DNA from: Streptacidiphilus carbonis
GTDB taxonomy: Bacteria; Actinomycetota; Actinomycetes; Streptomycetales; Streptomycetaceae
Direction of reading: 5' to 3'
DNA length: 52,794 bases
Assembly: GCF_000787775.1 (NCBI RefSeq)
Contig: NZ_BBPM01000001.1
Location: 1-52,794, forward strand
Shown: positions 1 to 52,794 of the stretch, in pieces
Numbering within the stretch: the first letter of the stretch is position 1
How the letters are laid out: each line of letters opens with the position of its first letter
Notes under the pieces: generated by a model
What the model saw: only the letters and a program-made list of their open reading frames with translations
The model's database searches: none
What the model was told of the DNA's origin: nothing
Made by a program: the position numbers and the translations under genes

Positions 1-296
1 CTGAACTCCAGAACGTATCCGGTTCCGCTGCTGAAGTGCCGCAGGTAGGTGAATTCCTCGATGATTCCGAACACGACGCGCAGGATCGCCACCATCGTGT
101 CCTGCCCCTCGTACGGCTCGAAGTCAGCGGGGGAGCGGTAGGTGACGTTCTCCGCGAGCAGGTCGGGGAGTTGGTCCCAGTCCAGTGCCGCGACGATGCG
201 TCGCCACTCCGTGATTCCAGCCTCCGCCGCTTTGTGCGGCCGGGCCGTCGGCATGTCAGCCATGATGTCGATGACTTTCTGGTGGAAGGCGCTCAT
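1..296 (-). CDS. SnoaL-like / NTF2-fold protein (3' end outside window)
   Basis: Ninety-eight codons are visible and the gene runs off the left edge, so its C-terminus is unseen. The translation has the layout of the SnoaL-like NTF2 fold: an N-terminal helix, a helix followed by WRRIVAALDW, then ADFEPYEGQD leading into a VFGIIEEF strand. Members of this fold are small cone-shaped proteins acting as polyketide cyclases, isomerases, hydrolases or simple ligand binders; nothing here picks one. Its ATG at 294-296 overlaps the TGA of the upstream enoyl-CoA hydratase gene (ATGA), which implies translational coupling and a shared transcript. The family call is moderately sure and the reaction is unknown. 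Confidence 0.65.
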   Translation of the reverse strand, partial: MSAFHQKVIDIMADMPTARPHKAAEAGITEWRRIVAALDWDQLPDLLAENVTYRSPADFEPYEGQDTMVAILRVVFGIIEEFTYLRHFSSGTGYVLEF

Positions 297-1126
297 GCCT
301 GTTCGTTGATGAGGCCGGCGTAGTGACCGAGGTTTTCCTCGATCTCCTCAAGTCCGATCTCGGCGATGGCCTTTCCGAGTTGCGGGACGCGCGCCTGGAA
401 GCCCGGCCAGTTGACCGACTCCGCGAACTCCGCCCAGGACGCTCGCAGATCGGCCACCGGCGGCAGGGTCGACCGGTTGATCTGCGTCTTGGCGGCTAGC
501 ACGGACTGCTTGTCGAACGAGGCGATGCGCGCTGCCACGCCGCTCACGAGGTCGTCGAGTTCGGCGTCGGTGACGGCCCGGGTCACCCACCCGTACCGCT
601 CAGCCGTGTCGGCGTCGAAGTCCTGGCTGGTGAGGATCGCTTCCAGCGCGCGGTCCCGCCCCAGCAGCCGGGCCAGACGGTCGCTGCCGCCACCGCCGGG
701 GACGATGCCGATCGCGACCTCGGGCTGGCAGAAGAACGCCTCCTCGCGGCTGGCGTAGCGCAGGTCGAAGGCCAGGGTGATCTCGTCCCCGCCACCCCTG
801 GTCCGCCCGCGGATGGAGGCGATGCTGATGAACGGCGCGCTGGTCAGGCTCGTGACCAGATCGACCCACGTGGGCGTCCCGTCGGCGCTGTTCAGCGCCA
901 GGAGTTCGGGCACCTGCCCGAGATCGGCGTGGTTGTAGAAGTATCCGGGCGTGCCGCTGTCGAAAATGACGACCTGAACCTGCTCGTCCCGGCTCAGCTC
1001 ATCGACGACGTCGACCAGTTGAGTAACGGTGTCCGCGCCGACGACGTTCACCGGCGGATTCGAGAAGGTGACCTTACGGATCTTCGGCGCCACAGTCTCG
1101 ATGCTGAACATGCTGTGCTGCGTCAT
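293..1126 (-). CDS. Enoyl-CoA hydratase/isomerase family protein
   Basis: This 277-residue protein has the crotonase fold. SNPPVNVVGADT near residue 18 matches the start of the family, and IASIRGRTRGGGDEITLAFDLRYAS near residues 100-125 matches the oxyanion-hole region. A second block, QPEVAIGIVPGGGGSDRLARLLGRDRA, carries the usual hydratase signature. Crotonases act on CoA thioesters in fatty-acid or aromatic-acid turnover; the hydratase, isomerase or hydrolase role cannot be fixed from sequence. I placed the start at the ATG at 1124-1126 because AGGAG lies 7 bases before it; a longer open frame upstream overlaps the methyltransferase gene and lacks coding character. It is followed, with a 4-base overlap, by the SnoaL-like gene. 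Confidence 0.85.
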   Translation of the reverse strand: MTQHSMFSIETVAPKIRKVTFSNPPVNVVGADTVTQLVDVVDELSRDEQVQVVIFDSGTPGYFYNHADLGQVPELLALNSADGTPTWVDLVTSLTSAPFISIASIRGRTRGGGDEITLAFDLRYASREEAFFCQPEVAIGIVPGGGGSDRLARLLGRDRALEAILTSQDFDADTAERYGWVTRAVTDAELDDLVSGVAARIASFDKQSVLAAKTQINRSTLPPVADLRASWAEFAESVNWPGFQARVPQLGKAIAEIGLEEIEENLGHYAGLINEQA

Positions 1127-1290
1127 GGTGTTCTCCTGAACTGAGGTGCAGAGATTGCTGGACGAATGAACTCGGGACGGGAAGGTCTTTTCGGGGTCGG
1201 TCTTCCTGTGCGGACCGGCGAGTCGGCCGTCTGGACGGTGGATTGACTCGCCGATGGCGCGAGGTAGGTGCGGCCGGTCCTGCTGGGCGA

Positions 1291-1908
1291 TCAGGGGGGC
1301 GCCGTCAGGGTGTTCGCGAAGGCTGTCGCCGGCGGCCTCTCGTGCAGGGGCAGGGCGGCACGGTGTACGTACGCCGGCGGTACGTTCGGCCATACCACCC
1401 GGCTGCGCTCGACGGTCGCGAACCGTGCCGCCAGTTCGGCGGCGAACCGCCGGGCCGGCGGAGTCCACGCCGTGTGGACGTAGGCGAAGGTGCTGAACCG
1501 GCCGCTCGGGCCGAGCACTCCGGCCGCCGCGTCGAGGATCCGTCGCTGCCGCTCGTGCGGCATGACGGTCCACGGCAGACCGGACACGATGACGTCGACC
1601 GGATACGGGACCAGCGTCGCCAGATCCTCGGCGGAACCCTCGACCACCTCAACGGCGCTGTCCCGGTACCGGTCTGCCAGCCTGCCGGTGAACACCCGGT
1701 TCAGCTCGACCGCCACCAGCCGTGCTCCCGGAGCCAGTTGCCGCAGTATCGCCCCGGTGATCGCGCCGGTGCCGGGCCCCAGCTCCACGACGACTTCGGC
1801 GCGGTCCAGGCCGAGTCCGGAGGTCATGGCCTGGGCGAGGGAGGGAGAGCTGGGAGCGACCGCGCCGGTGAGCCGGGGGCGGCGCAGGAACTCCCGCATG
1901 ATCGACAT
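1291..1908 (-). CDS. Class I SAM-dependent methyltransferase (PmtA/rRNA-dimethylase-like)
   Basis: The protein is 205 residues. VVVELGPGTGAITGAIL near residues 38-55 is the SAM-binding motif I, with the ELGPGTGxIT form shared by KsgA-type dimethylases and phospholipid N-methyltransferases. VAVELNRVF is motif II, and VIVSGLPWTVMP occupies the motif IV position. The short length and the SGLPW form favour the phosphatidylethanolamine N-methyltransferase-like group over an rRNA dimethylase, but the substrate is not proven. It sits 164 bases ahead of the enoyl-CoA hydratase gene in the same leftward run. Start ATG at 1906-1908; the second in-frame ATG four codons in (1897-1899) is also possible. 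Confidence 0.8.
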   Translation of the reverse strand: MSIMREFLRRPRLTGAVAPSSPSLAQAMTSGLGLDRAEVVVELGPGTGAITGAILRQLAPGARLVAVELNRVFTGRLADRYRDSAVEVVEGSAEDLATLVPYPVDVIVSGLPWTVMPHERQRRILDAAAGVLGPSGRFSTFAYVHTAWTPPARRFAAELAARFATVERSRVVWPNVPPAYVHRAALPLHERPPATAFANTLTAPP

Positions 1909-1965
1909 GACCCGACCCTAGGTATCGGCTTTGTCGTCGGGCGTCCTCCCGGGCGCCCGACGGGG

Positions 1966-2625
1966 TCATCCGCCAGGACGAACCAGTCCGCTCTCGTAGG
2001 CCACGACGACGGCCTGTATGCGGTCACGGATATTCAGTTTGGTGAGGATCCGGCCCATGTGGGTCTTGACCGTGGTTTCGCCGAGGAACAGCTTCTCGGC
2101 GATCTCCACGTTGTTCAGCCCGCGGCCGACCAGCCCCAGCACCTCCCGCTCGCGGTCGGTGAGGGTGTCGAGGCCGGCGTCGGGGAGTGGGACGGCGGTG
2201 CCCGTGACGTACCGGTCGATCAGCCGCCGCGCCACGGAGGGGGCGATCATCGTGTCGCCGCGCAGCACACCGCGGAGCGCGACGAGCATCTCGGCGGACG
2301 AGGTGTCCTTGACGAGAAAGCCGCCGGCTCCGGCACGCAGCGCCGCGTAGGCGTACTCGTCGCGGTCGCAGGCACTGAGCACCAGTACGTGTGTCCCGGG
2401 CAACTCGGCGCGCACCTGCGCGGTCGCCGAGATGCCGTCCAGACACGGCATCCGCACCCCCATGACGACGAGGTCCGGGCGCAACGTGAGCGCCTGCGCC
2501 ACGGCCGACTCGCCGTCACCGGCCTCGCCGACGACCCTGAAGTCCGGTTGGCTGTCGACCACCCCCCGCAGGCCGGCCCGCATCAACTCCTGGGCGTCAC
2601 AGATCAGTACGCCGGCCGCGGTCAT
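1966..2625 (-). CDS. NarL/LuxR-type response regulator lacking its phosphorylation site
   Basis: This 219-residue protein has a receiver domain (about 1-120) and a LuxR HTH (about 150-215: LTDREREVLGLVGRGLNNVEIAEKL, then TTVKTHMGRILTKL). It would bind DNA as a dimer. The receiver is degenerate. The acceptor Asp of the usual MDVRMPG segment is Gly56 (MGVRMPC), and the second Asp of the N-terminal acidic pair is Ala11 (ICDAQE). The switch Ser (VLSAC) and Lys104 (LVKDT) remain. It therefore probably cannot be activated by a histidine kinase through aspartyl phosphate, and no kinase gene is adjacent. The start ATG at 2623-2625 overlaps the stop of a small upstream gene (ATGA), indicating coupled translation. 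Confidence 0.9.
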   Translation of the reverse strand: MTAAGVLICDAQELMRAGLRGVVDSQPDFRVVGEAGDGESAVAQALTLRPDLVVMGVRMPCLDGISATAQVRAELPGTHVLVLSACDRDEYAYAALRAGAGGFLVKDTSSAEMLVALRGVLRGDTMIAPSVARRLIDRYVTGTAVPLPDAGLDTLTDREREVLGLVGRGLNNVEIAEKLFLGETTVKTHMGRILTKLNIRDRIQAVVVAYESGLVRPGG

Positions 2626-2819
2626 GGCGCCCCGCCCCCTGACACGGCCACCCGCTCCCGCGCGCCGGTCGGACCGCGCCCGGAGACCGGATGCGGACGG
2701 TCGGGGTTGCGGGCGGCGTCGTGGACGGCGGTGCCGGGGCCGAACGGCTCGACGGCGAATGTCCGGGCAAGGCCCCGGTCGGTTCCGGTGGCGAGAACGG
2801 TGCTGGTGGACGGCCTCAT
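2622..2819 (-). CDS. Short gene encoding an SDR N-terminal fragment
   Basis: This 65-residue frame starts at the ATG at 2817-2819, preceded by GGGAGG at a good distance, and its TGA overlaps the ATG of the response regulator gene (ATGA). The N-terminus, TVLATGTDRGLARTFA, resembles the first strand and glycine-rich loop of a short-chain dehydrogenase (TGxxxGxG, with Ala replacing the last Gly). The rest, rich in Arg, Pro and Gly, has no recognisable fold. I read it as the head of a former SDR gene whose ribosome-binding site and start still serve to translate, or lead translation into, the regulator. Whether a stable protein is made is unknown. It follows the LtrA-type gene in the same leftward run. 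Confidence 0.5.
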   Translation of the reverse strand: MRPSTSTVLATGTDRGLARTFAVEPFGPGTAVHDAARNPDRPHPVSGRGPTGARERVAVSGGGAP

Positions 2820-2927
2820 GAATTCCTCCCGTTGAAAGGGGGGGCGGGATGGGGAAGGCATGCCGGTCCCACCGAACGGCCTGCCGATGTGCGGTGCCGG
2901 CCGACGGACCGGCTGCGTGCGCCGGTA

Positions 2928-4106
2928 TCAGGTCATCGGGTCGGACGGGTGAACGGTCCGAGGGGTCGGCTTCCCTGGCGCCTCGCCGGTCGGTCGGCGT
3001 TCTTCGAACGCGGCCAGTGCTACGACGATCACCGCGGCGACGAACGCCGCCAGGTACGCCGGGGCCATCGGCGTGAGCAGGCCTGCGAGGACCAGTGCGG
3101 ACAGCGCGAGCAGCCGTGACCGGTTCAGGTCGTCGAACAGGGTTGCCCCGTGCCAGGTCTGCGTGGCGATGAAGAGGGCCGGCCCGCCGAACAGCAGCAG
3201 GTTCGTGGTGATGCCCGCGTGCGCCATGGGGTGGGCGATGACGCGCTCATCGGCTACGGCAGCGGCGATCAACCCGGCGACGGAGACCATGAGACTGATG
3301 ACGCCGCTGCGACCGGCCCGCATCGGGTCCTCGGTTCGCTCGTAGTGGCGTACGACGCGCTCGGAACGGCTGAAGAACAGCCAGAACAGCGCGATCGTGC
3401 CGGTGAGTGCCACCACGGCGGCCAGCAGGGTCATCGGCTCGTACGGTGCCGCGGTGAGTGCGGTGCCGGTGGTCATGACCGTTTCACCGAGCGCGATGAT
3501 CATGAACAGGCGGCCGCGCTCCAGCAGGTGCCCGCCGGCGAAGCCAACCTGCCGGGACTCCAGCCTGCGTCCGGGCAGCGGATGAGCCGTCCAGGTACCC
3601 GCCAACTCGACCAGGTTCGCCGCAGCCCACCAGGCCAGCCGCGCGCCACCGTCGACCGCCGCGCCGGTCAGCCACAGGGGTGCGGCCGCGACGAACCAGA
3701 CCAGAACGCGGACGAAGTGTTCCTGGTTGACGTCATCGAGGCCCACCCTGAGGAGCCACACCGTCCGGCCGATGTGAATGAGCAGGAAGGTGACGACGAA
3801 GACCCACCCGGCGTCGCCGAAGGCCCGTGGGATCGCGGCGTTCATGAACAGCCCGGCGAGCATGACCGCCAGCAGCATCCGCCGCGTCCGCGGGTCCTCG
3901 GCAGGGACCAGGGTGACCGCCCACGTGGTGTACGCCCACGCCGCGTAGACGGCGAGGTAGAGCACGAGCGTCTGGGCCGCGCCGGTCCATGTCGGGTGCG
4001 CCAGCAGCTGATGCGACAGCTGGCCGATCGCGAAGACGTAGACCAGGTCGAAGAACAACTCCAGCGGCGTGACCTCGCGGCGCGCCGGATCGCTGGTCAG
4101 CTCCAC
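2928..4106 (-). CDS. Low temperature requirement protein A (LtrA) family membrane protein
   Basis: The 392-residue product begins with REVTPLELFFDLVYVFAIGQLSHQL, the hallmark of the LtrA family, followed by repeated hydrophobic helices over the whole length (roughly ten or more membrane spans). LLERGRLFMIIALGETVMTTG in the middle is the second conserved family block. LtrA was named for a low-temperature growth phenotype in Listeria; the molecular activity is not established. The gene lies 61 bases after the alpha/beta hydrolase gene on the same strand. The start ATG at 4104-4106 has a GAGGAG stretch ahead of it. Confidence 0.9.
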   Translation of the reverse strand: MELTSDPARREVTPLELFFDLVYVFAIGQLSHQLLAHPTWTGAAQTLVLYLAVYAAWAYTTWAVTLVPAEDPRTRRMLLAVMLAGLFMNAAIPRAFGDAGWVFVVTFLLIHIGRTVWLLRVGLDDVNQEHFVRVLVWFVAAAPLWLTGAAVDGGARLAWWAAANLVELAGTWTAHPLPGRRLESRQVGFAGGHLLERGRLFMIIALGETVMTTGTALTAAPYEPMTLLAAVVALTGTIALFWLFFSRSERVVRHYERTEDPMRAGRSGVISLMVSVAGLIAAAVADERVIAHPMAHAGITTNLLLFGGPALFIATQTWHGATLFDDLNRSRLLALSALVLAGLLTPMAPAYLAAFVAAVIVVALAAFEERRPTGEAPGKPTPRTVHPSDPMT

Positions 4107-4167
4107 GATGGGGCTCCTCGTTCGGGGAGGCGTTCCGACTCCCGTGGTATCGGACTTCGTTCAGTGG

Positions 4168-5019
4168 TCAGTCGGCGAGGAAGGACGCCACCTGTGCGGC
4201 GAAGTCCTCGGCGTGCTGGAAGAGGAAGGCGTGGCCGGCGTCGCTGTAGGCGACGAGAGTGGCGTCGGCGAGGTGCTGCACGGCGGTGTACGCCGCCAGC
4301 GCGGGAATCATCACGTCCTGCATGCCGGTCGCGTACAGAACGGGCTGCCGGATGGTCGCGAGGTTCGCCCGGACCTGCTCGAAGGGGATCGACGCGTCCT
4401 TCTGGATCGCGGCGATCTGGCCCATGGCCGCCACCTCGGACACCTCGGGAACCCCGGTGGCCAGCCGCGTGGCCACCCTGGTGAGGTGCGCGTACCCGGC
4501 GGCGCGCCCCGTCTCCGTCTCCGGGAAGAACAGGAACACCAGGTCGTCCCCCGTGACCTCGGGCTTGGTCATGGTTGCCCGCACCTTCTCGTTCGGCGCG
4601 GGCGCGCCGGGCACCGTGCCTCCGGGACTGGCGGCCGCCACGACCAGCCTGCGGACCAGGTCGGGCTGTCGGCGGGCGATGTCCTGGGCGACGGTGCCGC
4701 CCAGCGTCCAGCCGAGCAGGTCCACCTGGGACAGGCCGAGGATCTCGATGAACTCCGCAGCGCCGTCGGCGAGTCCCTCGACCGAGTCGCGTGGGATGCC
4801 GGTGGTGTAGCCGGTGCCGACATTGTCGAACACGATCACGTCGTGTTCGGCGGCCAGGTGTTCCAGGAACTCCGGGTCCCACCAGTCGAGGGTTCCCCGG
4901 ACCCGGTTCAGCAGGACCAGCGGGGTGCCGCCCCGCGGGCCGAGGCGCCGGTAGGTGAACGTCGCGGAAGGACCTTCGACGGTGAGGTTTTCGGCTGCGT
5001 CTGCCAGATAGGTGCTCAT
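4168..5019 (-). CDS. Alpha/beta hydrolase-fold protein with Thr in place of the nucleophile Ser
   Basis: The 283-residue protein has the typical hydrolase order: GTPLVLLNRVRG (oxyanion region), VIVFDNVGTGYTTG, the nucleophile elbow LLGWTLGGTVAQ at 101-112, an acidic residue in GMQDVMIPA and a late His in DAGHAFLFQ. The elbow reads G-W-T-L-G, with Thr105 (codon ACG at 4705-4707) where nearly all members have Ser. The acid and His positions look intact. Thr can in principle act as a nucleophile, but the change may also mean altered or lost hydrolase activity. The family includes haloperoxidase-like and esterase-like members. The gene starts 49 bases after the SDR gene ends and is probably co-transcribed with it. 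Confidence 0.88.
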   Translation of the reverse strand: MSTYLADAAENLTVEGPSATFTYRRLGPRGGTPLVLLNRVRGTLDWWDPEFLEHLAAEHDVIVFDNVGTGYTTGIPRDSVEGLADGAAEFIEILGLSQVDLLGWTLGGTVAQDIARRQPDLVRRLVVAAASPGGTVPGAPAPNEKVRATMTKPEVTGDDLVFLFFPETETGRAAGYAHLTRVATRLATGVPEVSEVAAMGQIAAIQKDASIPFEQVRANLATIRQPVLYATGMQDVMIPALAAYTAVQHLADATLVAYSDAGHAFLFQHAEDFAAQVASFLAD

Positions 5020-5068
5020 GTCGAGCTTCGCTCTCCTGTCGCTGTTGTCTGGATGCGGGGGCTGGACG

Positions 5069-5887
5069 TCAGGCGGCGGGCAGGCGGTTGAGCTTGCGCA
5101 GCTGCTGGTCGAACATGCGGGAGGGGACCATGCGGCGCATGGTGCGAACGCGGCCGGTGACGGCGCCGGCGGTGTAGCGCAGCTTGGGTTTGGCGTCGGT
5201 CGCGGCGGCGACGATCTCCTTGGCGACGACGGCAGGGTCGTCGCCGTCCTTGACCGCGTCGGCCATGTACTCCTCGAAGATGTGGCGCTGCTTGGCGTAG
5301 ACGTCCAAGGGCTGGTCGGGACGCACGCTGGCCGCGTCGAACGCGGTGCTGGTCCAGGCGGGTTCGACGAGCAGGACCCGCACGCCGTACTCGCGGACCT
5401 CGTGGTCCACGGATTCCGAGTAGCCCTCGATGGCGTGCTTGGAGGCGGCGTAGACGGCCATGTAGGGCTGCGGCATGAAGCCGACGATGGACGAGATGTT
5501 GACGATGCGTCCGCTGCGCTGGGCGCGCATGTGGGGCAGGACGGCGTTCGTCATGCGGATGACGCCGAAGACGTTGATGTCGAAGAGGCCGTGCGCCTGT
5601 GCGGCGGAGGTTTCCTCGGCGGCGCCCGCCGAGCCTACGCCCGCGTTGTTGACCAGGAGGTCGATGCGCCCGAACCGGTCTATCACCTCGCCCACCGCCG
5701 CGGTCACCGACTCGTCACTGGTCACGTCGAGGTCGAGGAAGGTCACGCCCTTGAGCGGGGTGACGTGCGCCGTGTTGCGGCTGGTGCCGACGACTTCGTG
5801 GCCTGCCGCGGCCAGCGCGAGGGCGGTTGCCTTCCCGATGCCGGAGGACGCGCCTGTCACGAGGGCTACCGGTCGTGTTGTCGCCAT
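5069..5887 (-). CDS. Short-chain dehydrogenase/reductase (SDR family oxidoreductase)
   Basis: The product is 272 residues. It has a classical SDR core: ALVTGASSGIGKATALALA at the N-terminus (NAD(P)-binding), LVNNAGVG near residue 85, NISSIVG for the catalytic Ser, and YAASKHAIEGYS for the Tyr-x-x-x-Lys pair. Extra C-terminal residues (KLRYTAGAVTGRV, RKLNRLPAA) resemble SDRs acting on lipophilic alcohols or ketones; the substrate is not inferable. I chose the ATG at 5885-5887 because CAGGAG precedes it by six bases; an ATG six codons upstream lacks a comparable site. It is the first gene of the leftward run and is divergent from the TetR gene at 6384, so TetR control is likely. Confidence 0.9.
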   Translation of the reverse strand: MATTRPVALVTGASSGIGKATALALAAAGHEVVGTSRNTAHVTPLKGVTFLDLDVTSDESVTAAVGEVIDRFGRIDLLVNNAGVGSAGAAEETSAAQAHGLFDINVFGVIRMTNAVLPHMRAQRSGRIVNISSIVGFMPQPYMAVYAASKHAIEGYSESVDHEVREYGVRVLLVEPAWTSTAFDAASVRPDQPLDVYAKQRHIFEEYMADAVKDGDDPAVVAKEIVAAATDAKPKLRYTAGAVTGRVRTMRRMVPSRMFDQQLRKLNRLPAA

Positions 5888-5981
5888 TGTGGGCTCCTGA
5901 CTCATGGGGGGTTGATGTCGTCCATGGGCTGAGTGGGGGATCGCGATGCCGGAGGCGAGCGACCCTCAATCGGTTTCACCA

Positions 5982-6067
5982 ATGTATCAGATCTGCGCTT
6001 ATGCGCAACACTGGAGAATCAATTAATGAGGTAGTCGTAGCATCTGCGTATCTCCTACGGGGGTGAG
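5982..6067. repeat. Control-region repeat, copy A
   Basis: This block recurs 290 bases further on (6272-6357). Both copies begin with ATGTATC, share ATCAATTAA (6018-6026 and 6308-6316), then GTAGCAT, CGTATC and CTACGGGGG at the same relative positions. From 6017 to 6065 about three quarters of positions agree. Within each copy GTAG and CTAC arms lie about 14 bases apart. It sits upstream of the leftward SDR gene, while copy B lies directly before the TetR start, so each may be an operator/promoter unit. Confidence 0.6.
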
Positions 6068-6183
6068 GGGTCGAGGGCGTGGTCGTCGCGGGGTCGGATC
6101 GGGCGGGGTCCCTGCCCGGTGCGCCGACGCCTCCATGCGGCGGAGCGTCGACGTGATCGGCCGAGGGCCCCACTCCGAACCGT

Positions 6184-6217
6184 CGTACCCCGCCGGGCTC
6201 GGCTCCGGCGGGGTACG
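6184..6217. terminator. Perfect 13-bp hairpin between the two control repeats
   Basis: The arms 6184-6196 and 6205-6217 (CGTACCCCGCCGG and its complement) are perfectly complementary, with an 8-base loop and no T-run, like many actinomycete terminators. It would separate transcription units lying between copy A and copy B of the flanking repeat. No gene is recognisable between the copies. Confidence 0.5.
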
Positions 6218-6271
6218 GATGTGTGGCTGTTCGCTGCGTCGGTGTGGCGCGATCCGTTATCTGTTGCATCC

Positions 6272-6357
6272 ATGTATCGACTCTTCGCAGAGTTGCGGTA
6301 TGCAAGGATCAATTAAGGGGGTACCGGTAGCATTCCCGTATCCTCTACGGGGGGCCA
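6272..6357. repeat. Control-region repeat, copy B (upstream of tetR)
   Basis: Second copy of the block at 5982-6067. It ends 26 bases before the TetR start codon, where an autoregulatory operator or promoter is expected. Conservation is greatest in ATCAATTAA and in the GTAGCAT...CGTATC...CTACGG segment, which suggests a protein-binding site. Confidence 0.6.
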
Positions 6358-6383
6358 GGTAGCGAGTCAGGCAGGAGACAGAC

Positions 6384-6962
6384 ATGGGCCGAGCACTGCG
6401 GGCAGATGCCGAGCGCAGTGTGCGCGCGATTCTGGAGGCGGCCGAGCAGGTCTTCGCCCAGGATGCCGGCGCGTCCATGGAGCAGGTCGCCGAGGCGGCG
6501 GGGCTTACCAGGATCACCGTTCACCGTCGGTTCGCGAACCGGCAGGCACTGCTGGAGGCGCTCGCCGTCTCCGCGAAGCAGCAGCTCGTCGACGCCATCG
6601 AGGAAGCCCGGCCGCAGGCGGCTCCCGCGCTCGTGGCGCTGCACCGAGTGACGGCGAACGTCCTCCGGGTCAAGAACACCTGGCGCTTCACCCTCAGTCA
6701 CGCCACAGCTCACACCCCGGCCGCAGCCGCCCTCTGGGAAGAGATCGACACCCACACCGTCGATCTCATGAACCGGGCGCAGCGCGAGGGGTTGATCGCC
6801 CCGGACGCAGATCTGGCGTGGGCGCGGCAGGTTTACTACGCCCTTCTCAGCGAAGCCATCAACAGGCCCGGCGCGGAGCATGACCCTGCCGCACAGGATC
6901 CGGACGCGTTGGCCACGCTCGTCATCGACACGCTCCTGCACGGCGCAGGGCCACGCAGCTGA
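6384..6962 (+). CDS. TetR/AcrR family transcriptional regulator
   Basis: The protein has 192 residues. The N-terminal HTH reads AILEAAEQVFAQDAGASMEQVAEAAGLTRITVHRRFANRQALLEAL (about 14-60), the standard TetR DNA-binding domain. The remaining C-terminal part is the helical ligand-binding and dimerisation region, with no ligand identifiable. CAGGAG seven bases before the ATG supports the start. It is divergent from the SDR/hydrolase run beginning at 5887, and a repeated motif in the 496-base gap is the probable operator. The most likely role is ligand-relieved repression of itself and that run. Confidence 0.92.
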   Translation: MGRALRADAERSVRAILEAAEQVFAQDAGASMEQVAEAAGLTRITVHRRFANRQALLEALAVSAKQQLVDAIEEARPQAAPALVALHRVTANVLRVKNTWRFTLSHATAHTPAAAALWEEIDTHTVDLMNRAQREGLIAPDADLAWARQVYYALLSEAINRPGAEHDPAAQDPDALATLVIDTLLHGAGPRS

Positions 6963-7185
6963 GTCGCAACGGCTCAGAGCGCACCGGCGCCCCCGGCAGC
7001 ACGTTGGGGTCGATTACGTGAACCGCCTCGCGATGACTCGCACGGGCCCTCATGCGCCGCGGTTACGACCGGCGGAGCGGATGCGGGCGGTGGCGGCCGC
7101 CGAGTGTCGGGCAAGGCCGGGGCGATGGTCTCGGACAGCCGTGCGGCCGACTCGCGTACGCCTGAAGGTCATCGCGCCACTCCCT

Positions 7186-7503
7186 CTACAGGGGGCGTTC
7201 TTCGGCATCCGGTGGCCACCCGAGTGTCAGGTACTGGTCCAGGCCGGTGAGTTCGAGTAGGCGCAGCACGGGGTGGCAGGCCCCGTGCAGGATCAGTCGC
7301 CCTCCGTGTCGTGCGGCCAGGTGGTGGGCCAGCAGGAGCGGGCGCAGGCCGGCGCAGTCCATGAAGGTGACCTGTGAGAGGTCAAGCACGGCCTCGCCGT
7401 GCGCTTTGAGGGCTGCGGTCAGGCGGCGCTGCAGAGCGGGTGCGGTGTCGAGGTCGATCTCTCCGCGGGCTTGGACCAGGGCGGCGGCGTGTTGCTCGTG
7501 CAT
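7186..7503 (-). CDS. STAS-domain protein without a phosphorylatable serine
   Basis: The 105-residue protein is a single STAS domain of the anti-sigma-factor-antagonist type (SpoIIAA/RsbV fold): VQARGEIDLDTAPALQRRL, then AVLDLSQVTFMDCAGLRPLLLA, then a C-terminal GLDQYLTL segment. In antagonists the D-S-(S/T)-G-L site is phosphorylated by a partner kinase; here it is D49-Cys50-Ala51-Gly52, so neither hydroxyl is present. If it binds an anti-sigma factor it should be constitutively active, or it may have another partner. I chose the ATG at 7501-7503 (GGGAGA upstream) over a GTG 15 codons earlier that has no ribosome-binding site. No anti-sigma factor gene is adjacent. Confidence 0.85.
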   Translation of the reverse strand: MHEQHAAALVQARGEIDLDTAPALQRRLTAALKAHGEAVLDLSQVTFMDCAGLRPLLLAHHLAARHGGRLILHGACHPVLRLLELTGLDQYLTLGWPPDAEERPL

Positions 7504-7614
7504 GGCTTCTCCCGCGTTGTCCCGGCGTGCACCGTGTTCGGCGGTCACGGTTGGGAACGGGGTGAGCTGCCGCGCGCGAAGAAGTGGATCGCGCGCGGCA
7601 GTCGGGTTCGGGCC

Positions 7615-8055
7615 TCAGCTTTGGATCTGCTTACGCTCCTCGCTGTGGCTGACGGCGATCTTGCGGGGCTTGGCCTTCTCGGCGACCGGGATGCGCAGGG
7701 TGAGTACGCCCGCGTCGTACTCGGCCTTGATCCCCTCGGGATCCAGGGTGTCGGAGAGCACGATCTGGCGGGAGAACACGCCCAGTGGGCGCTCGGTCAG
7801 ATCCCACACGACGTCCTCGCCCTCGTGGCGCGGCCGGCGTTCGGCCTTGACGGTCAGCATGTTCCGCTCGACGTCGATGTCCAGGGCCTGCGGGTCCACT
7901 CCGGGCAGGTCGAAGCAGACCACGTACTGGTCGCCGGTGCGGTAGGCGTCCATGGGCATCGGGCTGGGGCGGGACCAGGTGCCGGTCGGGCCGGGGTTCA
8001 GGAACTGCTGGGCCAGGCGGTCCAGGTCGCGGAACGGGTCGGTGCGCATCAGCAT
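7615..8055 (-). CDS. Hsp20/alpha-crystallin family small heat-shock protein
   Basis: The product is 146 residues, normal for the family. A variable N-terminus ([13 protein letters not shown]) precedes the alpha-crystallin domain of about 90 residues: [32 protein letters not shown], then the [35 protein letters not shown] block, which contains the conserved A-x-x-x-x-G-V-L. It would bind unfolding proteins as an ATP-independent chaperone in the cytoplasm. GGAGGTG stands nine bases before the ATG at 8053-8055. It is divergent from an HTH gene at 8163, and the 107-base gap holds a perfect inverted repeat that probably controls both. Confidence 0.95.
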
Positions 8056-8118
8056 CGCGAAACACCTCCAGTAGATCTCAAAGGGGGCCAGTGCGCTTCA
8101 CCTGAAACCGTTCTACCA

Positions 8119-8137
8119 TGTCATCCATCCGATGACA
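8119..8137. promoter_or_regulatory. Inverted repeat operator between hsp20 and its regulator
   Basis: TGTCATC (8119-8125) and GATGACA (8131-8137) form a perfect 7-bp inverted repeat with a 5-base spacer. A further ATGACA lies at 8158-8163 over the start of the divergent regulator. The position between divergent heat-shock and regulator genes suggests the binding site of the 8163 product. Confidence 0.55.
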
Positions 8138-8162
8138 AATAGCGAGTCGTCAAGGGAATGAC

Positions 8163-8849
8163 ATGACGCGAGACGAGGGCCCACCGGCCCGCGATGACAC
8201 CGAGGGCTCGGCCGAGCCTGCCTCCTTCCTGGCCGCGACAGCCGCGCTGGCCGCCATGGACCAAGCGGTACGGACCGCACGCAACCACAGCGGCGCTCCC
8301 ACGGGCGGGCCGAAACCAGGTCCCGAGCAGGCCCTGGCCGCCCTGATTCTGCTGCGCGAACTGCGCACCGAACTCGCCGGCTGGGAAGCGGGCCTGGTGG
8401 AGAGCTCCCGCGCCGCGGGGGCCACCTGGGCAGACCTGGCCCAACCCATGGGGGTGGCCAGCCGCCAGGCCGCCGAGAACCGCTACCTGAGGCTGCGCCC
8501 CGCCGGAGCCGACCGGTTCACCACCACCGGCGCCGAGCGCGTCAAGGCAGTACGCGACCGGCGTGCCGCGCAGCGCACCGTCACCGCCTGGGCCCGCGAG
8601 AACGCCGCCGAGCTGCGGGTCCTGGCCGCGCAGGTCGCCACGCTGACCGATCTGCCGCCCCAGGCCGAGCCCGGCCTGTCCGCCCTGCATGCCGCGCTGG
8701 GGTCCGCCGAGACCGCCGACCTGCTTCCGCACCTGACCGGCATCCGGCCCTTCCTGGTCGCCGACCATCGGGACCTGGCTGTCCGCCTGGACGCTGTCGC
8801 CACCCACACCGACCAGCTACGCCGCGACAGCACCCGCCGCCGCACCTGA
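8163..8849 (+). CDS. HTH-containing regulator paired with hsp20
   Basis: This 228-residue protein is divergent from the small heat-shock gene, an arrangement common in Streptomyces where such proteins are annotated as Hsp18 regulators. GATWADLAQPMGVASRQAAENRYLRL at about 88-113 reads as a helix-turn-helix with a recognition helix rich in Arg, Gln and Asn. The N-terminal 30 residues are acidic and probably disordered; the C-terminal half is helical (TVTAWARENAAELRVLAAQVATL, then ATHTDQLRR) and may dimerise or sense. It is not the TetR-like RheA. AAGGGA precedes the ATG. The regulatory target is inferred from position only. Confidence 0.75.
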   Translation: MTRDEGPPARDDTEGSAEPASFLAATAALAAMDQAVRTARNHSGAPTGGPKPGPEQALAALILLRELRTELAGWEAGLVESSRAAGATWADLAQPMGVASRQAAENRYLRLRPAGADRFTTTGAERVKAVRDRRAAQRTVTAWARENAAELRVLAAQVATLTDLPPQAEPGLSALHAALGSAETADLLPHLTGIRPFLVADHRDLAVRLDAVATHTDQLRRDSTRRRT

Positions 8850-8946
8850 CACCGAAGGCGATGTTCCCCGCCTGGGAAGTGTGTGCTCGTACTCAATCAG
8901 AGTGACGGGGGTGAGTCGGTCGCCGCATATCGGGCAAACGTCTCTT

Positions 8947-9597
8947 ATGTTTCTGGTCAGGACTCCTGGTGTCTACCGTGCGCAGGGGGACACCGCTCTG
9001 TTGATCGAGTCCCTTCGGCACGAGCCGATGGGACCGGGGCGCAGCGTCCTGGACATCGGTACCGGAAGTGGGGCGGTGGCCTTGGCGGCCGCCTGTCGAG
9101 GATCGTCGGTCACCGCGGTGGACGTCTCCTGGCGGGCTCTTGCGACGACCCTGGTCAACGGGGCGCTGCACGGGCGTTGGATCGCGGTGCGCCGTGGAGA
9201 CCTCGTGGCGCCGGTGGCAGGGCGAGCCTTCGACGTGGTGGTGTCCAATCCCCCCTATGTTCCGGCATCGGCCACGCGGCTGCCGTCCCGGGGCGTCGCC
9301 CGTGCCTGGGACGCGGGACCGGACGGGCGGGTGCTGCTGGACCGGATCTGCCGGGAGGCCCCGCGGGTGCTGCGTGTCGGGGGAGTCCTGCTGATGGTGC
9401 AGTCGTCCCTGTGCGGAGTGTCGACGACCTGTTTGGCATTGGCGGACTCCGGAATGCGTGCCCAGGTGGTCGCGCGTCGGCGGCAGCGCTTCGGTCCGGT
9501 GATGCGGTCGCGGGCCGGCTGGTTCGAGGAGCGCGGGATCATCGCCCCGGGTCAGCGCGAGGAGGAGCTGGTGGTGATCCGTGCCGTCCGGACCTGA
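8947..9597 (+). CDS. HemK2/MTQ2-type protein methyltransferase
   Basis: The 216-residue protein has SAM motif I SVLDIGTGSGAVALAAA, motif II VTAVDVS and the catalytic motif VVVSNPPYVP. NPPY marks methyltransferases that act on an amide or amino nitrogen, and the short single-domain build with an N-terminal PGVYRAQGDTALL matches the HemK2/MTQ2 group rather than full-length PrmC. The exact target is not determinable. No clear ribosome-binding site precedes the ATG at 8947; upstream GTG codons in frame (8881, 8902) are alternatives, but the family N-terminus fits 8947. The gene overlaps the CDGSH gene by 17 bases, so the two are coupled. Confidence 0.82.
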   Translation: MFLVRTPGVYRAQGDTALLIESLRHEPMGPGRSVLDIGTGSGAVALAAACRGSSVTAVDVSWRALATTLVNGALHGRWIAVRRGDLVAPVAGRAFDVVVSNPPYVPASATRLPSRGVARAWDAGPDGRVLLDRICREAPRVLRVGGVLLMVQSSLCGVSTTCLALADSGMRAQVVARRRQRFGPVMRSRAGWFEERGIIAPGQREEELVVIRAVRT

Positions 9598-9829
9598 CCC
9601 CGTTGTCCGGGTGACCATGCCGGCCGACCGCGGTCCCATCCTGGTCGAGGGCCCGGTGGAAGTGCACCTGCCCGACGGGACGGTGCGCCGCAGCGACCGG
9701 CCGGTGGTCGCTCTGTGCGCGTGCCGCCGCAGCCGCTGCTATCCGTTCTGCGACACCAGTCATCGACGGCGCTCAGCGCCCGCGGCCGGATCCGACTCCG
9801 CGCGGCGCATCGCGCAGGGGGGCCAGTAG
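9581..9829 (+). CDS. CDGSH iron-sulfur domain protein
   Basis: The 82-residue product contains ALCACRRSRCYPFCDTSHRR near residues 45-64. The C-x-C-x(n)-C-D-x-x-H pattern supplies the three Cys and one His that bind a 2Fe-2S cluster in CDGSH proteins; the usual Gly after Asp is Thr. The N-terminal half is the short beta segment seen in single-CDGSH proteins. The role is probably electron transfer or iron-sulfur donation to a neighbour, either the methyltransferase it overlaps or the convergent diiron oxidase. It starts at GTG 9581 inside the methyltransferase gene, and its last 57 bases overlap the 3' end of the opposite-strand gene. Confidence 0.85.
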   Translation: MPSGPDPVVRVTMPADRGPILVEGPVEVHLPDGTVRRSDRPVVALCACRRSRCYPFCDTSHRRRSAPAAGSDSARRIAQGGQ

Positions 9830-10810
9830 CGAACTGCGGTTCGCGTCCCAGCACGCGAGCAGGTGCGACGCCAGGCGGTCCTCCACCAGAGCGGCGGCCG
9901 CCAGACCGAAGGCGATGTCGGCCTCCAGCGCGGGCTCGTCCTCCAGCAGCGCCCCGATGACGCCGTGTCGTACGACCTGCTCGTGGACCGCGTCCGCTTC
10001 CACGTGCTCGCGGTAGAAGGCGGTCCCGGCGCTGCCCGCGCCCAGCCCCTCCAGCGCCGTGGCCAGGCGCTCGGACCCCGGCGAGGAAGTGATCTCCACG
10101 GCGGCGAACTGTCCCACCAGAGCGCCGCGGAGCGCGCGGTGCAGACCGAACAGCGACATCAGGTTCACCACGGCCAGCGCCGGGGCCGGCGTGAGTGGCA
10201 GGTAGCGGCCGTAGGACGGGTCCAGATCCAGGTCGGCCATCATGTCCGCGAACAGCCGGGAGTGCACCCGCTCGGGGTGTCCGGCACCGTACTCGTCGTA
10301 CTCGATCGCGACCAGTGCCGCCTGCGCCGCCCCGTGCAGCCGGGGTATGGCCCAGGCCTGCGGGTCGGCCTCCTTGAGGTGGTAGAGGGAGCGTTGGACC
10401 AGGTACTCGCGCGCCTGCCAGCGCTGTCCGCGTTCAAGCAGGTGGTACGAGGGCCCGGTGCCGTGAACAGGCTCGATCAACAGCGCCTCCAACTGGTCGT
10501 CCAGGCTCGGTACGGTGCCCAGCGCGTCGCGGACCGCATCCAGGAACCCCTGCTCCAACGGGCGGCGCAGCTCCAGGACCCGCGGATCCCACTCCGTCTC
10601 GGGGTCCACCTCCTGGAATCCCCGGTAGTGCAGCTCGTAGCACAGGTAGAGGGCGAGTTGGACGTCTTCGCCCCAGGCGTCGTGAGCGCCGGCCGGCGCG
10701 GCACCTGCTCGGACCGGGGTGTCGGGCCCGGACCGGAGAAGGTCGACCAGCTGACCGCTGAGCGGGCCGCGCGCCGGCGGCAGCTGGGGAAGAACGGCTG
10801 CTGTACCCAT
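9773..10810 (-). CDS. Iron-containing redox enzyme, heme-oxygenase-like diiron oxidase (HDO) family
   Basis: The 345-residue protein matches the iron-containing redox enzyme group. LALYLCYELHYRGFQEVDPETEWDP (about 53-77) gives an E-L-H-Y helix, ALVAIEYDEYGAGHPERVHSRLF (about 172-194) gives the E-x-x-x-x-G-x-G...H helix, and AFYREHVEADAVHEQVVRHGV near residue 265 gives the E-H...D...H helix. These are the ligand positions used by the diiron oxidases UndA, SznF and CADD, which oxidise amino-acid or fatty-acid derived substrates with O2. The ATG at 10808-10810 follows CTGGAG. It lies 31 bases downstream of a dimethylargininase-type gene in the same operon, which suggests an arginine-related substrate (inference). 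Confidence 0.85.
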   Translation of the reverse strand: MGTAAVLPQLPPARGPLSGQLVDLLRSGPDTPVRAGAAPAGAHDAWGEDVQLALYLCYELHYRGFQEVDPETEWDPRVLELRRPLEQGFLDAVRDALGTVPSLDDQLEALLIEPVHGTGPSYHLLERGQRWQAREYLVQRSLYHLKEADPQAWAIPRLHGAAQAALVAIEYDEYGAGHPERVHSRLFADMMADLDLDPSYGRYLPLTPAPALAVVNLMSLFGLHRALRGALVGQFAAVEITSSPGSERLATALEGLGAGSAGTAFYREHVEADAVHEQVVRHGVIGALLEDEPALEADIAFGLAAAALVEDRLASHLLACWDANRSSLLAPLRDAPRGVGSGRGR

Positions 10811-10841
10811 GATGAGTGGACTCCAGGGGGAAGCACGGTTG

Positions 10842-11735
10842 CTAGGGCGAATCGGGGCCCGGGCGCGTCGGCTCGCCGCCCGAGGGATTGAGGGTTTTGG
10901 AGCCGGCGGCACGGCGCAGGTTCAGGGTGCAGCACTTGGGGCCGCCTCCCGCCTTCATGAGCTCGTCGACGTTCACTGAGACCGGTTCGTAGCCGCGTTC
11001 CTTGAGGCGCACGGCGAGTCCGGCGGCTGCTGTGGGAAGGACCACGTGGTATCCGTCGCTGATCGCGTTCATCCCGAAGGCGACGGCGTCCTGTTCGTCG
11101 GCCAGCAGCGCCTGCGGAAACAGGTGCTCCAATGTGGCGCGGCTGCGGGGGCTGAAGGCGTCCGGGTAGTACATGACCTGGTCCGGTCCCAGGACCGTCA
11201 GCGCGGTGTCCAAGTGGTAGAACCTGGGGTCGATCAGGGTCAGGTTCACCACCTGCCTTCGCAGGTAGTCGGCCGTCTCCGGCTGGGATTCGGTCTCGGT
11301 TCGAAAGCCGCTGCCGGCCAGGATGATGTCACCCACCAGCAGGTGGTCCCCCTCACCCTCGTTGATCCGGGCCGCCCGACGTACCTGGTCGAAGCCGACC
11401 GCGTCGAACCAGGCCTGGAAGACGGCGGACTCCGGGGCGCGCTGCCGGTGGCGGAAGGCGGCCACCAGCACCCGCCCCTCCACCACCGTGGCGGCATTCG
11501 CTGCGAACACCATGTCGGGCAGCCCCGGTACGGGTTCCACCAGGTCCACCACATGGCCCAGGGCCCGCAGCACCCGGCAGAGCTCCTGCCACTGTGACAG
11601 GGCGGCAGTGGCATCGGTCGGCCGGGACGGGTCCATCCACGGATTGATCGCATAGTCCACCGCGAAGTACTCGGGCGGACACATCGCATAGTGCTGCGGT
11701 CGGGCTGTTCTACGGCGTCTCACCTCAGCGGGCAC
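10842..11735 (-). CDS. Dimethylargininase / amidinotransferase-fold hydrolase
   Basis: The 297-residue product has the guanidine-modifying (pentein) fold. CPPEYFAVDYAINPWMD at the N-terminus, GLPDMVFAANAATV near residue 72, EGDHLLVGDIILAGSGFRT, YHLDTALTVLGPD with the catalytic His, and GGGPKCCTLNL with the catalytic Cys near the C-terminus are all present. This is the pattern of N-omega,N-omega-dimethylarginine dimethylaminohydrolase-like proteins, which form citrulline-type products through a Cys-thiouronium intermediate; ornithine or arginine deimination is an alternative. It is the upstream gene of a two-gene leftward operon with the diiron oxidase. Its start (ATG 11733-11735) lacks a strong ribosome-binding site. 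Confidence 0.85.
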   Translation of the reverse strand: MPAEVRRRRTARPQHYAMCPPEYFAVDYAINPWMDPSRPTDATAALSQWQELCRVLRALGHVVDLVEPVPGLPDMVFAANAATVVEGRVLVAAFRHRQRAPESAVFQAWFDAVGFDQVRRAARINEGEGDHLLVGDIILAGSGFRTETESQPETADYLRRQVVNLTLIDPRFYHLDTALTVLGPDQVMYYPDAFSPRSRATLEHLFPQALLADEQDAVAFGMNAISDGYHVVLPTAAAGLAVRLKERGYEPVSVNVDELMKAGGGPKCCTLNLRRAAGSKTLNPSGGEPTRPGPDSP

Positions 11736-12122
11736 AGGCGGACCTCCGAGATGCGGGCGCTGGGTCGGTTCCGTCAGCGCGGGGAAGCCTTCCCCGAACG
11801 GCTACCCGCGTTGACACCAGCCACGCAGAGCGCAGAGGGCACAGAGGAGAGCAAACCCGCTGACGCCTGAGGGCTGCCCAACCACCCCCGATCGGCGCAC
11901 CGGGGCCGCGGCCGCGTCTTGGACGAGGTCAGCTCCTCGAATGTTCGGTGGAGCCGGCTGCCTGGGCAATCTCGAAGGTGGATCCGGGAGCGGCGTAGTC
12001 GGTTACGCGCCGTTCGGTGGCAAGGACGGTGGAAGGCCGAGCCCTGGTCGAGGCCGTTGCGTGCGAACCGGCTGGTCCGGCCGCCGACGGGGACCGGCCC
12101 GCGCTTGAAGGGGCGCCCCGAC
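11736..12122. other. Intergenic region with no recognised gene
   Basis: No frame on either strand shows consistent coding character or a recognisable motif. It separates the leftward dimethylargininase gene from the rightward 12198 gene, so it should contain promoters for both; only the SigB-like element at 12123-12147 could be suggested. Confidence 0.6.
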
Positions 12123-12147
12123 GGATCGGGGAGCGGGTTCGGGGTAG
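12123..12147 (+). promoter_or_regulatory. SigB-like promoter candidate (GGAT-N15-GGGTAG)
   Basis: GGAT at 12123-12126 and GGGTAG at 12142-12147 with a 15-base spacer fit the Streptomyces SigB-type pattern GNNT-N14-16-GGGTA. The last base is G rather than C or T. It lies about 50 bases ahead of the 12198 start. The same spacing and -10 recur before two neighbouring genes. Confidence 0.45.
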
Positions 12148-12197
12148 ACGGCCTGACGTAGCTCTCGTGACGCAGCTCCACAGATCAGGAGGAAGCC

Positions 12198-12521
12198 ATG
12201 CCTGCCGGTTCGAGCAAGAAGCGTGAACGACAGTACGAGCACATCAAGGACAGCGCCCTGGACCGCGGCGAGAGCCAGAAGCGGGCCAAGGAGATCGCCG
12301 CCCGGACCGTGAACAAGGAGCGGGCCCGGCACGGCGAGTCGAAGACGGCCAGCCGCTCTTCGACCAACGACATGTCGTCCTCCCGCCGTGGCGGGCAGCG
12401 CTCGCACTCCGGTGCGCAGGGGCCGACGTACGAACAGCTCTACAACGAGGCCAAGCAACGCAACGTCCACGGCCGCTCGAAGATGAACAAGAAGCAGCTG
12501 GCCAGCGCGCTCGGCCGCTGA
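12198..12521 (+). CDS. Small basic protein annotated in Streptomyces as plasmid stabilization protein
   Basis: The 107-residue product is highly charged: KKRERQYEHIKDSALDRGESQKRAKEIAARTVNKERARHGES at the N-terminus, a Ser-rich linker, and a C-terminal PTYEQLYNEAKQRNVHGRSKMNKKQLASALGR. The C-terminal segment resembles the SAP/Rho-N-like helical motif (L-Y-x-x-A-K-x-x-x-I-x-G-R-S-x-M-x-K-x-x-L), which binds nucleic acid. The plasmid-stabilization name is historical and not evidence of function; a DNA- or RNA-associated stress role is my inference, supported by the SigB-like promoter upstream. AGGAGGAAGCC precedes the ATG. Confidence 0.8.
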   Translation: MPAGSSKKRERQYEHIKDSALDRGESQKRAKEIAARTVNKERARHGESKTASRSSTNDMSSSRRGGQRSHSGAQGPTYEQLYNEAKQRNVHGRSKMNKKQLASALGR

Positions 12522-12659
12522 TCAGCGCATGCGCGCAGCGCTGTTGTGATGCAACCCGCGGGCACCGTGGCCTGCGCGCGCGTGCCGGGGACGGCCGCTC
12601 CAGGAGGTGGGGCCGACTGTCCCTGGACCCGTCCCGTGCGCTTTGTGACAGCAGCAGGC

Positions 12660-12691
12660 CCCTCCGGACTACGACGGCGTTGTCCGGAGGG
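12660..12691. terminator. Bidirectional hairpin terminator
   Basis: Arms 12660-12669 (CCCTCCGGAC) and 12682-12691 are perfectly complementary with a 12-base loop. The hairpin lies between the convergent genes ending at 12521 (+) and 12701 (-), as expected for a shared terminator. Confidence 0.6.
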
Positions 12692-12700
12692 CCGGCCTGT

Positions 12701-13003
12701 CTAGTGGCCGGTGTGCCTGTCGATGGCCGCGCACATCAGTGCGAGGCACGCGCCCAGGGTCAGGCACCATCCCAGAAAGAGGGCCGCGTACAGGGCCGGT
12801 TGCGGCATGGCCATGGTGGTGATCAGCAGGCCCAGGCTGACCAGGGCGAGGACGGCGGCGTGCCGAGGTCGCAGCCGGTAGACCGCGCGCCAGCCGGCCC
12901 GGCGCATCCGCCCTGGGTTTCGCCGCAGTGAGCGCTCCAAAGCGCTGTCCTGGCGCAAATAGCGTTCGATCTCGGCCAGTGCCTGTTCTTCGCGTGCGTT
13001 CAT
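12701..13003 (-). CDS. DUF3040 family small membrane protein
   Basis: The 100-residue protein begins NAREEQALAEIERYLRQDSALERSLRRNPG, the conserved cytoplasmic helix of DUF3040, followed by two hydrophobic segments (HAAVLALVSLGLLITTMAM and ALYAALFLGWCLTLGACLALMCAAI) and a short His-containing tail. DUF3040 proteins are widespread in Streptomyces and have no assigned activity. I use the ATG at 13001-13003 because GAGG lies six bases upstream; a GTG just before it is possible. It is convergent with the 12198 gene across a hairpin. Confidence 0.85.
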   Translation of the reverse strand: MNAREEQALAEIERYLRQDSALERSLRRNPGRMRRAGWRAVYRLRPRHAAVLALVSLGLLITTMAMPQPALYAALFLGWCLTLGACLALMCAAIDRHTGH

Positions 13004-13190
13004 CACCTCACCTCACCTGCGCACCTGACATTTTCCCGCGCAGAGCTCGGGCATTCCAGGCATTCGGGACAATGCCGGGCGCCCGGCCACCCACGGGGCG
13101 GTCAGCGCATCGGTGTGCTGATCCCCGCGCCGACGACGGCCCCGGGAGCGTGGCCGCCCAGCTGGTGCGCGGTCGGCTGCGCAGGGAGCC

Positions 13191-13397
13191 TCAGGTGGTG
13201 GCCGGTGGTGCGGCTTCGGCGACCAGTTGCCGTGCGCGTTCCACGGCCTGGTGTGGGTCGCGGAGGCCGGTGGACACGCACACGGTGTAGTGCAGGTCCT
13301 CGCGCCTGCGGCCCGCGCCGGGGAACAGGGCCCCGTCCAGGGCGTCGAGTTCGGCGACCAGGCGCCGCAGTTCGGGAAGGTTCAGCAGTGCAGCCAT
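13191..13397 (-). CDS. Small DUF5133-like protein
   Basis: The 68-residue product, LLNLPELRRLVAELDALDGALFPGAGRRREDLHYTVCVSTGLRDPHQAVERARQLVAEA, resembles the small Streptomyces DUF5133 proteins: an N-terminal L-R-x-L-V-x-x-x-x-A-L helix, then Y-T-x-C-V-x-T-G before a second amphipathic helix. No function is known for the family. It stands alone between other stress-associated genes. The match is from memory of the family shape and is moderately sure; coding is supported by the regular helix pattern and third-position GC. Confidence 0.6.
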   Translation of the reverse strand: MAALLNLPELRRLVAELDALDGALFPGAGRRREDLHYTVCVSTGLRDPHQAVERARQLVAEAAPPATT

Positions 13398-13680
13398 AGC
13401 CGGCTCCGGGTGCGCGGGGCGCCGGGCTGACCCGGCAGCAGGACCATTCCTACTGCCCCAGCGTGCGGACCTGGCTCGCCGCGCGCACCTGGGCGCCCCC
13501 CGGAGGGCCCAACCGGCCCAGGCGGTTCACCCGGTCGGCGCACGGCGGGGTGGCAGTCAGTCGCGGGAGAGGCGCGTCCCGGAGGCGGTTTACCCGGGGC
13601 CCGGGCCGGGGCTCGGGCGATGTGGGCCTGGTCGGTCCCCGCCGTCGTACGCCCTGCTGGTGCAGGCCGCAGCGCGGCGC

Positions 13681-14034
13681 TCAGTCGGGAGTGTGGGCCA
13701 GTGCCTGCTCGACGTCGGGGTACTGGGGGATCACGGTACCCACGCCGGTGATGTCCAGGACGCGTTGGACCAGCTCGCCGACCCCGGCCATGACCAGGGT
13801 GCCGTGCCGCTCCGCCACGTGCCGACGCACCAGGACGATCATGTTCAGGCCGGTGGAGTCGCAGAAATCGACGCCGGACATGTCCAGCACCAGGTGGCGG
13901 TGCCCGGTGTCGACCGCGCCTCCGAGTGCGTCGCACAGGCCGACGGTGGTGTCCATGTCCAGGGCACCGTGCAGCTGGGCGACGGCGTGGCCGTCGTCCA
14001 CGAGCCGCAGGGTCAGGACGGATTCCAGGGACAT
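13681..14034 (-). CDS. STAS-domain anti-sigma factor antagonist
   Basis: The protein is 117 residues and a single STAS domain: AVAQLHGALDMDTTVGLCDAL, then HLVLDMSGVDFCDSTGLNMIVLVRRHV, then HGTLVMAGVGELVQRVLDITGV. The phospho-site D59-Ser60-Thr61-Gly62 is intact, unlike the STAS protein at 7186-7503. It should switch between phosphorylated (inactive) and free (anti-sigma-binding) forms under a SpoIIAB/RsbW-type kinase, none of which is in the window. The ATG at 14032-14034 follows GGAG at a rather long spacing; the frame stays open upstream to 14301 but that part looks non-coding. Confidence 0.88.
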   Translation of the reverse strand: MSLESVLTLRLVDDGHAVAQLHGALDMDTTVGLCDALGGAVDTGHRHLVLDMSGVDFCDSTGLNMIVLVRRHVAERHGTLVMAGVGELVQRVLDITGVGTVIPQYPDVEQALAHTPD

Positions 14035-14401
14035 GCGGTCGGCTGCTCCACTCCGGAGGGGACCGACCGACTCTACCGCGTGCAGGCCGGCCCGGCAGAC
14101 CCGTTCGGGCCTGCTGAAACACGCGGTACTCGGATGTCCGGGCCGGCCATACCTTGGACGGAAAACCTGGTTGCGTGACCCGCGGCGGTCAAGCCCTGGG
14201 ACGTACGCAGGGGAAGCGACCGCTGTCTGCGCTCCCGGGAGCGCAGACCCCACCGCCCCGCCGCACGCCTCGGATTGGGCGAGGATCGATCCAGCGGGCA
14301 CCGACTACCCGGGCGCCACGGAGTTCGGGTGGAGCCGCTACCGCCGTTTACAGGGCGTCGCGGACCTTGTCGACCATGGCGGCGAAGGGTCCGGCGACCT
14401 T
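14035..14401. other. Intergenic region with a long palindrome and a weak promoter candidate
   Basis: No gene is recognisable. On the minus strand GTTT (14117-14120) and GGGTCT (14097-14102) with a 14-base spacer loosely resemble a SigB-type promoter for the STAS gene. A 24-base perfect palindrome lies at 14225-14248. Confidence 0.45.
14225..14248. repeat. 24-bp perfect palindrome / hairpin
   Basis: The halves 14225-14236 (GTCTGCGCTCCC) and 14237-14248 are exact reverse complements with no spacer. It lies 154 bases after the hemerythrin stop on the minus strand and 190 bases before the STAS start. It may be a terminator (a stem of about 10 bp with a 4-base loop) or a binding site for a dimeric protein. 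Confidence 0.55.
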
Positions 14402-14911
14402 CTAGGCGGTGGGGGAGCCGGCGGCGGAGGCGTGGGGGTGGGTGGGGGCGGACTTCTCGGCCTTCAGCAGGCGCTTGCCCATCTGCTGCCGCTCCTCCTC
14501 ACTGCATTGGGCGCGCACGGCGGGGAGCTCCTCGTTCTCCTCGTGCTGCGCGTGGGCGAGGACCGACTTCTCGAACTCGGCGAACGCAGCGTTGAACTCG
14601 GCACTGTCGACGTCGAGCTTCTCCAACTTGGTGAGGACCTTGTTGGCTTCCTTCTCCTCGGCATTGCGCGCGTCGGTCACCTTATCGCCGGCGGCCTTCT
14701 GCGAGACCGGGCGCAGCACGATCTCCTCGCCGGTCTCGTGCGCTGCGAGCAGTTCCCGCAGTTCGTCGAAGAGGGACTGCTTGGCCTTTCCGGTGGCGGA
14801 GTTGATCCGGATGAACAGGTTCTTCACCCGGGCGTGCTGACCCAGCAGGACCGTGATCACATCCGGGTCGGGGTCGGAGTGCGCCGGTCCGAAGGTCTGG
14901 TCAGTGCTCAT
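14402..14911 (-). CDS. Hemerythrin domain-containing protein
   Basis: The 169-residue product is a four-helix hemerythrin-like protein. LLGQHARVKNLFIRINS gives the first His, LLAAHETGEEIVLRPV the H-x-x-x-E motif, and LAHAQHEENEELPAV a late H-x-x-H-E-E motif; these are typical HHE-type metal ligands. Bacterial HHE proteins bind a diiron centre and are tied to oxygen or nitric-oxide sensing and to stress. The C-terminus (APTHPHASAAGSPTA) is disordered. GGAGG lies nine bases before the ATG at 14909-14911, and a SigB-like promoter candidate stands 42-66 bases upstream. It is a single-gene unit between palindromic elements. Confidence 0.88.
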   Translation of the reverse strand: MSTDQTFGPAHSDPDPDVITVLLGQHARVKNLFIRINSATGKAKQSLFDELRELLAAHETGEEIVLRPVSQKAAGDKVTDARNAEEKEANKVLTKLEKLDVDSAEFNAAFAEFEKSVLAHAQHEENEELPAVRAQCSEEERQQMGKRLLKAEKSAPTHPHASAAGSPTA

Positions 14912-14952
14912 ATCGACTGCCTCCAAAGGTCGGGGTTCCGGTTGTGGCGCGC

Positions 14953-14977
14953 CTACCCCTACTCCCACGACACACGC
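14953..14977 (-). promoter_or_regulatory. SigB-like promoter candidate (GCGT-N15-GGGTAG)
   Basis: On the minus strand GCGT (14974-14977) and GGGTAG (14953-14958) are 15 bases apart, fitting GNNT-N14-16-GGGTA, about 40 bases ahead of the hemerythrin start. The same -10 and spacing occur before 12198 and before the hydrophobic protein gene. Confidence 0.5.
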
Positions 14978-15168
14978 ACCGTCGGACATGTGGCGTGTCG
15001 GTCAGGGAATCGGGCAGGCGAATTCATGAGCGGGCGAGGCTGTCACGCCGCACGGACGTCCCATACACCTTGTGCGATGGCCTGCCACCGCGAGGCACCG
15101 GTGCAGATGTCCACAGCTCCGGTGGCGGCAGGGTGATCCGCGCCTGAAACATGGGAGGCAAGTACCGA

Positions 15169-15462
15169 GTGAACAAGGAGCCAGCCATCGAGCCATCGAC
15201 CGCAGCCGCCGATCCCACGACGGCAGCCGCCGCCAAGCCGGAGGCCTCCACGGGCGACGGGGATCAACTTCGACACATCATCTGTGTGCGCTGTTTCCCT
15301 GCCTTCGACGGCGTTCTTCGAGCCCCTCACGATGCCGTCTGCATCTGCGGCAAACCCGTCCGCATGGGCGAGCGCCGCCCGGGAGGCGATGTCATGCACT
15401 GCATTCTCTGCGACGAACTGCGCGATTACCACAACAGGGAAAAGCATTCACCGGGCCGGTAG
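15169..15462 (+). CDS. Small Cys-rich protein, function unknown
   Basis: I prefer GTG 15169 as start because GGGAGG (15153-15158) is correctly spaced from it; an ATG at 15151 overlaps that ribosome-binding site. The 97-residue product has an Ala/Thr/Pro-rich N-terminus of about 35 residues. It is followed by three Cys pairs: ICVRCFPAF, AVCICGKPV and HCILCDEL, then basic residues. Three C-x-C or C-x-x-C knuckles suggest zinc binding by a small treble-clef-like module, but I do not recognise a named family. The gene is convergent with the hydrophobic-protein gene across a strong hairpin. Function unknown. Confidence 0.6.
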   Translation: MNKEPAIEPSTAAADPTTAAAAKPEASTGDGDQLRHIICVRCFPAFDGVLRAPHDAVCICGKPVRMGERRPGGDVMHCILCDELRDYHNREKHSPGR

Positions 15463-15517
15463 GCGATCGGGCAGTTGCCCCCATCCGCCGCTTCTCATTT
15501 GAATTGCGCATTAAGGT

Positions 15518-15564
15518 GCGAGAGGGTGGGAGCACGCCGTGAAAGTGTGCTCCCGCCCTCTCGC
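15518..15564. terminator. Strong 18-bp bidirectional terminator hairpin
   Basis: Arms 15518-15535 and 15547-15564 pair over 18 positions with a single G-T wobble and an 11-base loop (left arm GCGAGAGGGTGGGAGCAC). It lies exactly between the convergent genes ending at 15462 (+) and 15578 (-). Confidence 0.8.
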
Positions 15565-15577
15565 CTTATGGACACCG

Positions 15578-15736
15578 CTACCAGCGGTACCAGCGTCCAC
15601 CCGAACTGCCGCGGGCGAAGAAGCCGATTACCCAGATCGCCAGGACGACAAGCGCCACCCACCACAGCACGTGTACCGCAAAGCCCACACCACCCAGGAT
15701 CAGGGCCAGCAGAAGAACCAGAAGCAATGCACCCAT
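15578..15736 (-). CDS. Short hydrophobic membrane protein (stress-type, DUF5670-like)
   Basis: This 52-residue protein starts MGALLLVLLLALILGGVGF, continues VLWWVALVVLAIWVIGFFARG and ends GGRWYRW. Two membrane helices and the terminal Trp-Tyr-Arg-Trp are typical of a hydrophobic protein found in many Streptomyces genomes, often in stress regulons. AAGGAGGT stands a few bases before the ATG at 15734-15736, one of the best ribosome-binding sites in the window. A SigB-like promoter candidate lies immediately upstream. The likely role is membrane protection under osmotic or desiccation stress, which is inference. Confidence 0.85.
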   Translation of the reverse strand: MGALLLVLLLALILGGVGFAVHVLWWVALVVLAIWVIGFFARGSSGGRWYRW

Positions 15737-15760
15737 GTCTTTGACCTCCTTGAAATGCAG

Positions 15761-15785
15761 CTACCCGACAAGAGCGAGGGCATGC
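15761..15785 (-). promoter_or_regulatory. SigB-like promoter candidate (GCAT-N15-GGGTAG)
   Basis: On the minus strand GCAT (15782-15785) and GGGTAG (15761-15766) are spaced by 15 bases. The -10 ends 24 bases before the start codon, leaving a short leader that just holds the ribosome-binding site. Confidence 0.5.
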
Positions 15786-15845
15786 ATTTCTCTCGAGCCG
15801 GCAACACGATCTTGAAGCTGTCCCGTACGGACCCCGTCCCCGACA

Positions 15846-16202
15846 ACGGGGCTGTCCGGGCTGATCGATGTCGTCGGCGGCCCCCAGCTTCCCCCTTTCC
15901 TGGACAAGCTGAACCCTGGCGGGCGGTTCGTGGCCGTCGGTGTGGTCGGTGGGCAGCCGCCCGCGGACTTCGGCATGCGGCTGATGGACGACTTCCGCAA
16001 GTCGTTGTCGTTCGCCACTTTCAGTTCTGACACGGTGCCCGGCACCGACCGGCAGAGCGTGCGGTCGTTCCAGTTCGCCGCTGCCGCGAGCGGCGACCTT
16101 CGTACGGTCGTGCACGAGGTGCTGCCTCTGGATCAGGCAGCGCTGGCCCACCGCAAGATGGACGCGGGCGAGGTGTTCGGCAGGGTCGTGCTGGCACCCT
16201 GA
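15846..16202 (+). pseudogene. C-terminal remnant of a zinc-type/quinone oxidoreductase
   Basis: From about 15858 the frame reads LIDVVGGPQLPPFLDKLNPGGRFVAVGVVGG, then FRKSLSFATFSSDTV, then HEVLPLDQAALAHRKMDAGEVFGRVVLAP before a stop. This is the end of an MDR-superfamily dehydrogenase: the tail of the nucleotide-binding domain and the final catalytic-domain strand with the A-H-x-x-M-x-x-G-E-V-F-G-R-V-V-L signature. The N-terminal two thirds, including GxGxxG and any zinc ligands, are absent; a stop at 15813 closes the frame upstream. No ribosome-binding site or start precedes it, so I call it a gene remnant. Confidence 0.75.
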
Positions 16203-16294
16203 CGCGGACCCCGAGTGCACACGGAGTGTCCCGCTCTGGAGTTCCTGGGGCACGGCCCGGCCGGCGACGGGTGGGCGTTCTCGCGGTCGGGTGG

Positions 16295-17275
16295 TCAGTG
16301 GGTCACCCTCGGGTCCGGTGCGCTGTGGGCGTGCCGGTAGGCCAGTGGTGACAGGCCCAGATACGTGTGGAAGTGCTTGCGGAGGGCGACGGGGTCGCCG
16401 AAGCCGCAGGCGGTGGCGATCCGCGCGACCGTCAGGTCGGTCGACTCCAGCAGCAGGCGCGCGTGCGCCAGCCGACGCTGCGCCAGCCACTTCAGCGGGC
16501 TGCTGCCCACCTCGCTGCGGAACCGCCGGGTGAAGGTGCGCACGCTCATGTGCGCGTGCCGGGCCATGTCCTCCAGGGTGATCGGCTCGGCCAGCCGGTC
16601 CAGCGCCCACTGCCGGGTCGCCGACGTGGAACGATTGGTGTCCTTCGGGACCGGGTGTTCGATGAACTGCGCCTGCCCGCCCTCGCGCCAGGGGGCCACC
16701 ACGCAGCGTCGCGCGGCGGCTGAGGCCACCGCCGCCCCGTGGTCCAGGCGGACCAGGTGGAGGCACAAGTCGATGCCGGCCGCTCCGCCGGCGGACGTCA
16801 GGATGCGCCCGTTGTCGACGAACAGCACGTCCGGATCGACCTCGACGTCGGGGAACAGCCGCGCCAGTGCGTCACACAACGCCCAGTGGGTGGTGGCTCG
16901 GCCTCCGTCCAGCAGGCCGGCCGCCGCGAGCAGGAAGGCCGAGGTGCACAGGCTGACGATGCGGGTCCGCGGCCCTATCCGGTCCAGCGCCTCGGCGAGT
17001 TCCTCGGGAAGCCCGCCGGTCGCGAGCAGGTGCTCGCTGGGCTCCTGCGTGGCGATTACGACGGTGTCCGCGGTCTCCAGCAGCGACTCGTCGTGGTCGA
17101 CGACGATCCGGTAGTCCTCGTGCGTGCGTACCGGTCGGCCGCCGAGGGAGCAGGTGCTGACGGAGTACAGGCGCGTCCCGTCCGGTTCGCAGGCCTCGTT
17201 GAAGACTCGGGCGGGGATGCCCAGGTCCAGCGGCAGGACTCCGTCGAGGGCAAGGACGGCAATACGGTGCGGCAT
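16295..17275 (-). CDS. GlxA-type AraC family transcriptional regulator
   Basis: The 326-residue protein has an N-terminal DJ-1/PfpI-like domain (HRIAVLALDGVLPLDLGIPARVFNEA, then IVSLCTSAFLLAAAGLLDG near residue 105, with the nucleophile-elbow Cys, and TTHWALCDALARLFPDV). A C-terminal AraC domain follows (about 220-320: WALDRLAEPITLEDMARHAHMSVRTFTRRFRSEVGSSPLKWL, then IATACGFGDPVALRKHF). GlxA-type proteins are cytoplasmic activators or repressors sensing small metabolites. The ATG at 17273-17275 has no strong ribosome-binding site. It is divergent from an oxidoreductase gene, 112 bases away, that it probably controls. Confidence 0.93.
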   Translation of the reverse strand: MPHRIAVLALDGVLPLDLGIPARVFNEACEPDGTRLYSVSTCSLGGRPVRTHEDYRIVVDHDESLLETADTVVIATQEPSEHLLATGGLPEELAEALDRIGPRTRIVSLCTSAFLLAAAGLLDGGRATTHWALCDALARLFPDVEVDPDVLFVDNGRILTSAGGAAGIDLCLHLVRLDHGAAVASAAARRCVVAPWREGGQAQFIEHPVPKDTNRSTSATRQWALDRLAEPITLEDMARHAHMSVRTFTRRFRSEVGSSPLKWLAQRRLAHARLLLESTDLTVARIATACGFGDPVALRKHFHTYLGLSPLAYRHAHSAPDPRVTH

Positions 17276-17387
17276 GGCCCGAATAGTACGACAGGTGGCT
17301 CCCCGGCCACTCGCCAGCCTCCGCGACCACACGCCACCCTTGCTGTTGCTGGGACAACGGTCCGGCGAGAGAAGGAACAAGACGGAC

Positions 17388-18368
17388 ATGAGCGAGGACA
17401 CCATGAGCGGGCACACCATGCGGGCTGTCACCATCGGGGAGTTCGGCGGGCCGGAGGTACTGACGGTCGCGGAGGTCGCGCGCCCCGAGCCGCTGCCGAC
17501 CGAGGTGCTGGTACGAGTGCACGCCGCCGGCGTCAACCCGGTGGACTGGAAGACCCGCGAGGGCAACGGCATGGCAGGGCTGCAGACGTTCCCGCTGATC
17601 CTGGGCTGGGACGTCTCCGGTGTGGTCGAGGAGGTCGGTTTCGGCGTCACCACGCTCGCACCCGGGGACGAGGTGTACGGCATGCCATGGTTCCCGCGCG
17701 CCGCGAACGCCTATGCCGAGTACGTGACCGCACCGGCCCGCCAGTGGGCCCGCAAGCCGGCCACCCTCGACCACGTGCACGCGGCCGCCGTGCCGCTCGC
17801 GGCACTGACCGCCTGGCAGACCGTGGCCGAAACCGCCGACGTGCAGTCCGGCCAGCGCGTCCTGATCACGGCCGCCGCCGGCGGGGTGGGCCACTTCGCG
17901 GTCCAGTTCGCCCGTCACCTGGGCGCCCAGGTGATTGCCACCGCCGGCGCCGCCCGCCACCCCTGGCTCAAGCAACTCGGCGCCGACGAGACCATCGACT
18001 ACTCGTCCACCCGCTTCGAACACGCCGCCGACGCGGTCGATGTCGTCATCGACCTGGTAGGCGACGCGCATGACCGGACGAGCACCCGCTCACTGGAGGT
18101 CCTGCGCCCGGGCGGCCTGCTGGTGGCCGTCCCGGCCGGCGTCTCCCCGGAACTGGCCGCGGCCGCCCGGGCGGCCGGCGTGCGGGTCACTCCCTATCTG
18201 GTCGAGCCGGACGGCACGGCGCTGACCACGATTGCGGGCCTGATCGACGCCGGCGAGGTCGTCGTCGAGGTGGCGGAGACCTTCCCGCTCGAGCAGGCCG
18301 GCGCGGCCCACACCCGCGGCGAGGCCGGCCGCACACGCGGCAAGCTCGTCCTGACCGTCGCCGACTGA
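17388..18368 (+). CDS. NADP-dependent quinone-oxidoreductase-like MDR enzyme
   Basis: The 326-residue product belongs to the MDR superfamily without zinc. GPEVLTVAEVARPEP and VHAAGVNPVDWKTREG form the start of the catalytic domain, ILGWDVSGVVEEVGFGV follows, and GQRVLITAAAGGVGHFAVQFARHLGAQVIATA is the cofactor-binding fold with the A-A-G-G-V-G loop of NADPH-dependent zeta-crystallin-like enzymes. Zinc-ligand Cys residues are absent. It would reduce quinones or activated alkenes. AAGGA lies upstream of the ATG at 17388; ATGs at 17403 and 17418 in the same frame are alternatives. It is divergent from the GlxA-type regulator gene. Confidence 0.9.
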   Translation: MSEDTMSGHTMRAVTIGEFGGPEVLTVAEVARPEPLPTEVLVRVHAAGVNPVDWKTREGNGMAGLQTFPLILGWDVSGVVEEVGFGVTTLAPGDEVYGMPWFPRAANAYAEYVTAPARQWARKPATLDHVHAAAVPLAALTAWQTVAETADVQSGQRVLITAAAGGVGHFAVQFARHLGAQVIATAGAARHPWLKQLGADETIDYSSTRFEHAADAVDVVIDLVGDAHDRTSTRSLEVLRPGGLLVAVPAGVSPELAAAARAAGVRVTPYLVEPDGTALTTIAGLIDAGEVVVEVAETFPLEQAGAAHTRGEAGRTRGKLVLTVAD

Positions 18369-18635
18369 CTCCGTCGGGGCCAGCCCGGACGCCGCGAGGA
18401 GTGGGTGCGCTGCATGGAGGACATGGTCATCCTCTTCCAGGCATCTCTGGGAACGCCCCCGCCTGCGCAATCGAGCCTCAGCACGCGCTCTCGCGCGACC
18501 CCGGTGACACAGACCCGGTGCTGCGGGCACGGCTGGATGCTGGCCCCGATCGACGCGGCTTCGCCGCAACATGCGGATGCCCGTGGTGAGCGTGACGCTA
18601 GGGAAGGTAGAGACCGCACTTCCCTGGAGGTAGCC

Positions 18636-18836
18636 GTGCTTGCCGGCGTTTCGCGAACATCGGGACCTGCACCGACCGAGACCCCAGAAGGCGAGTCCTC
18701 GACGGGCTCCGGGATCTCCTTTCACGACCCGGTCTACCGCCACGACCAGTGGTGGACGTGGGTCGGGCTTTCGGCGGTTGCGCTCATCGCCATCTGCACG
18801 GCCGGATTCATGGTCGCGCGGCTGTTCCCCGTCTAG
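18636..18836 (+). CDS. Small single-span membrane protein, unknown
   Basis: GTG 18636 is preceded by GGAGGTAGCC, a good ribosome-binding site, and opens a 66-residue frame. The N-terminal 30 residues are Ser, Thr, Gly and Pro rich. HDPVYRHDQWWTWVGL then leads into one membrane helix (SAVALIAICTAGFMVARLF). I do not recognise a family. The frame is open further upstream but loses coding character there. Its TAG stop overlaps, tail to tail, the stop of the M20 peptidase remnant on the other strand (shared CTAG at 18833-18836). Confidence 0.55.
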   Translation: MLAGVSRTSGPAPTETPEGESSTGSGISFHDPVYRHDQWWTWVGLSAVALIAICTAGFMVARLFPV

Positions 18837-19009
18837 GGCCGACACCCGGCCGACCGCAGCAGCGCCACCAGCACGTCGTGGGCCCGCAGCACCTCCTCGC
18901 GCGGGTGGTTGGGGAACGATACCGAGGAGATCTCCGCCAGCCGCTGCAGGTCCGCGACCAGACCGTCCATCAGGCCCTCGATCCGGGCCACGAGTTCGGG
19001 CCGTGCCAT
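18833..19009 (-). pseudogene. N-terminal remnant of an M20-family dipeptidase
   Basis: The 58-residue frame from the ATG at 19007-19009 reads ELVARIEGLMDGLVADLQRLAEISSVSFPNHPREEVLRAHDVLVALLRSAGCRP and stops. It closely resembles the N-terminal helix and substrate-domain entry of actinobacterial M20/M25/M40 dipeptidases (D-L-x-x-L-A-x-I-x-S-V-S-F-P). A complete enzyme has over 400 residues and zinc ligands that are all missing here. The truncation falls exactly at the end of the opposite-strand membrane-protein gene, which suggests a deletion or rearrangement joined the two. Probably non-functional. Confidence 0.7.
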
Positions 19010-19401
19010 CGGCTGTGCGTTTCGCCCAGGGAGACGGTGCGGCTCGTGTCCGCAGCGGCTTCTCGTACCGCCGTCGTTCGCGTGAAAGGCGGGTGCGGCT
19101 GCCCGCGACAGGCGGACGGAAGCCGAGATTCCGCCGTTCAGCGGCGCGACCCCGCAGGAGCCGGGGCTGACTCGGCGGGGCGTGCGCAATAGGGTCCACG
19201 CCGTCCGGGTCGCTGCGGTCGCGCGTCCTTGCCTGCCTTCCGGGTCGCTGGCGCGCGAGCGGTGGCGTCAGTCCGATGGCGCATCCGGGGCGCGGTCGGT
19301 GGTTGGCGGTGGTGTGCTGGAGGCGATGACCGCCGCGGCCGATGGGGCCGGGGCCGCTGTGGCGGGCGGACGGTGCGGTTCTGACGGAGCGGAGGCTCGT
19401 C
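19010..19401. other. Intergenic region with no recognised gene
   Basis: Neither strand shows a frame with coding character. It lies upstream of the oleate hydratase gene and should contain its promoter, but I could not identify one with confidence. Confidence 0.5.
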
Positions 19402-20967
19402 GTGGCGAAGGCTTATCTGGTGGGTGCTGGGGTGGCGTCGTTGTCGGCCGCGGCACTGCTGATCCGGGAGGGGCGGTTCGCCGGGACCGACATCACGATC
19501 CTGGAGGCGCAGGACCGGCTCGGCGGCAGCCTGGACGCCGCCGGCTCGCCGGACGCCGGTTACACCATGCGTGGCGGGCGGATGTTCGAGCTGCACTTCG
19601 AGTGCACGTACGACCTGCTGAGCTCGATCCCGTCGCTGGACGACCCGAACAAGTCGGTCACCGAGGACACCTTCGCCTTCCACGAGGACTTCGCCTGGAA
19701 CGACAGGGCCCGCCTGGTCGACTCCGCGGGAAGTCCGGTCGACGCCCACTCGATGGGCTTCTCCGAGCGCAACCGCCTGGACCTGGTCGCATGTGTGGGC
19801 ACACCCGAGAAGCGGCTGGACGGCAAGCGCATCTCGGACTGCTTCACCGAGGACTTCTTCACCACGAACTTCTGGTACATGTGGTGCACGACCTTCGCGT
19901 TCGAGCCCTGGCACTCGGCGATCGAGTTCCGCCGCTACCTGAACCGGTTCGTGCACCTGTTCAAGACCTTCGACACCATGTCGGGCATCTACCGCACCCG
20001 CTTCAACCAGTACGACTCGATCGTGCGCCCGCTGCTGGCCTGGCTGAAGGACCAGGGCGTCAACGTCCAGCAGAACACCACCGTCACCGACCTCGAACTG
20101 GCCCCGGACGACGACATCACCGTGACCTCCATCGCCTGCGTGCGCGACGGCGCCCGCCAGGACATCCCGGTGGCCGCAGAGGACCTGGTGTTCGTGACCA
20201 ACGGATCGATGACCGCCAACTCCACCCTGGGCAGCACCGACACCCCGGCCGTGCTGGACGCCTCCGCCCCCGACGCCTCATGGCGGCTGTGGGAGACGCT
20301 GGCGGTGAAGCGGCCCGGCATGGGCGACCCGGCCGTCTTCGACACCTCCGTCAAGGACTCCACCTGGGGCTCGTTCACCGTCACCACCAAGGATCCGACC
20401 TTCTTCAAACTGATGGAGGAGTTCTCGGGCAGCCCGGCCGGCAAGGGCGGCCTGATCACCTTCAAGGACTCCCAGTGGCTGCTGACCATCGTCCTGAACC
20501 ATCAGCCGCACTTCCACGAGCAGCCCGCCGACACCTTCGTGTGGTGGGGCTACGCCCTGTTCCCCGACAGGACGGGCGACCACGTCGCCAAGCCGATGGC
20601 GCAGTGCACCGGCCGTGAGATCCTCACCGAGGTCATGGGCCACCTGCACTTCGCGCAGGGCGAGCAGATCATCGAGTCCTCGATCGTGCGCCCGGCGATG
20701 ATGCCCTACATCACCAGCCAGTTCCTGGTCCGCAAGACCGGGGACCGCCCCCGGGTGGTCCCGGCCGGCTCCACCAACCTCGCCTTCATCGGCCAGTACG
20801 CCGAGGTACCCGACGACGTCGTGTTCACCGTCGAGTACTCCGTGCGCACCGCCTGGGCCGCTGTGGCGGAACTGCTCCACCTCGACAGGCAGCCCCCGCC
20901 GGTCTACAAGGGCGGCCACGACCCCAAGGTCCTCCTGGAAGCCCTCCACACCATGCACCGCCACTGA
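19402..20967 (+). CDS. ohyA: Oleate hydratase
   Basis: The 521-residue protein begins AYLVGAGVASLSAAALLIREG, the FAD-binding Rossmann motif of the family. ILEAQDRLGGSLDAAGSPDAGYTMRGGRMFELHFECTYDLLSSIPSLDDP follows, with the R-G-G-R-M/E segment characteristic of oleate hydratases. NFWYMWCTTFAFEPWHSAIEFRRYLNRF and NQYDSIVRPLLAWLKDQGV further support it. The enzyme adds water to the cis-9 double bond of oleic acid to give 10-hydroxystearate, with FAD as structural cofactor, and is linked to detoxifying free fatty acids. GGAGG lies just before GTG 19402; the length is near the family norm. It is a single-gene unit. Confidence 0.93.
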   Translation: MAKAYLVGAGVASLSAAALLIREGRFAGTDITILEAQDRLGGSLDAAGSPDAGYTMRGGRMFELHFECTYDLLSSIPSLDDPNKSVTEDTFAFHEDFAWNDRARLVDSAGSPVDAHSMGFSERNRLDLVACVGTPEKRLDGKRISDCFTEDFFTTNFWYMWCTTFAFEPWHSAIEFRRYLNRFVHLFKTFDTMSGIYRTRFNQYDSIVRPLLAWLKDQGVNVQQNTTVTDLELAPDDDITVTSIACVRDGARQDIPVAAEDLVFVTNGSMTANSTLGSTDTPAVLDASAPDASWRLWETLAVKRPGMGDPAVFDTSVKDSTWGSFTVTTKDPTFFKLMEEFSGSPAGKGGLITFKDSQWLLTIVLNHQPHFHEQPADTFVWWGYALFPDRTGDHVAKPMAQCTGREILTEVMGHLHFAQGEQIIESSIVRPAMMPYITSQFLVRKTGDRPRVVPAGSTNLAFIGQYAEVPDDVVFTVEYSVRTAWAAVAELLHLDRQPPPVYKGGHDPKVLLEALHTMHRH

Positions 20968-20981
20968 CCGCGGGCTCCGCG

Positions 20982-21605
20982 TCACGTGGTGAGGCGGGCG
21001 AAGGCGACGATGTTGCCGAGGTAGCGGTGGGTGGCGGAGTCGTAGCCGTTGCCGCAGGTGATGAGGCTGAGTTCCGGGGCGCTGGAGAGGGAGTAGACCT
21101 GGCCGGTGGGGAAGGCGCTGTCGGTGTAGGCCGCGATGCGGGTGACGGTGAAGACAGCGGTGCTGCCGTCCTGGCGGTCGATGAGGATGTGATCGCCGGG
21201 GCGGAGTTGGCCGAGGCGGTAGAGGACGGCGCGGCCGGTGGGGGTGTCGACGTGTCCGAGCAGGACGGTGGTGCCGGAGGCGCCCGGGGCGGGTGAGTAG
21301 CGGTACCAGCCGATCCGGTCAGCCTGGCGGTAGGACGGCACGGCGATCTGGCCGTCGGCGGCCAGGCCGAGGACGGTGGTCAGGGCGTCGACACCGATCG
21401 CGGGGATGCGGACGCGTTCGGGGGCTGAGGCGGGCAGCGGCCCGCGTCCGTCGACGGAACGGGCCAGGGCCGCGGAGGGGGGCGGCTGAGGGGCCGTCTG
21501 GAGGCCGCCGTGGGCGGCCATCCAGATCAGCAGCGCGCCCACCGCTCCGACGAGCAGAGCGTTATGGCGCTTGCGGCGCTGCGGGTCGTCAGTGGGCGCG
21601 GCCAT
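20982..21605 (-). CDS. Class F sortase
   Basis: The 207-residue protein has one N-terminal membrane anchor (NALLVGAVGALLIWMAAHG), a Pro/Ser-rich linker and a sortase domain. RIPAIGVDALTTVLGLAADGQIAVP starts the beta-barrel, TVLLGHVDT carries the catalytic His, and LSLITCGNGYD the catalytic Cys, followed by an Arg in THRYLGN. This is the actinobacterial class F arrangement with a Cys-Gly after the active site. It would cut and transfer surface proteins at the outer membrane face. The start overlaps the end of the upstream Ser-rich protein gene by 17 bases; the two form an operon, which suggests they work on the same surface structure. Confidence 0.92.
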   Translation of the reverse strand: MAAPTDDPQRRKRHNALLVGAVGALLIWMAAHGGLQTAPQPPPSAALARSVDGRGPLPASAPERVRIPAIGVDALTTVLGLAADGQIAVPSYRQADRIGWYRYSPAPGASGTTVLLGHVDTPTGRAVLYRLGQLRPGDHILIDRQDGSTAVFTVTRIAAYTDSAFPTGQVYSLSSAPELSLITCGNGYDSATHRYLGNIVAFARLTT

Positions 21606-22284
21606 GACCGCCCGCGTGAGGTCGTGCCCGCCACCAGGCCGCGGCGCCGCCCAGGAGCAGCAGGGCGCCGAGGATGGCGAGGGCCGGGTTGGTGCTGCGG
21701 GTGATGCTGCCGCCGGCGCCGGTTGCGATGTGGCCGCTGGAGGGCGGAGCGCCCATCACCGTGAGGCTGCCGGTCACTGTGCCGCCGCCGGCGCAGGTGA
21801 CTACGACGGGGTAGGTGCCGGCCAGGGCCGTCGATGTGACGGTGGTGGTGCCGGACAGCAGACTGCCGCCGCCGGAGGCGGGGGAGAGCGGCGCATCGGC
21901 GCTGAAGGCAGTGGAGGAGCCGATGCCGCCGGTGCCCTTGCAGCCGGAGACGGTGAGGGTGAGCGCGGCCCCGGCGCGGGCCGGGTCCGGCTTGACGCGC
22001 ACGCCCGCTGCGGGAGTGGCGGACGGGCTCGTGCTCGCGGAGGGGGAGGCGCTCCCGCTCGCAGAACTGCTCGGCCTCGCAGAGGCGCTCGGGCTCGCGG
22101 GGGTGCCGGTGGTCCGGCTGGAACTCGTGCTTGTGGCGGGTGATGAACCGGCGGAGGAGACCGCGGCGGTGAGGTCCTGAGGGGAGCCGCAGGCGGGCAG
22201 CACGGCGAACGTGGCGGCCAGAAGTGCCGCCCCGAGCGCCGCACGGCGTCGTGCACTGACACGGGAGTGCAGGTGCGCATCCAT
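21589..22284 (-). CDS. Ser-rich secreted/anchored protein preceding the sortase
   Basis: The 231-residue product has a signal sequence (RRRAALGAALLAATFAVLPAC) ending in a lipobox-like L-P-A-C, a low-complexity Ser/Ala/Thr/Pro linker, an Ig-like or beta-sandwich domain (LTLTVSGCKGTG ... GTYPVVVTCAGGGTVTGSLTV) with two Cys, and a C-terminal hydrophobic helix (PALAILGALLLLGGAAAWW) with a basic tail (RARPHAGGHGRAH). The tail resembles a sortase substrate stop-transfer segment, but no LPxTG or LAxTG precedes it. It may be held by its lipid and C-terminal helix, or use a divergent signal. GGGAGG precedes the ATG at 22282-22284. Confidence 0.75.
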   Translation of the reverse strand: MDAHLHSRVSARRRAALGAALLAATFAVLPACGSPQDLTAAVSSAGSSPATSTSSSRTTGTPASPSASARPSSSASGSASPSASTSPSATPAAGVRVKPDPARAGAALTLTVSGCKGTGGIGSSTAFSADAPLSPASGGGSLLSGTTTVTSTALAGTYPVVVTCAGGGTVTGSLTVMGAPPSSGHIATGAGGSITRSTNPALAILGALLLLGGAAAWWRARPHAGGHGRAH

Positions 22285-22478
22285 GTGGAGGGCCTCCCAC
22301 GGCGCTACAGCTGTCAACGGTCCCTCAGAGGGTTCCAGTCGCGCGGACGCGGCGGCAAGACGTCGGTCGGCCTCCCTCGGAAGCTTGGCAGTCGGGGGCT
22401 CGATGCCTCTGCCGATCTGCTGGTAGCCTCCATCCACTCGCGGACGCACGGGTGTTCGTGTCGGGGGAGGGCTGCGCC

Positions 22479-22883
22479 GTGGGCTACGTGTACACCTTCG
22501 ATCTGTCGCCTGAGGAGGTCGAGGGCCTGCTTGCGGATCCTGGGAAGTCCTCCGGCTTCCTGGCCGCGCTGAAGCGGAAGACGCTCGCAGCCGCAAAAGC
22601 CAGGATTGTCGAGCGGAGCACCGGACCGACGACGGTGGAGCTCTTCGAGACAGGCCTGCGGCTGACCGACCCGCGCGCGGTGCGCGAACTCCGTTGGGCG
22701 GACGTGCACTACGTCATGGAGCGCCCAGGTGTGTGGAGCACGCAGGACGTCGCGCACGGCGTCGTGCTCATCCCCGGATCCGCCGTGCCCGAGAGCGAAC
22801 GGGCCGCGTTGGCGCAGCAACTGCGCGCCTGGGTCGGTGCGAAGTACAAGGTGCGCGAAGGCGGGATGGTCGGAGCCGGCTGA
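22479..22883 (+). CDS. YcxB-like protein
   Basis: GTG 22479 follows a GGGGGAGGG site and opens a 134-residue frame. The C-terminal half (LFETGLRLTDPRAVRELRWADVHYVMERPGVWSTQDVAHGVVLIPGSAVP then ALAQQLRAWVGAKYKVR) resembles the YcxB-like C-terminal fold, a small PH-like domain of unknown function. The N-terminal part (FDLSPEEVEGLLADPGKSSGFLAALKRK) is helical with no membrane span. It is isolated from neighbours by more than 190 bases on both sides. The family is suggested rather than certain. Confidence 0.6.
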   Translation: MGYVYTFDLSPEEVEGLLADPGKSSGFLAALKRKTLAAAKARIVERSTGPTTVELFETGLRLTDPRAVRELRWADVHYVMERPGVWSTQDVAHGVVLIPGSAVPESERAALAQQLRAWVGAKYKVREGGMVGAG

Positions 22884-23124
22884 CGCCGGGACCGCTCGGC
22901 GCAGTGCGCCACAGGGGGCCGTCGGCCAGCCCTCGGGGGATCGAACGGGTTCGGAACGACCGGGGCGAGCGACCGATCGGGCTGTCGGGCGCCGTCGATT
23001 GGCTCTGGACCTGATGGTGGCGATCGTGCGAAGTCTTGCTCGACCTCCGCGCCCTGCGCGCCGACAACGGCTTCGACGCCTGCCGTGGCGACAGCCGTCG
23101 TTCTCGTCCCGAACCGGTCCCGCG

Positions 23125-23964
23125 TCACCTGATTCCGGGCCCGGAATGCGCCCGGACAAGGTTGAGGCCGGCCACTCTCCAGTGCTCCCGGTCGGGCAGT
23201 TGGTCGTCTCGGCGCCAGCGCCAGGCGGAGAACATCGCCCAGCTCAGGGCGCGGCACTGGGCGATCAGGCGGGGGTCGGCGCCCTCGTAGTACTTCGCCA
23301 CTTCTTCGGGCGCATGGGCGAGGTCGAACTCGATCGGCCCGCGGCAGCAGGTGGCGAGATCGATGAAGAGCGGCCCTCTGCGCGTGTTGAGCAGGTTGCC
23401 CGGATGCGGCTCGCCGTGCAGCAACTGGTCGCTGACGTTCCCGGCGCCGATCGCGGCGCTCAGTCCACTGAGAGTGCCGCTGAGGAGTTCCCGGTCGGAC
23501 TCGGCCAGTTCGGGGGACCTCTCCCGGTCGTCGACCTCTGCGAGTGCGAGGGCGACCCGATCGGTGACATGCGGTGCGTCCAGATCGATCCGGCGCAGGG
23601 CGGCATGGTGGTGCAGGAGTGCGTCCGCGTACTCGGCCGGCGTGATCTCCGGTTCCGTCGGTTCGTAGTAGGTCCAGAGCGAGACGGCGAAAGCGTCACG
23701 CACAAAGACGCGCGGTTCCACCCGGGGATCGAGCTCGGCCACCGGAGCGCCGACGTCGGCAAGACGACGGGCGATGTCTACTTCGAACTCGGAGCCGGTC
23801 AGGTGCCCCGAAGGTGCAACCCGCGCCAGGACATCGCAGGGGACCAGGCGCAGCGCGACGCGGTCCGAATTCTGGATGACGACCACATCGTCGACCTGAA
23901 GGCCCAACTCCGCAGCGGTCGCCCGTCCCGCCTCGACCGCGCGGTGGAGTTCCAGCGGCTCCAT
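23125..23964 (-). CDS. Phosphotransferase (APH/ChoK-like) family protein
   Basis: The 279-residue product has the aminoglycoside/choline kinase fold: an N-lobe with VALRLVPCDVLARVAPSG, the linker SLWTYYEP, the catalytic loop LLHGEPHPGNLL near residue 185 and the metal-binding segment LFIDLATCCRGPIEFDLAHAP. In the catalytic loop the usual HGD is HGE, a variant seen in some actinomycete members; it may still act as base. The substrate is unknown. I use the ATG at 23962-23964, which GGAGG precedes by five bases, over one four codons upstream. It is a single-gene unit. Confidence 0.85.
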   Translation of the reverse strand: MEPLELHRAVEAGRATAAELGLQVDDVVVIQNSDRVALRLVPCDVLARVAPSGHLTGSEFEVDIARRLADVGAPVAELDPRVEPRVFVRDAFAVSLWTYYEPTEPEITPAEYADALLHHHAALRRIDLDAPHVTDRVALALAEVDDRERSPELAESDRELLSGTLSGLSAAIGAGNVSDQLLHGEPHPGNLLNTRRGPLFIDLATCCRGPIEFDLAHAPEEVAKYYEGADPRLIAQCRALSWAMFSAWRWRRDDQLPDREHWRVAGLNLVRAHSGPGIR

Positions 23965-24129
23965 TGCATCCTCCATCGTTGTTCAGTACGCGGACACTTC
24001 TGTGGAAGACAGCTGTGCCGCCATCATTCTGGCGAAGACCCCCGGAGGCCCAACCCTGAGCATGGCCGAGCACCTGGACGCCGCCGGCTCGCCGCCCCTG
24101 GGACAGGCCACGTCCCGCCCGTCGAATAC
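23965..24129. other. Intergenic region with no recognised gene
   Basis: This is the first part of a 356-base gap between the phosphotransferase gene and the surface hydrolase gene; the rest (24130-24320) holds a possible AraC remnant and the hydrolase start region. No gene or clear promoter is visible. Confidence 0.5.
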
Positions 24130-24292
24130 GGGCAGGACGCAACCGCAACCTGAGATCTCTACCGAACTCGGAGGGGGTCACGCCGAGGCGTTGGCGAAAT
24201 AGTCCTGATCGGTCGGCAACCTTTCGGCGTCGTGCGGCAACTGGTCGGTGAAAGGCGTGGGTGAGCGCGGTCAGCTCGCCACGCCGAAGCAC
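24130..24292 (-). pseudogene. Possible remnant of an AraC-type HTH tail
   Basis: On the minus strand, a frame from about 24292 contains DRSGLFRQRLGVTPSEF, the common ending of AraC-family HTH domains (second helix, then G-V-T-P-S-x-F). No DNA-binding first helix or sensor domain is recognisable upstream, and the frame continues into arginine-rich non-coding sequence. I treat it as a degraded fragment; a chance match is possible. Confidence 0.3.
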
Positions 24293-24320
24293 TCACACAC
24301 TCCGATCGGGAGCCGATACC

Positions 24321-26132
24321 GTGTCACCTGACGACCCGACACCAGCCGCGCAGATGGTGCCCCGGGGCCGCACACATCGTCGCAGCCGTCTCCGCCGCCG
24401 CATCGTGGCGGGCACAGTTGCGTCTCTGCTGGCCGCGGCCGGCGCGAGCGCGTTGGCGCTCGCGGCGAGCGCCGAGCCGTCCGTCGCCATCAACGTCGAC
24501 GCCGGCACCTCACTGGGCACAGTGCCCCGCGGCGGTGTCGGCCTCAACACGGCCGTCTACGATCCGAACATGACCGATGCCACCGCGTCGTCCCTGATCA
24601 AGGCCGCCGGCATCCGCGAGTTGCGCTACCCCGGCGGCTCCGTCGCGGACGGCTACCACTGGCAGACCCACACGTTCAGCGGCGGCGGCAGCTGGGCGGC
24701 GCCCGGCACCGATTTCGACCACTTCATGGCCATGACCAAGAAGATCGGCGCCCAGCCCATCCTGACCGCGAACTACGGTTCCGGTACCCCGCAGGAGGCC
24801 GCCGCCTGGGTCAAGTACGCCAACGTGGACAAGCACTACGGGGTCAAGTACTGGGAGATCGGCAACGAGGTCTACGGCAACGGCCACTACGGCAACGGCT
24901 GGGAGGGCGACACCCACGCCGACAAGAGTCCGACGGAGTACGCGCACAACCTGGTCGCCTACGCGAAGGCGATGAAGGCCGTGGACCCGACGGTGAAGAT
25001 CGGCGCGGTGCTCACCACGCCGGGTGGTTTCCCGGACGGGGTGACCGCTCCCGGCGACAGCGCCGACTGGAACCACACGGTGCTCTCCATCGCGGGGTCC
25101 TCCATCGACTTCGTCATCGTCCACTCGTACCCGGGCGGCAAGACCACGGCCGACCTGCTCAGGACTCCCGCCCAGGCCGCCGGTGTCACGTCCGCCCTGC
25201 GCTCGCTGATCGCCGCCTACGCGGGTTCGCACGCCGCTTCGGTGGAGATCACAGTCACGGAGACCGATGGCGACTTCTCGCCTGCCAAGACCAGCCAGGC
25301 GGCGGCCCTGTACGCGCCGGACGCCTACATGAGCTGGCTCGAGCACGGCATCGTCAACGTCGACTGGTGGGACCTGCACAGCGGCATGGGCACTGCCCCC
25401 AGCACCGTCGACGGCCAGACCGACTACCACGACGAGGGCGTGCTCTCCAGCGGGAGCTGCGTCGGCGGCCAGTGCGAGCCGGCGCGTGAGACGCCCTTCC
25501 CCACCTATTGGGGCATCCGCTCGCTGACCGCGCTGGCCCAACCCGGCGACACCATGGTCAAGGCCACTTCGGGCAACCCCTCGGTCGCCGTGCACGCGGT
25601 GCGCAGCGCCAACGGCGGCCTGAACGTCATGCTGATCAACAAGGACCCGCGCAACGCGGCCCAGGTGTCGCTGTCCTACGCCGGGTACACCCCGGCCGCG
25701 GGTTCGGTCACCACCGTTTCGTACGCCCAGGGCGGCACCCGACTGGTCTCGGCGGCCAGGGGCACGGCGGCTGCGCAGTCGCTGCCGCCGTACTCGATCA
25801 CCACTCTGCAGCTGAAGCCCGCCTCGGCCGCCACCGGTTCCAACACCCCGTCCTCCGTCGCCACCGCCGGCGCCGGTGCGGCGAGCCCCGGCTCGCCGGG
25901 CACGGCCGCACCGGTGGCCTCAGCCTCCGGCACGATCGGTACCCGGGCGCAGGCGTCCGCGGCCGGTGTGCCCGCTGAGTCCCCGGCGACGGCGAGTACC
26001 GCCGGAGGCCTGGCCTCCACGGGTATGAGCAACGCGGTCGTCTACAGCGCCGTCGCCGGCCTGCTGGCCGTCTGCACCGGCGGCGTCCTGGTGCGCCGCG
26101 GACGCCGCCGTAAGGCCGCCCACGGCCGATGA
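24321..26132 (+). CDS. Secreted clan GH-A-like glycoside hydrolase with LASTG wall anchor
   Basis: The 603-residue protein has an N-terminal signal (RRRIVAGTVASLLAAAGASALALAASAEP) and a catalytic domain of about 430 residues resembling GH51/GH39-type arabinofuranosidases. LRYPGGSVADGYHW, YWEIGNEVYG with Asn182-Glu183 as likely acid/base, and ITVTETDGDF with Glu314 as likely nucleophile are visible. A beta-domain (ITTLQLKP) and an Ala/Ser/Thr linker follow. The C-terminus is a sorting signal: LASTG at 564-568, a hydrophobic span (VYSAVAGLLAVCTGGVLV) and RRGRRRK. LAxTG is the class E sortase motif. GTG 24321 follows GGGAG. It is convergent with the sugar operon and probably releases sugars for it. 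Confidence 0.85.
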   Translation: MSPDDPTPAAQMVPRGRTHRRSRLRRRIVAGTVASLLAAAGASALALAASAEPSVAINVDAGTSLGTVPRGGVGLNTAVYDPNMTDATASSLIKAAGIRELRYPGGSVADGYHWQTHTFSGGGSWAAPGTDFDHFMAMTKKIGAQPILTANYGSGTPQEAAAWVKYANVDKHYGVKYWEIGNEVYGNGHYGNGWEGDTHADKSPTEYAHNLVAYAKAMKAVDPTVKIGAVLTTPGGFPDGVTAPGDSADWNHTVLSIAGSSIDFVIVHSYPGGKTTADLLRTPAQAAGVTSALRSLIAAYAGSHAASVEITVTETDGDFSPAKTSQAAALYAPDAYMSWLEHGIVNVDWWDLHSGMGTAPSTVDGQTDYHDEGVLSSGSCVGGQCEPARETPFPTYWGIRSLTALAQPGDTMVKATSGNPSVAVHAVRSANGGLNVMLINKDPRNAAQVSLSYAGYTPAAGSVTTVSYAQGGTRLVSAARGTAAAQSLPPYSITTLQLKPASAATGSNTPSSVATAGAGAASPGSPGTAAPVASASGTIGTRAQASAAGVPAESPATASTAGGLASTGMSNAVVYSAVAGLLAVCTGGVLVRRGRRRKAAHGR

Positions 26133-26228
26133 CCCGGGCGCTGCCCGTCACTCCGGACGGTGAGGCACCGTCTGTCGCCGGGTGGCCGACGGGGTTCGGG
26201 GGCGGGAGCGCCGCAGTGCGCGGGCGGC

Positions 26229-26567
26229 TCAGGACTGCGGCGGCTCGGCGAGGTGCCAGACCTCGGGGATGTCGGACCAGCGGCTGCCGGCCGGGGCGTC
26301 GGGCCAGGGCTCCTGGCAGGGGTCGGTGAAGGTCCACCAGCGCTGGGACTCGGGGTCGGCCTTGATGGTGGCGAGGTCGGCCTCGAAGTCGTCGCCGTGG
26401 TACTCGTAGTAGGCGAACAGGGTGTCGCCGTGCAGGAAGATGCTGTAGTTGCGGATCTGCGCGGCGTGCAGGGCGGCCTCAACGGCCGGCCAGACGGCGC
26501 GGTGCAGGGCGAGGTACTCCTCGCGGTGCTCCGGGCGCAGCCGGGTGGTCTGGGCGATGCGCTTCAT
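26229..26567 (-). CDS. rhaM: L-rhamnose mutarotase family protein
   Basis: The 112-residue product is a single RhaM-type alpha/beta-barrel: RIAQTTRLRPEHREEYLALHRAVWPAVEAALHAAQIRNYSIFLHGDTLFAYYEYHGDDFEADL, then QRWWTFTDPCQEPWP. The H-x-x-x-W, I-F-L-x-G-D-x-L-F-x-Y-Y-E-Y and Q-R-W-W blocks are typical. The enzyme interconverts alpha and beta anomers of L-rhamnose; related proteins act on L-fucose. It is the last gene of the leftward sugar operon, and its ATG overlaps the amidohydrolase TGA (ATGA). Confidence 0.92.
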   Translation of the reverse strand: MKRIAQTTRLRPEHREEYLALHRAVWPAVEAALHAAQIRNYSIFLHGDTLFAYYEYHGDDFEADLATIKADPESQRWWTFTDPCQEPWPDAPAGSRWSDIPEVWHLAEPPQS

Positions 26568-27454
26568 CGTGCTTCCTTTCGTGCCGGGTCGGTTCCCTGG
26601 GCCGGGGAAGGGGCGAGCCGGTACACGCGTTCCGCGTTGCCGCGCAGTACCGCCTCGCCGGGGGTCCGCGCGTAGCGGGCGAGCGCCTCCTGGACCAGGT
26701 CCAGCCAGGAGCGGTAGTCGGTGGCGAGCCGCATCACCGGCCAGTCGCTGCCGAACAGGCAGCGGTCGGGACCGAACGCGTCGAGCGCTTCGTGCAGCAG
26801 TGAGAGCGCGAACGCGGGCGGGGTGTCCGGCCCCAGTTCGGTGGCCAGGCCGGAGAGTTTGCAGACCACGTTCGGCTGCTCCGCCACCTGGCGCAGGTCC
26901 TGGGACCAGGCGCCGCGGGCGTCCGGACGGGGTTTGCCGAGGTGGTCCAGGACGATCGTGGTCTGCGCGCAGGCGGCGGCCAGGCGCGCCAGCTCGGGGA
27001 GTTGGTGGTATCGGACGCAGGCGTCGAACGGCAGGCCCGCGTCGCCGAGCAGCCGGATGCCGTCGCGCAGGTGCGTGTCCTCGGTGAAGCCGGGTGCCTC
27101 GTCCTGGATGTTGCGGCGCACTCCGACGACGAACGGGTCGGCCGCGTACCTGCGGATCGCCTCGCCGGCCTCGGCGGGGCGATCGAGCGGGATGTGGGCA
27201 ACGGCGCCGCGGATCCAGGGGTGGCGTGCGGCTTGACTGCGGACCCACTCGATCTCGTCCGCGGCGTGCGTCTCGTCCCGTCCGGCCTCCATGAAGACCA
27301 TTTCCACGGCCTCGGGACGGACGAGGGCGAAGTCGTCGGCGGTGAAGGGCCGGTTGAGTTCGGGAGACCCCTCCAGCCACGGGTAGGCGAGGTGCCGCGG
27401 ATCCCACAGGTGGACGTGGCAGTCGAGGATCGAGGGCGTTGCGGGGCCGGTCAT
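26564..27454 (-). CDS. Amidohydrolase family lactonase (L-fuconolactonase-like)
   Basis: The 296-residue protein is an amidohydrolase-2 TIM barrel. ILDCHVHLWDPRHLAYPWLEG at the N-terminus (H-x-H), GVRRNIQDE near residue 106, IVLDHLGKP near residue 170 and LFGSDWPV near residue 245 (final Asp) mark the metal site. The H-L-W-D-P-x-x-L-x-Y-P-W-L start is typical of L-fucono- and L-rhamnono-lactonases and of 2-pyrone-4,6-dicarboxylate lactonase. Next to a mutarotase and an aldose dehydrogenase, it most likely opens a sugar 1,5-lactone. Both its start and stop overlap neighbours by ATGA, so translation is coupled on both sides. Confidence 0.9.
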   Translation of the reverse strand: MTGPATPSILDCHVHLWDPRHLAYPWLEGSPELNRPFTADDFALVRPEAVEMVFMEAGRDETHAADEIEWVRSQAARHPWIRGAVAHIPLDRPAEAGEAIRRYAADPFVVGVRRNIQDEAPGFTEDTHLRDGIRLLGDAGLPFDACVRYHQLPELARLAAACAQTTIVLDHLGKPRPDARGAWSQDLRQVAEQPNVVCKLSGLATELGPDTPPAFALSLLHEALDAFGPDRCLFGSDWPVMRLATDYRSWLDLVQEALARYARTPGEAVLRGNAERVYRLAPSPAQGTDPARKEAR

Positions 27455-29394
27455 CGCGATCCCCCTGCGCTCGGACCGTCGGACGGCTGGTCGAACGGGG
27501 TGCGGTAGGAGGCGGGGCGGGTGCGCAGGTCCAGTTGGAGGGTGAGTCGTATCCGGGTCGAGTGGGGGAGGAGGACGGTCAGCCAGGGCCCGTCCACCGT
27601 GTGGGCTTCGGAGGTCTCCTCGACCGGTTCGGTGTGGCCGTAGTCGTAGAGGTCGCCGATCCAGGCGTCGTCGCGGCTGCGGGTGTGGCGGACGCTGCGG
27701 ATGGTGTGCTCCGCGAACGCGCCCGCCTGGACGATCAGTGTGCGGTCCTCGGTCGGATCGAGGTTCACCAGCTCCACCACCGTCGCCTGCGGGTCGATGC
27801 TGGAGACCAGGGCCGCGACGGACGGCGGCAGGCCGGGGCGGCGGGAGTCGGCGTCGTAGTAGCGGACCCGGGCCTGCTGCAGCCCGCCGTTGTAGAGGAC
27901 CTGCGGACCGCCCCAGGTCAGCTGCACCAGCGCTTCGGTGACCACCGGGTTCGACAGCTGCCACAGGTGGATGTCGGCCTCGGCGACCTCCAGGCCGCGG
28001 TAGCGCTCCATCCGCCGCAGGCGGTGCCGCACCTGGGCCTGGGCGGTGGCGAGGATGCGCTCGGGGTAGTCCGGGTCGTCGCCGCTGAGGAACGCGAACC
28101 AGCCCTCCTCGTGGTGCGCCTCCTCCTTGCTGCGGAACGGCCGCAGCGTGCGCCAGTCGATCCCGCTCGCCTCGCGCAGCCGCTCGATGCGGGCGCGGTC
28201 GGCCTGCTGGGCGGTGTGGTGCCACAGGGCGACGGGCACCGGCAGGGTCATCGGGTTGTAGTCGAACCAGCCCTCGTCGCCGCGCCGGAACGGGACGTGC
28301 AGGGTGGGCGTGTGCACGTCCTCGCGCAACTGCGCGACCCACTTGGACCGGAGGCTGGAGTCGGACTCGGCGAACGGCATCATCTTGCCGTGGGCGAACA
28401 TCTCGTCGAGTGCGGGACGCACCAGGTCCAGGTAGGAGTCGTCGCCGGTGGCCTCGGCCGCGGCCAGGGCGGCCACCGTGGCCGCGTGTCCGACGCTGTG
28501 CCAGCCGTGCGGCCAGTTCCAGCCGTAGTGGCCTCCGTACGGGCGCCCTTCCAGCAGTCCGCCGACGGTGCCGTCGGGGGCGACGTTGTCCGGCAGCACG
28601 CCGCCGGCCGCCGCGGCGCGCTCGCGCCACGCGCCGACGTACTCGGCGATCCAGTCCCGGTAGCGGGCGTCGCCGGAGAGGATCAGTGCGTTGAGAACGA
28701 GTCCGCTGGCGGCGAGGTTGACCGCGGTGTCGCCCTGGCCCATGCGCCGGCGCATCTCCTCGCCCAGGCGCGGATCGCTCTCCAGCGGGGGATTCTCCCC
28801 GTCGGCGAGGATCCAGTCGAGGGGGAAGCCGTACATCCGGGCTTCCTGCGGCAGCCAGGGGTAGGAGTCGCCGTCGGCGAGGCCGGTGCGCTCGGGGTCG
28901 CTGCCGTTGTGCGGGCGGGTGATGATGCGGTGCTCGGGGTCGTAGTTGCCGTGTGCCGGGTCGACGTAGAGCTCGGCGAACCGCAGGGCCCGCCCGGTCC
29001 AGCGCTCCGGGGCGGCCATGCACAGGAAGTAGAAGAGCAGCAGGCTCTCGCTCTGGTGGAACCAGTCGTAGCCGCGCTCGTACTCGTCCTTGAGCATGCC
29101 CAGCTCGGTGAGCTGACGGGTCACGCCCTCCCAGTGGAGCTCGGACTGCGCCAGCAGGTCGTCCGCGCCGCCGAGCAGGTACAGCTGCGGCCAGTTGAAG
29201 AAGGTCTCGTAGAAGTCGTCCGCGCCGTCGCGCGTGGTCAGCCGCCCCTCGTAGTTCAGGCGTCCGTCGGGCCCGGTGAAGTCGCGGGCGAAGCGCCGCC
29301 AGACCTGGTCGAGCAGGTCGAACAGCTGGCGCTGCGCCGTCGCCCAGCCCGGCGGTTCGAGCAGTGGTACCGAGGCCGTGATGACGGGGTCCAT
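27451..29394 (-). CDS. Uncharacterised 647-residue protein of the sugar operon
   Basis: I do not recognise a named family. It has no signal peptide or membrane span, so it is probably cytoplasmic. Residues 1 to about 500 are helix-rich with repeated Trp/Tyr/His/Gly motifs (FFNWPQLYLLGG, GYDWFHQSESLLLFYFLCMA, GGHYGWNWPHGWHSVGHAA, EGWFDYNPMTLPVPVALWHH), recalling an (alpha/alpha) toroid as in many glycoside hydrolases and polysaccharide lyases. The last 130 residues (VVELVNLDPTEDRTLIVQAGAF, GPWLTVLLPHSTRIRLTLQLD) read as a beta-sandwich. CGGAGAA precedes the ATG at 29392-29394, and its stop overlaps the lactonase start by ATGA. Its place between transporter and lactonase suggests it acts on the imported oligosaccharide or sugar. 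Confidence 0.7.
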   Translation of the reverse strand: MDPVITASVPLLEPPGWATAQRQLFDLLDQVWRRFARDFTGPDGRLNYEGRLTTRDGADDFYETFFNWPQLYLLGGADDLLAQSELHWEGVTRQLTELGMLKDEYERGYDWFHQSESLLLFYFLCMAAPERWTGRALRFAELYVDPAHGNYDPEHRIITRPHNGSDPERTGLADGDSYPWLPQEARMYGFPLDWILADGENPPLESDPRLGEEMRRRMGQGDTAVNLAASGLVLNALILSGDARYRDWIAEYVGAWRERAAAAGGVLPDNVAPDGTVGGLLEGRPYGGHYGWNWPHGWHSVGHAATVAALAAAEATGDDSYLDLVRPALDEMFAHGKMMPFAESDSSLRSKWVAQLREDVHTPTLHVPFRRGDEGWFDYNPMTLPVPVALWHHTAQQADRARIERLREASGIDWRTLRPFRSKEEAHHEEGWFAFLSGDDPDYPERILATAQAQVRHRLRRMERYRGLEVAEADIHLWQLSNPVVTEALVQLTWGGPQVLYNGGLQQARVRYYDADSRRPGLPPSVAALVSSIDPQATVVELVNLDPTEDRTLIVQAGAFAEHTIRSVRHTRSRDDAWIGDLYDYGHTEPVEETSEAHTVDGPWLTVLLPHSTRIRLTLQLDLRTRPASYRTPFDQPSDGPSAGGSR

Positions 29395-29505
29395 GGGGCG
29401 GTTCTCCGTTTCGAGCAGTGCGGCACCCGCGCCCGGCGGCGGTGCCGCGGGCGTAGTGACGCGATGGGGACGTGTCGTGGTGACGTGCCGCGCGGTGGCG
29501 GTCGC

Positions 29506-30444
29506 TCAGTCCTTGGTGGCGCCGGCCAGCATCCCGGCGATCAGGAAGCGCTGGGAGAAGAGGAAGACCACGAGCACGGGGGTGATGGCCAGCAGGGTGG
29601 CGAGGGCGAGCTCCGGCCGTTGGACGGCGAGCGAACCCACCGTCGGGTTGAACTGCGGCACGTCGTCCAGCAGGGTGCCGAGGCCCACCTGGACCGGGAA
29701 CTGGTTGCTCTGCGGCAGCAGCACGTACGGCAGGAAGTAGTTGGTCCAGTTGGCGACGAAGCTGAAGAAGCCCACGAGCGCCACGACGGGTGTGGCCAGC
29801 GGCAGCGCGATGCGGCGGAAGGTGCCGAACTCCGAACAGCCGTCGAGGCGGGCGGCCTCCAGCAGGGACCTGGGGATGGCCGTGCTGAAGTAGATGTAGG
29901 CCAGGTAGACCCCGAAGGGGTAGAACGAGTAGGGCAGGATGACCGACCACATCGAGCCGATCAGGTGTACCGCGTTCATCTCCAGGAACAGCGGGACCAC
30001 GAGCGTGGCGCTGGGCATCAGCATGACCACGAGCGTCGCCACCAGCAGGGTGTGCCGGCCGCGGAACTCGGTCAGGGCCAGGGCGTAGCCGGCCGGGACG
30101 ACCACCACGAGGGTGATGACGAGCGCGAGGAAGGTGTAGAGCGCGGAGTTGCGCAACCACAGCATGACTGTGTCGCCCTGGTACCCCGTCAGCGCGTCCC
30201 AGTTGGCCCGCAGCGCGTGCCAGGAGCCGAACGAGAGCGGGTTGGCGTGCACGAGCTGGTCGTCGGTCTTCGTCGCCGCCAGCAGCAGCCAGATCACCGG
30301 TAGCACGAAGAAGACCGCGAAGAGCAGCAGCACCAGGGCGGGCAGCGGGTTCTTCGAGCGACGCCGTGCGCGTCGGGGCCGCTCACGGCGTGCCCCGGGC
30401 GGCGCGGGGGCGGACGGCGCGGGGGTGCGGTAGTCAGTCGACAT
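29506..30444 (-). CDS. CUT1 ABC transporter permease (MalG-like)
   Basis: The 312-residue product has a basic, Pro-rich N-terminus of about 35 residues and six membrane spans (PLPALVLLLFAVFFVLPVIWLLLAA; FLALVITLVVVVPAGYALAL; LLVATLVVMLMPSATLVVPLF; and three more). SLLEAARLDGCSEFGTFRRIALPLATP near residue 210 is the EAA loop that docks the ATPase. Such carriers import mono- or oligosaccharides. It overlaps the partner permease by 11 bases. No ATPase gene is in the operon, as is usual for Streptomyces sugar carriers that share the MsiK ATPase encoded elsewhere. Confidence 0.93.
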   Translation of the reverse strand: MSTDYRTPAPSAPAPPGARRERPRRARRRSKNPLPALVLLLFAVFFVLPVIWLLLAATKTDDQLVHANPLSFGSWHALRANWDALTGYQGDTVMLWLRNSALYTFLALVITLVVVVPAGYALALTEFRGRHTLLVATLVVMLMPSATLVVPLFLEMNAVHLIGSMWSVILPYSFYPFGVYLAYIYFSTAIPRSLLEAARLDGCSEFGTFRRIALPLATPVVALVGFFSFVANWTNYFLPYVLLPQSNQFPVQVGLGTLLDDVPQFNPTVGSLAVQRPELALATLLAITPVLVVFLFSQRFLIAGMLAGATKD

Positions 30445-31348
30445 CGAAGAACCCCGATCTGGAGACGAACACCGCGGCGGCGACGAGTCCGAGCAGGAGC
30501 AGTTCGACCGAGACGGAAGCGGCCGTGTTGACGTTGTTGTTCTGGAAGGCGAAGTCGTAGGAGAGCTGGTTGGGCGAGTAGTCCCGCCCCGCCACTCCGA
30601 CGCTCGCCTGCGAGAGCAACTGCGGCTCGACGAACAGCTGCGTGCCCCCGGCGAAGGCGAGGATGCACATGTAGACGATCCACTTGCGCAGCATCGGGAT
30701 CTGGATGCGCCGAGCGGTCTGCCAGGCGCCGGCGCCGTCGATGCGTGCGGCCTCCAGGATGTCCGTCGAGATGTTGTTGAGCGCGCCGTACATCACCAGG
30801 ATCCAGCCTCCCGCGCCGGTCCAGAACGCGATCAGGGTGAACAGGAGCGGCAGCCCGCCGGGGGCGACCACCTGGTCGAAGGTGGCCAGGCCCAGCGCGC
30901 GCAGCAGGAAGGCGACCGGACTGACCGTCGGGTCGAGGACGAACAGCCACACCATGACGCTCGCGGCCCCGGCCAGCGCCCCGGGGATGTAGAACAGGAA
31001 CCGCAGGGCCTTGCTGACGCGCCGGGACGCGAGGCGGTGCAGCAGCAGCGCCAGGCCGATGACGAGGACCACCAGGGAGAGCAGCCAGAGCACGAGGTAG
31101 AGCGCCACGTGTCCGACGGCCGGCAGGAAGCGGAAGTCGGCCGCCGCGTCGGTGAAGTTGGAGAACCCGGCGAAGGTGTTGCCGGCGTTGGTGAAGGCGA
31201 AGTAGATCGCGTAGCCGGTGGGGACGACCCCGAAGGCGATCAGGAGTGCGACGTAGAGGGCGACGAAGCCGTGCCCGGCCCGGCCGGGCCAGAGCGTGCG
31301 CCGCGTGGCGCGCTCCGACTCGGCCCGGTTGCGTGCGGAGATGCTCAC
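30434..31348 (-). CDS. CUT1 ABC transporter permease (MalF-like)
   Basis: The 304-residue protein has about six membrane spans, beginning GFVALYVALLIAFGVVPTGYAIYFAF, and an EAA loop ISTDILEAARIDGAGAWQTARRIQIPML near residue 200. The large segment after the first span and FIPG-type FYIPGALAGAASVMVWLFVLDP are typical of MalF partners. The GTG start at 31346-31348 overlaps the TGA of the solute-binding protein gene (GTGA), so translation is coupled. It pairs with the 29506 permease to form the channel. Confidence 0.92.
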   Translation of the reverse strand: MSISARNRAESERATRRTLWPGRAGHGFVALYVALLIAFGVVPTGYAIYFAFTNAGNTFAGFSNFTDAAADFRFLPAVGHVALYLVLWLLSLVVLVIGLALLLHRLASRRVSKALRFLFYIPGALAGAASVMVWLFVLDPTVSPVAFLLRALGLATFDQVVAPGGLPLLFTLIAFWTGAGGWILVMYGALNNISTDILEAARIDGAGAWQTARRIQIPMLRKWIVYMCILAFAGGTQLFVEPQLLSQASVGVAGRDYSPNQLSYDFAFQNNNVNTAASVSVELLLLGLVAAAVFVSRSGFFDVD

Positions 31349-32715
31349 TGGCTGACCTTGTATCCGTCGGACTTGGCGTAGTTCGCGATCGAGGTCTGCC
31401 AGGCGGGGAGCAGCGAGACGATGCTCTTGCCCGCCGTCATGCGCGGGGTGACGGTCGCCGCCCAGATGCTCTCCTGGCTGTACTGGCCGTAGCCCCAGCC
31501 GGGCCAGACCTGGTTCGCGGCGGCTTGCAGCGTCGGGGAGATGTCATTGGCGTAGTACCCGGACGTGCTCTGGGCCGTCAGCCAGGCCTTGGCCGCCGCC
31601 GAGTAGGCCGGGTAGCCGGGGGCGAGCTTGCCCTGGTAGTCGTCGGAGGTCGTCGCCCAGGTCAGGAACGCGGTCGCGGCCTTGAGGTTCTTGCTGTGCG
31701 CGGAGAGCAGCCAGGTGCCGCCGCCGACGTTGCCGACCGAGGGGCTGCTGTCACCGGCCCACTGCGGCATCGGCGCGACCGCGATCCGGCCCTTGGGGGT
31801 CTTGAAGGTGCCCTCGAACAGCGCGCCGCCGAACCAGGACGGGCCGGGCAGCATCAGGACCTTGCTCGCGTCGTTCTTGGCGAAGTCCGTGCTGAACACG
31901 CTGCTGGTGGACATGGTCTTCGCCTTGACGAGGGTGTCCAGCAGCGAGGCCATCCTGGTGCACTGGGCGCTGGTGGTGTTCACCGTGACCGCCTTCGGGC
32001 CGGTGATCTGGTTGGCGCCGCACTTGGCCGCCCACATGTAGATCTCCGGGGCGAAGGTGTCGCCGGCCGAGCCGACGATGTATCCCGGGTGCTCCGTGGC
32101 GACCTTCTGGCCCAGGGCCTGGAACTGCTCCCAGGTGGCCGGCACCTGATAGCCCCACTGCTTCATCAGTGCGGCGTTGTACCACAGCACCGTCTGCGAC
32201 AGGTCGTTGCGCAGGCAGTAGACCGTCCCGTCGACGGTGCACGGCGCGTTGGCGCCGGTCGCCCACCCGTCCAGGGTGGACTGCGGTATCAGTCCCTTGT
32301 TCAGCGGAGCGGCGAACTTGGACTGGACGGCCCAGGTGGTCTCGTTGTTCTGGGAGCTGAAGACCACGTCCGGCCAGCCGCTGCCGGTGCGGTTGAAGAG
32401 GCTGACCTTGGTCTGCAGGTAGTTCGAGCCGTTGGCGTCCCCGTCGTAGGTGACGATCTTCATCTTCACCTGGGGGTTCTGCTGCTGGTACAGCTTCGCC
32501 GCGGCCAGTCGGGTCGCGTCCACCCACACGGTGATGGGGCCGTCGCCCTGAGCCGCGGGCTTGAAGCTGGCGGTCCCGCCCGCGGTCCCGCCGGAGCCCC
32601 CGCCGCAGGCGGTGGCGGCGCCGAGAGTGAGAGCGACCATCGCGGTGGCGAGAGTGGCGCGTGCGCGGCCGCTGTGCTCTCTGTTCGCGCCGGCCGCTGG
32701 GGATGTGCGTGTCAT
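31345..32715 (-). CDS. CUT1 extracellular solute-binding lipoprotein
   Basis: The 456-residue product has a signal peptide ending in a lipobox-like ATAC (ATLATAMVALTLGAATACGGGS) and a Gly/Ser linker. The family-1 sugar-binding fold follows: ITVWVDATRLAAAKLYQQQNPQVKMKIVTYDG, GWPDVVFSSQNNETTWAVQSKFAAPLNKGL, RNDLSQTVLWYNAALMKQWGYQVPATWEQFQALGQKV and MLPGPSWFGGALFEG. It would capture the sugar at the outer membrane face for the two permeases. The ligand cannot be read from sequence; the neighbours suggest an L-rhamnose, L-fucose or uronate-containing saccharide. GTGGAG precedes the ATG at 32713-32715. It is the first gene of the leftward operon. Confidence 0.93.
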   Translation of the reverse strand: MTRTSPAAGANREHSGRARATLATAMVALTLGAATACGGGSGGTAGGTASFKPAAQGDGPITVWVDATRLAAAKLYQQQNPQVKMKIVTYDGDANGSNYLQTKVSLFNRTGSGWPDVVFSSQNNETTWAVQSKFAAPLNKGLIPQSTLDGWATGANAPCTVDGTVYCLRNDLSQTVLWYNAALMKQWGYQVPATWEQFQALGQKVATEHPGYIVGSAGDTFAPEIYMWAAKCGANQITGPKAVTVNTTSAQCTRMASLLDTLVKAKTMSTSSVFSTDFAKNDASKVLMLPGPSWFGGALFEGTFKTPKGRIAVAPMPQWAGDSSPSVGNVGGGTWLLSAHSKNLKAATAFLTWATTSDDYQGKLAPGYPAYSAAAKAWLTAQSTSGYYANDISPTLQAAANQVWPGWGYGQYSQESIWAATVTPRMTAGKSIVSLLPAWQTSIANYAKSDGYKVSQ

Positions 32716-33060
32716 GAGGACTCCACTGCGTCGGGGTGCGCACGTCTCCGACCGGACCGGTGGGCGTGGCAATCGAAATGTGTATGACTCAACGCGCGCC
32801 CGCTGCTGCTGCCGCGGGGGAGTGACGTCGGCCGACCAGCAGGTGGTTCGCCGTGATGTGTCATGAGACCGGGAAGGGAGTCGGTGCGTCAAGAGGATGA
32901 GCGGGCCTATTTCCAGCACATTGCGGCTGCGTGTCCTGGACTCCGGGCATCGTGCGAGGTGAGAGGCCGATGCTGTGACCCCTTGCCGAAATGAATCGTA
33001 CTTATGTAAGGTCGGCAGCCAGGTCGAGGGACGCTCTTCCGTGACGGAGGGAATCTGGTC
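32716..33060. promoter_or_regulatory. Divergent control region of the sugar locus
   Basis: No gene is visible. The region serves the leftward transporter operon and the rightward FadR-type regulator. TACTTATGTA (32999-33008) is an imperfect palindrome (8 of 10) and a plausible half of a FadR/GntR operator, 52 bases before the regulator start. I could not assign promoters with confidence. Confidence 0.4.
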
Positions 33061-33891
33061 ATGCTGAACGTGGCCCAGGCAGAGGAGGAACACCCGGTGG
33101 ACGGCGCGCCAGCAGAGACGGCATCGGACCCGCGACCGGGTGAGCCGGTGACGAACGGCGCCCCCTACCGGCCCGGTTACGAGGTCGTCGCCGAGCAGAT
33201 CCTCAAGCTCATCGCCGAGCGGCAGCTGCGACCGGGCGACCGGATGCCGACGGAGCACGAGCTGGGCTCGTCGCTCGGCACCAGCAGGACGGTCGTGCGC
33301 GAGGCGGTGAAGATCCTCTCGGCCATCGGCCGGGTCAGTGCCCAGAAGGGCCGTGGTCTCTACGTCGCGGACGACGAGGGCATGCTCGGCGCCTCGCGCT
33401 GGGGCGGGTTCTTCATGCCGACCGACCTCGACCAGATCTTCATGCTCTTCGAGTTCCGCCGGGTGCAGGAGACGGCCGCCAGCCGACTCGCCGCGACCCG
33501 CGCGACCCCGGCAGAGCTGAGAGCGATCAAGGACGCCATGGACCTCTGCCGCCACGGGCACGAGAGCGGCCGCGACCGGCTCTTCGACGAGGGCGACGAC
33601 GCCTTCCACCTCGGCATCGCCGAGGCCTCGCACAACCCGTTCCTCGTCGCCTCCGTCCGCGAGGCCCGGCGGCTGCAGCGGCAGGCCAGCACCATCGGCA
33701 TGCACGGGGCGGTCGGCGACCACGCCAGGGACGCGGTCGCCGAGCACGCCGCCATCTACGGCGCGATCCGCGACGGCGACCCGGAGGCGGCGGCGGAGGC
33801 GACGTGCGTGCACCTGGACAAGACCCTTGAGGAGTACCGGCGCGAGATCCAGCGCCGCGTGTTCGGCTCGGGCACGTCCGAACAGCGCTGA
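33061..33891 (+). CDS. FadR/GntR family transcriptional regulator
   Basis: The 276-residue protein has an acidic N-terminal extension of about 40 residues, a winged HTH (YEVVAEQILKLIAERQLRPGDRMPTEHELGSSLGTSRTVVREAVKILSAIGRVSAQKGRGLYV) and a FadR-type FCD domain. The FCD domain shows FEFRRVQETAASRLAA, DEGDDAFHLGIAEASHNPFLV and DHARDAVAEHAAIYGAI, with Asp and His positions that bind a metal and sugar acid in this group. It probably senses a pathway intermediate such as a sugar acid and represses the divergent transporter operon and the downstream dehydrogenase genes. GGAGGG precedes the ATG. Confidence 0.93.
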   Translation: MLNVAQAEEEHPVDGAPAETASDPRPGEPVTNGAPYRPGYEVVAEQILKLIAERQLRPGDRMPTEHELGSSLGTSRTVVREAVKILSAIGRVSAQKGRGLYVADDEGMLGASRWGGFFMPTDLDQIFMLFEFRRVQETAASRLAATRATPAELRAIKDAMDLCRHGHESGRDRLFDEGDDAFHLGIAEASHNPFLVASVREARRLQRQASTIGMHGAVGDHARDAVAEHAAIYGAIRDGDPEAAAEATCVHLDKTLEEYRREIQRRVFGSGTSEQR

Positions 33892-34038
33892 CCTCTCGGG
33901 CGGCGTGTACCGGTATCCCCAACCGCAGACCACCGCAGGCGAGCCGCGGCACGTCCGCGAGCCGTGCCGCGGCCCCTTCCTGACACCGCACGCGCCCTTC
34001 CGCCACCGCACGCGCACAGAGAGGACTTCCACGTCCCC

Positions 34039-35085
34039 ATGAGTACTTTCGCGGTCTCCTACACCGCCGCCCGGACCCTGACCGCAGGGTCCGCCGACAC
34101 GGCCCCGCCCGGCCCGGGCGAGGTCGAGATCCAACCCGCCTACGTCGGTATCTGCGGCACCGACCTGCACATCTTCCACGGACACATGGACGCGCGCGTC
34201 AAGACGCCCGCCGTGCTCGGCCACGAGATGTCCGGCCGGGTCCTGCGGGTCGGGCCCGGAGTCCGGGCCTGGCAGCCGGGCGACGCCGTCACCGTGATGC
34301 CGCTGCGCTGGGACGGCACCTGCCCGGCCTGCCGCCGGGGCCACCAGCACGTCTGCCAGAACCTGGACTTCATCGGCATCGACTCGCCGGGCGCCATGCA
34401 GTTGCGCTGGACCGTCCCGGCCGAGACGCTCGTCGCCCTGCCGCCCGGCCTCCCACTGGACGAAGCCGCCCTGGTCGAGCCGACCGCCGTGGCGGTGCAC
34501 GACGTCGCGCGCGCCCAGGTGACCGACGGGGAGAAGGTGGTGGTTGTCGGCGGCGGCCCCGTCGGTGTCCTGATCGCGCTCGTCGCCCGGGCGGCGGGAG
34601 CCGACGTGCGGGTGGTCGAACTGTCCTCCAGCAGGCGGCGGATGGCCGGCGGACTCGGCCTGACCGCCTGGGACCCGGTCGCCGACGACGTCCCCGCGCT
34701 GGTGTCCGCCTGGACCGAGGACGCAGGTGCGGATGTCGCTTTCGAGGTCTCCGGTGCGGCGGCCGGAGTCACGACCGCCGTGGACGTGCTGGCGGTGCGC
34801 GGCCGGCTGTGCCAGGTGGCCATCCACCCCGTGCCCCGCGAGGTGAACCTGCACCGCTTCTTCTGGCGCGAGATCACCCTGGTCGGCGCGCGTCTGTACG
34901 ACCGGGACGACTTCGAGAAGGCCGTGGCCCTGGTGGCCGACGGCACGATCCCCGTCAAGTCGCTGATCTCCTCGGTGGTGCCGCTGACCGAGGCGACCGC
35001 CGCCTTCGAGGCGCTGGAAGGCCGCGCCGACGTCATGAAGATCCTGCTGGACTGCTCAGCCGCGGCGGCCGGGGGTGCGGAGTGA
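34039..35085 (+). CDS. Zinc-dependent sugar/alcohol dehydrogenase (MDR)
   Basis: The 348-residue product has the catalytic-zinc motifs GICGTDLHIFHG and GHEMSG, a Glu in LVEPTAVAVHDVA and the NAD-binding VVVVGGGPVGVLIALVARAAGADV. The structural-zinc loop reads W-D-G-T-C-P-A-C-R-R-G-H-Q-H-V-C: three Cys with Asp at the first position, so the second zinc is either held by C3D or weak. Relatives include L-idonate, sorbitol and L-threonine dehydrogenases. With the lactonase and KduD-like enzymes next to it, oxidation of a sugar alcohol or sugar acid is likely. Its stop overlaps the KduD-like start by GTGA. Confidence 0.88.
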   Translation: MSTFAVSYTAARTLTAGSADTAPPGPGEVEIQPAYVGICGTDLHIFHGHMDARVKTPAVLGHEMSGRVLRVGPGVRAWQPGDAVTVMPLRWDGTCPACRRGHQHVCQNLDFIGIDSPGAMQLRWTVPAETLVALPPGLPLDEAALVEPTAVAVHDVARAQVTDGEKVVVVGGGPVGVLIALVARAAGADVRVVELSSSRRRMAGGLGLTAWDPVADDVPALVSAWTEDAGADVAFEVSGAAAGVTTAVDVLAVRGRLCQVAIHPVPREVNLHRFFWREITLVGARLYDRDDFEKAVALVADGTIPVKSLISSVVPLTEATAAFEALEGRADVMKILLDCSAAAAGGAE

Positions 35086-35843
35086 ACGCCTTCGATCTCA
35101 CCGGCAAGCTGGCCGTGGTCACCGGCGCCAGCCGGGGCATCGGCCGCGCGATGGCCCGCGCTCTGGCCGAGGCCGGCGCCGACGTGGTCGGCGTCAGCGC
35201 CAACCTGGAGGAGAGCGGCAGCGACGTCGAGAAGGACGTCACCGCGGCGGGACGGTCCTTCGAGGCGATCCGGGCCGACTTCGCCGACCCGGCGGCCGTC
35301 GCAGCCCTGGGCCGCGAGTTGGCCGAGCGGACCCGGCCGGTCGACATCCTGGTCAACAACGCCGGCACCATCCGGCGCGCCCCGGCCGCCGACCATCCCG
35401 CCGCGGACTGGGACCTGGTGCTCCAGGTCAACCTCACCGCCCAGTTCGCCCTCGCCCAGGCGGTCGGCGCGGCCATGGTCCGCCGCGGCCACGGAAAGGT
35501 CATCTTCACGGCCTCGCTGCTGAGCTTCCAGGGCGGCATCACCGTGCCCGGCTACACCGCCGCCAAGCACGGCGTCGCCGGTCTCACCAAAGCCCTCGCG
35601 AACGAGTGGGCCGGCTGCGGCGTGAACGTCAACGCGATCGCCCCCGGCTACATCGCCACCGACAACACCCAGGCACTGCAGGACGATCCGGCACGCAGCG
35701 CCGCCATCCTCGACCGCATCCCGGCGGCGCGCTGGGGCGCCGCCCAGGACCTCGCCGGGGCCACCGTCTTCCTGGCCTCACCCGCGTCCGACTACGTCCA
35801 CGGCATCGTGCTGCCCGTGGACGGCGGATGGCTGGGCCGATGA
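35082..35843 (+). CDS. kduD: KduD-like 2-keto-3-deoxy-sugar-acid dehydrogenase (SDR)
   Basis: The 253-residue protein is a classical SDR closely resembling KduD. FDLTGKLAVVTGASRGIGRAMA at the start, ILVNNAGTIRRAPAADHP, ASLLSFQGGITVPGYTAAKHGV and NVNAIAPGYIATDNTQAL match KduD along their length, as does the ending RIPAARWG ... FLASPASDYVHG ... VDGGW. KduD interconverts 2-keto-3-deoxy-gluconate and its 5-keto form; in this locus a related enzyme could oxidise 2-keto-3-deoxy-L-rhamnonate or L-fuconate. Start GTG 35082 overlaps the previous stop. The gene symbol reflects similarity, not proven substrate. Confidence 0.88.
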   Translation: MNAFDLTGKLAVVTGASRGIGRAMARALAEAGADVVGVSANLEESGSDVEKDVTAAGRSFEAIRADFADPAAVAALGRELAERTRPVDILVNNAGTIRRAPAADHPAADWDLVLQVNLTAQFALAQAVGAAMVRRGHGKVIFTASLLSFQGGITVPGYTAAKHGVAGLTKALANEWAGCGVNVNAIAPGYIATDNTQALQDDPARSAAILDRIPAARWGAAQDLAGATVFLASPASDYVHGIVLPVDGGWLGR

Positions 35844-35898
35844 TCGGCGTCCCGAGGACTCGGTGCGGCCGGACGCGTTCACGAAAGGCATCCCACCC

Positions 35899-36906
35899 AT
35901 GCGGACCACCACGCTCGGGCGCAGCGACGTCGCCATCAGCGAACTCGCCTTCGGCGCCGCCGCGATCGGCAACCTCTTCGCAGCAGTCACGGACGAGGAG
36001 GCGCTGGCCGCGGTCGACGCCGCCTGGGACTCCGGCGTCCGGTACTTCGACACCGCACCCCACTACGGACTGGGTCTGTCCGAACGGCGCCTGGGCGCGG
36101 CGCTGGCCGACCGCCCGCGCGAGCAGTTCACCGTCTCCACCAAGGTGGGTCGCCTGTTGCGCCCAAAGGACGCACCGGTCGGCAGCGACCTCGTCGACGG
36201 TTTCGACGTCCCGGACACGCACGAGCGGGTGTGGGACTTCAGCGCCACCGGCGTGCGCCGGGGCATCGAGGAAAGCCTCGTCCGGATGGGCCTGGACCGG
36301 ATCGACATCGTCTACCTGCACGATCCCGACCACCACGAGGAGCAGGCCTTCGGCTCCGCCTACCCGGAGCTGGAGCGCCTGCGTGCCGAGGGCGTGGTCG
36401 GCGCGATCGGTGCGGGCATGAACCAGACCCGGATGCTGGACCGCTTCGTGCGGGAGACCGACGTCGACGTGGTGCTGCTGGCCGGCCGCTACTCGCTGCT
36501 GGACCAGAGCGGCCTCGCTTCGCTGCTCCCGGAGGCCGCCCGTCGCGGCGTCTCCGTAGTGGTCGGCGGCGTCTTCAACTCCGGTCTGCTGGCCGACCCC
36601 AAGCCCGCCGCCACGTTCGACTACGCCCCGGTGCCCGCCGACGTCCTGGAGCGCGCCCTGCGCCTCAAGGCGCTGTGCGAGGGAACCGGCGTGCCGCTAC
36701 GGGCCGCTGCCCTGCAGTTCCCGCTCGGCCACCCCGCCGTCGCAGGTGTGCTGGTGGGGGCGCGCAGCGCGGTCGAGGCCCGCGACGCTGCGGCGATGGC
36801 CGAGCTGGACGTCCCGGCGCAACTGTGGCGCACCCTGCGCACCGAAGGCCTGCTGCCCCGGGATGTCCCGCTGCCGACCGCCGCCCGGACGAACGCTGGG
36901 TCCTGA
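35899..36906 (+). CDS. Aldo/keto reductase, L-fucose / D-threo-aldose dehydrogenase type
   Basis: The 335-residue product is an AKR barrel. TTTLGRSDVAISELAFGAAAIGNL starts it, VRYFDTAPHYGLGLSERRLG carries Asp and Tyr, TVSTKVGR the Lys, and IVYLHDPDHH the His of the catalytic tetrad. MGLDRIDIVYLHDPD and IGAGMNQTRMLDRFV are typical of L-fucose (D-threo-aldose) 1-dehydrogenases, which oxidise the C1 of L-fucose, L-galactose or D-arabinose to the lactone. That product is the substrate of the lactonase at 26564, so the two form consecutive steps. The ATG at 35899 is preserved by family start; an ATG about 12 codons earlier is possible. Confidence 0.9.
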   Translation: MRTTTLGRSDVAISELAFGAAAIGNLFAAVTDEEALAAVDAAWDSGVRYFDTAPHYGLGLSERRLGAALADRPREQFTVSTKVGRLLRPKDAPVGSDLVDGFDVPDTHERVWDFSATGVRRGIEESLVRMGLDRIDIVYLHDPDHHEEQAFGSAYPELERLRAEGVVGAIGAGMNQTRMLDRFVRETDVDVVLLAGRYSLLDQSGLASLLPEAARRGVSVVVGGVFNSGLLADPKPAATFDYAPVPADVLERALRLKALCEGTGVPLRAAALQFPLGHPAVAGVLVGARSAVEARDAAAMAELDVPAQLWRTLRTEGLLPRDVPLPTAARTNAGS

Positions 36907-36979
36907 CGCCGATCGGCCGTCACCGGGCCGGTCGGAAGTACATCCTGGGATCGCACGGCGACCAGGAAGGGACGCGAGA

Positions 36980-37729
36980 GTGGACGAACCCGACGACGAA
37001 GTCGCCCTGGACGGCGGCCGGATCACCGCCGGCGTGGTGCGGGTGGGAGCGACCGTGCGCCGTCCCGCCGCCCACTCCTCCGCGTTCACCGCCCGGCTGC
37101 TGCTGCACCTGGAGGCTGAGGGCTTCGACGGAGCACCCCGCTATCTGGGCCGCGACAGGCAGGGCCGCGACGTCCTGCAATACCTGCCAGGGACGGTGCC
37201 CGCCCGCTTCCAGCGCTGGAGCGACCACCAGGTCGGCGCGGCCGGCGCACTGCTGCGCCGGTTCCACGACGCCACCCGTGGCAGCACCCTGGCCCAGGGG
37301 CACGAGGTGGTGGTCCACGGCGACCCGGGTCCGAACAATGCCGTCATGTCAGCGGACGGCACACCGACCGCGCTGATCGACTTCGACGGTGCGGCGCCCG
37401 GCCCCGCGCACCGGGACCTCGCGTACATGCTCTGGACCTGGGTCCTGTCCAGCCGTCCGGATTCCTGGCCGGTCCAGGCGCAGGCCGCGCAGATGAAGGT
37501 GATGGCCGACGCCTACGGCGCCGGCCACAGCGACCGTGCGCTGCTGGTGGAGGCGATGCTGCAACGGCAGCAGGACAACGCCCGCTGGTGGCGGGAGCAG
37601 GCGGCGGCCGGACCTGGACCTCGCGGAGCCACGGTCGAGGAGATGGCCGACCGCGCCGCGTGGTCCGACCGCGAGCGCGCGTTCACCCAGGCCAACCGCC
37701 AGGCCTGGGAGACCGCCCTGTTCGTGTGA
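36980..37729 (+). CDS. Aminoglycoside phosphotransferase family protein
   Basis: GTG 36980 follows GGAAGGGA and opens a 249-residue frame. The kinase fold is clear: VVVHGDPGPNNAV (catalytic loop, H-G-D-x-x-x-x-N) and ALIDFDGAAPGPAHRDLAYMLW (metal-binding Asp). The C-terminal region is helical (ALLVEAMLQRQQDNARWWREQAAAG). Most such genes in actinomycetes have unknown substrates; no resistance claim can be made. It comes 73 bases after the aldo/keto reductase, so it may be the last gene of the sugar operon, where a sugar kinase role is possible (inference). Confidence 0.85.
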   Translation: MDEPDDEVALDGGRITAGVVRVGATVRRPAAHSSAFTARLLLHLEAEGFDGAPRYLGRDRQGRDVLQYLPGTVPARFQRWSDHQVGAAGALLRRFHDATRGSTLAQGHEVVVHGDPGPNNAVMSADGTPTALIDFDGAAPGPAHRDLAYMLWTWVLSSRPDSWPVQAQAAQMKVMADAYGAGHSDRALLVEAMLQRQQDNARWWREQAAAGPGPRGATVEEMADRAAWSDRERAFTQANRQAWETALFV

Positions 37730-37828
37730 GCTCCGCGGCGCCCTGCATTCGCCGACCGGATCCCGGTCGACTCAACCTGGGGGACGCGTCATTCGTCTCG
37801 TGCCTGCCGCGGATCCACGCGGTGTCCC

Positions 37829-39244
37829 TCAGCCCGCGAGAAGGTCGACATCGCCGTCGAACTGCCAGAGGGGGTTCGGCGCCGCCTTTCCCGCGCTGAC
37901 GATCAGGAAGTAACCGTTCACCTGTACCGGGCCGTCCCCGTCGGCGGTGTAGCGCCCGTTCGCGGTGACATTGAGCTGGTAGACGGCCTGGGCGGTGGCG
38001 TTGTAGCCGGGGACGGTCCAGGAGACCGTGCAGCGCCAGTCGTTGCCCGATCCCTGTTGTGCGTCGAGCCCCTCGCTTTTGTCGCAGCTTGCGGAGGTCT
38101 GCAACTGGGCCTCGGTGACCGGCGGTTGGCGCAGCTGTGCTTGCTGGAACCGGTAGAGGTGGGCGAACGCGGTGGCCACCGACCTTTGCACCTTGTCCTG
38201 GGTGATGCCGGAACCGCTCGCCCCGGTCGCCACGGTGAGGACGCCGACGGTGGCGGCCAGCAGGCCGGCCAGCGGGAGGACGCCCCAGGTCAGCCCTCGG
38301 CGTCCGGCGCCGTCGTTGTTGAGATTGGTGAAGTCCCGTCGGAGGAAGAGCCGGTAGGCCAGTGCCGTCGCAGCGATCGCCCACCCGGTGCTGACCCCGA
38401 CGGCGATGAGCAGCGGACCGAGTTGCCGGGGATCGGCGAAGAGGCCGTTCCAGGAGAGGAAGGCGTAACCAGGCAGCGCCAGACGTACCGCGACCGGAAG
38501 CGGCAGCAGCTGCGCCAGCTGCATCGCTAGGGCGGCGACCATGGGCAGGACCAGGCCCATCGGGGATCGTCCCAGGGCGATGGACCCGAGCAGTCCGATG
38601 GCCGCCAGGGCGAGCGTCGGCGCCACCACGCAGGCCCAGGCCAGCAGGGTGTCACCGGCCGCGTCGGGGCCGGTGATCAGGTGGCCGTCCAGCCCGACCA
38701 GCGGTCGGTTCCCCTCTGCGAGCAGTCCGCCGACGATGCTGGACACGGCCAGGCCCGCCATCAGCAGTCCGATCACGGTGAGGCCGGCGACGGCCTTGGC
38801 GGCGAAGACGCGCCGGTGCGAACGGACGGCGATGAGCAGGTGGCGCCAGGTGCCCAGCCGGTCCTCGGAGGCGAACACGTCGCCGGCCACCAGGGAGGTG
38901 AGCAGCGGCAGCGCCCAGGTGCCGGCGACGCCGAGCACCACCAACGGCCCGGCCCAGCCGGTGGCGTGCATCCACCGCCCGAACAGGGTGTCCGACGGCA
39001 GGGTGCTCTGCTGGTCGATCGCGAAGACCAGCAGGCCCGGCCCGAGCCAGCACAGCCCGATCAGCAGGCGTACCCGCCAGGCGGAGAACTGCTTGAGCAA
39101 CTCGAAGCGGACGATGCGGGCGACGGGGACCGGGCGCCCGCCCGCTGTCCCGGCCTCGGCCTCGACCCCCGTTCCGGCCCCGGCCCCGGCTCCGGCTCCG
39201 CCCCCGCTCCCGGGTGCGGGGGCGTTGGTGAGGGACGTGGTCAT
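37829..39244 (-). CDS. ABC-2 type exporter permease with C-terminal extra domain
   Basis: The 471-residue protein starts with a Gly/Ala/Glu low-complexity stretch, then RIVRFELLKQFSAWRVRLLIGL and about six membrane helices typical of ABC-2 permeases (HATGWAGPLVVLGVAGTWALPLL, VAGLTVIGLLMAGLAVSSIVGGLL, and others). After the last span (LPLAGLLAATVGVLTVATGA) comes a soluble domain of about 140 residues with two Cys (TSASCDKSEGL, DWRCTVSWTVPGYNATAQAV) that reads as a beta-rich, probably extracytoplasmic unit. It is the second gene of a two-gene exporter, its ATG overlapping the ATPase stop (ATGA). Confidence 0.85.
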   Translation of the reverse strand: MTTSLTNAPAPGSGGGAGAGAGAGTGVEAEAGTAGGRPVPVARIVRFELLKQFSAWRVRLLIGLCWLGPGLLVFAIDQQSTLPSDTLFGRWMHATGWAGPLVVLGVAGTWALPLLTSLVAGDVFASEDRLGTWRHLLIAVRSHRRVFAAKAVAGLTVIGLLMAGLAVSSIVGGLLAEGNRPLVGLDGHLITGPDAAGDTLLAWACVVAPTLALAAIGLLGSIALGRSPMGLVLPMVAALAMQLAQLLPLPVAVRLALPGYAFLSWNGLFADPRQLGPLLIAVGVSTGWAIAATALAYRLFLRRDFTNLNNDGAGRRGLTWGVLPLAGLLAATVGVLTVATGASGSGITQDKVQRSVATAFAHLYRFQQAQLRQPPVTEAQLQTSASCDKSEGLDAQQGSGNDWRCTVSWTVPGYNATAQAVYQLNVTANGRYTADGDGPVQVNGYFLIVSAGKAAPNPLWQFDGDVDLLAG

Positions 39245-40197
39245 CGGTGGTCCTCCTGCTCGGTGAGGGCGAGAAACGCGGCTTCCAGCGGTGAGACGAG
39301 GGGCGTCAACTCACGCAGGGCGATGTCCTCGCGTACCAGGTGGGCCACGAGTCCGTCCACGGAAGCCACTCTCGCCCGTACGACGATCGCGTCGGTGTCC
39401 GGTCGCGCCGGGGTGCCCCGGCCGTCGACGAGGGCTACGCCGGGGGTGGCGGCCGCGACGGCGCGAGCGGCGGACGGATCCGAGGCGCGGAGCCGGTAGT
39501 CGAGTTCCTGGTTGTCGTCGGAGAGCTTCGACACCGGACCGGCGAAGACCACCCGCCCGTTGGCCAGGATGGTGACCTCGGAGCACAGTGCTTCCAGATC
39601 GTCCATCCGATGGCTGGACATGACGATCGTGACGCCTTCGGCGGCCAGTCGGCCGAGCACGCCGTGCACGTCCTTCTTGCCGACCGGGTCCAGGCCGTTG
39701 GACGGCTCGTCGAGGACCAGCAGCCGCGGCTTGGTCAGGAGTGCTGCGGCCAGCCCCAACCGCTGGCGCATGCCCAGGGAGAAGCCGCGGACTCTGTCGT
39801 CGGCGACGTCGGCCAGCCCGACCTGCTCCAGGGCCTCCTCGGCGCCTGCGGCAGTCGCCTCGTCGGGGCGCAGGGCGACGAGTGCGGCAAGGTTCTGCCT
39901 CGCGGTGAGGGTGGGATAGAGTCCGGGCCCGTCCACGAACCCCGACACGCCGCGGGGCGCTGCCGACCCGCGTCCCACCGGTGCGCCGAGGACCTCCAGA
40001 CTTCCCTCGTCGGCGGCGGCCAGGCCCAGCAGAAGGCCGAGCAGCGTGGTCTTGCCCGCGCCGTTCGGGCCGACCAGGCCGTGGATCTGTCCTTGCGTCA
40101 TGCTCACATCGATGCGATCGAGCGCGACGACGTCACCGAAGACCTTGGTGATGCCGCGGCCCCTGACTGCGACGGGGGTGTCCATCCATCTGTCCAT
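39241..40197 (-). CDS. ABC exporter ATP-binding protein
   Basis: The 318-residue product contains a full nucleotide-binding domain: GLVGPNGAGKTTLLGLLLG (Walker A), GFSLGMRQRLGLAAALL (signature), RLLVLDEPSNGLDPVGKKDV (Walker B) and TIVMSSHRMDDLE (switch His). The last 90 residues form the extension typical of drug and antibiotic exporter ATPases. It drives the ABC-2 permease it overlaps by 4 bases. The start ATG at 40195-40197 is poorly spaced from GAGGA; an ATG four codons later is equally plausible. A perfect hairpin upstream separates it from the phosphoesterase gene. Confidence 0.93.
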   Translation of the reverse strand: MDRWMDTPVAVRGRGITKVFGDVVALDRIDVSMTQGQIHGLVGPNGAGKTTLLGLLLGLAAADEGSLEVLGAPVGRGSAAPRGVSGFVDGPGLYPTLTARQNLAALVALRPDEATAAGAEEALEQVGLADVADDRVRGFSLGMRQRLGLAAALLTKPRLLVLDEPSNGLDPVGKKDVHGVLGRLAAEGVTIVMSSHRMDDLEALCSEVTILANGRVVFAGPVSKLSDDNQELDYRLRASDPSAARAVAAATPGVALVDGRGTPARPDTDAIVVRARVASVDGLVAHLVREDIALRELTPLVSPLEAAFLALTEQEDHR

Positions 40198-40248
40198 TCC
40201 TCAGCCGGCGCTCAGCTGATACGTGACGGGCTCTGGCCGTGGACGCGG

Positions 40249-40282
40249 CGCCGGATGGCGCACCGCAGTGCGCCATCCGGCG
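40249..40282 (-). terminator. Perfect 15-bp stem terminator
   Basis: Arms 40249-40263 (CGCCGGATGGCGCAC) and 40268-40282 are perfectly complementary with a 4-base loop. The hairpin lies 27 bases after the phosphoesterase stop (minus strand) and just before the exporter operon, so it should end phosphoesterase transcripts. Confidence 0.85.
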
Positions 40283-40308
40283 GGTTCCGCGATCCGTGGT
40301 CGTCAGGC

Positions 40309-43053
40309 TCAGCCGACGTTCACGGCGGTGTCGTCGATCGCGAACGAGGTCTGGTACTCGAAGTCCTCGGTGCCGGTGAACCTCAGCGTCACCTGCTGGC
40401 CGGCGTACGCGCCGAGGTTGAGGGTGTGCTGCGCGTACCCGGTGTTGTGGTTGAGGTTGGAGTAGGTGGCCAGGGTGCCCAGGACGGTGCCGGAGCTGTT
40501 GAGCACCTGCACCTTGAGGGTGTCGTAGGCGGTGGTCGTCGAGGTCTCGGCCGTGTTGACGTGCAGCCAGAAGCTGAGGCTCTCGGTGCTGCAGCCGCTG
40601 GGCAGCGTGACGCTCTGGGTCAGGGTGTCGGTGGTGGCCTTGCCCCAGCCGTCGAGCCAGGCGTCCCAGGTGCCGCTGTGCGGTGGTTCAGTGCTGCTGC
40701 TGTTGATCACGTCGACGGGGCTGTGCGTCGAGGTCACGGTCCACGGCGCGGGATGGGTGCTGCCGCTCTCGAAGCCGGGGTTGCCGAGCAGCTGCTGGGC
40801 CTGGCAGCCGGTGCCGGCGGGGGTGGCCGTGGCCTCGTTGCTCGACGTCCCCTCGCCCACGCCGTTCACCGCGGTGACGGTGTAGTAGTAGGACTGTCCT
40901 GCGGTCAGGCCCGTGTCGGTGCAGGAGGTCACCGCGCCCAGGCCGCTGCATCCGCCGCCGGTCAGCAGCGTCTCGCCGCCGCTGGCGGTGCCGCGGTAGA
41001 CCCTGTACGAGGTGATGTTCTCGCCGCCGGTGTCGGACGGCGGTGTCCAGCTCAGCGCGACCTGCCCGGTTCCGGCCGTCGCGGTCAGGCCGGTGGGCGC
41101 ACCCGGTACCGTCGCGGCGATCGGTGAGGCGGTGACGGTGACCGTCGAGGTCGCGGTGTGGGCCGGTGAGGCGCTGTCGGTGACGGTCAGTGTCGCGGTG
41201 TAGGTGCCCGCGGTGCTGTAGTTGTGGCTGGGGTTCTGGGCCGTGCTGGTGCTCCCGTCACCGAAGTTCCAGCTGTAGCTGTACGCGGGGGTGCCACCGG
41301 TGCCGGTGCCGGTGAAGGCGACGCCCAGCGGCACCTGGCCGGAGGTCGGGGTGGCCGTGGCGGTGGCCGCCAACGGGCTGCCGACGGCGTTGACGGTGGT
41401 CGTCACCTGCGAGGTCGCGGTGTGGGCCGGTGAGGCGCTGTCGGTGACGGTCAGTGTCGCGGTATAGGTGCCCGCGGTGCTGTAGGTGTGGCTGGGGTTC
41501 TGGGCCGTGCTGGTGCTCCCGTCACCGAAGTTCCAGCCGTAGGTGTACGGGGCCGTGCCGCCGGTGGCCGAACCGGTGAAGGCCTCGGTGAGCGGTGCGT
41601 TGCCGGTGGTCGGGGATCCCGTGGCGCTCGCGGACAGCGGTGTCGAGCCCTGGACCCAGAAGTCCTCGAGCGGGTCTCCGAGTGCGGACTGGTCCGCGGT
41701 CGTCATCGGGAAGGTGGACAGGCCCAGGTTGTCGTTCGGGTTGATGACCCCGGCGTGCACGTTCTCCATCGTGCGCTCCATCGCCGCGATCACGTTGCCC
41801 GTGGTGTAGGCCACGTGGGAGACGTAGTGCTGTTTGACATAGGTCGGCGACCCGATGACGAGCAGCGGCACGCGGTAGGTGTTGCTGACGTGGTCCGAGC
41901 CGTTGCTGCCGTTCTGGGTGTCGTCCTCGGTGACCACGATCAGGGTGTTGTCCTTGTACGTCGGGTTGCTCATGATCGAGTTGACGATGTTGTTCGTCGC
42001 GGTGTCGTTGCCGGGGATGTCCTGGTAGGTGCCGGGGTGGTCGTTGAACAGCTCGACGTAGTTGTAGGCCGGCATCCCGTAGGTGTTGACGAAGTTGAGG
42101 TAGTCGGAGGAGACCGTGCTGTCGGGGATGCTCTGGTTCTGGCAGGTGTACTCGTTGGTGTGCAGCTCTTCGGGGATGCTCGTGCCCGGGCGGTTGGGCG
42201 GCAGGACTTCGGCCTTGCCGTCGGCCGGGTTCTTCCAGTAGCCGCTGCCGCTGTTGAGCATCCAGTAGATGTCACCGTTCATGACGAAGGTGTACGGGCT
42301 GGTGCCGCTGCTGGCGCCGGTCGGGGTCGTGCAGGCGTTGGTGCCCTCGTCCGCAGGCCCGGAGTCGCTCTGCAGGAAGCGGTCGAACTGGGTGCCGTTC
42401 GCGGGGTACGACTGCTGCTGGCTGCTGGACGAGGACTGCCCCGAGAACATGAACCAGTGGTTGGGGCCCGACGGAGGCTGCACGCCGGTGCTGTACGAGT
42501 CGGACAGCGAGTACGTCTTGGCCAACTGGTGCAGGTTCGGCACGGAGCTGATGTGGTTGGTGCTCTCCACCTGGCCGTTGCAGCTGGAGCTGATCGTGGT
42601 CGCGCAGTCGCCGAGGTAGTCGTCGAAGGTGTGGTTCTCCCGGTAGATGACCACGAAGTGCTTGAACGGCGGGAAGTACGGCGCCAGCGGGTTCACCGCC
42701 GCGGCGGGCTCGCCCACGACCGTCTGGTGGCCGCCGGCCTTCTGTGTGACGCTCTTGTTGGTGATCTTGAAGTTCGACGGCTGCGGGAACTTCGCGAACT
42801 CGACGCCCGGCGCGGCGAACACCGCACCGGTGCAGTCGAAGTCATCCGGCTTGTAGGTCTGCGGACGCTGGCCGACCGGTAAGTCCTTGGCGTTCTTGGG
42901 ACTCGTCGCCGGATTCCATCCCCGCACGGTGCACGAGCCGACGCCGGTGGTGGGCCGCCCGCCGACCCCCTCGGCGGTGGCCAGCGACGCGCCCGCCATC
43001 GTGGCGACGGCGAGCACAGCCACGCTCACTGATCTTTTCTTCCACTTCCTCAC
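40309..43053 (-). CDS. Secreted phosphoesterase (phospholipase C/acid phosphatase-like) with two PKD and one FN3 domain
   Basis: GTG 43053 follows AGGAGG and opens 914 residues. A signal peptide (RSVSVAVLAVATMAGASLATAEG) is followed by a phosphoesterase domain of about 430 residues: HFVVIYRENHTFDDYLGDC with the E-N-H-T-F-D metal motif, PSGPNHWFMFSGQ, and TLIVVTEDDTQNGSNGSDHV. Two PKD repeats (each with WNFGDGST), one fibronectin-III domain (PGAPTGLTATAGTGQVALSWTPPS) and a C-terminal jelly-roll (NPGFESGS ... FAIDDTAVNVG) complete it. It would hydrolyse phospho-monoesters or phospholipids outside the cell while its C-terminal modules bind carbohydrate or wall. It is monocistronic with a strong terminator. 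Confidence 0.9.
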   Translation of the reverse strand: MRKWKKRSVSVAVLAVATMAGASLATAEGVGGRPTTGVGSCTVRGWNPATSPKNAKDLPVGQRPQTYKPDDFDCTGAVFAAPGVEFAKFPQPSNFKITNKSVTQKAGGHQTVVGEPAAAVNPLAPYFPPFKHFVVIYRENHTFDDYLGDCATTISSSCNGQVESTNHISSVPNLHQLAKTYSLSDSYSTGVQPPSGPNHWFMFSGQSSSSSQQQSYPANGTQFDRFLQSDSGPADEGTNACTTPTGASSGTSPYTFVMNGDIYWMLNSGSGYWKNPADGKAEVLPPNRPGTSIPEELHTNEYTCQNQSIPDSTVSSDYLNFVNTYGMPAYNYVELFNDHPGTYQDIPGNDTATNNIVNSIMSNPTYKDNTLIVVTEDDTQNGSNGSDHVSNTYRVPLLVIGSPTYVKQHYVSHVAYTTGNVIAAMERTMENVHAGVINPNDNLGLSTFPMTTADQSALGDPLEDFWVQGSTPLSASATGSPTTGNAPLTEAFTGSATGGTAPYTYGWNFGDGSTSTAQNPSHTYSTAGTYTATLTVTDSASPAHTATSQVTTTVNAVGSPLAATATATPTSGQVPLGVAFTGTGTGGTPAYSYSWNFGDGSTSTAQNPSHNYSTAGTYTATLTVTDSASPAHTATSTVTVTASPIAATVPGAPTGLTATAGTGQVALSWTPPSDTGGENITSYRVYRGTASGGETLLTGGGCSGLGAVTSCTDTGLTAGQSYYYTVTAVNGVGEGTSSNEATATPAGTGCQAQQLLGNPGFESGSTHPAPWTVTSTHSPVDVINSSSTEPPHSGTWDAWLDGWGKATTDTLTQSVTLPSGCSTESLSFWLHVNTAETSTTTAYDTLKVQVLNSSGTVLGTLATYSNLNHNTGYAQHTLNLGAYAGQQVTLRFTGTEDFEYQTSFAIDDTAVNVG
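41147..41272 (-). repeat. PKD-coding direct repeat, copy 1
   Basis: This 126-base block is repeated 264 bases (88 codons) away at 41411-41536 with only a few mismatches. Both encode a PKD half with T-A-T-S, the D-S-A-S-P-A-H and W-N-F-G-D-G motifs. The near-identity at DNA level points to recent internal duplication or gene conversion. Confidence 0.85.
41411..41536 (-). repeat. PKD-coding direct repeat, copy 2
   Basis: Second copy of the block at 41147-41272, in frame within the same gene. The 3' parts diverge (AYSYSWNFG in one repeat, PYTYGWNFG in the other). Confidence 0.85.
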
Positions 43054-43490
43054 GGATGCGCCTCCTGTGCATTGACTGTGCATGGCCATATGACCACGGT
43101 CCGTATGGTCACCTCGAAACGGGAGCCGGGCAAGTAGATGCGCGTAGAATTTTCCGGAGCTGGTTCTTCTTCCGGCGTTCGCCTCCTGTTGCCGGACAGC
43201 CGTCGGCGTCGTCGAGTCCGTTGCGGGGCGCCCTGCCGAGAAGCTGTCGTGCCGGTCTTGCCGGCTTCGTTTCCGCTGGCCAGGCATAGTGTCGGTGGTC
43301 TCGGGGAGTGGTGACGTGTCGTCGTCGCTGCGATGGAGGCCGGGAGGCAGTCGGTCGTGGGCTGTGGAGCAGCGTGATCTGACGGCTCGTCAAACGCGGC
43401 CCGGCAGCAGAGGCAAGGGCGTGGACGCGGTCTACGCGATCGAGCCGGCGATATCGCGTTCCGGCCATCGCCGACTGCGGCCGCGCGCCG
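43054..43490. other. Intergenic region with an inverted repeat
   Basis: No gene is recognised. TGACCA (43091-43096) and TGGTCA (43106-43111) form a 6-bp inverted repeat with a 9-base spacer in the expected promoter zone of the phosphoesterase gene. I could not establish a PhoP box. Confidence 0.45.
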
Positions 43491-44051
43491 TCAGCGCCCC
43501 TCGGCTCCGCCGGTCGCGCCCTCGTAGATCTCGATGGTGCGGACGAACACGGCCCGCTCATCCGGGGTAAGCGGCTCGAACGCCTCCCGCCACGCCGCTG
43601 CGCCGCTGGCGAGCCAGCGCTCGATCGCCGATCGCGTCACCGGGTCGCCGGTGAGTCCCACGATGGTGCGCCGACGGTCCGCGGGGTCGTTCTCCCGGAC
43701 CAGGACTCCCTGCTGCACCAGATCGCTCACCATCAGACTCACCGTGGTGGGGGCGACTTCGAGTCGGGCGGCGAGATGGCTGACCTGCATCGGCCCGTCG
43801 AAGAGCAGATAGGAGAGCAGGGAGAGGTGCCTGGGTGCGAGCCTCATCGACTGGAGCCGCTCAGGCAGCGGAATCCGCTTGAGCCGAGCTGCCACCCGCG
43901 GCATCAGCAGCAGCATCGACCGGATCGCGTCGTCCGTGCTGAGACCTGACGACGCTTCGGGCAGCCCCGCCCCCACCGCTCGCCCCGCCCGGTCCGAGGG
44001 GGCCGAGGGGTCCGAGGGGTCCACGGAATCGCTGTTCCGCTCCGTCGACAC
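43491..44051 (-). CDS. MarR family transcriptional regulator
   Basis: The 186-residue product has a disordered N-terminus of about 35 residues and a MarR winged HTH: LAPRHLSLLSYLLFDGPMQVSHLAARLEVAPTTVSLMVSDLVQQGVLVRENDPADRRRTIVGLTGD, with the D-x-R wing conserved. It would bind as a dimer to a palindrome. Start GTG at 44049-44051 follows a GAGGGGG stretch. It lies 57 bases after the reductase/hemerythrin fusion gene and is probably its co-transcribed regulator, acting on the palindrome at 45056-45074. Confidence 0.92.
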   Translation of the reverse strand: MSTERNSDSVDPSDPSAPSDRAGRAVGAGLPEASSGLSTDDAIRSMLLLMPRVAARLKRIPLPERLQSMRLAPRHLSLLSYLLFDGPMQVSHLAARLEVAPTTVSLMVSDLVQQGVLVRENDPADRRRTIVGLTGDPVTRSAIERWLASGAAAWREAFEPLTPDERAVFVRTIEIYEGATGGAEGR

Positions 44052-44108
44052 CGCGGTGCCCCCTCTCCCGGCTCTGCGCCCACCTCATGTCCTCGCTTGC
44101 CGGTCAGG

Positions 44109-45014
44109 CTACCCGACGACCCCGTTGAGGGCGGGAATCAGCCGTTCCTCCTCATAGGCGAAGTGCTCCTCCAGGTCGGCGACCACACGGTCCAGCTCCG
44201 CCTGGACCTGCCCGACCTCAGCCGGGGTCCCGGACATTCCACGCCCCAGAAGCTCCTCGAACGCCGCCAGCGCCCGTTCCACCACGACGTGCTCCGCCCG
44301 GAGTCGCCTGAGGACCGGGGCGAGATGCGGGTACTGCCGCTCGAACGCGGTGAACGAGCCCTGCTCGCGCGTGTGGTGCATCTGCATGTCCCAGCAGAAC
44401 GTCAGGCAGTGCTTGCGCAGTTGCTCGGCCAGCTCGGGTGCCGCCCCCTGCTCCTCCGCCGTCGTGGAGGCCGCCGTCCCGCCGGCCCGAACGGCGTCGA
44501 TCGCCGCGCGTACCCTGGCGAGCTCGGCCCGCAGTTCCTGGTGATGCACGATCAGCTGCTCGCCGATCATTCGGTTGCGCGCCGGGTCCTTGGAGAGGTC
44601 GAGCGGGTAGAGGGCGACCACGGGGATCACCCGGGCGGACTTCTCCTCGTACGCGCGGAAGGCCGGGTCGCGCGCGCACTGGAGCTCCCAGTACCGGTCG
44701 CGCTCCTCCCCCTCCAGCACCACCGCACGGGCCGAGAGCGGCCGCACGTGGCCCTCCTCGCTGCCGATCTCCATCGTGACCTGGCCGATCCCGAGAATGT
44801 TGTGGTACCAGTCCGGATGCGTCGGCCTGCCGTTGTTCGAACCGAAGACCAAGTACCGCTCCCCGTCCGCGTAGTAGACCACCGGAGTGGTGTGCGGCTT
44901 GCCGGTCCTGACGCCGACGGTGGTGATGACCACCAGCGGAGCCCCCTCGAACATGCCGCCCACCCGGCCGTTGTTTTCCCGGAACTCCTTGATGATCTGA
45001 TCGTTCCAGCCCAT
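44109..45014 (-). CDS. Deazaflavin (F420)-dependent nitroreductase fused to a hemerythrin domain
   Basis: GGAGGGG before the ATG at 45012-45014 supports a 301-residue start. Residues 1 to about 135 are a Ddn-type F420-binding split barrel: PLVVITTVGVRTGKPHTTPVVYYADGERYLVFGSNNGRPTHPDWYHNILGIGQVTMEIG. After a linker comes a hemerythrin-like four-helix bundle (about 150-301): IVHHQELRAEL, MHHTREQGSFTAFERQYPHL, LRAEHVVVERAL and LEEHFAYEEERLIPAL, with His and Glu positions for a diiron site. Such an enzyme could couple F420H2 oxidation to oxygen or nitric-oxide chemistry at the iron centre (inference). It is the first gene of a unit with the MarR gene. Confidence 0.88.
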   Translation of the reverse strand: MGWNDQIIKEFRENNGRVGGMFEGAPLVVITTVGVRTGKPHTTPVVYYADGERYLVFGSNNGRPTHPDWYHNILGIGQVTMEIGSEEGHVRPLSARAVVLEGEERDRYWELQCARDPAFRAYEEKSARVIPVVALYPLDLSKDPARNRMIGEQLIVHHQELRAELARVRAAIDAVRAGGTAASTTAEEQGAAPELAEQLRKHCLTFCWDMQMHHTREQGSFTAFERQYPHLAPVLRRLRAEHVVVERALAAFEELLGRGMSGTPAEVGQVQAELDRVVADLEEHFAYEEERLIPALNGVVG

Positions 45015-45055
45015 GTCGACCCCTCCGCCCGCAGCTGGATGCTTGCAGAAATAGC

Positions 45056-45074
45056 ATTTGCTTTGCAAGCAAAT
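45056..45074. promoter_or_regulatory. Palindromic MarR-type operator
   Basis: ATTTGCTT (45056-45063) and AAGCAAAT (45067-45074) are perfect complements around TGC. A second pair, GCTTGCA (45041-45047) and TGCAAGC (45064-45070), overlaps it. The site lies 42 bases before the fusion gene start, in an unusually AT-rich stretch, where the MarR protein would block transcription. Confidence 0.65.
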
Positions 45075-45251
45075 ATATATGGAGGCTAGCACGACAGCCT
45101 CGGCCCGGGCAGCACAACGGCGAAGGGCCGCCCATGTCGACAAGTCCCGTTGTCCTTGGCTGTTGCAGGTGTCTTGTGGGCGGAACCGAGCAGTGCGAGC
45201 GAGCGCAGTGCCGGCCGCTCCCGAAGGGCGACGTTCGGGCGGTCCGTTCGG

Positions 45252-45638
45252 TCAGGGGGCGGGTTCCAGATCCGGTTCTTCGTCGGCGTCCGCGACGCGG
45301 CCCGCGGGGTAGCGGAGGTGTTCGACGTGGCCGAGGGCCTGGTCGAGCAGGTCGGCGACGTGGTTGTCGTAGAGGGAGTAGATGATCGAGCGTCCGTGCC
45401 GTTCGGCGTTGACCAGGCCGAGATTGCGCAGCAGGCGCAGTTGGTGGGAGCAGGCGGACCGTTCCATGCCGACGGCGTCGGCGAGGTCGGTGGCGGCGCA
45501 GGGGCCCTCCTGGAGGTGGGCCAGGATCAGCAGCCGCGACGGGGTGGCGAGCGCCTGGAGGGTGGTGGCGACGGCGGTCGCGCCGACGGCGTCGAGGCGT
45601 TCGCGTGCGGTGGTGCTGCGGTTCATCCCATGGCCCAT
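45252..45638 (-). CDS. ArsR/SmtB family metal-sensing repressor
   Basis: The 128-residue product is a winged HTH protein: ATTLQALATPSRLLILAHLQEGPCAATDLADAVGMERSACSHQLRLLRNLGLVNAERHGRSIIYSLYDNHV. The C-terminal helix has D91-x-H93-x10-H104-x2-H107, the alpha-5 interfacial metal site of SmtB, CzrA and NmtR, which bind Zn, Co or Ni. Cys47 and Cys63 exist but not in the CxCxxC arsenic pattern. It is divergent from the P1B-type ATPase gene and should be released from the operator between them when metal is bound. The exact start among close Met codons is uncertain. Confidence 0.92.
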   Translation of the reverse strand: MGHGMNRSTTARERLDAVGATAVATTLQALATPSRLLILAHLQEGPCAATDLADAVGMERSACSHQLRLLRNLGLVNAERHGRSIIYSLYDNHVADLLDQALGHVEHLRYPAGRVADADEEPDLEPAP

Positions 45639-45666
45639 GCGTCCATCATATCGAGAACGCGTGAAG

Positions 45667-45691
45667 ACACATTCAAGTGTTCCCGTATAGT
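45667..45691 (+). promoter_or_regulatory. ArsR-type operator with overlapping -10 element
   Basis: ACACATTCAAGTGTT (45667-45681) is an imperfect inverted repeat (ACACATT against AACACTT on the other strand). TATAGT, a candidate -10 for the ATPase gene, follows at 45686-45691. Binding here would block polymerase, as for SmtB/CzrA operators. Confidence 0.55.
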
Positions 45692-45750
45692 GAGTGGGGC
45701 CGTAGCCAGTGCCTCCGCTTGGCTGTCCTCTCCCGGGAAGTGCGCCTCAG

Positions 45751-47751
45751 ATGTCGACCACCCTGCTCGAACGACCCGCCGCACCGGCCGCTGCCCCCGC
45801 CGCGCCACGGCGTAGGACGCGGGTACTGGCGTTGGCCGAGGCGCGCTGGGCGCTTGCGGCGCTGGTGCTGTTCCTGGTCGCGTTGCCGCTGCAGCTGACC
45901 GGTGCCCCGGCGTGGGCGTGGGGTCCGCTGTACGCGCTGTGCTACGCGGCCGGCGGCTGGGAGCCGGGATGGGCCGGGCTGACCGCGCTGCGGGAGAAGA
46001 CCCTCGACGTCGACCTGCTGATGATCGTCGCCGCGCTCGGCGCTGCCGCGATCGGCCAGGTGCTGGACGGCGCGCTGCTGATCGTCATCTTCGCCACATC
46101 CGGCGCGTTGGAGGCGCTGGCGACCGCTCGGACCGCCGACTCCGTGCGCGGCCTGCTCGACCTCGCCCCCACGACCGCGACCCGGCTGCTGTCCGACGGC
46201 GCAGAGGAGACCCTGCCGACCGAGGCCCTCGCGGTCGGCGACGTGATCCTGGTCCGCCCCGGCGAGCGCATCGGCGCGGACGGCCGCGTCCTGGACGGCG
46301 CGAGCGAGGTCGACCAGGCCACCATCACCGGTGAACCGCTGCCCGTGGCCAAGCAGGAGGGCGACGAGGTATTCGCCGGGACGCTCAACGGCACCGGCGC
46401 GCTGCGGGTTCGGGTGGAGCGCGACGCCTCCGACTCCGTGATCGCGCGCATCGTGGCCATGGTGGAGGAGGCGTCGGAGACCAAGGCGCCGACGCAGTTG
46501 TTCATCGAGAAGGTCGAGCAGCGTTACAGCCTGGGCATGGTCGCCGCCACGATTGCCGTGTTCGCGATCCCGCTCGCGTTCGGCGCGGCCCTGTCGGGCT
46601 CCCTGCTGCGCGCCATGACTTTCATGATCGTCGCCTCGCCGTGCGCCGTGGTGCTGGCGACCATGCCCCCGTTGCTGTCGGCGATCGCCAACGCCGGACG
46701 CCACGGTGTGCTCGTGAAGTCGGCGGTCGTGATGGAGCAGCTGGGCCAGGTGCAGGCCGTCGCGCTGGACAAGACTGGCACGCTGACCGAGGGCACCCCG
46801 CGCGTCACCGACGTGCGCGCGCTCGTCGGCAGCGGCTTGACCGAGGACCAGTTGCTCGCGCTCGCCGCCTCGGCCGAGCACCCCAGCGAGCACCCGCTCG
46901 CCCGCGCTCTCGTCGACGCCGCCCGCGTCCAAGGCCTGCAGCTGGCCGTGGCGGAGGACTTCACCTCGGCCCCCGGCGTGGGCGTCACCGCCACCGTCGA
47001 GCGCCGCAAGGTCGCGGTCGGCGCCCCGGCGCGCCTGCTGGAGCAGGTCGCCCGCCAGGCTGGAGCCGGCGCTCGGGCCAGCGCCGCAGCCGTCGCCGCT
47101 GAGCTGGAGGAGACCGGCTACACGGCGGTGGTCGTACTGCGCGACGGTACTCCGGTCGGCGTGCTCGGTATCGCCGACCGACTGCGTGCGGATGCCGGGG
47201 CGACGGTCGCACGACTGGGCGCGCTGACAGGGCAGACCCCGATCCTGGTCACCGGCGACAACCCGAGCGCCGCAGCGCGCCTGGCAGCCGCTGTCGGCAT
47301 CACCGATGTGCGTGCGGGGCTGCTGCCGCAGGACAAGGTCACGGCCGTCACGGAGCAGGAGCGGAACGGCCGCCGGACGATGGTGATCGGCGACGGCGTC
47401 AACGACGCCCCCGCGCTGGCCGCCGCCCACACCGGCATCGCGATGGGCCGGGCTGGCTCCGACCTCGCCCTGGAGACCGCGGACGCGGTCGTCGTCCGCG
47501 ACGAACTCGCCACCGTCCCCACCGTCATCACGCTCTCGCGCCGGGCCCGGAGGCTGGTGGTGCAGAACCTCGTCATCGCATCGGTATTCATCAGCGGCCT
47601 GGTGATCTGGGACCTGGTCGGACATCTGCCGCTGCCGCTCGGTGTCCTCGGGCACGAGGGCTCCACGGTGATCGTGGGCCTGAACGGCCTGCGGCTGCTG
47701 CGTGACGCCGCCTGGCGCCGCGCCGGGGCCGAGACGACGGCGGCCCGGTGA
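45751..47751 (+). CDS. Heavy-metal P-type ATPase, P1B-4 (Co/Zn/Fe/Ni export) type
   Basis: The 666-residue protein has no N-terminal CxxC metal domain. TGEPLPVAK (actuator), ASPCAVVLAT (S296-P297-C298 in the core membrane helix), DKTGTLTEG (phosphorylated D340), SEHPLARALV, LVTGDNPSAA and MVIGDGVNDAP are all present. The last helix carries H635-E-G-S-T in HEGSTVIVGLNGLRLL. SPC with HEG(S/G)T is the P1B-4 signature, found in CtpD and CoaT, exporters of Co, Zn, Fe or Ni. The Zn/Co-type sensor next to it agrees. It overlaps the downstream ferredoxin-like gene by GTGA. Start ATG 45751 chosen because the family N-terminus fits. Confidence 0.93.
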   Translation: MSTTLLERPAAPAAAPAAPRRRTRVLALAEARWALAALVLFLVALPLQLTGAPAWAWGPLYALCYAAGGWEPGWAGLTALREKTLDVDLLMIVAALGAAAIGQVLDGALLIVIFATSGALEALATARTADSVRGLLDLAPTTATRLLSDGAEETLPTEALAVGDVILVRPGERIGADGRVLDGASEVDQATITGEPLPVAKQEGDEVFAGTLNGTGALRVRVERDASDSVIARIVAMVEEASETKAPTQLFIEKVEQRYSLGMVAATIAVFAIPLAFGAALSGSLLRAMTFMIVASPCAVVLATMPPLLSAIANAGRHGVLVKSAVVMEQLGQVQAVALDKTGTLTEGTPRVTDVRALVGSGLTEDQLLALAASAEHPSEHPLARALVDAARVQGLQLAVAEDFTSAPGVGVTATVERRKVAVGAPARLLEQVARQAGAGARASAAAVAAELEETGYTAVVVLRDGTPVGVLGIADRLRADAGATVARLGALTGQTPILVTGDNPSAAARLAAAVGITDVRAGLLPQDKVTAVTEQERNGRRTMVIGDGVNDAPALAAAHTGIAMGRAGSDLALETADAVVVRDELATVPTVITLSRRARRLVVQNLVIASVFISGLVIWDLVGHLPLPLGVLGHEGSTVIVGLNGLRLLRDAAWRRAGAETTAAR

Positions 47752-48164
47752 GCCGTCGCATCCGCGCCGCCAGGCCCGTGCCTGCCGAGCGGGCGGGAGC
47801 GGCCCGTCCCACGGTGACCGTGTGCCGCGGCTGCTGCTGCGGCACCCCGAAGATCCCCCGCCTGGACCACGCGGCACAACTGCGGGACCTGCGCGCCGCG
47901 TTGGCCGACCGGGCGAGCGTGCGGGTGGTGGACTGCCTGGACGCGTACGAGCAGGCCAATGTCATCGTGGTGCAGCCCTCCCCGGAGGGCCGCCGTGCCG
48001 GGGGCCGACCGGTCTGGCTGGGGCTGGTGAACGACCGCGACGCCACCGCCGACATCGCCGCCTGGACCGAGGCCGGCGGACCGGGTCTCGCCGACCTGCC
48101 GGACATCCTCGACCTGTACGCCTTCCTGCCCTCCCGCCGCGTCCGCCAGGCCGTGGAGGACTGA
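47748..48164 (+). CDS. 2Fe-2S ferredoxin-like (thioredoxin-fold) protein
   Basis: The 138-residue product has PTVTVCRGCCCGTPKIPRLDHAAQLRDLRAAL near residues 21-52 and VRVVDCLDAYEQANVIVVQPS further on. This is the pattern of small thioredoxin-like 2Fe-2S ferredoxins, with the Cys cluster C-x-x-C-C-C and a later Cys; the exact ligand set is not certain. The N-terminal 20 residues are basic. GTG 47748 overlaps the ATPase stop (GTGA), so the two proteins are made together. It may act as metal donor, sensor or redox partner for metal export; such pairing is not part of the usual P1B-4 description. Confidence 0.75.
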   Translation: MSRRIRAARPVPAERAGAARPTVTVCRGCCCGTPKIPRLDHAAQLRDLRAALADRASVRVVDCLDAYEQANVIVVQPSPEGRRAGGRPVWLGLVNDRDATADIAAWTEAGGPGLADLPDILDLYAFLPSRRVRQAVED

Positions 48165-48405
48165 GCGGCTGCGGCTTCTGCGAACGAGCGGCCGGACGGC
48201 GCTGCCGGGGTTGTCCTCGGCCTGTCGGGGGTGAACCGTCGGCGGATCGGCGTCGGGTGATCTGCCATCGCCGGGCGCGCGCGAGACGCCTGGCCATGCC
48301 CAACACCCCTAGCATTCAGCGTCTTGGTGGCCTGATTCGCGCCGGGTGGGGTGCTCGGCCAGGTCCTGGCTCACCCCGGGGGCGAACCAGCCGCCGGGGT
48401 ACAGG

Positions 48406-49410
48406 TCAGTTCTGCCAGCCCAGCCGGGGGTCGTGTGGCGCCTGGCCCGTCGGCTCGTCTCGTGGTCGGAGTGTTCCGAGCTCGATGGCTTCCTCGCGGG
48501 GCTCGGGCACGTCCACGATCGTCGGGGGAGGTGGGGCGGCGACACCCGGCTCCGACACGTCTGCGGGATCGGAATCCCTGGCGGACTCCGGACCTTCCGC
48601 CTGGGGCTCATGGGTGTCCTGCTGGAGACGCGCGAGTCTTTCGGCCATGGCATCGGTGCGCCGGCGCAGGTCGCTCACGCGGGCCGCGCGGTCGGGTTTG
48701 GTGACGGCGAGGGGGGTCGCCGGCCTGACCGGGACGCCGTGCTGCCCGGCGGTCGCGACGACGCTCTGTGCCGCCTCCTCCAGGACCGCCAGTGTCGCCA
48801 CGGCGAACAGGCCACCGACCTGGACCTTCTGTTGGCCGAAGAGGCCCCGGTGCACGATCTCGACCGGGACAGCGAACTCGTCGAGGCGCTGGTCGACCGA
48901 GCCGCGCTCCAGCGCTGCCAGCACCACGGTCGCTATCGCCTCGGCGGCCTTGGTGACCACCCACTTGCGACCGGGCACCGGCGGGAGCAGGTCCCGCAGC
49001 CGGTCCACTTCCTGGTCCAGTGCCTGAGTGGTCATGACCTCGAAGGCGTTGCGGGTGCGGATCTCCACGATCTTCTCCCAAGCGATCTCCTCGCCGTCGA
49101 AGCCCATCGCAGCCGGCCCCAGGTGGACACCGCCGAAGCGGTCGAGAAGCCCCAGCGCCCTACGGGCGAGCTGCGGAGTCCTCGGATGACGCCCCAACAG
49201 AACCCCCAGTGACAGCCGCCACGGCTCGGTGACCGGAATCGCCGGCGGCGCGACAGAGGTCAGTGCGGTGTAGGCCCACTGCCCGCGGGCCGCGTTGCGT
49301 GAGCCGCGCAGCACCGCTTCCCTCCCCGCCTGGGCCGCCTGCGCCGCGCGGCCCAGGAGCGACGGCTGTCCGTCCTCGCCGATCGCGGCGGTGTCGTTGT
49401 CCAGGGACAT
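48406..49410 (-). CDS. Uncharacterised actinobacterial protein with PH-like segment
   Basis: The 334-residue product has no signal or membrane span. An N-terminal helical part (PSLLGRAAQAAQAGREAVLRGSRNA) is followed by FGGVHLGPAAMGFDGEEIAWEKIVEIRTRN, with the G-x-D-x-x-x-I-x-W-x-x-I-x-x-I pattern of bacterial PH-like domains. A helical middle (GRKWVVTKAAEAIATVVLAAL, GLFAVATLAVLEEAA) and a Pro/Glu-rich disordered C-terminal 80 residues complete it. I do not recognise a family. Its start (ATG 49408-49410) lies in a gap with no partner genes, so context gives no function. Coding is well supported by regular composition. Confidence 0.6.
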   Translation of the reverse strand: MSLDNDTAAIGEDGQPSLLGRAAQAAQAGREAVLRGSRNAARGQWAYTALTSVAPPAIPVTEPWRLSLGVLLGRHPRTPQLARRALGLLDRFGGVHLGPAAMGFDGEEIAWEKIVEIRTRNAFEVMTTQALDQEVDRLRDLLPPVPGRKWVVTKAAEAIATVVLAALERGSVDQRLDEFAVPVEIVHRGLFGQQKVQVGGLFAVATLAVLEEAAQSVVATAGQHGVPVRPATPLAVTKPDRAARVSDLRRRTDAMAERLARLQQDTHEPQAEGPESARDSDPADVSEPGVAAPPPPTIVDVPEPREEAIELGTLRPRDEPTGQAPHDPRLGWQN

Positions 49411-49851
49411 CAGTCCTCCACGGTGCCTTGTGTCGTCGCGTGTGCTCGGGCCGCGCGCGACAACGCCTGCACGCTGTGTCCGCGTTCAGCCGCGCCCGAG
49501 GAGGCCGCCGACGCGGGCTCCCACCCCAGCCTGCGTACGTCAAACCGCGCGTCCTCAGGTCGTAGAGCCTGATGACCGAGAGCACTTGGGCCGGTTGACC
49601 CGTGCGTCGATCACCTTAACGTCGAAGCGCGACCGGGCGTCCTCGAACGCACCGAGGTGATCACGACTCCGGCAGGGACCCACCTCATCTACCAAGTCGT
49701 CTGCTGACCGCGGGTTCTGGCTTGTGCTCGGCGGCCCCCTTGGTAACGGCGGACCGGACGACGTCGGCTTCGAAAACACCCGTCAAGCCGGCCGTTCCGC
49801 ACCGCCCGGACCCGTCGGCACGGAACGGACACGAAGGGGTTGCCGCCCTGC
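49411..49851. other. Intergenic region with no recognised gene
   Basis: No frame with coding character or recognisable motif was found. It separates the leftward genes 48406 and 49852, so it must hold a promoter for the former; none could be pointed to. Confidence 0.5.
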
Positions 49852-51099
49852 TCACAGTCCCTCGACTGCGGTGACGAGCCGTCGGATTGCTTCGTCGACC
49901 GTTGCGCGGGGGCAGCCCAGGTTCACCCGCATGTAGCCGTGGCCCTCAATGCCGAACTTCCGTCCCCCGTCCAGCCACAGGCGGGCCCGGGTCAGCATGA
50001 ACTTCTCCAGGGACGCGGCGTCCATCCCCAGGCCGCGGCAGTCCATCCACGCCAGGTAGAGCGAGTCGGCGGGCAGCACCTGGATCTTCGACGTGGCGGC
50101 GTTGACCGCTCCGGCGAAGCGGGAGTGGTTGCCGCGCAGGTAGGTGAGCATGTCCTCCAGCCACGGCTCACCATGCGCGTAAGCGGCCTCGGCGGCGACC
50201 ATGCCCAGCACGTTGACCAGGGGGAAGACATTGCGTTCGTACTGGCGTGCCAGTTCGGCGCGCAGTCGGGGGTCGGGGACGAAGACGTTGGCGCTCTGCA
50301 GGCCCGGGAGGTTGAACGTCTTGCTCGGGGATGTGCACGTGATGCTGTTGCGGGCGAAGTCCGCGCTGAGGGAGGCGAACGGGATGTGCTTCCGTTCCGG
50401 GTTGACGACGAGGTCCTGGTGGACCTCGTCCGAGACGACCAGCACGCCGCGTCGGGCGCACATCTCGCCCACGGCCACCAGATCTTCCTCGCTCCACACG
50501 TTTCCGGTCGGGTTGTGCGGGTGGCTGAGGATGAACAGTTTGGTGTCCGGGCGGATGGCCGCCTCGAACACCCGGGCGTCGAAGCGGTAGCCGTTCCCTT
50601 CGCGCACCAGCGGTGCCAGGGCGAGGTGACGGCCGTTGAGGAGTACGTCGTCGTGGAAGTGAGCGTAGACCGGCGGCTGGATCAGTACCGAGTCGCCCGG
50701 GGCGGAGAACGCCTGCACCGCGGTCTTGAGAGTGGTGATGATGCCCGAGGTCTGCAGCACCCACTCGCGCGGCACCTCCCAGCCGAACCGCTTGGCCTGC
50801 CAGCTGGTCACCGCGTCGAGGTAGCTGTCGGTCGCGCCCCCGGGGTACCCGAACACGCCGTGGTCCACGGCCTGGTGGAGCGCGTCGATCACGACCGGGG
50901 GAGCCTTGAAGTCGGTGTCGGCGACCCACATCGGCAGCGGGTCGGCAGCCGCCTCGTCGGCCGTCAGGAACTCGTGGGCGCGAGCCCATTTCATGGAGTT
51001 GGAATGCCTGCGGTCCACCACGGCGTCGAAGATCGACCCAGCCGGGCCCGGTTCGTCGTCCTGCCGGGCCGAACCGCGGGCGTTGTTTTCAGTCGCCAT
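49852..51099 (-). CDS. PatB/MalY-family PLP-dependent beta-C-S lyase (aminotransferase fold)
   Basis: The 415-residue product is a fold-type I PLP enzyme of the MalY/PatB group: FDAVVDRRHSNSMKWARA at the N-terminus (R-x-x-x-x-S-x-K-W), LPMWVADTDFKAPPVVIDAL, VFGYPGGATDSYLDAV, LSHPHNPTGNVWSEEDL, VVSDEVHQDLV and TSPSKTFNLPGLQSANV with the PLP-binding Lys. MalY/PatB enzymes cleave the C-S bond of cystathionine and related amino acids. The sequence gives no substrate detail. It is divergent from the Lrp regulator gene at 51181 with an 81-base gap containing an inverted repeat. Confidence 0.93.
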   Translation of the reverse strand: MATENNARGSARQDDEPGPAGSIFDAVVDRRHSNSMKWARAHEFLTADEAAADPLPMWVADTDFKAPPVVIDALHQAVDHGVFGYPGGATDSYLDAVTSWQAKRFGWEVPREWVLQTSGIITTLKTAVQAFSAPGDSVLIQPPVYAHFHDDVLLNGRHLALAPLVREGNGYRFDARVFEAAIRPDTKLFILSHPHNPTGNVWSEEDLVAVGEMCARRGVLVVSDEVHQDLVVNPERKHIPFASLSADFARNSITCTSPSKTFNLPGLQSANVFVPDPRLRAELARQYERNVFPLVNVLGMVAAEAAYAHGEPWLEDMLTYLRGNHSRFAGAVNAATSKIQVLPADSLYLAWMDCRGLGMDAASLEKFMLTRARLWLDGGRKFGIEGHGYMRVNLGCPRATVDEAIRRLVTAVEGL

Positions 51100-51120
51100 G
51101 GCTGGATGCTAGCCGCATGA

Positions 51121-51150
51121 CGGGGCAAGATGTTCGTGATCTTTGCCCCG
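51121..51150. promoter_or_regulatory. Lrp-type operator between patB-like and lrp-like genes
   Basis: CGGGGCAAGAT (51121-51131) and ATCTTTGCCCCG (51139-51150) form an inverted repeat with a one-base bulge. A third TTTTGCCC element (51173-51180) abuts the Lrp start codon. Multiple half-sites of GGGGCAA match the cooperative binding of Lrp-type regulators. Confidence 0.6.
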
Positions 51151-51180
51151 CCGCGGCATCTGGCCGCTAGAATTTTGCCC

Positions 51181-51666
51181 ATGGACAGCATGGACCGCAA
51201 AATCATTGCCCTCCTCCAGTCGGAAGGGAGGATCACGCTCACGGAGCTGGCCGAGAAGGTCCGACTCAGCGTCTCCCGCTGCCAGCGAAGGGTCCGGGAC
51301 CTGGAGACGGCCGGCGTCATCTGCGGGTACCGCGCCGTCGTCGACGCCCGCGCCCTGGGCTACGGGTTCGAGGTCCTGCTCTTCGCCACCCTCACCAGGC
51401 CCGACGCGGTGACCGAGTTCGACGAGGCCCTCGCCGGTGTCCCGGAGGTCGTCGAGGCCCAGCGGTTGTTCGGTGAACCCGACTACCTGATTCGGGTGGT
51501 CAGTGCCGACCTGCACTCCTACCAGCACCTCTACGAGTCCGTGTTGATCCACCTGCCCGGCGTGCGCGGTCTCAACTCGACCATCGTGATGAAACAGGCC
51601 GTGCATCCCCGGCCCCTGCCGGCCCGCCCGCCCCGCGAACTGCCGTCGCCGACTCCGAGCTTCTGA
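51181..51666 (+). CDS. Lrp/AsnC family transcriptional regulator
   Basis: The 161-residue product has an N-terminal HTH (MDRKIIALLQSEGRITLTELAEKVRLSVSRCQRRVRDLETAGVICGYRAVVDARALG) and a RAM ligand-binding domain (LLFATLTRPDAVTEFDEALAGVPEVVEAQRLFGEPDYLIRVVSADLHSYQHLYESVLIHLPGVRGLNSTIVMKQ). Lrp proteins are octamer-forming amino-acid sensors. The divergent beta-lyase gene is the probable target, with control by a sulfur amino acid (inference). ATG 51181 begins directly after the TTTTGCCC half-site, which suggests autoregulation; the frame is open further upstream but the family starts here. Confidence 0.94.
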   Translation: MDSMDRKIIALLQSEGRITLTELAEKVRLSVSRCQRRVRDLETAGVICGYRAVVDARALGYGFEVLLFATLTRPDAVTEFDEALAGVPEVVEAQRLFGEPDYLIRVVSADLHSYQHLYESVLIHLPGVRGLNSTIVMKQAVHPRPLPARPPRELPSPTPSF

Positions 51667-51989
51667 GCCGCGACCGCCGACGGCGCGGGCCTGCTCGGGC
51701 TGCTCCTCGACAGCAGACGCCACGCTCACCGTCGGCCGGCCCCAGTGATCCCGGCTGACGATCCCCTGCTTGGTTGCGCCTCTGACCTGGCGCTGTGGTG
51801 CGCGGTTCGATGGCTGCGTGATTCCGCGGCGGCCGAGGTGGTGATGGTGCTGCCGGGCCTGGTGGTGCTCGGCGGCAGCCTTGGCAGGGCGGGTGGCGAG
51901 GTCCTGGCCGGGCAGGTCGCGGAACACCTGGCAGGGATCACCCCGGTGCCCACCGAGGTTCGCACCACTGGGGACCCTTCTGATACAGT
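51667..51989. other. Intergenic region with no recognised gene
   Basis: Frames on both strands lack recognisable motifs. A minus-strand stretch rich in His, Gln and Arg near 51800-51900 looks like a chance frame. The TetR operator follows at 51990. Confidence 0.45.
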
Positions 51990-52003
51990 AAACCGATCGG
52001 TTT
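51990..52003. promoter_or_regulatory. Perfect palindromic TetR operator
   Basis: AAACCGATCGGTTT is a 14-base perfect palindrome 49 bases before the TetR start. Its centre CGATCG and position are typical of TetR/AcrR operators, and the preceding GATACAGTA could be a -10. Confidence 0.7.
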
Positions 52004-52052
52004 CCAGTGGCCTGGTGGGAGAGCCTCCCATGGGCATCGGCGAAAGACGGCC

Positions 52053-52586
52053 ATGGGCAGGATCAGTGCGCAGGAGCGACGTGAGAGCGTCATCCGGGCG
52101 GCCGTCGCCGAGTTCGCGCTCAGGGGCTACTACGGGACCACGACCGAGGCGATCGCCAAGCGGGTCGGTGTCACGCAGCCGTACCTGTTCCGGCTCTTTC
52201 CGGGCAAGCGGGCGATCTTCGTGGCGGCTTTGACGCGGAGCATGGAGGACACTCGGCTGGCTTTCGAGCGGGCGGCCGAGGGGGCCGAGGGTAGCGAGCG
52301 GGCCCTGCAGGCCATGGCGCGCGCCTACGCCCGGCTGATGTCGGAGCACCCGGAGACGCTGCTGATGCAGGTGCAGGGACACGTCCACGTAGCGGCCGCC
52401 ACGGCGCGGGGCGATGACCAGTTCGGCGAACTCGTCCGGACCGGCTGGATGCGGCTGTGGGAGACCGTGCGCCTGCCGCTGGGGGCGGATGCCGACAAGG
52501 CCACGGCCTTCCTCGCGCACGGCATGCTGATCAACACCCTGACGGCCATCGGGCTGCCCTCCGACTGCCGGGACGCTCCTGAGTGA
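52053..52586 (+). CDS. TetR/AcrR family transcriptional regulator
   Basis: The 177-residue protein has the TetR HTH: SVIRAAVAEFALRGYYGTTTEAIAKRVGVTQPYLFRLFPGKRAIFVAAL (about 12-60), followed by a helical sensor domain (ARAYARLMSEHPETLLMQVQGHVHVAAATARGDDQFGELVRTGWMRLWETVRLPLG). The ligand is unknown. The Shine-Dalgarno site before ATG 52053 is weak (GAAAGACGG). It probably represses itself and the downstream alpha/beta hydrolase through the palindrome at 51990-52003. Confidence 0.93.
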   Translation: MGRISAQERRESVIRAAVAEFALRGYYGTTTEAIAKRVGVTQPYLFRLFPGKRAIFVAALTRSMEDTRLAFERAAEGAEGSERALQAMARAYARLMSEHPETLLMQVQGHVHVAAATARGDDQFGELVRTGWMRLWETVRLPLGADADKATAFLAHGMLINTLTAIGLPSDCRDAPE

Positions 52587-52676
52587 TCCGCCGCGCCCGC
52601 GGCGACCACCGCGGGCGGCCAGGTGCGGGGATGCGTCGGCCCTCGGGCGTGTGCGGCGGGTGACGGGCGTCAGTGA

Positions 52677-52794
52677 GCCACCAGTCACGCCCTCGTTCCC
52701 CGCTCGGGCCAGGGGGCCCTGCGCTATCTCAAAGCCGGCAGCGGCGCCCCCGTGGTCCTGCTGCACACCGTGCGTACGCAGGCCGAGCACTTCC
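52677..52794 (+). CDS. Alpha/beta hydrolase, N-terminal part (runs off window)
   Basis: The frame from 52677 reads SGQGALRYLKAGSGAPVVLLHTVRTQAEHF, the first two strands and H-T-V-R oxyanion loop of an alpha/beta hydrolase. The upstream in-frame boundary is a TGA (52674-52676) and no ATG, GTG or TTG lies between it and the recognisable part, while a GTG (52673) is in another frame. Either a frameshift separates the start from the body, or the true start is an unusual codon. The remainder lies outside the window. It follows the TetR gene and may be its target. Confidence 0.5.

Follow-up and report, generated by a model that had tools for sequence, protein, structure and literature searches.

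The gene at the centre of this locus raises the question of what a protein of 647 residues, with no family assigned, does between a sugar importer and a sugar lactonase. In the window (the whole stretch of 52,794 nucleotides from Streptacidiphilus carbonis that was analysed), this gene, here called X, lies on the minus strand after two BPD_transp_1 permease genes (30434-31348 and 29506-30444), and its 3' end shares the bases ATGA with the start of an Amidohydro_2 lactonase gene, which also overlaps a YiiL-type mutarotase gene by ATGA. The initial annotation had placed X between the permease genes and the lactonase with an ATGA overlap, and the coordinates agree. The operon and its neighbours comprise the following genes.

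27451..29394, minus strand: X, 647 aa, no family assigned; predicted toroid (~16-500) and beta-sandwich (~510-622)
29506..30444, minus strand: ABC permease B (BPD_transp_1); in 49/55 actinobacterial loci
30434..31348, minus strand: ABC permease A (BPD_transp_1); in 48/55 loci
31345..32715, minus strand: extracellular solute-binding protein (SBP_bac_1), 456 aa; similar gene in 48/55 loci
26564..27454, minus strand: Amidohydro_2 sugar lactonase; in 18/55 loci at 45% identity or more; best PDB match 4dlf
26229..26567, minus strand: L-rhamnose-mutarotase-like (YiiL) protein, 112 aa; scores 44.8 bits (cut-off 99.6); in 17/55 loci
33061..33891, plus strand: divergent GntR/FCD regulator; in 48/55 loci
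34039..35085, plus strand: zinc alcohol dehydrogenase; in 19/55 loci
35082..35843, plus strand: KduD-like SDR; scores 335.9 bits with TIGR01832 (cut-off 338.85); in 16/55 loci
35899..36906, plus strand: aldo-keto reductase (AKR); similar gene (at least 45% identity) in only 3/55 loci

X is a real gene. A longer, GC-rich plus-strand reading frame (27439-30303) occupies the same bases and was dismissed as spurious, because the minus-strand protein is conserved in aligned relatives of three phyla. A genome scan retained 80 relatives (55 in Actinomycetota, 2 in SAR202/Chloroflexi and 23 in Poribacteria), and among 297 genomes of the window's own bacterial family, taken to be Streptomycetaceae, at least 44 encode a member; these genome-search tallies are lower bounds, part of the first-look candidates having been scored. 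Automatic gene calls in the relatives are rough, and the actinobacterial neighbour counts were taken from tblastn against the loci. No strongly hydrophobic N-terminal stretch was seen in 48 family members by a simple hydropathy window (maximum 1.21, versus 1.72 for the operon's binding protein), so that the lack of a signal peptide noted earlier is borne out as the lack of a visible export signal. The 111-base gap upstream of X, folded as RNA, was unremarkable (z -0.5).

By sequence, X represents a conserved family for which neither Pfam nor NCBIfam has a model. It gave no Pfam match at E<=0.1 and no NCBIfam match at E<=1, 37 family members gave only incoherent sub-threshold Pfam matches (best E 0.031), and no convincing sequence relative was found in the PDB. 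The initial annotation's statement that no family could be named thus holds across these three collections, where no established family of known substrate was clearly matched. PDB sequence matches at E 0.009-1.4 over partial stretches of a solute-binding protein, ribonucleotide reductases and an SDR were taken as chance. Among the literature matches listed, none describes the family.

The AlphaFold2 model of X (mean pLDDT 82.7, pTM 0.89) consists of an (alpha/alpha) toroid, whose first helix begins at residue 16 and which extends to about residue 500, and a C-terminal beta-sandwich at about 510-622. A Poribacterial relative 38% identical to X was also modelled as a toroid with a C-terminal beta-sandwich (pLDDT 76.4); structure prediction and fold search therefore sustain the architecture that had been proposed from the letters of the sequence. 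Foldseek matches of both models stay at fold level, and the modelled toroid allows a glycosidase, a lyase and an isomerase alike. Confidence is low at the putative pocket loops of X (163-165, 172-178 and 290-296, below pLDDT 50). D56/D59/D60/E63, D110/H113/E116, D222, D269, H296 and E487 are candidate catalytic residues on invariance alone; invariant polar residues make up 30/225 in the inner-face segments versus 10/131 in the outer helices, a concentration on the inner face that is not significant (Fisher p=0.12).

Known toroid families were then compared with X. For both models the best Foldseek match was the GH127 beta-L-arabinofuranosidase HypBA1 (3wkx/3wrg; E 1.7e-4 and 3.5e-4), which likewise has a toroid followed by a beta-sandwich, but TM-scores were only 0.20-0.29 and rmsd 13.6-18.5. 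X has no match to GH127 PF07944, and its hhalign E of 0.11 lies inside the decoy range, whereas hhalign related GH127 to the AGE superfamily (cellobiose 2-epimerase, mannose isomerase) at E 7.2e-5. GH127 enzymes carry a cysteine-rich zinc site with a catalytic Cys; X has one cysteine, and a site of this type is therefore not possible. The GH76 and GH47 mannosidases also lack a Pfam match in X, and many other toroids tie with them within 1-2 Z units; for GH76 (PF03663) the hhalign E of 0.25 was at decoy level. However, the control of GH127 against GH76 reached only E 0.023, so that hhalign fails to link all toroids and its negatives are weak evidence of distance. GH76 enzymes such as Aman6 have an adjacent catalytic Asp-Asp pair; in the sequence alignment of the X family, D59-D60 is invariant. 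GH95 (PF22124) gave no match in X and an hhalign E of 0.27, in a comparison with no working control, as GH95 could not be linked to GH127, AGE or GH76 either. According to passages of its description, the GH95 alpha-L-galactosidase BACOVA_03438, an (alpha/alpha)6 barrel enzyme, releases L-galactose, the function that we propose for X, but has beta-sandwiches at both ends, whereas the model of X has no N-terminal one (PMC4491172). GH95 is missing among the fold-search matches listed, which excludes nothing.

Across the actinobacterial loci the core is the regulator, the binding protein, the two permeases and X, with each partner of X in 48-49 of the 55 loci, and these near-constant importer genes bear out the tie to a sugar importer in the initial annotation. 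The lactonase, YiiL, zinc alcohol dehydrogenase and SDR genes each occur in only 16-19 loci; at least one of the window's five oxidation genes was found in 28 loci, and none above threshold in 27. Because importer and regulator are nearly constant while the oxidation genes vary, X would act next to import. Its neighbours suggest L-sugar oxidation: the zinc alcohol dehydrogenase may be the C5 dehydrogenase of an L-sugar acid, and the window AKR is a candidate L-sugar 1-dehydrogenase. In the PDB this AKR matches L-galactose dehydrogenases best, yet the score is only 120.8 bits, and neither of the two closest loci (L002 and L003) yielded a similar AKR. Judged by sequence, it does not belong with the L-galactose dehydrogenases, and the substrate call is the weaker for it.

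A different AKR directly follows X in 10 of the 55 loci (L005, L007, L010, L024, L025, L031, L040, L048, L055 and L056). Their identity to the L010 AKR is 67-75% (for L040 from a partial match). The L010 protein, the one tested, matched rice L-galactose dehydrogenase (7ezi) at 283.7 bits, versus 114.7 bits for its best match not so named; the assignment of the AKRs beside X to the plant/LguA type was made by similarity. In 198 genomes of the phylum, with part of the candidates scored, no match to the L010-type AKR exceeded 34% identity (E<=1e-30). No L-galactose dehydrogenase was seen near X in the Poribacterial loci, where neighbour counts rest on rough automatic gene calls. According to passages of its description, the Luteolibacter enzyme LguA oxidises L-galactose but had no activity on L-fucose, and it was clustered by its authors with the Arabidopsis and Phocaeicola vulgatus L-galactose dehydrogenases (PMC12632266). 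The loci thus resemble the P. vulgatus (BVU_0219, BVU_0222) and Luteolibacter (lgu) pathways in the L-galactose-dehydrogenase-like AKR beside X and in a zinc dehydrogenase as candidate for C5 oxidation. The UxaA-type altronate dehydratase domain (PF20629) gave no match in the window's own genome, whereas the control search was positive in 5 of 14 genomes; beyond the first oxidations the route must therefore depart from those pathways.

Taken together, the importer, the mutarotase-like protein, the AKR, the lactonase and the secreted glycosidases described below favour X as a putative glycosidase, and point to a sugar of the L-galactose/L-fucose type and not to rhamnosides or unsaturated uronides. 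We tentatively propose, at a little under even confidence, that X represents a new family of exo-glycosidases and, working in the cytosol, splits L-galactose (or, as the main alternative, L-fucose) from an imported oligosaccharide; homology of X to any glycosidase was not detectable. The ABC importer would take up a small oligosaccharide or glycoside, which X would hydrolyse in its toroid pocket, freeing an L-galacto-configured sugar, most likely L-galactose. YiiL could interconvert the anomers of this sugar, the AKR would oxidise it at C1 to the lactone, and the amidohydrolase would open the lactone to the aldonate. The zinc dehydrogenase and KduD-like SDR may handle the aldonate onward, and an enolase-type fuconate/galactonate dehydratase encoded elsewhere probably joins in, leading to 2-keto-3-deoxygluconate. 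The analysis shows the gene, its conservation, its predicted fold and its neighbourhood; we infer the hydrolysis, the substrate and every pathway step as their best explanation.

Were the released sugar L-fucose (6-deoxy-L-galactose), the mechanism would be unchanged and X would represent a new family of intracellular alpha-L-fucosidases, a reading that we consider unlikely but a serious contender. The best NCBIfam model of the lactonase is L-fucono-1,5-lactonase (NF052480; 143.9 bits, where the equivalog cut-off is 400). GH29 fucosidases occur in 11 of the 55 loci and a secreted beta-helix GH141-like protein in 31 (71-99% query coverage). Enzymes of both these families are known chiefly as fucose-acting; with the lactonase model, they make L-fucose fit too. 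The window's own genome also encodes what we take, by motif, to be a FucD-like enolase, whose gene is grouped with a GH29 and a GH141-like gene in a single stretch, and the window AKR lies outside the L-galactose dehydrogenase kind. The enolase and the GH29 and GH141-like genes also count in favour of the main reading. Against L-fucose stand the L-galactose-dehydrogenase-like AKR adjoining X in 10 loci, the substrate range of its characterised relative LguA, and the KduD-like SDR and zinc dehydrogenase, which should suit a C6-hydroxylated sugar acid better.

It is rather improbable that X is a glycosidase acting on another residue, either the sugar that bears the L-galactosyl or L-fucosyl group or an arabinosyl or xylosyl unit, with the L-sugar oxidation genes treating only part of the oligosaccharide. 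The 27 loci without any oxidation gene above threshold, the GH54-like genes in 13 of the 55 loci (at least 88% query coverage) and the L-arabinofuranosidase HypBA1 as best fold match would agree with it. However, where the lactonase (18/55) or the L-galactose-dehydrogenase-like AKR (10/55) is present, it follows X on the same strand, which ties X directly to the L-sugar.

An isomerase, epimerase or other non-hydrolytic AGE-type enzyme acting on the imported sugar is decidedly unlikely. AGE enzymes use a pair of catalytic histidines; in the sequence alignment of the X family, H113 and H296 are invariant. AGE chains among the matches listed have ~380-420 aa and no room for a sandwich, whereas X is ~240 residues longer and has one at its C-terminus; PF07221 gave no match, and the profile E of 0.014 over 26-30 residues hardly beats the best decoy (0.022). 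An unsaturated-uronyl hydrolase or lyase (GH88/GH105-like or polysaccharide-lyase-like), with the KduD-like SDR in a uronide pathway, is very improbable, as X has no match to PF07470 (no GH88 member above cut-off for profile comparison was present in 60 genomes) and aldose dehydrogenase and aldonolactonase genes would be unexpected for a uronide.

In soil actinobacteria, and in two other lineages, the X family is encoded next to the importer of what is probably an L-sugar pathway. A more far-reaching claim, doubtful though possible, is that X is the founding member of a new glycoside hydrolase family: an alpha-L-galactosidase of the cytosol, without sequence kinship to GH95, through which L-galactose from plant cell walls would enter an unrecognised actinobacterial pathway. 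Its Poribacterial and SAR202 relatives would then act on marine glycans that contain L-galactose or L-fucose. Alpha-L-galactosidase activity is described in passages of one study as very uncommon and as helping to dismantle corn-fibre glucuronoarabinoxylan (PMC7176698), and GH95 was the only family with it encountered in the literature passages. In contrast to the role proposed here, the Luteolibacter paper does not contain the term "glycoside hydrolase" (PMC12632266). If X is an alpha-L-galactosidase, it would provide a second family for this activity and make a bacterial L-galactose economy directly testable through one protein and a few substrates. The two SAR202 loci also speak for the main reading: X stands there with an SDR, a zinc dehydrogenase and a protein that in L057 belongs to DUF4432, which is aldose-epimerase-like.

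The interval at 27451..29394 holds a single gene on the minus strand, read from 29394 down to 27451 as 647 codons (hereafter X); a longer plus-strand ORF spanning it was without support. The minus-strand order is solute-binding protein, permease A, permease B, X, lactonase and a YiiL-type mutarotase-like gene, with ATGA overlaps at both the X/lactonase and lactonase/YiiL-type junctions, which bears out the initial annotation in placing X between transporter permease genes and a lactonase that it overlaps by ATGA. A divergent plus-strand block encodes a GntR/FCD regulator, a zinc dehydrogenase, a KduD-like SDR and an aldo-keto reductase (AKR).

X is confirmed as a real, conserved enzyme, and the earlier caution in naming no family for it was justified: its sequence matched neither a Pfam model (at E<=0.1) nor an NCBIfam model (at E<=1). 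A Pfam scan of 37 family members returned seven unrelated families, with 1-3 members each and a best E of 0.031, and PDB sequences held no plausible relative of X by sequence or by the 37-row profile. The X profile was compared with toroid families by hhalign in local mode, giving E-values of 0.11 for GH127 (profile from 16 of 25 fetched loci), 0.014 over 26-30 residues for AGE (6 of 14 loci) and 0.25 for GH76 (6 of 10 loci), while five decoy families drawn from the same loci gave 0.022-0.79; none of the three was thus significant, AGE being marginally better than the best decoy. As positive controls, GH127 and GH76 aligned with AGE at 7.2e-5 and 6.5e-4, and GH127 with GH76 at only 0.023. GH95 gave 0.27 against X (20 of 20 loci), yet it aligned with none of the other toroids in this test either, so that this value says little about its relation to X. 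The zinc-cysteine site of GH127 enzymes is excluded for X because it has a single cysteine. Within the searches made here of Pfam, NCBIfam and PDB sequences, the family is new, though it may belong to a CAZy family that has no Pfam counterpart.

One scan of genome contigs confirmed 86 stretches with X, of which 80 were kept: 55 from Actinomycetota (73-92% identity, except two at 55 and 57%; two Streptacidiphilus loci are at 92%), 2 from SAR202/Chloroflexi (37%) and 23 from Poribacteria (35-37%). Alignment of X with 36 of the 80 relatives has 102 invariant columns, many in blocks 56-68, 108-116, 268-270 and 290-297 (motifs DG.DD.YE.F.NW, GYDWFHQ.E, PDN and YGW..PHG). Model searches, which score part of the first-look candidates and so give lower bounds, placed X in at least 44 of the 297 genomes from the window's family (presumably Streptomycetaceae, given the 92% identity to the Streptacidiphilus loci), in its own and at least three more among 14 listed genomes of its genus, and in at least one of 198 genomes sampled across the phylum, namely its own. 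Some genomes carry a second copy (e.g. G249, G262 and G326). In genome G304 (G304:C1:7239567-7240827) the match to X is split in two and one of the pieces contains an in-frame TGA, so this is probably a decayed copy.

Genes like those of the window recur among the 55 actinobacterial loci for the regulator (at least 48), solute-binding protein (at least 48), permease A (at least 48) and permease B (at least 49), and for the lactonase (at least 18), mutarotase-like gene (at least 17), zinc dehydrogenase (at least 19), SDR (at least 16) and window-type AKR (at least 3); at least one of the latter five, oxidation genes, occurs in at least 28. All counts are lower bounds, as contig ends cut several loci. 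Transport and X form a near-constant unit, since regulator and importer genes recur in 48-49 loci and the oxidation genes in fewer.

X is most likely a cytosolic glycosidase acting on an L-galactose or L-fucose glycoside. Oxidative routes usually start from an L-sugar by way of its lactone to the aldonate, and FucD takes both L-galactonate and L-fuconate. In the pathway we propose, the aldonate would be converted to 2-keto-3-deoxy-L-galactonate, which the zinc dehydrogenase would oxidize at C5 and the KduD-like SDR would reduce at C5 to 2-keto-3-deoxy-D-gluconate; this SDR assignment rests on 335.9 bits, just below the model cut-off of 338.85. The enolase-type route is proposed because no altronate dehydratase (PF20629) match was found in the own genome, FucD-like enolases are present, and FucD takes L-galactonate. 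That genome has seven strong enolase-superfamily matches, and at least two, among the five listed, show the FucD signature. It also contains what is apparently a separate L-fucose locus:

G000:C102:38000-57900 (contig C102, own genome): GH141-like beta-helix, GH54-like, GH29 fucosidase and further secreted glycosidase-like genes; ribose-type ABC importer (by eye) and FucD-like enolase

We prefer L-galactose as the sugar mainly because of an L-galactose-dehydrogenase-like AKR after X and the specificity of LguA. In 10 of the 55 loci, an AKR different from the window type is the gene directly after X. Its sole member compared with PDB, from locus L010, scored 283.7 bits to the L-galactose dehydrogenase of rice; four more L-galactose dehydrogenase sequences came at 262-278 bits, and the protein ranked after them at 114.7. 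Across the 198 phylum genomes, 5 had an E<=1e-30 match to this type and none exceeded 34% identity, an approximate base rate given that 8 of the 198 are from the window's family and part of the candidates were scored. For LguA of Luteolibacter, the authors cluster it with L-galactose dehydrogenases of Arabidopsis and P. vulgatus and report a kcat/Km 40-fold higher for L-galactose than for L-glucose, with no activity detected on L-fucose (PMC12632266). Counting against L-galactose, the window AKR (35899..36906, plus strand) reaches only 120.8 bits to L-galactose dehydrogenases, and a search of L002 and L003, the loci closest to that of the window, found no window-like AKR. Two AKR subfamilies with ~32% mutual identity lie near X in different actinobacteria (L012, L051 and L052 versus L005, L007, L010 and others), which suggests that the first oxidation enzyme may have been replaced between loci.

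Among the secreted partners, a beta-helix protein that also carries a ricin-type lectin domain occurs in 31 of the 55 loci (71-99% query coverage, 34-76% identity; the L033 match at 19% coverage was left out), with a weak match to the GH141 insertion domain (27.6 bits in L039, where the cut-off is 27, and a sub-cut-off 24.0 in L013). GH29 fucosidases were found in 11 loci and GH54-like proteins in 13 at >=88% coverage, 14 further GH54-like matches of lower coverage being left out; scans of individual representatives confirmed GH54, GH27-type, GDSL and PHB-esterase-type domains. GH141 members are described as fucosidases and lately also as endo-fucanases (PMC10154630, PMC12786026), and L-galactose is placed on corn-fibre xylan, the alpha-L-galactosidases described for it being GH95 enzymes (PMC4491172, PMC7176698). 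Given these partners and the L-galactose of corn-fibre xylan, plant cell-wall side chains are a plausible substrate source. In the window, a probably secreted glycosidase-like protein (24261-26132, plus strand) has sub-cut-off matches to GH79 (E 3e-4) and GH44 (E 0.035), and its C-terminus, an LASTG motif with a hydrophobic stretch and a basic tail, is what we take to be a sortase anchor. About 2.7 kb from this putatively anchored glycosidase-like protein lies a gene (20982-21605, minus strand) whose product we take to resemble a class E sortase.

In the two SAR202 loci, X is flanked by an SDR on one side and on the other by a protein identified in L057 as DUF4432, with a zinc dehydrogenase on the opposite strand after the DUF4432-position gene. 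The L057 gene lies at about 9904-10989, directly downstream of X, and L058 has a matching gene; this direct pairing hints at a mutarotase role of the DUF4432 protein on the sugar freed by X. No L-galactose-dehydrogenase-like gene was found near X in the Poribacterial loci. Farther along, 8 of these 23 have an enolase-superfamily gene (best models galactonate/gluconate dehydratase, below cut-off) and 7 a sulfatase gene. In 12 of the 23, the next gene downstream of X is a same-strand member of one cluster, which in L069 follows a small opposite-strand ORF; the L076 member is an Abhydrolase_7/DLH-like alpha/beta hydrolase, perhaps a sugar esterase.
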